Shown one piece after another: positions 1 to 23,324 of a stretch of DNA of 23,324 bases. Positions within the stretch are counted from its first letter, which is position 1. Each line of letters opens with the position of its first letter. The position numbers were made by a program, and so were the translations under genes. The DNA lies in IMG/VR virus record IMGVR_UViG_3300010160_000230, positions 1 through 23,324 of that record; one strand, given 5' to 3'. The notes beneath the pieces are model-generated. The model was not told the DNA's origin and did not search any database. It saw only the letters and a list, made by a program, of their open reading frames with translations. The DNA is from a virus.

Positions 1-1346
1 ACCCTTTTAGAGTCTGAGTGTATTGTTAAAATATAACCCTGTTCACTTGGTGTTGTTGTTTCTTCGGAATAAATGTCTAATGCAGCGGAGATTTCTGGTG
101 TGTTGTGTGAAAATATCGTATCTGTCGCAAAGTTTTTATACCCTGGAACTGTTAAATCATAAACAGGTATAACCTCATAGGGTTCAATAGATTTTATTTT
201 ATGATTTATTTTTAAAGTTTCACCTGTTGCTTTTGCGTTAGCGTATTTATGCTTTTCAATACCATATGCATCTAAAAATGTCAACCAATCTCTATAACCA
301 TTATAAGTTATTTCTCTTTGTAATTTTGTGTGAGAAATATTTAATGCTTTTGCAGTACCTTTTAGTGTTTTAATTTTGGTAGCGGACTCAACAATGTTAT
401 CCCAAGGAATACTAAAATAACTTGGGTTATTTTTTCCTGCTCTAGTTCCGTTCCATTTATGTTTATTATCGGTTCTTTTACTTATTTCTAACATTTTAGA
501 CCTGTATTCAGGGTTTGACCACAATTTTTCGTTGTTTAATTTAGCATGATAAGCTCTATGTTCACCCCTGTCCATTATGACTAAATTTTCTGGGTTATTG
601 TTTTTTCCTTTAAAATCTATATGATGAACTTCTTCATTTTCATTTTTAGGTCTATAAAACCATTCAGCAATTAAATCGTGTTCAGGAACCCAACCATTTT
701 TACCTGACCCTAATTTTGGGTTACAAGTATAAACCCAATTATATTTTTGGTTATTGTAAAAAGATTTACGATAGAAAGGCATCATTGAGTCACCTTCTTT
801 TAAATCTTTTACTTTGGTAAAACTGCCATCCCTTTTCATCAAACGGTGTTCCCAAGTTGCAATCATAAATGAGTCATCATCAAAAGTGACTTTATAAGTC
901 ATTTCATCTCTTGTGTAGTGAGCATTTCTAGCTTTAGCCGGTACAACTTGTTTTAAGTTGTGGTCATACGCATAAGTAACAAACTCATAATCTCGACCTT
1001 TGTCAGCAAGTTCTTTAATAGTGATAAAACCATCTGGAGTTGCTATCTTTGTATCACCTGCAATGCAAAATTCCATGGCCTCATAATCCATGTAAGATGC
1101 AATTCTGGAGGTTTCATAGTAAACAGCTTTTTGGTATAACTCACTATCAACCCTTGCCCATTGTGCCTCAAGATAACCTTGTTGTTGAAGTTCTAACTTT
1201 TGTGTATTATACTCTTCTTTAGATTGAAAACTTAAAAGTTCTTTATCATTAAAGTTATATTTTGGTGGAGTTTTTAAACTGCCTTTATTTGGACCAAAAA
1301 GATAAAATAACTTTTGGTATACTGTTAAATCTTTATTTTCTGCCAT
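1..1346 (-). CDS. Portal protein precursor with intein (3' end outside window)
   Basis: Open reading frame from ATG at 1346 that runs off the left edge without a stop. The portal forms the dodecameric ring at the head vertex through which the terminase pumps DNA. The N-extein is 93 residues (MAENKDLTVYQKLFYLFG... ending YEAMEF). After a 322-residue intein the extein resumes with TPEISAALDIYSEE, which resembles the early conserved segment of T4 gp20-like portals ('hPEI..ALDIYs.E'). Only about 33 residues of the C-extein are visible. It lies 59 nt downstream of the terminase gene, the usual neighbour of a portal gene. A TATAAATATC element (GATATTTATA on the coding strand) at 1359-1368 may drive it. 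The portal assignment rests on the short extein motif plus context; the intein is very clear. Confidence 0.82.
   Translation of the reverse strand, partial: MAENKDLTVYQKLFYLFGPNKGSLKTPPKYNFNDKELLSFQSKEEYNTQKLELQQQGYLEAQWARVDSELYQKAVYYETSRIASYMDYEAMEFCIAGDTKIATPDGFITIKELADKGRDYEFVTYAYDHNLKQVVPAKARNAHYTRDEMTYKVTFDDDSFMIATWEHRLMKRDGSFTKVKDLKEGDSMMPFYRKSFYNNQKYNWVYTCNPKLGSGKNGWVPEHDLIAEWFYRPKNENEEVHHIDFKGKNNNPENLVIMDRGEHRAYHAKLNNEKLWSNPEYRSKMLEISKRTDNKHKWNGTRAGKNNPSYFSIPWDNIVESATKIKTLKGTAKALNISHTKLQREITYNGYRDWLTFLDAYGIEKHKYANAKATGETLKINHKIKSIEPYEVIPVYDLTVPGYKNFATDTIFSHNTPEISAALDIYSEETTTPSEQGYILTIHSDSKR
102..1067 (-). other. Intein with HNH homing endonuclease domain
   Basis: In-frame 322-residue insertion in the portal protein. 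It starts with Cys1 (CIAGDTKIATPDG, splicing block A). Block B is DDSFMIATWEHRL at about residues 64-76, with the T-x-x-H signature at T71-H74. Blocks F/G are VYDLTVPGYKNFATDTIFS then His321-Asn322, followed by Thr as the +1 extein nucleophile. All residues needed for protein splicing are present. In the middle, EEVHHIDFKGKNNNPENLVI (about residues 145-164) and a later HRAYH form an HNH nuclease motif, and ALNISHTKLQ (about 241-250) looks like a helix-turn-helix DNA-binding segment. It is therefore probably an active mobile element that homes into intein-less portal alleles. Confidence 0.93.
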
Positions 1347-1358
1347 TATTGTTTTTTA

Positions 1359-1368
1359 TATAAATATC
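1359..1368 (-). promoter_or_regulatory. Candidate promoter element GATATTTATA upstream of portal
   Basis: The coding strand reads GATATTTATA and ends 12 nt before the portal ATG. The same 9-10 nt word precedes several other gene starts in this window. Function is inferred from recurrence and position only. Confidence 0.5.
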
Positions 1369-1405
1369 AAATTAAGAATAAATCGGTAATCATAAATGTG
1401 AACAC

Positions 1406-3211
1406 CTAAGAACCTAATATTGATTTATTTTTGGTGTTATCCTTAAACCCAGACATACCGAAAAACACCCAATTATGTTCTGATATGGGAGCTTGTACAT
1501 GTCTAGATGTGTCTTTGTATGCCGGACTATTATAAACCATCTCTGGTATTGCATTAACCTCATTACTACTAACAATCCAAGAGTCTAACATCGCCTTTGC
1601 CTGACCTTTACTTTTTTCTAGATCTTTAAATGATGTTTGACTAACATAACAACACATTGCGATAGCCATTAAACAGTCATCATGATAATTTTTCATATGG
1701 TCAGGTCTACCATTTTTAAAGACAAAAGTATCCATTTCTGTTACCGACCTTATAGACCTAACTTTAAAGGAGTTCATTCGAACCGATTCTTCTAGTTTGG
1801 TGACGATAGTATTTCTATTTTTTTGAAAATTAAGTCCAGGTAATTTACCGTCACGCATATGCCTTTCCAAATTCTTATTATTAGTAACAGAATCAATACC
1901 CAACACAGTGTCGTAATACATTTTTTTTGGTGAGTAACCTAACTCAATCATTTTAAGTACGGTTGAAACACCGTAACCCCCTGTAGTATCGACAACGGTA
2001 AACGCTTCATACCTATTACCATATTCAACTGCAATCTCACCCAATGTATCGGGGGCAATTTTACCATGATATTCTGCAACTTGATTTCCTGTTGTAAAAT
2101 CATAAATACAGATTGAGGCGTAGTCATCTGCGGAACCTGAAGCCGCATCAGCGGATAAAATATATTCATGACCCAATTGAGGATCTTCCCAAATCCACAT
2201 ATTACCATCTAACCATTCAGTTCTGATTGGGTCTATGACATTATTTTTTCTTTGGTACTCAATATATTTGGTATCAATAACGTTATCACCAGAGCCATTG
2301 AAAGCACATAACAACTCCTGAGCAATGGTTCGAGGATTGTTATTTAACTGACCACACATCATTTCAAACCAAGGGGATGTCGGTATCCATCCTTCCGTCT
2401 CTAATTGTTCAAATTTTGGGTAATCCATTTCTTCTATTTCTTCAACAACATCCCCAGCATCATTCTTTTTTTGCCACCTCATACCAACATTATAACGAGG
2501 GTCTTGAAACCATCTCATCTCGACAATGTTAAAAGGGTTGTTAGTTTTTTCTTTAGTTTTTGCTGAAACGTATGTTTTATAATAAAGGGCGTCCATTCCG
2601 TTTGGTGTTGAAATTAATATTGCTCTACCACCTGTAGAAAGTGCGGGTTGAGCTGCCGCATAAACCTCTTCACCACCTTCAATATATGCTGCCTCATCCA
2701 TGACTAACAACGTTGGTGCATAACCACGTAACGCATCTAAAGATGTTGCAACCGCTTTAACTTCGGAACCGTTAGTTAATCTATAATGTTTGGCTGAATT
2801 TTTTTCTGCGTCAAACCAAGAATTACCACCGCTCCAAACATTCATCCAGCTTGGTAATTGAGAGGTAAAATCTTTTACTTTTTTTAGAAATTCAATTGCT
2901 GTTTCTTGTTTATTTGCCAAAATAAGAACCCTTTGTGGGTTGTTTGGGTCAGCAAATGCAGTAATAACCGCAATGTACGCGGCAGTTGTTGTAGAAACCC
3001 CCGCCTGACGTGGTTTCATCACAATATTAAAACGTTCTTTTGTGTATGAAGTAATTAACTCCCTTTGTTTTGGAAATAATTTAAACCTAACAAAACTTTT
3101 TTGTGTTTGGTCAAATGTTTCCAAAAAATTTTCAATAGCGTAAACTGGATCTTTGATACATTTACCTATTTCTAATAATTTTTGACTTTTACTTTGTGGT
3201 ATATCTGACAT
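1406..3211 (-). CDS. terL: Terminase large subunit (T4 gp17-like)
   Basis: 601-aa DNA-packaging motor. The N-terminal ATPase has an adenine-binding region LFPKQREL (45-52), Walker A KPRQAGVST (66-74), Walker B TLLVMDEAA (167-175, D172/E173) and coupling motif ILISTPNG (198-205). The C-terminal RNase H-like nuclease shows the expected acidic residues: SADAASGSADDYAS (D355 and D362/D363), TVVDTTGGYG (D408) and NYHDDCLMAIAM (D511/D512). Length matches T4-type large terminases (about 600 aa). The enzyme cuts concatemeric phage DNA and pumps it into the prohead through the portal encoded just downstream. The start at 3211 follows two GATATTTAT-type elements, at 3210-3218 and 3233-3242. No frameshift or missing motif was seen. 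Confidence 0.96.
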   Translation of the reverse strand: MSDIPQSKSQKLLEIGKCIKDPVYAIENFLETFDQTQKSFVRFKLFPKQRELITSYTKERFNIVMKPRQAGVSTTTAAYIAVITAFADPNNPQRVLILANKQETAIEFLKKVKDFTSQLPSWMNVWSGGNSWFDAEKNSAKHYRLTNGSEVKAVATSLDALRGYAPTLLVMDEAAYIEGGEEVYAAAQPALSTGGRAILISTPNGMDALYYKTYVSAKTKEKTNNPFNIVEMRWFQDPRYNVGMRWQKKNDAGDVVEEIEEMDYPKFEQLETEGWIPTSPWFEMMCGQLNNNPRTIAQELLCAFNGSGDNVIDTKYIEYQRKNNVIDPIRTEWLDGNMWIWEDPQLGHEYILSADAASGSADDYASICIYDFTTGNQVAEYHGKIAPDTLGEIAVEYGNRYEAFTVVDTTGGYGVSTVLKMIELGYSPKKMYYDTVLGIDSVTNNKNLERHMRDGKLPGLNFQKNRNTIVTKLEESVRMNSFKVRSIRSVTEMDTFVFKNGRPDHMKNYHDDCLMAIAMCCYVSQTSFKDLEKSKGQAKAMLDSWIVSSNEVNAIPEMVYNSPAYKDTSRHVQAPISEHNWVFFGMSGFKDNTKNKSILGS

Positions 3212-3232
3212 AAATATCTCAATATTTTACTA

Positions 3233-3242
3233 TATAAATATC
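3233..3242 (-). promoter_or_regulatory. Candidate promoter element upstream of terminase
   Basis: GATATTTATA on the coding strand, 21 nt before the terminase ATG. A second copy (GATATTTATG) runs directly into the start codon itself. Confidence 0.5.
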
Positions 3243-3264
3243 CAGATATTGTGTAAACCTAATT

Positions 3265-6048
3265 TTATTCGAATTCTTGTATCTTTTCCTCTAAAATAGA
3301 CACAAATTTTTGGGTAAGGTCGACTTCATCCGGTTCATAACCATCCGCCATATAGTCTAAATCTATGTTAATATAACCTTTTTGAAATCTACCGAGTTCT
3401 AACTCCATTAAATCCGTAATTAAATATTTAACACTACTAGTTAATTCAGAGTCATCAAAAGGATCTCCTGAGTTTTCAGCATATGCAATTATATCATCTA
3501 AAAGAAAATCATATCTAAATTGTATCCCCGAAACTTCTTTTGTGTCAAAAATAATTGTTTTTTCTCTGGCATAACTCTCACCAAAAATATTTTCAATCTC
3601 AGAAATAACAAAATCTCTCATGTATTCCAGAAAACCTTTTTTGTATGCACTATCATAATATTTTTTAAACATCTTATTTAAATTACTAAAAATTGGTGCA
3701 TTTTTAATTAAAATTTCTAACAAATAAGTTGGTAAACTAAGAATTCTTTCATCGTATAAAGTAAAATAAAACACATCTTTTTCACGATCAATTTCTTCAA
3801 CCCATAAATCAAATTCGTCAGCAAACTCTAAGCCCATAAAAATTTTCTTCCCCCTATATAACATCAAATATTCGTTCACTATATTTCTAACATCATCATC
3901 GTTTAATAGATTAGAATACTCACCTTCAACATAAACGTAAGTATTTTTTTCGTCAAGTTCTAAAACATTATAAATAGCACTAGCATCACCAAAAAAATCA
4001 CTTAATTGACTAACGTTAGAAGTAAAAACATAAAATTTATCACCTTTTCTTTCAAGATAAAGTCTACCAGTATTACCCTTTAAACTGGCTTCTGCTATTT
4101 TAAAAATTTTTTCTTTTAATTCGGTTTTATCATTAACTGGAGCGTCATTATAAGCATTAATCAAAAAAATATCACCTAATTCTTTTTCTTTACCAAGACT
4201 TAAAAAATCGGAATACATTGCGTAATAATTACGATTATAAAAAACCCTCCAAATAGTCCTTTTATTTACATCAGCATAAGAACCTGTTTTATTTTTAATG
4301 AAAGTTTGGAAATCCTCGTAATTTTTAAAAACTTTTTGTATAGTATTGTCTTCATCGTCCTCTAATATTTCATTTAAAAAATAGTTAAATTCATCACTAT
4401 CGGAGACTCTTTCATCAATATATGCTGAAAAAGCCTCTTTGGGTTCTTTACCTAATGTTATGTAGTCTTCAACCCTTAACTTATTTAATAGTTTGTTACT
4501 TACCAAAAAATTTAACAATTTTTCTTTGTCTTTGGATTTATTAACATAATTTAAAATTTCTTCATTTGTAAAACCTAAATTATTTATTTTATCATTAATA
4601 CTATCTAAATTCTTAAAAACATATTCTAAAGCCTCTTCCGGTTTAAACTTTCTTTTTAATAAACCGTTTATCGCTTTTGAATCCAAATCGGTAAAAATGT
4701 TAATACCAAAATTTTGAGCGTAACCCCAAACCAAATCAATTCTATCACCAAAGATTAACATTAATTTTTGGTAAACAGAAGATCCAGTCCAACTACCACC
4801 TGAATATAATTCATTTAAAACAGTAAATAAATTTTGGTTCTCACCAAAGAGTTCTAAAAAATTAGGGTCATTAAACAAATTCAAAAAATCATCTAAATCA
4901 ATCCCACCTTCAGTTATTGCTTCAATAACAAAATCTGCCCTTCTACGTAGATTAAACATAGTTGTAAGTGGATTAATGCCTGTTTTTTTATAGTTGTGCC
5001 ATATTTCAGAAACAATTTCGGAAAAATCATCTATACTTGGTTTATCGTGTGTAAAAAGCGTAACTAGTTGGTCAAAATCAAAATAAGTGTACGGGTTAAT
5101 ACCGACCTCCTCTAAATATTTATTTAAATTTTCAACACCAATTTTTTCCACTAATTCTTTTGGGCTTAAAACTTTTAAAGGGTTAATCCCTCTTGATTTA
5201 TACCACGCCAAAAGTTCGTTACCTGTGTAAAAACCATCAATCCCTTTTGATTCGATTTTATATAAATAATCAACGATAGTGTCTCTAATTACTAACCACT
5301 TATCACCCAATTTTTTTGATGCAACATTAATTTGTGTTGGGTTATCTGGAGCATCAAAAGCTTGAACTGTACCGTCATTTTTATTAACAAAAATTGCTGT
5401 ACGGTACCAAGGGTCATTTTGTGGTTTTTTTTTATCTATAATATAAAATAAAGTACCCTTACTTGTATAACTTTTAAAATAATTATCACTATCTTTAGAA
5501 GCGGTACACCATTTAGTACCTGAACCGTAATAACAAGAAGCTCTGTGAGATTCTGGTATTAAAATTTTTAAATCTGGGCTATCATATAGGATGTTAGTCT
5601 CTAATTCCTTAACCTCTGATTTTGATAGTTTTTCTTTTGTGGCTTTAACAATGTGTTCTAACAGACTGATACCACCAGTACCCATATAAGAATTTATATC
5701 TTTTGGTGTTTTATAAACTTTTTTAATGGTTTTACCAACAGGTGATGTTTCTGAAACCTCTAAATAGGGGGTTAATCTTTTTTCATTGTAAACACTGTCT
5801 AAGAGACTAGTATCTATCTTTTGTAAATTTTTATGAAAATCTTTTATAAGATTAATCATATTTTCATTCCATATAGAATTTGTTGATGAATAGTTTTGTA
5901 ATAAAAATTCCAAATATTTGTTATTACCTGAAGGGTCTTCTTTTGAAAAATACTCTATAACATCAACAGGTATTGTTATATATTTTTTCTTGAGATTATC
6001 TAATCTACTTTCAAAAATAATGTCTTCTAATAAAAAATGGTTTCTCAT
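3265..6048 (-). CDS. Large conserved-type phage protein of unknown function (WCTA motif)
   Basis: 927-aa protein that I cannot assign. It begins MRNHFLLEDIIFESRL, a short amphipathic leader similar in style to other starts here. The most distinctive patch is YYGSGTKWCTAS at 173-184, followed by a beta-rich segment ending FDAPDN (236). This glycine/Trp-Cys cluster looks like a folded domain signature. The remainder is helical and acidic, with a loosely repeated GINP(L/Y) or GINI(F) element at about 285-450, suggesting an alpha-helical repeat. It has no signal peptide or TM segments. It sits alone between a terminator at 6084-6120 and the terminase gene, with its own GATATTTAT element at 6054-6062. 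A virion or injected protein is possible from size and place, but this is inference. Confidence 0.85.
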   Translation of the reverse strand: MRNHFLLEDIIFESRLDNLKKKYITIPVDVIEYFSKEDPSGNNKYLEFLLQNYSSTNSIWNENMINLIKDFHKNLQKIDTSLLDSVYNEKRLTPYLEVSETSPVGKTIKKVYKTPKDINSYMGTGGISLLEHIVKATKEKLSKSEVKELETNILYDSPDLKILIPESHRASCYYGSGTKWCTASKDSDNYFKSYTSKGTLFYIIDKKKPQNDPWYRTAIFVNKNDGTVQAFDAPDNPTQINVASKKLGDKWLVIRDTIVDYLYKIESKGIDGFYTGNELLAWYKSRGINPLKVLSPKELVEKIGVENLNKYLEEVGINPYTYFDFDQLVTLFTHDKPSIDDFSEIVSEIWHNYKKTGINPLTTMFNLRRRADFVIEAITEGGIDLDDFLNLFNDPNFLELFGENQNLFTVLNELYSGGSWTGSSVYQKLMLIFGDRIDLVWGYAQNFGINIFTDLDSKAINGLLKRKFKPEEALEYVFKNLDSINDKINNLGFTNEEILNYVNKSKDKEKLLNFLVSNKLLNKLRVEDYITLGKEPKEAFSAYIDERVSDSDEFNYFLNEILEDDEDNTIQKVFKNYEDFQTFIKNKTGSYADVNKRTIWRVFYNRNYYAMYSDFLSLGKEKELGDIFLINAYNDAPVNDKTELKEKIFKIAEASLKGNTGRLYLERKGDKFYVFTSNVSQLSDFFGDASAIYNVLELDEKNTYVYVEGEYSNLLNDDDVRNIVNEYLMLYRGKKIFMGLEFADEFDLWVEEIDREKDVFYFTLYDERILSLPTYLLEILIKNAPIFSNLNKMFKKYYDSAYKKGFLEYMRDFVISEIENIFGESYAREKTIIFDTKEVSGIQFRYDFLLDDIIAYAENSGDPFDDSELTSSVKYLITDLMELELGRFQKGYINIDLDYMADGYEPDEVDLTQKFVSILEEKIQEFE

Positions 6049-6053
6049 ATATA

Positions 6054-6062
6054 ATAAATATC
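6054..6062 (-). promoter_or_regulatory. Candidate promoter element GATATTTAT for the 927-aa gene
   Basis: GATATTTAT on the coding strand, about 5 nt before the ATG at 6048 and just downstream of a rho-independent terminator. Together these mark a boundary between transcription units. Confidence 0.5.
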
Positions 6063-6083
6063 ATAATAGACCCAAAATGTCAA

Positions 6084-6120
6084 TAATAAAAAAACCCACC
6101 TGGAGCGAGTAGGTGGGTTT
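6084..6120 (-). terminator. Rho-independent terminator
   Basis: Perfect 10-bp inverted repeat (6092-6101 and 6111-6120) with a 9-nt loop. Read on the minus strand the hairpin is followed by eight Ts, then ATTATT. It ends the transcript that comes through the 631-, 138- and 578-aa genes. There is no T-run on the other side, so it acts in the minus direction only. Confidence 0.9.
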
Positions 6121-6123
6121 AAA

Positions 6124-6163
6124 GGAGAGTGACCTCCATAACTTAACGGTCCTAAGCGTTAAG
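6124..6163 (-). other. Two small hairpins in the spacer, with a 23S rRNA-like sequence
   Basis: Between the stop codon at 6171 and the terminator lie two further inverted repeats: 6142-6148 with 6157-6163 (7 bp, 8-nt loop) and GGAG with CTCC (6124-6127 and 6132-6135). With the terminator they form a three-hairpin 3' end. Plus-strand bases 6139-6156, TAACTTAACGGTCCTAAG, match the conserved helix-69 region of 23S rRNA (the I-CeuI site core) except for one missing base. The significance is unknown; chance cannot be excluded. Confidence 0.5.
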
Positions 6164-6170
6164 ACTTTAA

Positions 6171-7907
6171 TTATTTTCCCGGAAATTTTTGGTCAATAAC
6201 CGTTTGAATGAAAGCGACCTTTTTATAATCACCATTATCTAAAGCAATATCTCTTTCAGAATCAAGTTTTTTGTAATCCCAACTCATTGGGTCTGAAGAA
6301 TCTTCTTTTTCTTGTTTTGATAAAATATTTTTAAGAAATTCATCTTCTTCTTTTTCATCACCACCAGCTAAGGTATCACCATCTTCTTCTTCATCTTCTG
6401 TATCTTTATCACGGAATTGAGATAAAGCATCCTCAACTGCATCTTGATTTTTCATTTGAATAACATCATAAGCAATATCTTGAATAACTTCCAGTGATTC
6501 ACTATCACCGTTTAACATACCTTCTACAACTTTGTTGAATTGTGTTTCAGGTAAATCAAAAATTTTGGTTAAAATATTAGCTTTATAACTTAAAGCATCT
6601 ACACCCAAAGACTCTAAAAGTTTATCCCAAATAATATGACCTAAACGAATATCCCAAGTTTCTTCTTCTAAATTATCTGTTTGGCCTTTTACATAGTCTC
6701 TAACACTTCTATCTGGATCTTGTGAATCAACAGATAAGTATTCAACAACCGCTTTATTTAATTCATGTAATAGTAAAGAGAATGTCATACCTTTTGCCGT
6801 TATCTTTGGTGTTTCTTCTCTAAAAGAAATTTTAAACTCACCCGCTTTTTGACCAGATGCATCCATTATTTGTTCGTCATTTAAAGCCCAATACATAAAA
6901 TTGTTGGCAGACATTAATTTAGCGTAATCCTGAACTAATCCTGGGTTAATTCTGTTTAATTGGTCTGATGCTTGATAAAACATGTTTTGTCCCGCACGAC
7001 CCGCACCTTGAATTAAGGCATTTTCTAATTTACGTTTAGTAATTTTCGGTTTTAACTCTTCCTCCGTTTTACCTTGTGGTATTGGTTTATTAACTTTTCT
7101 AAGAGGAATGTCACCAACAGAAACAGGGTTTTCACCTGTAATCTCAACGTCAAAATCAATCATACCTTCCGGTATGTCATACTCTTCTTTTACCATTTTA
7201 ACGGCCAATCTCTCTAACTCTCTTCTATGACCTTCTTCTTTTTGGATTGCACCCATTAAACCTTGTTGTAATGCGTTTGTTGCTAAACGTAAAGAAGGTC
7301 TTGCACCACCCATTTTATTGGACAAGTCAGAACTAACTTTATTTATCATCTCCCTAGAAATGTTCTTAACCGTTTCAGGGTTTAAATGACCCTTATAACT
7401 ATGTTCACCAGAATCTAATTGACCGAGAACATCATCACTAACATCTTCCGTCATTAAACGTCTTTGTATGCTTTCTATTAATTCCCTTTTTGTCATTCTA
7501 GCTGGCTCACTTTGTTCAACCATTCTAAGAATATTATCTTTTGTTAATTTTGCCATTTTTTTATTTATGTTTTCAGTTGTTGTTTGTAATTTTTCCGTAT
7601 TTTCTTCAGTATTTTCTTCTGATGTTTCTTGGGGAGATTTTTTTAATAAGCTTATTTCTTTAGTAAGTTCCGATATTTCTTTATTCCATAGTTTAATTTC
7701 AGCTTCTTCCGCTTGTTTTTTGTTTTGAAATTGTAACTTTCTCTTACTACCCACAATACTATTATCCTGAGCTTTTGCCATAGCATCATCACCGGGTATT
7801 GTTTTTCTTGTGGAAATAATTTTTTTTCTTATTTCACTTATTTTATTTTCTAAATTTTTAATTCTTTCTTCGTTACTACCCATTTTACTTTCTAACTTTA
7901 AACTCAT
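6171..7907 (-). CDS. Hypothetical coiled-coil phage protein, 578 aa
   Basis: Not recognised. The N-terminus (1-90) is a strongly charged coiled coil (MGSNEERIKNLENKISEIRKK...), followed by an acidic Glu/Thr linker (91-117). A likely globular helical body spans about 118-480, and a very acidic Asp/Glu tail leads to a short helical end. A second Met at residue 9 (7883) would start one base after the upstream stop (TAAAATG) and remove the 23-nt overlap with the 138-aa gene, so that start is quite possible. It is the last gene of the run 10196-6171, before a strong terminator. The acidic, coiled-coil composition and position next to packaging genes would suit a head scaffold or core protein, but no family motif supports this. 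Confidence 0.8.
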   Translation of the reverse strand: MSLKLESKMGSNEERIKNLENKISEIRKKIISTRKTIPGDDAMAKAQDNSIVGSKRKLQFQNKKQAEEAEIKLWNKEISELTKEISLLKKSPQETSEENTEENTEKLQTTTENINKKMAKLTKDNILRMVEQSEPARMTKRELIESIQRRLMTEDVSDDVLGQLDSGEHSYKGHLNPETVKNISREMINKVSSDLSNKMGGARPSLRLATNALQQGLMGAIQKEEGHRRELERLAVKMVKEEYDIPEGMIDFDVEITGENPVSVGDIPLRKVNKPIPQGKTEEELKPKITKRKLENALIQGAGRAGQNMFYQASDQLNRINPGLVQDYAKLMSANNFMYWALNDEQIMDASGQKAGEFKISFREETPKITAKGMTFSLLLHELNKAVVEYLSVDSQDPDRSVRDYVKGQTDNLEEETWDIRLGHIIWDKLLESLGVDALSYKANILTKIFDLPETQFNKVVEGMLNGDSESLEVIQDIAYDVIQMKNQDAVEDALSQFRDKDTEDEEEDGDTLAGGDEKEEDEFLKNILSKQEKEDSSDPMSWDYKKLDSERDIALDNGDYKKVAFIQTVIDQKFPGK

Positions 7908-8301
7908 CGTAATTTAAAACCAAATCAATGGAATAAAGTTTTTCTTCCACCGATTTTTGGGTTTCCCCGAACTTAAAAACCAATCTTTCTTCAGGGTAAT
8001 CACCTTCATCTTCCAATTTTTCCCAGGCTAAGGCAATAATACCTTCAACTGCGTTATAAATTTGGAAAACCCCAGAATTCTGAATTAATTCTAAATTAAA
8101 TTCTGAAGTTTTTAAACTACCAACAAGCTTAACAAAACTGGTATCTGGTGTTAAATCATTTTTGTCATTAACAACTGAAGATTCATACCAAGATTCATCC
8201 CAATCCCAATTAGTTTTGTCGGAAAATAAAAACTCATATAAATTTTCTTCCTTATAATTTTTGCCAACGTGATTTATATATATTAAATACAAATCTTTCA
8301 T
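7885..8301 (-). CDS. Hypothetical protein, 138 aa
   Basis: Not recognised. Acidic soluble protein (MKDLYLIYINHVGKNYKEE...) with alternating hydrophobic segments such as DLYLIYINHVG and EEKLYSIDLVLNYDEF, and no signal peptide or TM helix. Its start codon shares one base with the stop of the 631-aa gene (TAATG), so translation is probably coupled. The three genes 631-138-578 appear to be a single unit, perhaps of interacting structural proteins. Confidence 0.75.
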   Translation of the reverse strand: MKDLYLIYINHVGKNYKEENLYEFLFSDKTNWDWDESWYESSVVNDKNDLTPDTSFVKLVGSLKTSEFNLELIQNSGVFQIYNAVEGIIALAWEKLEDEGDYPEERLVFKFGETQKSVEEKLYSIDLVLNYDEFKVRK

Positions 8302-10196
8302 TACTTCTTTTTGTATTTAGCTTTAGCAGGTTCTTCATCAGGATTTATACGTTCAGGTCTTTTGAAAGGATTTTTTTCTCTGGTTTTTTCCTTTTCTTTT
8401 TCTTTGGTTTTTTCCTTTTCTTTAGTTCCAGGGTTTTTCATTGATTCTAACATTGAGTCCATAATTCTTTTTCTTAAAGAATACTGAGAATTATCGGAAT
8501 AATCAACACCTTTCATAAAAGGTTCGTCAACTTCATTATTAGCCTCATTTCTATTAAAAACACCACGACCACCACAAGAGTTACAATTCGAATTTCTTCC
8601 ATTACAAACTGGACACTCCATATAATCTTCATCATAATGACGCATATAGTCTATTGATTCTTCAGTACCATAACCATAATCACCATATTCATCATATCTA
8701 GCTTTAGCAGGTTCTTCATCAGGATTTATACGTTCAGGTCTTTTGAAAGGATTTTTTTCTCTAGTTTTTTCCTTTTCTTTTTCTTTGGTTTTTTCCTTTT
8801 CTTTAGTTCCAGGGTTTTTCATCTCTAAATAATCCATGTAATCTTCATCGTGACGATACATATAATCTTCTTCTTCAGTTTCACCATTAGCAATCATATC
8901 TAATTCTTTGATATCAGTTTTCAATGTATCAATTTCTTCCTCATCATAAAAAATTGGGTCCCCCACATTTTCAATAGGAAAATGTTCAGGAATATCATTA
9001 ATGTCTATATTGTTTGAAATATATAAATCATACCCACCTTCAACTTTCTCTAATTCTCCAAAAGGACCTTGATTTGGTAAACCATGTGACATATAGTCAA
9101 CCCCATCTTCATCATCCAATATTAAATCAAACTTTTCATCACCTCTCATAACTTCAATTGGTTCAGTTTCATCGCCACCAATTCCGTTATTCATACCAGA
9201 AATAATTTCTTCTTTTTCTTCTTCTGTTAATTCATCCCAAGAAGTCATTTTTTCATTGGAACCCATATAATCTATCGAGTCGTATTCTTGATAAGATTGT
9301 CTGTTTCTTCCTCTGCCCATGAAATCAGATTCTTCATCGGAACTTTTGTTTTTCCCTTTTTTAATTGACCTGATAATATCTCTTTTATCATTAGAATCCA
9401 TGTTCTCTAGGTCTAAAGCAGAAATAACACTTTTGGCAACCCATTTCATGGTATCAGAAGCTAAATCTTTAGTATCTCTGATTTTTTGACCTAACTTACC
9501 CGTCATTCGTTGGATATCTTTAATAGGATCATCCTCTAAATCATAATCTTCATCATCTTCATCGAATTCTTCGGTATCTTCTTCTTCGGTATCTTCCTCA
9601 CCATCAAAATCAAGTTCTTCTTCTGTACCTTCTTCACCTTCTTCTGTACCTTCCCCACCTTCTTCTGTATCTTCTTCTTCCATATCTTCCTCACCACCAA
9701 AATCAAATTCTTCCCCACCTTCTTCTGTATCTTCCTCACCACCAAAATCAAATTCTTCTTCTGTACCTTCTTCTTCAGTTTCACCAGAATCATCACCAAA
9801 ATCAGTTTCTTCTTCAGGTGCTGGTGTACTTTTCTTTTTCTTAGATTTCAACACAAACCTTTTTTCTGTTATAGCATCCGGTGAAAGCATGTTGTTATTT
9901 TCCTGAATACCATAAGATCTGTTAAAATCTTCAAACATGATATTAAGTCTTCTACTAGCCTCTTCATACGATTGGTATTGATTTTTTGTTTTATTCCCCA
10001 AACCACCAATATATTCATAATTGATACCGTCGGTAGATTCTTTAATAAAGTATTTTCTATTTTCTCTTACAATACCGTAAATTTTACCACTAGGTGATTT
10101 TTTTCTTAATTCAACAGTGGAATTAGTTGTTTGTTCGTTAATAGGTTTTTTAATGCCCATTAAATCTATCATTCTTTTTAAGCTTTTGTTTGTCAT
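8301..10196 (-). CDS. Acidic repeat protein with DnaJ-type zinc-finger motif, 631 aa
   Basis: Unknown function. Order of features: an N-terminal segment of about 100 residues (MTNKSLKRMIDLMGI...), a highly acidic Glu/Asp/Thr/Gly repeat tract (about 122-220), a long acidic low-complexity middle with recurring (I/V)DYM or EDYM motifs, two near-identical 41-residue Lys/Glu-rich blocks (about 458-499 and 585-626), and between them CPVCNG plus CNSCGGRG (about 527-545), a four-cysteine site resembling half of a DnaJ zinc finger. It is likely largely disordered. Repeats are recent at DNA level. Scaffold- or assembly-type roles are conceivable given the position upstream of packaging genes, but unproven. 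Confidence 0.8.
   Translation of the reverse strand: MTNKSLKRMIDLMGIKKPINEQTTNSTVELRKKSPSGKIYGIVRENRKYFIKESTDGINYEYIGGLGNKTKNQYQSYEEASRRLNIMFEDFNRSYGIQENNNMLSPDAITEKRFVLKSKKKKSTPAPEEETDFGDDSGETEEEGTEEEFDFGGEEDTEEGGEEFDFGGEEDMEEEDTEEGGEGTEEGEEGTEEELDFDGEEDTEEEDTEEFDEDDEDYDLEDDPIKDIQRMTGKLGQKIRDTKDLASDTMKWVAKSVISALDLENMDSNDKRDIIRSIKKGKNKSSDEESDFMGRGRNRQSYQEYDSIDYMGSNEKMTSWDELTEEEKEEIISGMNNGIGGDETEPIEVMRGDEKFDLILDDEDGVDYMSHGLPNQGPFGELEKVEGGYDLYISNNIDINDIPEHFPIENVGDPIFYDEEEIDTLKTDIKELDMIANGETEEEDYMYRHDEDYMDYLEMKNPGTKEKEKTKEKEKEKTREKNPFKRPERINPDEEPAKARYDEYGDYGYGTEESIDYMRHYDEDYMECPVCNGRNSNCNSCGGRGVFNRNEANNEVDEPFMKGVDYSDNSQYSLRKRIMDSMLESMKNPGTKEKEKTKEKEKEKTREKNPFKRPERINPDEEPAKAKYKKK
8318..8441 (-). 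repeat. Direct repeat copy A (124 bp), C-terminal block
   Basis: Matches 8699-8822 at 123 of 124 positions, with a single difference at 8382/8763 that is a synonymous Thr codon change. It encodes the MKNPGTKEKEK...EEPAKA block at the very C-terminus of the 631-aa protein. Confidence 0.95.
8699..8822 (-). repeat. Direct repeat copy B (124 bp), internal block
   Basis: Second copy, offset by 381 bp (127 codons) so the frame is kept. Its near identity suggests recent duplication or ongoing gene conversion inside the 631-aa gene. Confidence 0.95.
9568..9780 (-). repeat. Imperfect tandem repeat encoding the acidic tract
   Basis: Repeated words such as ttcttctgtatcttc and tcaccaccaaaatcaaattc recur several times. 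They encode alternating EEDTEEGGE and FDFGGEED units. Prone to slippage and length variation. Confidence 0.8.
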
Positions 10197-10217
10197 GTTT
10201 TTATATTTTATTTAATA

Positions 10218-10520
10218 TTATCTAATCGAAAAGGTTCCTTTTGCGTTTCCAGTGTCATTAGAAAGAGGGTTTTCCCAGAATCCAGTAGTTCCTGAAGTTG
10301 CTCCAAATTTTTTCCTGCCAATTAAGTAAACATCACCAGATGCACTTATTTGTGAAGCACTACTAATACCAACAGGTACCGTTATTGGACCACCAGCACC
10401 AGGTGATACGGCGGTTCCATTTATGGTTGCTGTAGCTCCGGCGGCTACCATGACACCAACGTACCAATAATTACTAAAATTGGAACCACTGACTGTGTGT
10501 ATTACATCTCCTTGTATCAT
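10218..10520 (-). CDS. Small Gly/Ala/Ser-rich, probably beta-structured protein
   Basis: 100 aa, MIQGDVIHTVSGSN... rich in Gly, Ala, Ser, Thr and Val, with few charged residues and no TM helix or signal peptide. The alternating pattern (VGVMVAAGATATINGTAV, GDVYLIGRKK) suggests an all-beta fold. Its base composition looks less AT-rich than its neighbours. It has its own GATATTTATA element at 10534-10543, so it may be strongly expressed. The composition is typical of small virion decoration or fibre-associated proteins, but I recognise no family; the structural role is inference. Confidence 0.78.
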   Translation of the reverse strand: MIQGDVIHTVSGSNFSNYWYVGVMVAAGATATINGTAVSPGAGGPITVPVGISSASQISASGDVYLIGRKKFGATSGTTGFWENPLSNDTGNAKGTFSIR

Positions 10521-10533
10521 TTTATTTTTATTT

Positions 10534-10543
10534 TATAAATATC
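10534..10543 (-). promoter_or_regulatory. Candidate promoter element upstream of the 100-aa gene
   Basis: GATATTTATA on the coding strand, ending 13 nt before the ATG at 10520. Same word as at the other late units. Confidence 0.5.
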
Positions 10544-10555
10544 TGTTAATTTGTA

Positions 10556-11344
10556 TTATTTTAATTTTTTACCTGTAGAGGGTAAAGAAACTGACCTATC
10601 GTACGCAACTGTTTTAATGTCCGACAACCTGTCCAACATACCGTTACGTCTTAAAACTTTAAAAACCATATTTTCAACCGAAAACTCACCGGTTCTATCT
10701 AAACCAGCTTGACGCATTTTTTTTATCTTATCTTTAATTTTATCTGTTTTTACAACAATTTCTTCATAATTTTTACTACTTTTCATTTCATCATATAAAT
10801 CGTCAATACCATCCATAATACGATTCGATTTTAACTTAACGTTTATATCATCAACTTTGATTGGTTTTTTTTCTGGTTTTATAATCCATTTATTTTTTAA
10901 AATAGAATAAACACCACTAGAAACATGTTCTTCACTGATATCTTGAACATAAAGTTCGACATCGTATCCATAAATTTTAACATCGTGATTTTGATTCCAA
11001 GAAGTGCTTTTAGTTTTAAGGAAATCTTGTACTAAATCCTCATCAACAGGTATTTCTTCATAATCCACTAAAATATGTAAATCAACATCAGAATATTCAG
11101 ACCAGTTATAATTAGCTAAACTACCCGTAAAGGTTACATCCTCAATATCAACATCATTAATTTCTAAACTTTCAAAATAATCATCAGCTATTTTAAGTAA
11201 ATTTTTTCTAATTTCAGGTTTTAAAGTCTCACCGTCCCAAATTTTAGGGTTTAATGTTTTTTGCATTTCAAAACCACTTAAATCAACATACCTGTCACTG
11301 GTTGTGACTTTTTTTACTTCCTTTATTAAATCATATTTTTTCAT
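10556..11344 (-). CDS. Nucleotidyltransferase-fold protein (Pol beta superfamily)
   Basis: 262 aa. The motif FTGSLANYNWSEYSDVDLHI (72-91) is the hallmark G-S then D-x-D of the polymerase-beta nucleotidyltransferase superfamily (G74-S75, D86, D88). A third carboxylate is likely in YGYDVELYVQ (D128 or E130). Such enzymes transfer NMP groups to proteins, RNA or small molecules; the target here is unknown. The C-terminal half is helical and basic (about 160-262). It is divergently transcribed from the plus-strand gene at 11389 across a 44-nt spacer containing a GTAATATTTATTA element (coding strand) near 11348-11360. Fold assignment is fairly firm, substrate is not. Confidence 0.83.
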   Translation of the reverse strand: MKKYDLIKEVKKVTTSDRYVDLSGFEMQKTLNPKIWDGETLKPEIRKNLLKIADDYFESLEINDVDIEDVTFTGSLANYNWSEYSDVDLHILVDYEEIPVDEDLVQDFLKTKSTSWNQNHDVKIYGYDVELYVQDISEEHVSSGVYSILKNKWIIKPEKKPIKVDDINVKLKSNRIMDGIDDLYDEMKSSKNYEEIVVKTDKIKDKIKKMRQAGLDRTGEFSVENMVFKVLRRNGMLDRLSDIKTVAYDRSVSLPSTGKKLK

Positions 11345-11371
11345 ATATTAATAAATATTACCAAAGTGATA

Positions 11372-11380
11372 GATATTTAT
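11372..11380 (+). promoter_or_regulatory. Candidate promoter element GATATTTAT for the plus-strand gene
   Basis: GATATTTAT lies 8 nt before the ATG at 11389 and is the only plus-strand copy used upstream of a gene. A degenerate opposite-strand copy at 11351-11360 faces the nucleotidyltransferase gene, so the 44-nt spacer is a compact divergent promoter region. Confidence 0.5.
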
Positions 11381-11388
11381 TAATTAAG

Positions 11389-11721
11389 ATGAAAAAGAAA
11401 ATTATTTTAACCGAAAGTCAAGTTAAAAAGTTGTTAGAGACTAGAGTTAATGATTTTAATTTAGAAGATATTACCCAAAAATTAGAGTCTATTGATTGTA
11501 GTGGTGCCGATTTAAAATATTTAGTGGCTAAAATTCTAAGGGGTTTTGGGTATAAAAACCTTAATGTCCTTTTTTTAGGCCATGATGAAATGACAAAACA
11601 TTTAAAATATTTGGTACATACGGAAGGTCCTATTTTTACATACAAAACAAGATCAGAAGTATCGTCTAACGACAGACCTTGTTTGACCATTTACGACGTT
11701 AGAGCTTACCAAGAAATTTAA
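11389..11721 (+). CDS. Hypothetical protein, 110 aa (only plus-strand gene)
   Basis: Not recognised. It begins MKKKIILTESQVKKLLE, a charged amphipathic leader of the '(I/L)TESQ..(K/R)L' type that I recall from other phage proteins. The remainder is a small alpha/beta-like sequence (CSGADLKYLVAKILRGFGY; NLNVLFLGHDEMTKHLKYLV). It runs against all neighbours, starting 44 nt from the divergent nucleotidyltransferase and ending convergently with a 4-nt overlap of the coiled-coil membrane protein's stop (11718-11721). A promoter-like GATATTTAT sits just upstream. Reading the opposite strand here gives a frame with no sensible start context, so the plus-strand call is preferred. Confidence 0.72.
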   Translation: MKKKIILTESQVKKLLETRVNDFNLEDITQKLESIDCSGADLKYLVAKILRGFGYKNLNVLFLGHDEMTKHLKYLVHTEGPIFTYKTRSEVSSNDRPCLTIYDVRAYQEI

Positions 11722-12407
11722 CCCCCACCATTTTCCTTAGTTCCAGTTGCGTATTTAATGCCCATTATAGTACCGACAATTGAAAAAGCGTTGGTTAACA
11801 AAATACTAAACATATTTGACCAGGTTGAACCTATAATTTGAGTATCTTGCTTTGTATATAAAGCCATCATATACATAAGAGTGGTGATAACTCCAGCACT
11901 TAAAATCACCCAAATAGCCACTTTCACAATAATGGATGCCAATTCATTTTGTGTTTTTTTCTGTAACAAATCTAAATCGTTTTCAGCATTCTTTTTTGCC
12001 GATTCTGCCGTTATTCTAGCTTCTTCAGATTTAATCATTTCATTTTGAAGCTCAATCTGTATTTTTTCGTTTTCTTTTTTCCATTCTATTAATTCACGAT
12101 TCTGATTTTCAATCTGTAACTTTTGGTTTTCAGCCTCTTTTAATGTTGTTTGAAGTTCTTCCATTATTTTTTGGTTGGCTTCATTTAAATCGGAAAGTTC
12201 TTTATTTTGTTGTTGAACTTGTTTAGTGACATCTAAACGTTTTTTTCTTAACTCATTATCTTTTTGTTTACAGGTTTTTAAATACTCTTGAAAATCAACA
12301 TCGTCTTCACCATCAATAAGTTTAGTGATATTACCTTCTAAACCTACACCTTTTTTCCCTAAAAGGTCTATTAAGGCCTTTCTAGTAACTTTTTCTAGTT
12401 TTATCAT
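11718..12407 (-). CDS. Coiled-coil membrane protein coupled to the two-component system
   Basis: 229 aa, no known family. A short N-terminal domain (MIKLEKVTRKALIDLLGKKG..., 1-44) precedes a long coiled coil (about 45-157, rich in Gln, Glu, Lys and Asn). Two TM helices follow at about 158-183 (IIVKVAIWVILSAGVITTLM) and 199-219, with a Gly-rich tail, giving a cytoplasmic rod anchored in the membrane. Its ATG shares a base with the receiver gene's stop (TAATG at 12405-12409), so it should be made together with the response regulator. As the receiver has no output domain, this protein is an attractive candidate for the output partner or effector, for example acting on the membrane. That is inference from linkage. 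Confidence 0.82.
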   Translation of the reverse strand: MIKLEKVTRKALIDLLGKKGVGLEGNITKLIDGEDDVDFQEYLKTCKQKDNELRKKRLDVTKQVQQQNKELSDLNEANQKIMEELQTTLKEAENQKLQIENQNRELIEWKKENEKIQIELQNEMIKSEEARITAESAKKNAENDLDLLQKKTQNELASIIVKVAIWVILSAGVITTLMYMMALYTKQDTQIIGSTWSNMFSILLTNAFSIVGTIMGIKYATGTKENGGG

Positions 12408-12844
12408 TATTTATAAATTTTAAACGGTGATGTTCTATTTTTATAACCTTCATAGTCTTTTCTAAACTCCTCCAACCTAGGTTCAATATCATCTGATTTT
12501 ATAATCCAGAATTGAGCACCCGCTTGAACCGCTTTTACCTGTTCTTCGGATTCATTAGATGAAGAAATAATTCCTATGATAACATGATTACCGTATTGAA
12601 AATTAATTCTTCTAACTAGTTCTATCCCATCGAAGGAAGATCCAATAATATTTAAATCTATAAATACACATTCAGGTTTCTCATCAACATTTTTGCCTTC
12701 ATACCATTTTTTAAACATTTTTTCTGCATCATCCGCACTATTCACAGATTTTAAGGACAAACTAATATCCAATAAAGAGCAAGCGTCTTCAAAAACTAAA
12801 TGAAATAAATTTTCATCATCGACCAATAAAATAGAATCTATCAT
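12407..12844 (-). CDS. Stand-alone response regulator receiver (CheY-like)
   Basis: 145 aa, a single REC domain. Conserved residues: acidic pair D9-D10 (ILLVDDEN), phosphoacceptor D63 in CVFIDLNIIGSSFDGIEL, Ser at the end of beta 4 (GIISSSN, about 94-96), and Lys116 in FWIIKSDD. The phosphorylation site is therefore complete. Only about 20 residues follow the domain, so there is no DNA-binding output; signalling must go through a protein partner. It lies 7 nt downstream of the histidine kinase stop and overlaps the membrane protein start by one base. The likely phosphodonor is the adjacent kinase. It is similar in organisation to CheY/Rcp1-type single-domain regulators. Confidence 0.93.
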   Translation of the reverse strand: MIDSILLVDDENLFHLVFEDACSLLDISLSLKSVNSADDAEKMFKKWYEGKNVDEKPECVFIDLNIIGSSFDGIELVRRINFQYGNHVIIGIISSSNESEEQVKAVQAGAQFWIIKSDDIEPRLEEFRKDYEGYKNRTSPFKIYK

Positions 12845-12851
12845 AATGTTT

Positions 12852-14606
12852 TTATTTAAATTTGATTTTTATTTTAGTACCTATTTCATTTTTTTCACAG
12901 GTAACACTAAATTTATGTTCTTTAAGGATTGCCAAACAAATACTCAACCCCAAACCAGAACCAGTTTCATTCTGATATTTTTTTCTTATGTAAGGTTCAG
13001 ATAGTTTATTAAAATCTTCTTGTGATAATCCTCTGCCGTTATCTTGAATGATCATCATATCGTCTTCCATAAATATTTTAACAAATTTTGTATCACTATC
13101 ATTATATTTTAAACCATTTCTGATTAAATTATCTATAGCTGTACAAAATAAAGATTCGTTAACATCGATTGTTATCAAATCACTAATGATTACTTGTTGT
13201 CTATAAGATGTCATTAATAAATACTCGTTTAAAATTATTTTGAGGTCACAGTTTGTTTTTTCAAGGACAACGTCTTTTTTAACTAAATTTGTGAATTCAT
13301 AAACACCTTTATAAACTTTTTGGGTATGTTGTAACCCTTCTTTAATCATTTTTAAGGGTGATTCTAATTTTAATTCCTTAATAACGTTAGGTTTTAATCG
13401 TCTTTCTAAAGAAGTAACACCTCTTGGTATATAAATATTGATACCTGAATGCATATCATGTCTTAAAATTTTTGCTGCATGTTCTAGATATGTGTTTTTC
13501 TTTTCTATTTCTTTATTGGTTTTTATGATATCGGTAATATCTTGACGGATAGATGTAAAACCCTCTAACTTACCGTTTTCATCGAAGATGGCTCGAATAT
13601 AAGTATCAACATAATACAGTGAACCGTCTTTAGATTTATTAGTGACAACATCATTCCAAATTTCACCTTTTAAAACTTTTTTATACATATCGGCCCAATA
13701 TTTTTTTGTTTGTTGACCAGAATTAACGATTTTATGGTTTTTACCGATAAGTTCTTCTAATGAATACCCAGAAACTTCTATAAATTTTTCATTTACATAA
13801 ACTAACTTTCCTTTATCGTCTGTAGCGGATATCAAAGTTGCTTTATCGATAAAATCCTCACTTTCTTTTATTTTTTTTAATAAATTATTGGTGTTTTTAA
13901 TTGAATACGTAAAAGAGTAAAGAGAGGATAACATTTGTGCGAAATTTATTTCCGCGTTATTCCATTCTCGACGTTTTAGACTTTCAATACAAATGACACC
14001 AATGACCTCACCTTTATACATAATTGGAATATCTAACATAGAATTAATACCTAAAGGTTTTAAATAGTTTTCAGTAAAACAAGAAGTGGCTTTATGACCC
14101 AAAGCGTCATTTGCGACAATTATTGGGTTTGTTTTTAATGTATCGAAATATGGTTTACAATCTTTTTCAAACAATTCAAAACCTTGATACCAATTTTTTT
14201 CGGAATTAATGTAAAGTTGTTGACAAACAATAGAATCTTTTGTTTTACCATATAACCAAATAGAACATCTATCCGTATCAATGGATTCGGTGACTTCTTT
14301 GGTTAATAATTTGGTCACTTTATTTATACCACCTTCATAGAATATTGGGTTGTGTGATTGTTCTATTACTTTTTCATTTAATTTTTTTGCGTACTTACCC
14401 AATTCAAGACTTTTTTTAATTTTTTGATTGTATTCTTGAACCAAAGACCAGAAAATAACTGAAAAAGATAAAAAACAAAAATATTCAACACCACGAGTTA
14501 TGGGGGTTGGTGACATCACACCTAAAAATAATGTTGTTTTAATAATAAAAAATGTGGACATTACAAATACCACAAAACCTAATTTTATTTTAAAACTTAA
14601 TCCCAT
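12852..14606 (-). CDS. Membrane sensor histidine kinase (2 TM, GAF, PAS, HATPase)
   Basis: 584 aa. Two TM helices (about 9-31 and 39-59) with a very short outside loop, then a GAF domain (about 95-235; MLDIPIMYKGEVIGVICIES), a PAS domain (about 255-365; GKLVYVNEKFIEVSGYSLEELIG in two parts, ending GFTSIRQDITD), an H-box with phosphoacceptor H383 (ILRHDMHSGIN), N-box (TAIDNLIRNGLKYND, 489-503), G1 (DNGRG, 522-526) and G2 (GSGLGLS). All kinase motifs are intact. The small periplasmic loop suggests cytoplasmic or membrane signals sensed via GAF/PAS. The ATG at 14606 shares a base with the stop of the cell-wall enzyme gene (TAATG), and the receiver follows after 7 nt. A complete histidine kinase inside a phage late region is unusual. 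Confidence 0.94.
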   Translation of the reverse strand: MGLSFKIKLGFVVFVMSTFFIIKTTLFLGVMSPTPITRGVEYFCFLSFSVIFWSLVQEYNQKIKKSLELGKYAKKLNEKVIEQSHNPIFYEGGINKVTKLLTKEVTESIDTDRCSIWLYGKTKDSIVCQQLYINSEKNWYQGFELFEKDCKPYFDTLKTNPIIVANDALGHKATSCFTENYLKPLGINSMLDIPIMYKGEVIGVICIESLKRREWNNAEINFAQMLSSLYSFTYSIKNTNNLLKKIKESEDFIDKATLISATDDKGKLVYVNEKFIEVSGYSLEELIGKNHKIVNSGQQTKKYWADMYKKVLKGEIWNDVVTNKSKDGSLYYVDTYIRAIFDENGKLEGFTSIRQDITDIIKTNKEIEKKNTYLEHAAKILRHDMHSGINIYIPRGVTSLERRLKPNVIKELKLESPLKMIKEGLQHTQKVYKGVYEFTNLVKKDVVLEKTNCDLKIILNEYLLMTSYRQQVIISDLITIDVNESLFCTAIDNLIRNGLKYNDSDTKFVKIFMEDDMMIIQDNGRGLSQEDFNKLSEPYIRKKYQNETGSGLGLSICLAILKEHKFSVTCEKNEIGTKIKIKFK

Positions 14607-15202
14607 TAAACAATATCTTTAGTTTCGATTAATGTATAAGTAAATGAATTGCCATGAATGTCTTTCGCCTTACGACAAATGGTCATAAAAGCATCAAAAT
14701 CGGTTGACTTTTTAAAAACTTGACAACCTTCAGACCAGTCTTCAACATAGGTAGAATCAGCCCCAGCTTTATGAATGTTAATTCCGTAAATACCTTCCGT
14801 AATTTTGTTTTCATCAAAAATCATATTACGATTAGGGTCACGATATACTTTAACATTTTTAGCCTGTTTTAACGCTTCGTACTTACCTTGGTGTAAACCA
14901 ATACCATGTGACCCACGGTATTGACCTTCGACTAATCTAGCGACACCAGCTGGGTTGTGATATTCCATAACACCCTTTTTCCCTGGATCAGTTGTTGATG
15001 GCCAAATATGGAACTTCCAAACACCATTTTCTTTATAAGAAATTGTTAACCAATCATCAAAAACATTGGTAACGTTTTGACCTGTCGATGAATTTCTAAT
15101 ACCTACGATATTGACATCATAACCTTTATTGGTTAAGTCTTCAAACCAAATATAACCTTTTGATTTAACAGCTTTTTCTACTTGTTCTCTTGTGTAACTC
15201 AT
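14606..15202 (-). CDS. L,D-transpeptidase-like cell-wall enzyme (putative endolysin)
   Basis: 198 aa with start at 15202 (MSYTREQVEKAVKSKGY). An upstream GTG at 15229 would extend it by nine residues, but that puts the GATATTTAT element at the start of the ORF, so 15202 is preferred. The motif INIHKAGADS...WSEGCQVF (H144; S157-x-G159-C160) matches the YkuD-like catalytic pattern H-x(n)-S-x-G-C used by L,D-transpeptidases, and 'WSAGCQ'-type phage lysis proteins. It should act on peptidoglycan peptides. There is no signal peptide, so release would need a holin; a two-TM candidate lies at 16209-16583. It is the first gene of the coupled unit with the histidine kinase, receiver and membrane protein. 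Confidence 0.82.
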   Translation of the reverse strand: MSYTREQVEKAVKSKGYIWFEDLTNKGYDVNIVGIRNSSTGQNVTNVFDDWLTISYKENGVWKFHIWPSTTDPGKKGVMEYHNPAGVARLVEGQYRGSHGIGLHQGKYEALKQAKNVKVYRDPNRNMIFDENKITEGIYGINIHKAGADSTYVEDWSEGCQVFKKSTDFDAFMTICRKAKDIHGNSFTYTLIETKDIV

Positions 15203-15218
15203 AATACTTATTTTTAAA

Positions 15219-15227
15219 ATAAATATC
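15219..15227 (-). promoter_or_regulatory. Candidate promoter element GATATTTAT for the endolysin/two-component unit
   Basis: GATATTTAT on the coding strand, 16 nt before the ATG at 15202. Its position argues against the alternative GTG start at 15229. Confidence 0.5.
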
Positions 15228-15242
15228 ACGAGATTTACGTTT

Positions 15243-15359
15243 TTAGTATTTACTTTTTATTTTACGATAAGTTTCGTAGTCAATAAATTGCGTATCTCCA
15301 TTGGGTGACATAACTATATAACCACCCTCAACTTTTTTTATTATAGAAATTTCCCACAT
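15243..15359 (-). CDS. Small protein, 38 aa
   Basis: ATG at 15359 (MWEISIIKKVEGGYIVMSPN) to TAA at 15243. A compact basic/hydrophobic sequence with a beta-hairpin look (KKVEGGYIVMSPNGDTQFIDYETYRK). It fills the gap between the GH16 gene and the endolysin and fits the reading direction of its neighbours. Function unknown. Very short, so confidence is moderate; the amino-acid composition is protein-like rather than random AT-rich translation. Confidence 0.6.
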   Translation of the reverse strand: MWEISIIKKVEGGYIVMSPNGDTQFIDYETYRKIKSKY

Positions 15360-15392
15360 AGTTTTATTTTTTATGGATTAATAATATTAAAT

Positions 15393-15410
15393 TTTGATGT
15401 AAACATCAAA
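15393..15410 (-). other. Perfect hairpin after the GH16 stop codon
   Basis: 7-bp inverted repeat (15393-15399 and 15404-15410) with a 4-nt loop, two bases beyond the GH16 TGA. It is followed on the minus strand by ATTTAATATT rather than a clean T-run, so it is a weak terminator or RNA 3'-end stabiliser at best. Confidence 0.45.
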
Positions 15411-15411
15411 C

Positions 15412-16209
15412 TCATTCGTAAATTTTAACGTAATTCACAAAAAATTCGGAATACTGCTCTGTTAGGTTAGACTCAAAACCGTGACGAACTCCGTTGTTTA
15501 AAATCACCATAAACTTTTTATCACGGAACCATTTTAACACATCTTCTGATGTTGTTTGTCTAACCAGATAACCATCATAATAAATTTTAATAAAATCTTT
15601 AGTTACCCAACAAGATAATTTAAGGTTTTCAAGTGGGTTTATTGGGTGACTTCTAGCACCAGAGGTTTCTTTATTTTCGGTAGTATTAAAATGTAAGTTA
15701 GATTCTAATCGAAATTTATAATCAGAATTTAAATCCGAATACGCTTCTATTACATCGATTTCTGGGGGCCATGTATCATAACACCCTAACCATACAGCTG
15801 GCCAAAGACCCACACCATATGGAAGCTGGATCTCAAACTCATAAAAACCATACCCAAAGGTTTTATATGTTGTAATTAAACCAACTGAATAAGGAATATC
15901 ATATGTTTTGTTGTCACCAGTAAACTTTTTGGGAGAATAAATTTGATTTAACACTAATTTATTGTTTCTAACTGAAACAGAATCAAACCCGTAATATTGG
16001 TTTGGAAAGTCAGGATGAAATAGTCCCCAGGGTTGACCAATTCTCCAATTGGAAGGATCTAACGAAGAAAATTCATCATCAAACACCAAAGACATTTTAC
16101 TTTTATCTGGTTCCTCATCCCCAAATTTCGTAACACCCAACAAAGATCTTATATATGATTTTATGTATAAAAAACTATTTACGACTTTATCTGTTAACGA
16201 TTCTGTCAT
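15412..16209 (-). CDS. Glycoside hydrolase family 16 enzyme
   Basis: 265 aa. Typical GH16 order: LVFDDEFSSLDPSNWRIG (41-58), YGFYEFEIQLPYGVGLWPAVWL (in two parts, 120-141) and the active site WPPEIDVIEAYS (147-158) with nucleophile E150, Asp152 and acid/base E155. GH16 enzymes cleave beta-1,3/1,4-glucans or galactans (laminarin, agar, carrageenan). The N-terminal 38 residues are not a clean signal peptide, so the protein probably stays in the cell until lysis or is virion-associated. Its ATG shares a base with the stop of the holin-like gene (TAATG). A role in degrading host capsule or algal polysaccharide at exit or entry is likely; substrate cannot be told from sequence. Confidence 0.92.
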   Translation of the reverse strand: MTESLTDKVVNSFLYIKSYIRSLLGVTKFGDEEPDKSKMSLVFDDEFSSLDPSNWRIGQPWGLFHPDFPNQYYGFDSVSVRNNKLVLNQIYSPKKFTGDNKTYDIPYSVGLITTYKTFGYGFYEFEIQLPYGVGLWPAVWLGCYDTWPPEIDVIEAYSDLNSDYKFRLESNLHFNTTENKETSGARSHPINPLENLKLSCWVTKDFIKIYYDGYLVRQTTSEDVLKWFRDKKFMVILNNGVRHGFESNLTEQYSEFFVNYVKIYE

Positions 16210-16583
16210 TAGATTTTATCATTATTAATTTGTTCGTATATAATGGATATTTCGTTTGTTATAAAATCAAATGAAAGATTATATTTCTTAGACCACTGAC
16301 GAACTTTACGTCCAGCCAAGTAATGGGTTACACCACCTGTTAAACCATAAATTACACTTGGAATAAATATACATCCCATTATTATTTTAGCCCATAATGG
16401 TGGTGTGTCGTTAATCATAAGTGCTATTGCACCTATTGGAAAACCAAAAAACATAAACCATTTGATATAGGTGGTATAATCGAAAAGTTTTTGGAATGAG
16501 TTATAAACTTTAATTGTTTTGGAATTTAAAATCTCTTTGTGTAATTCTGGATTCATAATTTGTTGTGTTTCCGATTTTTTCAT
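16209..16583 (-). CDS. Two-TM membrane protein, holin-like
   Basis: 124 aa. Charged N-terminus (1-38), TM helix about 40-57 (IKWFMFFGFPIGAIALMI), a short loop (NDTPPLW), a second TM about 65-82 (AKIIMGCIFIPSVIYGLTGG) and a polar C-terminus. Size and hairpin topology match class II holins, and it is translationally coupled to the GH16 gene and two genes upstream of the endolysin. No specific family was recognised, so holin is inferred from topology and neighbourhood. A variant of the shared promoter word (TATATTTATA) is at 16598-16607. Confidence 0.75.
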   Translation of the reverse strand: MKKSETQQIMNPELHKEILNSKTIKVYNSFQKLFDYTTYIKWFMFFGFPIGAIALMINDTPPLWAKIIMGCIFIPSVIYGLTGGVTHYLAGRKVRQWSKKYNLSFDFITNEISIIYEQINNDKI

Positions 16584-16597
16584 AGTTTATCTTTTAA

Positions 16598-16607
16598 TAT
16601 AAATATA
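16598..16607 (-). promoter_or_regulatory. Variant of the candidate promoter element
   Basis: The coding strand reads TATATTTATA (G replaced by T), ending 14 nt before the ATG at 16583. Weaker match than the other copies. Confidence 0.35.
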
Positions 16608-16609
16608 GA

Positions 16610-16822
16610 CTAATTAGATAAAGGTGCTTTAATACTTGGGTGTGATTGATAGTCTGGTGGTAGTTCCATCCATTCTTTTGATGAATAATTAAATATTGAA
16701 CCATCATTAGATTCTAATATAAATCTATGACTCGCTTTGAAACTTTCAATATCTGTCCATTCTGACAATTCAATATCTTTAATGATGTCACCAACTGGAT
16801 TTACTAATTTTAATCTAATCAT
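16610..16822 (-). CDS. Hypothetical protein, 70 aa
   Basis: MIRLKLVNPVGDIIKDIELS... a small soluble protein with a beta-rich start and Pro-rich end (ELPPDYQSHPSIKAPLSN). No family recognised. It lies 39 nt after thyX, starting with ATG at 16822 and preceded by GATATAAAG, which only loosely resembles the shared element. Confidence 0.65.
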   Translation of the reverse strand: MIRLKLVNPVGDIIKDIELSEWTDIESFKASHRFILESNDGSIFNYSSKEWMELPPDYQSHPSIKAPLSN

Positions 16823-16861
16823 AACTTAATCTTTATATCAAAATCCAATTCGGAAAATATT

Positions 16862-17506
16862 TTACAAATCAAATGACTTTATTGTTAATTCAAAAGGATT
16901 TCCTTCAATATTTTTAACTAAATCCAACATCATCTGTGCGAGTTCTCTTGTTTCTTGTTGGGCGTCAGGTTTAATTCTTAAATGAAAAAGATGTATAAAT
17001 GATAATAAACTACCAGTCCAAATAAAACTTGTATTCAAATTGAGAGGTAAAATTGTTCTTGCTTGCTCTTTTGACACTCCAAGTTCAATTAATCTTTGAT
17101 ATGCGGTTTTACAATATCCAATAATGCCTGCTTCAATCTCAGATGCTGCTAATTGTTCTTCAATCGCCCCATCACTACCTTGTTTTGAGGATTTTGATTG
17201 TTTCCTCCATTCATCTATTGTTGAATAGGTGTCGCTAAAATCAACATATCTACCACTAATTGAATTAGCGCTTAATCCAACTTGGTGTTTGAATAATTGT
17301 CTCTCAACATAAATGGGACAAGTTATCCTGAACTGAAGTTGAGGATGTCTAAACGGAGATGTATGTCCGTGTTTAACCAAATAATTTATTAGTTTACCAT
17401 CTTTTTCTTCAAGTGTTAATACTTCTTTACCATAACTAACTCTTGCAACATTAACTATCATTAAATCATTCCCAAAATGTGATAGTAGTTCTACTTTATT
17501 ACTCAT
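16862..17506 (-). CDS. thyX: Flavin-dependent thymidylate synthase ThyX
   Basis: 214 aa, normal length for ThyX, which makes dTMP from dUMP using FAD and methylene-THF. HGHTSPFRH (46-54) is the conserved FAD/dUMP segment, YVERQLFKHQVGLSANSIS (in region 66-84) then GRYVDF is the signature region, and the C-terminal half is helical (LPLNLNTSFIWTGSLLSF, typical of ThyX). The usual RHR triplet reads KHQ here, and the signature seems one residue longer than the canonical RHRxxSxNxxSxRY. It supplies thymidylate for phage DNA synthesis. The start overlaps the end of the GIY-YIG gene by 8 nt (ATGAGTAA). Confidence 0.93.
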   Translation of the reverse strand: MSNKVELLSHFGNDLMIVNVARVSYGKEVLTLEEKDGKLINYLVKHGHTSPFRHPQLQFRITCPIYVERQLFKHQVGLSANSISGRYVDFSDTYSTIDEWRKQSKSSKQGSDGAIEEQLAASEIEAGIIGYCKTAYQRLIELGVSKEQARTILPLNLNTSFIWTGSLLSFIHLFHLRIKPDAQQETRELAQMMLDLVKNIEGNPFELTIKSFDL

Positions 17507-18284
17507 TTATTATAATTTTATATTTTTTAGAAATTATTTCACTGGCTTTGTTTTTAATTAACCTTCTTAACGAAGAATTACTAAGTGGGGAAATATTTGA
17601 TAATTTATTTATTGAATCCTCCTCCCAAATTTCATTTGTTAACAAATCAATAAGTTTACATTTTTTTGCGTTTTTTGTTGTTTTTCCTTTCCAATACCCC
17701 AATTTTTCTATTCTAGGGTCATCTTTTTTAGTTAAACCACTGTTCCATTTTTTAGTATTTAAAAGATTTATCATTCTTTTTTTCTTATGTTCTTCATCTT
17801 CTTTTTTTCCAAACATAGGGTTCTTTTCACCAATTTTACCGGTTCTTATTTTTTCAATCGTTTCTTTAGTATGTTTTTTACCTTTTATTTTTTCTATTCT
17901 TTTTTCAATAACTTCTTTTGTTTGTTTAAATCCTTTTTTCAATTTACTCATTCTGTTTTTTGCGTCTTCTGTATGTTTATACCCAAAAGAAGAATTAGAA
18001 TTGTGTGAGTTATTAAAACCTATTTCTCTATTATAACATTTTGTCATATCCATCCAAAATTGTTCTCTGTCTTTTAACTGATAACTTTCACAAATTTCAA
18101 TTATTTCAAAAGCAAATTCATCTTTTCCATATAAATCCCATGCATTTTGTAAATGAGGATTTCTGTGTGTTTTTTTATCTAAGGTATTCATATGTGTGTT
18201 CCATCTTCTTTCTATATTATTTGAAGAACCAATATAAATTTTATTATTTTTTTTACATATTATTTTATAAATCCCTGTTTTCAT
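17499..18284 (-). CDS. GIY-YIG homing endonuclease with NUMOD3-type repeats
   Basis: 261 aa from ATG at 18284 (MKTGIYKIICKKNNKIYIGS). Catalytic domain: GIY (4-6), YIG (17-19), Arg in IERRW (26-27) and Glu74 in DREQFWMD. Then DNA-binding repeats of the NUMOD3 kind: GYKHTEDAKNRMSKLKKG (101-118) and GKKHTKETIEKI...GEKNPMFGKK (135-161), and a C-terminal helix-turn-helix-like region. An in-frame ATG 54 nt further up (18338) is rejected because the GATATTTATA element would fall inside the gene and the extra residues are not GIY-YIG-like. Free-standing mobile gene whose last 8 nt overlap thyX; the likely homing site is in or near thyX. Confidence 0.92.
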   Translation of the reverse strand: MKTGIYKIICKKNNKIYIGSSNNIERRWNTHMNTLDKKTHRNPHLQNAWDLYGKDEFAFEIIEICESYQLKDREQFWMDMTKCYNREIGFNNSHNSNSSFGYKHTEDAKNRMSKLKKGFKQTKEVIEKRIEKIKGKKHTKETIEKIRTGKIGEKNPMFGKKEDEEHKKKRMINLLNTKKWNSGLTKKDDPRIEKLGYWKGKTTKNAKKCKLIDLLTNEIWEEDSINKLSNISPLSNSSLRRLIKNKASEIISKKYKIIINE

Positions 18285-18299
18285 TTCGGTGTGTTTATA

Positions 18300-18309
18300 T
18301 ATAAATATC
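18300..18309 (-). promoter_or_regulatory. Candidate promoter element for the GIY-YIG/thyX unit
   Basis: GATATTTATA on the coding strand, 15 nt before the ATG at 18284. It lies just downstream of the last gene of the small-gene array and so starts a new unit. Confidence 0.5.
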
Positions 18310-18354
18310 TCAATTTTGACTAAACAACACACATTCACCTAAAATAATTCTACT

Positions 18355-18609
18355 TTATTTCCCATTTGGTAATTTTTCGTTTTCTATTTGAATTATTTTA
18401 TCTATTACTCGTTTAGGTATTATCTTCATTGGAATTGGGTCACCCCCTGTTGTAGTCCAAGTATCAATATAGTAATGTCCATTAAATTTGTCTATGTATA
18501 TTGTATGTACTACTGATTCACCCATAAGGTTCATAGATGTTTCCCCAACTTTTAAAAGTTCTATTTCTCCTAAAAATGGGTCTGTGTAGGTTTTATCTAG
18601 TTTGTTCAT
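18355..18609 (-). CDS. Small array protein, DPFLGEIEL family, 84 aa
   Basis: MNKLDKTYTDPFLGEIELLK... Last gene of the array. It shares the block DPFLGEIEL-x-x-VG with the next gene upstream (86 aa), so the two are paralogues with diverged remainders. No known domain. Overlaps the upstream gene's stop by 4 nt (ATGA), indicating coupled translation. Confidence 0.72.
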   Translation of the reverse strand: MNKLDKTYTDPFLGEIELLKVGETSMNLMGESVVHTIYIDKFNGHYYIDTWTTTGGDPIPMKIIPKRVIDKIIQIENEKLPNGK

Positions 18610-18866
18610 ATTTCTATTTTGGTTAATGCTTCGTAAATTCCCTTAATCATAAACATTTCTTCCTTTCTTATCCACTTCATTTCACCTGAAGTATTTTTGC
18701 ACCAAATTCCACAATCTATACCTTTACCTTTATATTTTTCAGATTCCATCACATAGTAAACATTTTCATCGTTAAAAGCACTCATAATAACTCTACCAAC
18801 TTCTTTAAGTTCTATTTCACCTAAGAATGGGTCTTTATGTTTTATTATTTTATCTAAGTTGTTCAT
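18606..18866 (-). CDS. Small array protein, DPFLGEIEL family, 86 aa
   Basis: MNNLDKIIKHKDPFLGEIELKEVG... Paralogue of the 84-aa gene. Two cysteines occur in DCGIWCKNT (mid-protein). Function unknown. Overlaps its upstream neighbour by 17 nt, where that gene's end EQLR* and this gene's start MNNLDK are two readings of the same bases. Confidence 0.72.
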   Translation of the reverse strand: MNNLDKIIKHKDPFLGEIELKEVGRVIMSAFNDENVYYVMESEKYKGKGIDCGIWCKNTSGEMKWIRKEEMFMIKGIYEALTKIEI

Positions 18867-19131
18867 CTTTATTAATTGTTATTGTTTTGTAAAATTTTGA
18901 ATTAATAGGTTTACTAGCGTATGCTTCAAAATTCTTTAATGTTTTAGGTTTCCAAAAAAAGAATTTTATTTTTAACCAAAAATTAATCAATTTATTACTA
19001 TGCCATACCGTCACTCCATTAATGGTTGTTTTAACTGTCTTTGTCGTGTATGGAGCATAAATATAACCTGACTTACCTTCTTTGAATTCTTCGGGTGTGA
19101 GAAATGGTATTTCTTTATCTAAGTTGTTCAT
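18850..19131 (-). CDS. Small array protein, 93 aa, basic/aromatic
   Basis: MNNLDKEIPFLTPEEFKEGK... with a basic aromatic stretch INFWLKIKFFFWKPKTLK that may be membrane-associated. No family recognised. It starts and ends in the same junction type: its start MNNLDK overlaps the previous gene's end NEQLR* by 17 nt, and its own end DEQLR* overlaps the next start by 17 nt. Confidence 0.7.
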   Translation of the reverse strand: MNNLDKEIPFLTPEEFKEGKSGYIYAPYTTKTVKTTINGVTVWHSNKLINFWLKIKFFFWKPKTLKNFEAYASKPINSKFYKTITINKDEQLR

Positions 19132-19483
19132 TTATTGCCTCCTTTACTTGAATTGTATCAATATATGTTTTTAATAAGTTTGCCGCTCGTAGATTAGGTC
19201 TACCTCTCTCTACTGTAAATTTATATTTTTCGAAAAAATATTTCAGATTTTCAATATCTGATAATTCGGCACCAGGTAATGAAACTTCAGCATCTTTGTT
19301 ATCAAAAATCCAATCCTTTTGGTAAGGCAGGTCTTTATTTTCATCCTCTTTTAATAAATCTTTTAGCCGTTTAATTTCAGCGATTACATCATCACCTAAT
19401 TCGATTTTAGACATCACTGATAAGTTTATTACTTGAGATTCTAATACTTTGATTAGCTCGTCTTTTGCTTCTTCTTTATTCAT
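19115..19483 (-). CDS. Small array protein, 122 aa, helical
   Basis: MNKEEAKDELIKVLESQVIN... a mostly helical, charged sequence with no recognised domain. The start shares the ATGAATAA junction used across the array (8-nt overlap), while the end (AINEQLR*) uses the second junction type. It therefore marks the border between the two junction classes. Confidence 0.72.
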   Translation of the reverse strand: MNKEEAKDELIKVLESQVINLSVMSKIELGDDVIAEIKRLKDLLKEDENKDLPYQKDWIFDNKDAEVSLPGAELSDIENLKYFFEKYKFTVERGRPNLRAANLLKTYIDTIQVKEAINEQLR

Positions 19484-19841
19484 AACTTGTTATTGTTTTA
19501 TTGTTGTATGTTATTGTGATTAATTTGGTTGGGATGTTTAACCCGACATAATCAACTTTGAGTAAATCATCAAATGACTTGGCCTCACCTTCTTTCATAT
19601 AATGTTTACCATAATACTCCATTCGCTCTACTGTACTCAACTCCCTCTCCTCAATCTTTAATCCCCGCCTTTCAGAGAACTCTGTATCGGTTTTGCATTT
19701 GTTGATGAATCCACCTCTAGTTAATATCCCTTCCCCATTTAATATCGGTTTACCACTAACAGATGGAACCGCATTATCATAAAACCATTTAGTATATTCT
19801 TGACCAACCAACTCAATAAGACCTTCTTGTTCTTTATTCAT
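19476..19841 (-). CDS. MNKEQ-family cassette protein, 121 aa
   Basis: Canonical member of the array family: N-terminal MNKEQEGLIELVG, core KTDTEFSERRGLKIEERELS in mid-protein, C-terminal NIPTKLITITYNNKTITSYE. The stretches between these conserved blocks differ strongly from those of the paralogues. No known domain, TM helix or signal peptide. 8-nt overlaps (ATGAATAA) with the genes on both sides. Confidence 0.78.
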   Translation of the reverse strand: MNKEQEGLIELVGQEYTKWFYDNAVPSVSGKPILNGEGILTRGGFINKCKTDTEFSERRGLKIEERELSTVERMEYYGKHYMKEGEAKSFDDLLKVDYVGLNIPTKLITITYNNKTITSYE

Positions 19842-20229
19842 AACTTTCTATTGTTTTATCGTTGTATGTTATTGTGATTGCTCGTGTAGGACAATTTGGT
19901 CTCATACCAAAAAAAATATCAGAACCAGAATGTTCAAACCACATATTATTATCTTCAGAATAATAATAATAAGAATTACCATTTTTTTTCCACTTATTAT
20001 TTGGTTTAATATGTTTATAATAATATTCTACTATCTCATCATCACTCAACTCTCTTTCCTCAATCTTTAATCCCCAATATTCCCTAAAATCTTTATTGAA
20101 ATTAGATTCTTTCATGAATTCAGATTTTGTCATAACTTTTCTAACATAACCCTCAGGTCTATTATTTTCAATGGATTTAACGAAATTCTCATACGCCTCA
20201 TCTAATAATTCTTCTTGTTCTTTATTCAT
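19834..20229 (-). CDS. MNKEQ-family cassette protein, 131 aa
   Basis: MNKEQEELLDEAYENFVKSI at the N-terminus, core FREYWGLKIEERELSDDEIV, end CPTRAITITYNDKTIESYE. The longest canonical copy; its variable segment includes a Tyr/Asn/Lys-rich insert (KPNNKWKKNGNSYYYYSEDN). Overlaps both neighbours by 8 nt. Function unknown. Confidence 0.78.
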   Translation of the reverse strand: MNKEQEELLDEAYENFVKSIENNRPEGYVRKVMTKSEFMKESNFNKDFREYWGLKIEERELSDDEIVEYYYKHIKPNNKWKKNGNSYYYYSEDNNMWFEHSGSDIFFGMRPNCPTRAITITYNDKTIESYE

Positions 20230-20428
20230 TGCTTACTTTTTTAAATAATGGGAATCTACCGTGAGGGACTTGCCATTCTTTTCCTGTTTCAATATTTTTT
20301 AATAGGTGTTTATCATCACCTAAATTTTTTATATATTTCATTTCCGTTTGACTCCATTTACCAATAAACTCATCACCCTCAGATAATTCACATAATTTAA
20401 CGGCATTTTCTTCGTAATTATTTTTCAT
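20222..20428 (-). CDS. Orphan array protein, 68 aa
   Basis: MKNNYEENAVKLCELSEGDE... lacks the family core. Parts such as GDEFIGKWSQTEMKYIKN and LLKNIETGKEWQVPHG look like a small beta-barrel. Inserted between two canonical cassettes; its start uses the shared GTTATGA junction in a shifted position (11-nt overlap) and its end (SNE*) overlaps the next start by 8 nt. Confidence 0.7.
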   Translation of the reverse strand: MKNNYEENAVKLCELSEGDEFIGKWSQTEMKYIKNLGDDKHLLKNIETGKEWQVPHGRFPLFKKVSNE

Positions 20429-20771
20429 AACTCGTTATTGTTTTATCGTTGTATGTTATTGTGATTACTCTGCGTGGGATATTAAAATCATCTAAAAAGC
20501 GATGTGAAGGTAATGCCATTCTATCCCAAGGAAATTGTTTATCTTTTGGATAATAATCAAAACGGATACGCCACCTTTCTTCTTCACTTAACTCTCGTTC
20601 CTCAATCTTTAATCCCCACCTTTCAGAGAACTCTGTATCGGATTTACATTTGTCGATGAACATTTCTTTTGGTGATAATGTTCCATGAAATCCATGTCCC
20701 ATCATTATTTCAGTTTTGTTCTTATAATTCTCATACGCCTCATCCAATAATTCTTGTTGTTCTTTATTCAT
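20418..20771 (-). CDS. MNKEQ-family cassette protein, 117 aa
   Basis: MNKEQQELLDEAYENYKNKT, then a variable part, core KSDTEFSERWGLKIEERELS, second variable part (RIRFDYYPKDKQFPWDRMAL), end NIPRRVITITYNDKTITSYEK. One extra residue before the stop because the next gene starts MKNN (GAAAAATAA). The start overlaps the upstream 52-aa gene's TGA by 4 nt. Confidence 0.78.
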   Translation of the reverse strand: MNKEQQELLDEAYENYKNKTEIMMGHGFHGTLSPKEMFIDKCKSDTEFSERWGLKIEERELSEEERWRIRFDYYPKDKQFPWDRMALPSHRFLDDFNIPRRVITITYNDKTITSYEK

Positions 20772-20926
20772 AACTTTCTATTGTTTTTTATAAAAATAGG
20801 TTTGCCTTCCACATCAAATTCTTTGAATGATATAGGTAATTTCATTTCTAAAACTTTAATATAAGGGTAAAACATATATCCTCTATCAACATTACCTTTT
20901 TTACCAATTAAAATTTTATCATTCAT
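20768..20926 (-). CDS. Small orphan array protein, 52 aa
   Basis: ATG at 20926 (MNDKILIGKKGNVDRGYMFY) to TGA at 20768, ending IFIKNNRKL. The last bases, AAACAATAGAAAGTTATGA, are the usual junction DNA, normally read as TIESYE, but here in another frame so that it stops at TGA within ATGA. It overlaps the upstream gene by 8 nt (ATGAATGA) and the next by 4 nt. Without it there would be a 147-nt gap in an otherwise gapless array, which supports it as real. Confidence 0.72.
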   Translation of the reverse strand: MNDKILIGKKGNVDRGYMFYPYIKVLEMKLPISFKEFDVEGKPIFIKNNRKL

Positions 20927-21200
20927 AACTTTCTATTGTTTTATAACTATCAAATTTTAACCATACCTCATCTTCATTTAGATTTAGTATTGGGTAACAA
21001 TTAATTAAAGTACCTGATTCACATATTTGTTTATATTCAATATCTTCAGTGTAATCTGATTTTGGCATACTAAACCTATTATGTTTTTTTTGCCATTTAT
21101 AAAAAAATATCACATCTTGTTCTTCAGATAGAGGTATAATAAATTTTCTTTCATCATTATATCTACCCTCAAACCATTTTTCATTAATTTTTATTTTCAT
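20919..21200 (-). CDS. Array protein, 93 aa, hybrid ends
   Basis: MKIKINEKWFEGRYNDERKF... no GLKIEERELS core. Only the last residues, YKTIESYE, are shared with the MNKEQ family, so an unrelated body has the standard 3' junction. The start (MKIKIN) overlaps the upstream gene's end ESYENKN* by 17 nt. Function unknown. Confidence 0.72.
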   Translation of the reverse strand: MKIKINEKWFEGRYNDERKFIIPLSEEQDVIFFYKWQKKHNRFSMPKSDYTEDIEYKQICESGTLINCYPILNLNEDEVWLKFDSYKTIESYE

Positions 21201-21546
21201 AACTTTCTATTATAGTTTTTTTGTATGTTATTGTGATTAGTTTGGTTGGGATTTTATAAGGTGTGTTATCTACATTAGTAGGAACCATCATATTAGATAA
21301 AAGACCGTATTTTTCTTTCCATATTGGGAGAGCTATTTTATACCTTTCTTCCAAACTCAACTCTCGTTCTTCAACCTTTAATCCCCACTTTTCACTGAAC
21401 TCTGTATCGGTTTTGATTAATCTGATAAATTCTTCTTTGTTTGGAACATAGTATCCAGTGTAATCTTCTTTACCTGAATGTTCATTATACCACTTTTCAA
21501 AGTTCTCATAAGCCTCATCCAATAATTCTTGTTGTTCTTTATTCAT
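21184..21546 (-). CDS. MNKEQ-family cassette protein, 120 aa
   Basis: MNKEQQELLDEAYENFEKWY, core KTDTEFSEKWGLKVEERELS, end KIPTKLITITYKKTIIESYE plus NKN. The three-residue tail arises because the following gene starts with MKIKIN instead of MNKEQ, so the stop lies further on. Overlaps 8 nt upstream and 17 nt downstream. Confidence 0.78.
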   Translation of the reverse strand: MNKEQQELLDEAYENFEKWYNEHSGKEDYTGYYVPNKEEFIRLIKTDTEFSEKWGLKVEERELSLEERYKIALPIWKEKYGLLSNMMVPTNVDNTPYKIPTKLITITYKKTIIESYENKN

Positions 21547-21736
21547 AACTTTCTAATTTAATCATTGCAAAATATTCAAAATCTGATATAGCGAATTCTT
21601 CTGTTCTACCAGGTGTAGAATTTAGGTATTCAACAATCACCTTATCTTTTGTTACATCTTTAACAATCATTGATACAGGTGCCAATGACCCTAAATCTAA
21701 ATTGAATTCTTTCCCAATTAGTTCTTCTTTATTCAT
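21539..21736 (-). CDS. Array protein, 65 aa, hybrid ends
   Basis: Starts MNKEELIGKEFNLDLGSLAP and ends FAMIKLESYE, but the body is unrelated to the family and lacks the core. The middle (VSMIVKDVTKDKVIVEYL) is beta-rich, like a small Sm/SH3-type barrel. Overlaps both neighbours by 8 nt (ATGAATAA). Confidence 0.72.
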   Translation of the reverse strand: MNKEELIGKEFNLDLGSLAPVSMIVKDVTKDKVIVEYLNSTPGRTEEFAISDFEYFAMIKLESYE

Positions 21737-21935
21737 CTGTTCCTAAGTTTTTTAATCCTTTAATAGCCTCCTTATTAAACTCTAAGGCAAAATCTCGCTC
21801 AATCATATTGATAAGAGCCTGTTCAGCATCTAACTTTCCATTGGTAGTTGCCATTTCAATACAGTCATCATCAGTTTTTTCACCCCAAAACATCATATTT
21901 CGGAGTAATACATTTCCATCAATATTAATTTTCAT
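21729..21935 (-). CDS. Orphan array protein, 68 aa, helical
   Basis: MKINIDGNVLLRNMMFWGEK... helical and acidic, ending KGLKNLGTDE*. Shares no domain with the family; only its junctions fit: start in an 11-nt overlap (ESYEN*/MKIN), end in an 8-nt ATGAATAA overlap. Function unknown. Confidence 0.7.
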   Translation of the reverse strand: MKINIDGNVLLRNMMFWGEKTDDDCIEMATTNGKLDAEQALINMIERDFALEFNKEAIKGLKNLGTDE

Positions 21936-22479
21936 AACTTTCTATTGTTTTATCGTTGTAATTAATACCTATACGAGTATTCCCATCCTCAACTACCGTG
22001 TATATAGTAACACCCCATTGTTTGGCAAAGTCTGGGTTTGTTATTACCCTTCCGATGAATTCTTCTTGTGTTAAATAGAAAAAAGGTTGTTCGGCTTTAC
22101 CCTCTAAATAAGCATTTATTTGTCCTCTTTTATATTCTTTTGATGTAGGCTTAACATGGTCTAATATTGGATAACCCCAGCATTGGTCGTTATGCCCATT
22201 CGCTAATTCTTCGCCATTAAAATTATTCGGGTCAACTTCAAATTGTTTACACCAATTTTCATAAGCATCACCCAATAATCCTTGTTGTTCTTTATTCATA
22301 ACTTTATATTGGTTTTCTATTTCTTCCCATTCTTTATGCTCATTATCACCAACTAACTTATAATGTTTACCATCTTTTTCCCAAATACAATTCCAATTTT
22401 CTTTTATTTGTGGATTATCGGGGTATGCTCTACCTGATTGGTCATAATTCAGATTCCCTTTTTTGATTTTGTTATTCAT
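21925..22479 (-). CDS. Fused cassette protein, 184 aa
   Basis: Two cassettes read as one frame. Residues 1-60 (MNNKIKKGNLNYDQSG...EEIENQYKV) are an unrelated small unit; residue 61 is the Met of a family start (MNKEQQGLLGDAYENW, ATG at 22299). At this junction the usual GTTATGAATAAAG is read as V-M-N-K, so there is no stop. The second part keeps LTQEEFIGRVITNPDFAKQWG but lacks the EERELS core, and ends GINYNDKTIESYEN. The ATG at 22299 may also be used alone, giving a 124-residue protein. Confidence 0.75.
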   Translation of the reverse strand: MNNKIKKGNLNYDQSGRAYPDNPQIKENWNCIWEKDGKHYKLVGDNEHKEWEEIENQYKVMNKEQQGLLGDAYENWCKQFEVDPNNFNGEELANGHNDQCWGYPILDHVKPTSKEYKRGQINAYLEGKAEQPFFYLTQEEFIGRVITNPDFAKQWGVTIYTVVEDGNTRIGINYNDKTIESYEN

Positions 22480-22792
22480 AACTTTCTATTGTTTTATCGT
22501 TATATGTTATTGTGATTAGTTTGGTTGGGATACCCTCCTTATCTAATACATCGTCTACATCATCTATTTGATACTTAGTCTCTGCTAATTCATGTCTTTC
22601 GTCCCAAGTCAACTCCCGTTCTTCAATCTTTAATCCCCACGTTTTAGAGAAGTCTTTATCGGTTTTTATTTCTTCAATAAATTCTTCTTGAGATAAACAT
22701 TTATCTAATTCTTCGTGGATATAGCCTTCAACAAAAGCAATACGATAATTCTTATACACCTCATCCAATAATTCTTGTTGTTCTTTATTCAT
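22472..22792 (-). CDS. MNKEQ-family cassette protein, 106 aa
   Basis: The shortest canonical copy and close to the family minimum: MNKEQQELLDEVYKNYRIAF, LSQEEFIEEIKTDKDFSKTW, GLKIEERELTWDERHELAET, GIPTKLITITYNDKTIESYE. Useful as the reference member. Helical N-terminal two thirds, beta-like C-terminal strand. 8-nt overlaps on both sides. Confidence 0.8.
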   Translation of the reverse strand: MNKEQQELLDEVYKNYRIAFVEGYIHEELDKCLSQEEFIEEIKTDKDFSKTWGLKIEERELTWDERHELAETKYQIDDVDDVLDKEGIPTKLITITYNDKTIESYE

Positions 22793-23156
22793 AACTTTCT
22801 AATTTAGTATCGTTGTATGTTATTATGATTAGTTTGGTTGGAACATTATGTTTATCGCACATATAATTAGCAAAATCAAATTCTTCCATATTAGGTGTTA
22901 GGTCGGCTATCTTCCATCTTTCCATCATATCTAACTCTCGTTCCTCAATCTGTAATCTCCACTTTTCAGAGAACTCAGAATTAATTTTTATCATTTGAAT
23001 AAATGAATCTTTTGTTAAATGTTGAACCCCTGAGATTAATGGAGCATCACCCCATTTAGAATACTCACCATAATGATTCTTTTCATTAATTTTATGTGTG
23101 AGTCTTTTATAATTCTTATACGCCTCATCCAATAATTCATGTTGTTCCTTATTCAT
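22785..23156 (-). CDS. MNKEQ-family cassette protein, 123 aa
   Basis: MNKEQHELLDEAYKNYKRLT, variable insert (GEYSKWGDAPLISGVQHL), core FSEKWRLQIEERELDMMERW, end NVPTKLIIITYNDTKLESYE. More diverged core than the others (LQIEEREL). 8-nt overlaps on both sides. Function unknown. Confidence 0.78.
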   Translation of the reverse strand: MNKEQHELLDEAYKNYKRLTHKINEKNHYGEYSKWGDAPLISGVQHLTKDSFIQMIKINSEFSEKWRLQIEERELDMMERWKIADLTPNMEEFDFANYMCDKHNVPTKLIIITYNDTKLESYE

Positions 23157-23324
23157 AACTTTCTATTGTTTTATCGTTGTATGTTATTGTGATTAGTCGG
23201 GTTGGAATGTTTGCATCATCCAATTGTTTAATAGATGGTTTTGCTAATTTTCTACAATCAAATCCGTATTGTTCTTTAATATCATGTCTCTCTTCCAAAC
23301 TCAACTCTCGTTCTTCAATCTTTA
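23149..23324 (-). CDS. MNKEQ-family cassette protein, 5' part beyond window
   Basis: The last 58 codons of another canonical copy: it enters the window inside the core (KIEERELSLEERHDI) and ends NIPTRLITITYNDKTIESYE with TAA overlapping the next ATG by 8 nt. Shows that the array continues to the right of the window. Confidence 0.78.
   Translation of the reverse strand, partial: KIEERELSLEERHDIKEQYGFDCRKLAKPSIKQLDDANIPTRLITITYNDKTIESYE

Follow-up and report, generated by a model that had tools for sequence, protein, structure and literature searches.

An array of overlapping small phage genes, some of them homologous to thymidylate synthase fragments, with patterns of cassette and loop exchange

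The small-gene array and its surroundings

The window analysed here is the whole 23,324-bp IMG/VR fragment, and the array described below therefore runs off its end. The array consists of 17 tiny ORFs that extend without a gap from 23324 to 18355. The original prediction had proposed a gapless array of at least 17 overlapping small genes, and all 17 ORFs were indeed found on the minus strand. Overlaps of 4, 8, 11 or 17 nt, most commonly 8 nt, had also been described, and our recount of the 16 overlaps agreed with this (nine of 8 nt, three of 17 nt, two of 11 nt and two of 4 nt). The 8-nt overlaps read ATGAATAA in eight cases and ATGAATGA in one. Seven genes had been regarded as paralogs, whereas the family, which we designate FAM, has eight members in the window. 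The explanation given for the 8-nt overlap, the family end ESYE*, was correct within FAM but not as the sole cause, as genes outside FAM (at 21736, 21546, 20926 and 19483) use the same overlap. FAM genes contain three conserved blocks and two variable segments, V1 and V2. Related loci are denoted by L numbers, and their genes were called by a simple script.

All genes described here lie on the minus strand. At the contig end, a FAM gene whose 5' end is cut off (23149-23324) terminates with ITITYNDKTIESYE. The next FAM gene (22785-23156, 123 aa) carries a V2 100% identical to the V2 of L011, L018 and L046, where V1 is unrelated, and the one that follows (22472-22792, 106 aa) has a V2 identical to that of L009. 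The gene at 21925-22479 is a fusion of a non-family cassette (MNNKIKKGNLNYDQ), found standalone in L066 and L037, with a FAM gene as its C-terminal part; the two are fused because the junction stop TAG reads TAT there. Residues 70-156 of its product display 80% identity to loop 1 of the thymidylate synthase ThyA of L063, with 86.8% identity in DNA over 219 nt. Two non-family cassettes come next, one of 68 aa (21729-21935) with homologs in the arrays of L055, L079, L065, L080 and others, and one of 65 aa with the C-terminus KLESYE (21539-21736), whose homologs in L018, L062, L055 and L080 have different neighbours. The FAM gene at 21184-21546 (120 aa) combines a V1 95% identical to ThyA loop 1 of L039 with a V2 97% identical to a FAM gene of L032.

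This is followed by a non-family cassette of 93 aa (20919-21200; C-terminus KTIESYE; homologs in L018 and L046, 82%), another of 52 aa (20768-20926), a FAM gene of 117 aa whose V2 is identical to that of L056 (20418-20771), and a non-family cassette of 68 aa (20222-20428) for which no homolog was present among the related loci fetched. Two further FAM genes encode 131 aa (19834-20229) and 121 aa (19476-19841), the latter with a V1 93% identical to L066 and an unrelated V2. The remaining four genes are non-family cassettes. The first (19115-19483, 122 aa, ending in NEQLR*) matches different genes in L022 and L053 with different parts of its sequence. The second (18850-19131, 93 aa, ending in DEQLR*) and third (18606-18866, 86 aa) begin with the thyA-type start MNNLDK. 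The last (18355-18609, 84 aa) shares 98% identity with genes that directly precede thyA in the arrays of L035 and L039.

Immediately after the array lies a free-standing homing endonuclease gene with GIY-YIG and NUMOD3 domains (17499-18284), followed by a gene for the thymidylate synthase ThyX (Pfam Thy1; 16862-17506), which occupies the position of ThyA in relatives. A small gene further on (16610-16822) has a 3' end corresponding to the ThyA C-terminus (YQSHPSIKAPLSN) and shares 90% identity with genes of L011 and L051/L053, the L011 copy being downstream of thyA. Among 50 arrays with enough sequence, 42 had a thymidylate synthase gene at most 4 kb downstream. This usual site of the array, just upstream of the thymidylate synthase gene, had been missed in the original prediction. 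The link to ThyA is not obligatory, as four FAM contigs of 102-254 kb, themselves fragments, contained no thymidylate synthase above Pfam cut-offs, and in one contig FAM and thyA were 37 kb apart. Of 21 contigs, 12 (the window and 11 others) had endonuclease-type genes within or adjacent to thy; in the other nine, the methods used identified no endonuclease gene beside thy. In L018, L036, L060, L076 and L083, thyA is split within loop 1.

Relationship of FAM to thymidylate synthase

By homology, FAM genes are fragments of phage ThyA, and derivation presumably proceeded from the enzyme to the small genes. Each corresponds to two loop-bearing pieces of ThyA fused together, the loop-1 region and a beta-hairpin region with loop 2. 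A profile built from FAM alone matched phage ThyA with a best full-sequence E value of 5.8e-18, with model positions 11-60 aligning to approximately 87-140 and positions 59-121 to approximately 210-290. FAM lacks both termini of ThyA as well as the catalytic core that lies between these pieces. What is skipped, from about 140 to about 210, includes the LPPCH segment with the catalytic PCH motif, and the product is a fragment, not an enzyme. In terms of Pfam PF00303 (Thymidylat_synt), FAM retains two regions of ThyA, with a core beta strand among their elements, and is devoid of the catalytic cysteine region. All 22 loop-bearing ThyA proteins matched PF00303 above the cut-off, while no match was obtained in FAM proteins or anywhere in the window. 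Both inserts are absent from canonical ThyA. The original prediction had recognized neither the ThyA origin nor the loops in common with thyA.

The structure of the 22472-22792 product was predicted, as had been suggested, with AlphaFold2 (pLDDT 88.8), giving three helices, a strand, a helix and a beta hairpin. The predicted order of secondary-structure elements was the same in FAM and in ThyA, the ThyA model resting on 22 rows with a low confidence of 65.8. Foldseek gave no match under E 0.46 against the PDB. Against BFVD it returned three uncharacterized homologs from uncultured phages, followed by weak matches that included two phage ThyA proteins and lend weak support. A single match of the family profile to solved structures, ribosomal S20 (E 1.1), was rejected, and weak Pfam hits such as PET122, MORC2 and DUF1947, none of which reached the cut-off, were considered noise. 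Searches of the array proteins against Pfam, PHROG and PADLOC gave nothing convincing, with no PADLOC model matching any of ten array proteins, and the host-interaction or anti-defence role previously proposed thus gained no support from these families. FAM arrays are known from metagenome contigs only; no member of the family was present among 50,697 GenBank phage records or 84,980 bacterial and archaeal genomes.

Comparison of cassettes gave a median dN/dS of 0.18, with dN below dS in 210 of 218 pairs, and the variable segments gave 0.20 (V1) and 0.16 (V2); the sets were picked by amino-acid identity, which lowers the ratio. Cassettes and segments alike are thus under purifying selection. 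This bears on the possibility that the array is a selfish build-up, in which endonucleases keep breaking thy and repair leaves behind scraps of thyA and passengers, the conserved blocks being footprints and the proteins functionless. The endonuclease genes in or beside thy at many loci would fit, as would the existence of truncated thyA starts and ORF-less FAM tails (L020, 11632-11724; L011, 9782). The ORFs, however, are intact and gapless, the predicted FAM fold is confident, and dN/dS is about 0.2 in both cassettes and V segments, including FAM-ThyA pairs (pS 0.50, pN 0.09). We consider this explanation unlikely.

Junction elements and changes in cassette content

The gene junctions carry a DNA element, J1 (AAAACAATAGAAAGTTATGAATAAAGAA), which is used as the end of a gene in each of the three frames. 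The original prediction had described the junction as the family end and the start MNKEQ read in two frames, and had overlooked its use in three frames as a DNA element. An example (ACAATAGAAAGTTATGA) is found at 20768-20784 on the minus strand, where the 52-aa cassette reads J1 in the second frame (...NNRKL*) with a 4-nt overlap. Other copies start at 19480, 19838, 20425, 20923, 21197, 21543, 21932, 22476, 22789 and 23153, and a copy without a stop lies within the fusion gene (22296-22312, minus strand). In terms of frame use, 112 copies gave an 8-nt overlap, 12 a 4-nt overlap and 26 a 6-nt gap. The window contains 12 copies of the junction core, compared with 0.40 expected from shuffles, and approximately 1.18 Mb of related loci contain 287, compared with 6-14 in first-order Markov shuffles. 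Of 372 distinct array junctions, 131 are 8-nt overlaps, compared with 13 of the 691 junctions that these contigs have outside the arrays. The starts at 19131 and 18866, close to the end of the array, carry a second junction sequence, J2 (ATGAACAACTTAGATAA), which provides the ends of the 122-aa and 93-aa cassettes and resembles the thyA start of relatives (MNNLDK). A third, J3, is the thyA 3' end.

Close relatives differ precisely at these junctions. L020 and L062 are 99.1% identical over 12.4 kb, yet they differ by the insertion of three cassettes between two copies of J1 and by the collapse of one FAM pair to a hybrid. L037 and L044 are identical up to a FAM junction, after which their cassettes differ. 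Together with L035/L039, these near-identical pairs differ in cassette content with breakpoints at junctions, and a static array was seen in none of the three when gene number and order were compared. Chimeric assembly was considered as a source, but independent assemblies (L018/L019/L021 and L016/L017/L020/L061/L062) show the same structures again, and a loop swap is found in cultured phages.

An ATG always follows J1 directly, with stop and start coupled, and J1 might accordingly be nothing but a strong signal for translation initiation or coupling, conserved for expression and not for recombination. Against this, AGAAAGTT preceded none of 333 ordinary starts, near-identical phages that differ by cassette insertions or deletions have their breakpoints exactly at J1, and the intragenic blocks, at which no gene starts, show the same kind of conservation. 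A role confined to expression is therefore rather unlikely. J1 may be both an expression signal and a recombination site.

Exchange of variable segments and a model for the array

Among 116 sequences, we found 110 distinct V1-V2 combinations. V1 was alike in 65 pairs, V2 in 64, both in only 6 and one segment only in 116. Several partners were found for 24 of 25 shared V1 families and for 19 of 20 shared V2 families; these counts depend on the V1/V2 boundaries, on cut-offs of 60% and 35%, and on the removal of genes at least 95% identical. V1 and V2 thus assort independently in the small genes. The prediction of a modular system that expands and shuffles was borne out in this respect as well as in the cassette differences at junctions, the variable segments being exchanged combinatorially. 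A diversity-generating retroelement was set aside, as the replaced units are whole segments and not single adenines.

The same variable segments are found in thyA itself. In L016, L017 and L061, a small gene is 97.6% identical to the thyA of its own contig over 125 nt. Small-gene loops matched the resident ThyA in only 1 of 32 pairs, and conversion into thyA within one genome is thus rarely caught. In the Flavobacterium phages immuto 2-6A and 3-5A, cultured on the same host, ThyA is nearly identical with one loop wholly replaced.

Adjacent copies with three protein blocks in common would be expected if a single small gene had simply been duplicated in tandem and had then diverged, protein function preserving the blocks. 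Nevertheless, copies from the same group were alike in V1 in 2 of 65 pairs and in V2 in 1 of 65, compared with 1.25% and 1.31% for cross pairs. As copies within a phage are no closer in V1 or V2 than those of different phages, their number does not result from local tandem duplication. In addition, identical segments occur in other phages, J1 is conserved even when read in other frames, and the three blocks are fixed at rare synonymous codons (CTA 91%, ATC 94%, CGA 77% and AAG 91%, against 11%, 15%, 7% and 18% in the genome). Tandem duplication alone is highly improbable.

We consider it likely that the array is fed by recombination, building and exchanging ThyA-loop proteins through short homology arms, and is probably driven by breaks made by homing endonucleases. 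The nearly invariant short stretches of DNA would act as the arms. Those at the junctions (J1, the thyA start J2 and the thyA 3' end J3) would allow whole small genes to be gained, lost and reordered, and translation would remain unbroken because J1 provides the next ATG together with a stop, whichever of the three frames is used. The three conserved blocks would serve as internal arms, through which V1 and V2 could be swapped independently, both between small genes and between a small gene and thyA. The engine would most likely be breaks by homing endonucleases in or beside thy, repaired by phage recombination during coinfection. The patterns of exchange are those visible in the sequences, and from these we infer the enzymology.

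As for function, the small proteins, predicted to fold and under purifying selection, would offer a repertoire of ThyA loop segments. Most likely they constitute a reservoir through which ThyA and the small proteins can vary their surface loops; this is the least certain part of our interpretation. They may also be binding partners or decoys. FAM would then present ThyA loops and thereby bind or divert a host factor (or ThyA itself) that recognizes phage ThyA, with an arms race driving variety. Retention of the loops with their scaffold after loss of the catalytic part, the strong constraint on each segment and the many variants in each genome are consistent with this. On the other hand, the loops rarely match the resident ThyA, the array persists beside ThyX (in the window) or a compact ThyA (L029, L049, L055 and L081), and a literature search gave no defence system recognizing ThyA loops. 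An arms race of this kind is conceivable but doubtful. We would also entertain a dedicated viral diversification, in which the surface loops of ThyA and the small proteins are continually recombined from an expressed library of loop fragments with frame-tolerant junctions, so that intracellular and not receptor-binding proteins vary combinatorially under selection by a host factor; this remains tentative.

Silent-cassette (minicassette) variation in Neisseria pilE/pilS and Borrelia vlsE relies on tandem partial copies that recombine with a full-length gene. Our array resembles these systems in having partial copies with conserved blocks and variable segments common to a full gene, thyA. It differs in that the FAM copies are intact, coupled and apparently translatable ORFs with starts, under purifying selection; in that the full gene encodes a viral metabolic enzyme, unrelated cassettes are interspersed and the pool spans phages; and in that no conversion into the full gene was caught happening. 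In lambdoid and other mosaic phages, unrelated genes are exchanged at borders with short conserved boundary DNA. J1 is likewise conserved short DNA at gene borders, but spans the stop of one gene and the overlapping start of the next, can be used in three frames, is present in many copies per array and matches the coding end of FAM. Integrons contain arrays of small, mostly uncharacterized genes, each of which can be gained, lost or moved as a unit. The cassettes here behave similarly, but overlap by 4-17 nt and have short homology in common; no attC-like site was noticed and no integrase was apparent among the window ORFs. T4-type phages harbour free-standing homing endonucleases, co-conversion and split genes, as in nrdA of Aeh1, I-TevI and td (PMC2988022). 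Comparable features here are the GIY-YIG and further endonuclease genes within or adjoining thy and the split in loop 1 of thyA, and co-conversion would carry flanking DNA. Arrays of target-gene fragments with independently assorting loops have not been described in T4-type systems, nor did we find a published description of such an arrangement in the open-licence literature. The array would thus represent a mix-and-match gene system of uncultured phages with no earlier description found.

Known diversification in phages mostly concerns receptor-binding proteins. The varied parts here are loops of a nucleotide-synthesis enzyme and a set of derived small proteins, with two independent positions at which they are combined. 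Should this variation be driven by selection, something in the host would recognize or use those loops, pointing to an unrecognized target of defence or regulation. The frame-tolerant junction shows how an operon whose genes all overlap can take up new genes while translation stays intact, and it explains the origin of a set of orphan small phage genes. Part of the model is already testable in the cultured Flavobacterium phages that differ by a replaced ThyA loop.

Architecture of the array and its junctions

The window is a complete IMG/VR fragment (23,324 bp) from a myovirus-like phage with a T4-type terminase and an intein-bearing portal-like gene, and the array therefore runs on past the window end. 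On the minus strand, 17 gap-free ORFs were found from 23324 to 18355. Of their 16 overlaps, nine measure 8 nt and three 17 nt, while 11 nt and 4 nt occur twice each. The original prediction of a gapless array of at least 17 tiny overlapping genes, most often joined by an 8-nt overlap, was thus correct. As for the seven paralogues it counted, the repeated small-gene family (FAM) actually comprises eight of the 17 ORFs.

The array gene junction is a DNA element. The 17-nt core of the main junction (J1), ACAATAGAAAGTTATGA, is present in 12 copies in the window, where chance would give 0.40. Among 194 distinct contexts in related loci, J1 was found to close genes in each of the three frames, giving the ends ...KTIESYE* with an 8-nt overlap (112 contexts), ...NNRKL* with a 4-nt overlap (12 contexts) and ...KQ* (TAG) with a 6-nt gap (26 contexts). 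The J1 consensus is identical across the three frame groups and reaches past the core into the following gene. AGAAAGTT was found at none of 333 starts outside arrays. In window gene 21925-22479, the junction TAG is replaced by TAT, resulting in an in-frame fusion of a FAM gene with a cassette, a small gene gained or lost as a unit, which is a standalone gene in two related loci (L066 and L037). The second junction, ATGAACAACTTAGATAA, is similar to the start of the thymidylate synthase gene thyA of relatives, and the third corresponds to the 3' end of thyA, as in window gene 16610-16822, whose product has the ThyA-like ending YQSHPSIKAPLSN.

Relationship to thymidylate synthase

A profile search with the seven members initially recognized matched small genes, and also proteins of ~350-480 aa that were identified as thymidylate synthase. 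A second profile, built from FAM alone, was then compared with ThyA. It matched in two separate pieces in the same order, skipping ~70 residues of the ThyA core: the loop-1 region (GDAYKNY ... EEFINKIKTDDEFAKKWG) and YGFQVYTRELSxEER ... IPTRAISLxWNQRS. The two inserts are absent from the solved structures of canonical ThyA. Although canonical ThyA lacks the inserts, piece 2 takes in one of the enzyme's core beta strands, and the simplest reading is therefore that FAM would have arisen from ThyA by deletion. The AlphaFold2 model of FAM (pLDDT 88.8) displays the order helix-helix-helix-strand-helix-strand-strand, equal to that in a ThyA model of lower confidence (65.8).

Among the 50 non-redundant arrays for which 4 kb or more of sequence is available downstream, 42 have a thymidylate synthase gene within 4 kb on that side. 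Its product is ThyX in the window, and elsewhere either a loop-bearing ThyA or a compact one of 276 aa. FAM persists in phages without a loop-bearing ThyA, and its proteins thus probably serve some function in their own right. In a separate case (L009, 9676-10354), a FAM pair precedes a phosphoesterase-like gene with no thymidylate synthase gene adjacent, and neither ThyA nor ThyX was found above the cut-off in this 102-kb contig.

Homing-endonuclease-type genes lie in or adjoin the thymidylate synthase gene in 12 of 21 contigs examined. Homing endonucleases of T4-type phages are established agents of local co-conversion and are able to split genes of nucleotide metabolism (PMC2988022). An endonuclease-type gene splits thyA inside loop 1 in L018 (10675-12814), L036 (10921-12960), L083 (11407-13395), L060 and L076; the second half has its own ATG restart, making this a putative genes-in-pieces ThyA. 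In L020 (11632-11724) and L062 (12590-12682), a 30-codon truncated thyA start is followed by an endonuclease gene and a full thyA.

Exchange of segments and cassettes

The two variable segments of FAM, V1 and V2, sit at the ThyA loop positions. They were compared among 96 FAM and 20 ThyA sequences after removal of genes at least 95% identical. Pairs alike at 60% or more numbered 65 for V1, 64 for V2 and only 6 for both; 116 pairs shared one segment while the other was below 35%, and 110 distinct V1-V2 combinations were present among the 116 sequences. FAM copies of one phage were no more alike than copies from different phages. In DNA comparisons, the conserved blocks mark abrupt drops in identity from 90-100% to the background level. 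The exchange extends to thyA: a FAM gene has 125 nt in common, at 97.6%, with the thyA of its own contig (one phage lineage, several assemblies), and window gene 21925-22479 matches the thyA of L063 over 219 nt at 86.8%. A loop-2 type module also occurs at a third site in some ThyA, where FAM segments match (L064 to L044, 72.5%).

In the three conserved blocks, even codons that are rare among their synonyms (CTA, ATC, CGA, AAG, TTG, GAG) are fixed, as would be expected of recombining homology arms. The loci were found with degenerate back-translated patterns, and codon choice was thus unselected.

Cultured Flavobacterium phages immuto 2-6A and 3-5A, from one mesocosm, have ThyA nearly alike throughout with one loop wholly replaced (L189 5992-7263 and L190 6001-7272), indicating that loop swapping is not an assembly artefact. 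FAM was not found in either phage. Their small genes just downstream of thyA differ, and in immuto 3-5A, a 25-nt stretch from the 3' end of thyA recurs where the following gene ends.

The proposal that the array is shuffled and diversified agreed with comparisons of close relatives, whose cassette content differs. L062 is 99.1% identical to L020 over 12.4 kb, but one FAM gene and one cassette have been lost from it via a hybrid FAM, and three cassettes have been added at a J1, which flanks them on both sides. L037 and L044 (97.6%) are collinear as far as a FAM junction, with different cassettes beyond; in L035 and L039 (96%), cassettes differ at several places, as do the thyA loops. Window cassettes 21729, 21539, 20919, 19115 and 18355 are also present in other phages, where several of them have different neighbours.

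Non-family cassettes displayed a median dN/dS of 0.18 (dN<dS in 210 of 218 pairs), and V1 and V2 values of 0.20 and 0.16, ratios biased downward by choosing pairs by protein identity. Even with this bias, some pairs combine a pS near 0.5 with a pN near 0.09, which would be unexpected in the absence of constraint.

Proposed mechanism and comparison with known systems

The data demonstrate the ThyA homology, the sharing of segments, the gain and loss of cassettes at J1, and the constraint on the proteins. We infer that recombination between short homology arms moves cassettes and loops alike, probably started by endonuclease breaks and probably in coinfections. The small proteins may be a reservoir of loops, partners or decoys. 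Loops of the small genes rarely equal those of the resident ThyA (1 of 32 pairs), which fits the reservoir view and, less well, decoys.

FAM was absent from 50,697 GenBank phages and 84,980 prokaryote genomes, and literature searches returned nothing comparable to the array. The array resembles silent-cassette gene conversion in logic, but its copies are intact genes, and it was therefore not classed as such. We rate it as recombining partial gene cassettes, known in kind, in a setting for which we found no description.

Elsewhere in the window, the intein (Pfam Intein_splicing, E 1.1e-12) lies in an open-ended minus-strand gene adjoining the terminase (3-1346), portal-like by position, which also contains an HNH match below threshold. 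A GAF-PAS sensor histidine kinase beside a response-regulator receiver protein (12407-14606, minus strand) is a pair unusual in phage. A glycosyl hydrolase family 16 protein (15412-16209, minus strand; E 7e-9) possibly acts on host surface polysaccharide.

Follow-up and report, generated by a model that had tools for sequence, protein, structure and literature searches.

Integron cassettes form arrays in which small genes are interchangeable and share a repeated joint; they have a folded attC site and an integrase. The promoter-early stem-loops (PeSLs) of phages consist of an early promoter combined with a stem-loop, and they are intergenic. Their role in mediating modular shuffling in T4-like phages was reportedly described by Arbiol in 2010 and Comeau in 2014. 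These short repeated regulatory elements are likewise linked to the shuffling of small genes between T4-like phages (PMC4503421). Another repeat, the Start-Associated Sequence (SAS) of Cluster K mycobacteriophages and Cluster EF Microbacterium phages, is an unusually conserved, asymmetric 13-bp repeat (GGGATAGGAGCCC) found before the ATGs of many unrelated genes, whose Shine-Dalgarno core pairs with the 16S rRNA; it typically lies 3–7 bp before the start, mostly after gaps of >50 bp, and about half of its copies have a 17-bp inverted repeat (ESAS) upstream (PMC3203893, PMC7302621). Overlaps of stop and start codons couple translation (PMC6728339), and in temperate E. coli phages the phage recombinases shuffle genes at short or diverged homology (PMC3945230).

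The window considered here, i.e., the whole stretch of DNA that was analyzed, is a virus record of 23,324 bases and represents a 23-kb fragment. Its terminase gene (1406–3211, minus strand) is T4-like, with Flavobacterium phage immuto as the nearest relative (30% identity), and beside it lies a portal-like structural gene (3–1346, minus strand) that is apparently split by an HNH-type intein (CIAGDTKIATPDG ... FATDTIFSHN) and runs past the end of the window. The window also contains a low-complexity acidic ORF (8301–10196, minus strand) in which a segment of ~100 bases is repeated (about 8311–8430 and 8700–8820), a GAF-PAS histidine kinase with a neighboring receiver-like protein (12407–14606, minus strand), here carried by a phage, and a GH16 glycoside hydrolase (15412–16209). 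To the right of position 18355, up to the window end, small genes overlap one another on the minus strand. Many genes of this small-gene region are supplied by a paralogue family, referred to here as MNKEQ (pattern MNKEQQELLDEAYENY...WGLKIEEREL...IPTKLITITYNDKTIESYE), and the remainder are unrelated to it. Only weak hits, none above the curated cut-off, were obtained for the array proteins in Pfam and PHROGs, and no known RNA families or tRNAs were found. A second repeated C-terminus, ..KAPLSN and its variants, which is seen at 16610–16822 (minus strand) and in about 45 ORFs from relatives, came to our attention through a drifting profile of the MNKEQ family and is possibly another modular end.

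Between 19476 and 23324 (minus strand) the small overlapping genes form an array of cassettes whose joints are a word of about 17 letters, ACAATAGAAAGTTATGA, and its variants. This word is a fixed piece of DNA at which one small gene stops and the next one starts. Six exact copies are present at gene junctions of the window (19838–19854, 20768–20784, 20923–20939, 21932–21948, where the MKINIDG gene lies downstream, 22476–22492 and 23153–23169, all on the minus strand), and in each of them the ATG is the start of the next gene. Five of these copies are read as TIESYE (frame A) and the sixth, at 20768–20784, as NNRKL-TGA (frame C). Variants on the same strand, also read in frame A, are ATAATAGAAAGTTATGA (21197–21213; SYENKN), AAATTAGAAAGTTATGA (21543–21559 and 22789–22805; KLESYE) and two in which TAA stands in place of TAG, viz. 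ACAATAACAAGTTATGA (19480–19496; TITSYE) and ACAATAACGAGTTATGA (20425–20441; TITSYEK). In a further variant, CCAATATAAAGTTATGA (22296–22312, minus strand), the TAG has been lost (CCAATATAAAGTT) and the flanking cassettes are fused in frame into a single ORF (21925–22479, minus strand); in relatives the N-terminal part of this fusion stops at TAG or TAA and is followed by other genes, so the cassettes are separate there. The overlapping starts at 20229, 21736 and 19131 lack the word.

The copy read in frame C closes a 52-aa gene (20768–20926, minus strand), whose product ends in IKNNRKL-TGA; the closing bases, AAACAATAGAAAGTTATGA, are the same DNA that other copies read as TIESYE. The sequence thus confirms the original prediction that this gene ends as KNNRKL-stop within the exact word, and also that its product is unrelated, as only one relative, in the phage locus L010, was identified and none within the MNKEQ family. 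The two proteins are 65% identical over 49 residues, with a dN of 0.26 and a dS of 0.91, indicative of purifying selection, and because of this relative the ORF is most likely a genuine gene. The L010 relative ends with its contig at residue 49, inside the junction, and hence the natural C-terminus was not recovered from it. The stop TGA (20770–20768) and the ATG of the next gene (20771–20769), a MNKEQ-family cassette of 117 aa (20418–20771, minus strand), overlap as ATGA. Upstream lies a 93-aa gene (20919–21200, minus strand), joined to the 52-aa gene by the exact copy at 20923–20939. The 93-aa gene also occurs in L019 and L045, where other genes follow it at the same joint: in L019 a gene whose start resembles that of thymidylate synthase cassettes, and in L045 yet another gene.

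The reading of one DNA word in different frames is general. Among the ~306 distinct junctions that carry the word within 3 mismatches on 116 fetched phage loci, many of which were retrieved via the word itself and all of which are metagenomic assemblies, most have an upstream stop ending at one of three positions counted from the ATG, viz. +8 (TAA, frame A), −6 (TAG, frame B) or +4 (TGA, frame C). Frame A is the commonest by raw count; when each upstream cluster is counted once, 39 clusters use frame A, 37 frame B and 13 frame C, and six of the downstream clusters have upstream neighbors in every one of the three frames. When the word is taken together with its ATGARTAA start, all three frames are closed within −12 to +14 of the ATG at 248 of 306 junctions (81%), as against 235 of 1080 (22%) overlapping pairs that lack the word. 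There are also ten pairs in which one and the same upstream gene runs into the word in differing frames. One such pair, 96% identical, ends as PTYNNE-TIESYE in L120 and as PTFNNEK-stop in L089; another ends as ...IIENELNPK-TIESYE in L039 and as ...IIENELNPK-Q-stop in L112, the bases preceding the word being CCCCAAA and CCCAAA, respectively. The proposal that the DNA is kept when the peptide is not thus holds well beyond the single gene for which it was made, in ~90 upstream clusters. Since the word is carried by non-homologous junctions, the comparison indicates that the junction is retained as DNA, not as peptide; this conclusion does not draw on silent sites in the MNKEQ family. The original prediction was also right in looking to the nucleic acid for the reason, although a single case such as the 52-aa gene does not imply it.

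The frequency of the word also exceeds chance. The exact 17-mer was found in at least 119 stretches of IMG/VR and the same letters reversed in 3. In loci fetched by protein similarity only (L009–L084), mismatch counts for the 13 bases that precede the ATG in overlapping genes had two peaks, with many at 0–3, few at 4 and a broad peak above 6; therefore, the word is not just the low-mismatch extreme of ordinary start contexts. The higher-mismatch peak dominates in pairs without a MNKEQ neighbor, and of 665 such overlapping pairs 37 carry the 13-mer within 3 mismatches (1.8–4.4 expected) and nine carry it exactly (about 0.001 expected). The core tolerates substitutions at several positions. The word joins 136 upstream and 167 downstream clusters, and most of the flanking genes are not homologous; thymidylate synthase, metallophosphoesterases and an amidase are among the cassettes that follow it, most of which are without an assigned function. 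The 25-mer was not found in bacterial genomes, nor the MNKEQ family in cultured phages.

Several observations indicate that genes are exchanged at the word. More than one downstream partner is present in 35 of the 37 upstream clusters with at least two members, and more than one upstream partner in 46 of the 52 such downstream clusters. Of the ends of local DNA alignments, 15% are within −15 to +10 of the junction ATG, as against 3.3% for nearby random positions. Where the same upstream gene is followed by different genes, identity stays near 0.9 as far as +3 before falling to background; where it is the downstream gene that is shared, the rise comes at −13. Between contexts that are unrelated on both sides identity is mostly 0.86–1.0 inside the word and mostly 0.24–0.49 outside it, being near background beyond −16. 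The clearest case involves L018 and L061, whose flanks are 99.0% and 99.7% identical; L061 has an extra 901 bp at the junction, whereas L018 shows the joint there only once, as a shared 27-nt stretch (CAATGAATAAACAATAGAAAGTTATGAA). Word-bounded block differences were also seen at lower identity in six pairs (L115/L120, L200/L125, L010/L041, L032/L033, L126/L197 and L079/L164). Only 18 of the 114 clean insertions found are at the word, the others being elsewhere, some of them at other A-rich starts. In L040/L048, L073/L022, L019/L144 and L132/L048 clean insertions lie between other short repeats that contain a start codon (e.g., ATTTAAAAATTAAAAATAAAAAAAATATGA), which suggests that further start-region joints exist. 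Shared homology often reaches beyond the word, as would be left by homologous exchange. Locus ends fall at the word in only 3 cases, too few to be informative, and assembly chimaeras could mimic some of the exchange signals but not the frame changes or their breadth. Recombination homology, one of the reasons proposed earlier for conservation of the junction, thus receives direct support, and these comparisons provide good support for recombination at the joint.

Based upon these results, ACAATAGAAAGTTATGA, usually followed by ATGARTAA, is probably the joint of a mobile array of gene cassettes, which are exchanged via recombination between its copies. The word would end any upstream ORF, through TAG when the ORF shares the frame of the ATG, TGA when it is in the second frame and TAA, just past the ATG, when it is in the third, and as the word carries the ATG of the next gene, small genes could be joined in any frame with no fused product. 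Recombination between copies would lead to the gain, loss or replacement of cassettes, and each exchange would bring the word along, leaving the DNA constant but not the encoded peptide; the 52-aa gene would then be a cassette that by chance runs into the word in frame C. The exchange is likely to be homologous or annealing recombination by phage enzymes, a mechanism that is plausible because shuffling by phage recombinases at short or diverged homology is known (PMC3945230). Ribosomes terminating in the word may restart at its ATG.

The word works like SAS and PeSLs, but fits neither definition. As with SAS, it is a short asymmetric repeat right before the starts of differing families (306 junctions, 167 downstream clusters), and SAS may contain upstream stop codons, as the word does. 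However, the word (ACAATAGAAAGTT) has no AGGAG or GGAG, and Shine-Dalgarno motifs are rare in these loci (GGAGG/AGGAG in 1.5% of long ORF starts). In place of gaps of >50 bp, upstream stops here end −9 to +26 of the ATG, and the word directly abuts the ATG and overlaps the upstream gene. Unlike ESAS, there is no inverted repeat: identity is lost upstream of the word and RNA structure is lacking. The word also differs from SAS in closing all three frames and in being tied to cassette exchange. The likeness to PeSLs is that a repeat provides homology for gene shuffling, here on comparative evidence, whereas the word has no stem-loop, promoter excess or intergenic space, since the genes overlap. 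The exchangeable small genes and the recurring joint also recall integrons, but here the joint sits inside a coding overlap; no attC-like folded site was found at the word, and no integrase among the Pfam hits of the scanned genes of this fragmentary contig. What is new relative to SAS and PeSLs is a frame-independent, overlapping stop-start joint.

Of the other explanations considered, the one that survives best, although we consider it unlikely, is that the word serves translation alone, as a strong site of termination-reinitiation upheld by selection at every gene start, and plays no special role in recombination. It abuts the ATG, its stops at −6, +4 and +8 overlap or adjoin the start as in known termination-reinitiation overlaps that couple translation (PMC6728339), and the RNA is unstructured (z 0.05 at the site; five further junctions were essentially unstructured). 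Stops this near the ATG are consistent with termination-reinitiation, and a stop/start role of the word in translation, which the original prediction had listed, is plausible. However, ordinary overlaps of this kind are private to one pair of genes, whereas the word is common to many unrelated pairs and is read in three frames. Long ORFs of the fetched loci have A-rich starts with A preferred at −3, a positive determinant in Flavobacterium (PMC6847099), whereas the word has G at −3, unlike the ordinary start context of these phages. Further, exact identity over 13 bases is far tighter than initiation requires, the breakpoints of similarity are located at the word, and some array genes start without it. 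As A-rich, Shine-Dalgarno-poor starts are found in Bacteroidota (PMC6847099), the host probably belongs to that phylum. The same RNA folding results eliminate a hairpin at the junction, and a promoter or terminator role is also out, as such sites occur at junctions at chance level. RNA processing, another of the reasons suggested earlier, is without support.

It is very improbable that the repeated junction merely reflects recent tandem duplication of one family, with the 52-aa case a chance insertion or frameshift. The MNKEQ family alone gives many copies, and its conserved blocks are frozen at silent sites. In 90 family members the top codon has on average a share of about 0.91 at the junction, as compared with 0.93 in the C-terminal block and 0.84 in an interior block. 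At the junction Ser is AGT in 96% and Ile is ATA in 86%, vs. 28% elsewhere; in the block preceding it Leu is CTA in 96%, vs. 10% elsewhere, and interior-block codons are also strongly biased. Thus, the silent-site comparison proposed earlier does not set the junction apart within this family, and because other blocks are equally frozen it fails to separate function from shared descent, to which part of the conservation is due. The family's homogenization or recent spread contributes as well; in the window (19476–23304) and in relatives the segments between its frozen blocks vary in length and sequence, as if the blocks were exchanged or homogenized. Duplication alone is nevertheless excluded, because most of the flanking genes are not homologous; it is contradicted already by the word joining dissimilar genes in so many clusters and by the excess of matches outside the family, and genes ending in frames B and C cannot be derived by simple duplication from those ending in TIESYE.

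Slightly less probable still is that a phage endonuclease or site-specific recombinase drives the exchange by acting on the word as its target. A GIY-YIG endonuclease with NUMOD3 (17499–18284, minus strand) lies at the edge of the small-gene region, adjoining the array and a ThyX gene (16862–17506), and homing endonucleases are able to drive amplification of segments (PMC13096335). However, the genes of this fragment that were scanned did not include a recombinase, and neither the substitutions tolerated in the core nor the shared homology extending past the word favors such a target. Least probable is selection for a TIESYE C-terminal peptide with the other frames as decay, which can point to the prevalence of frame A and to L010, where IESYE is kept before the relative of the 52-aa gene with other codons (CCAATTGAATCTTATGA), but which we reject because the tail Ser codon is AGT or AGC in 150 of 151 cases (the lone TCN being that of L010) although TCN codons are the majority for Ser elsewhere in the MNKEQ family, and because frames B and C account for 50 of 89 upstream clusters.

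The frame-independent stop-start joint marking cassette exchange is real, general and for the most part accounted for. That its three stops are themselves under selection is plausible. We tentatively raise a stronger possibility, which falls somewhat short of being probable, that these 17–20 nt act as a universal gene adapter, selected for stops in three frames around one start, by which any small gene could be spliced in any frame into translationally coupled overlapping arrays by recombination alone, with neither integrase nor intergenic DNA. Caution is needed with short conserved C-terminal peptides such as TIESYE, as well as with certain apparent gene fusions of such phages, since these are by-products of the joint. 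The joint provides a testable answer to how phages build tight overlapping arrays of accessory genes from unrelated parts with their frames intact, and it unites two separate ideas, start-associated repeats and the recombination-driven shuffling of cassettes.
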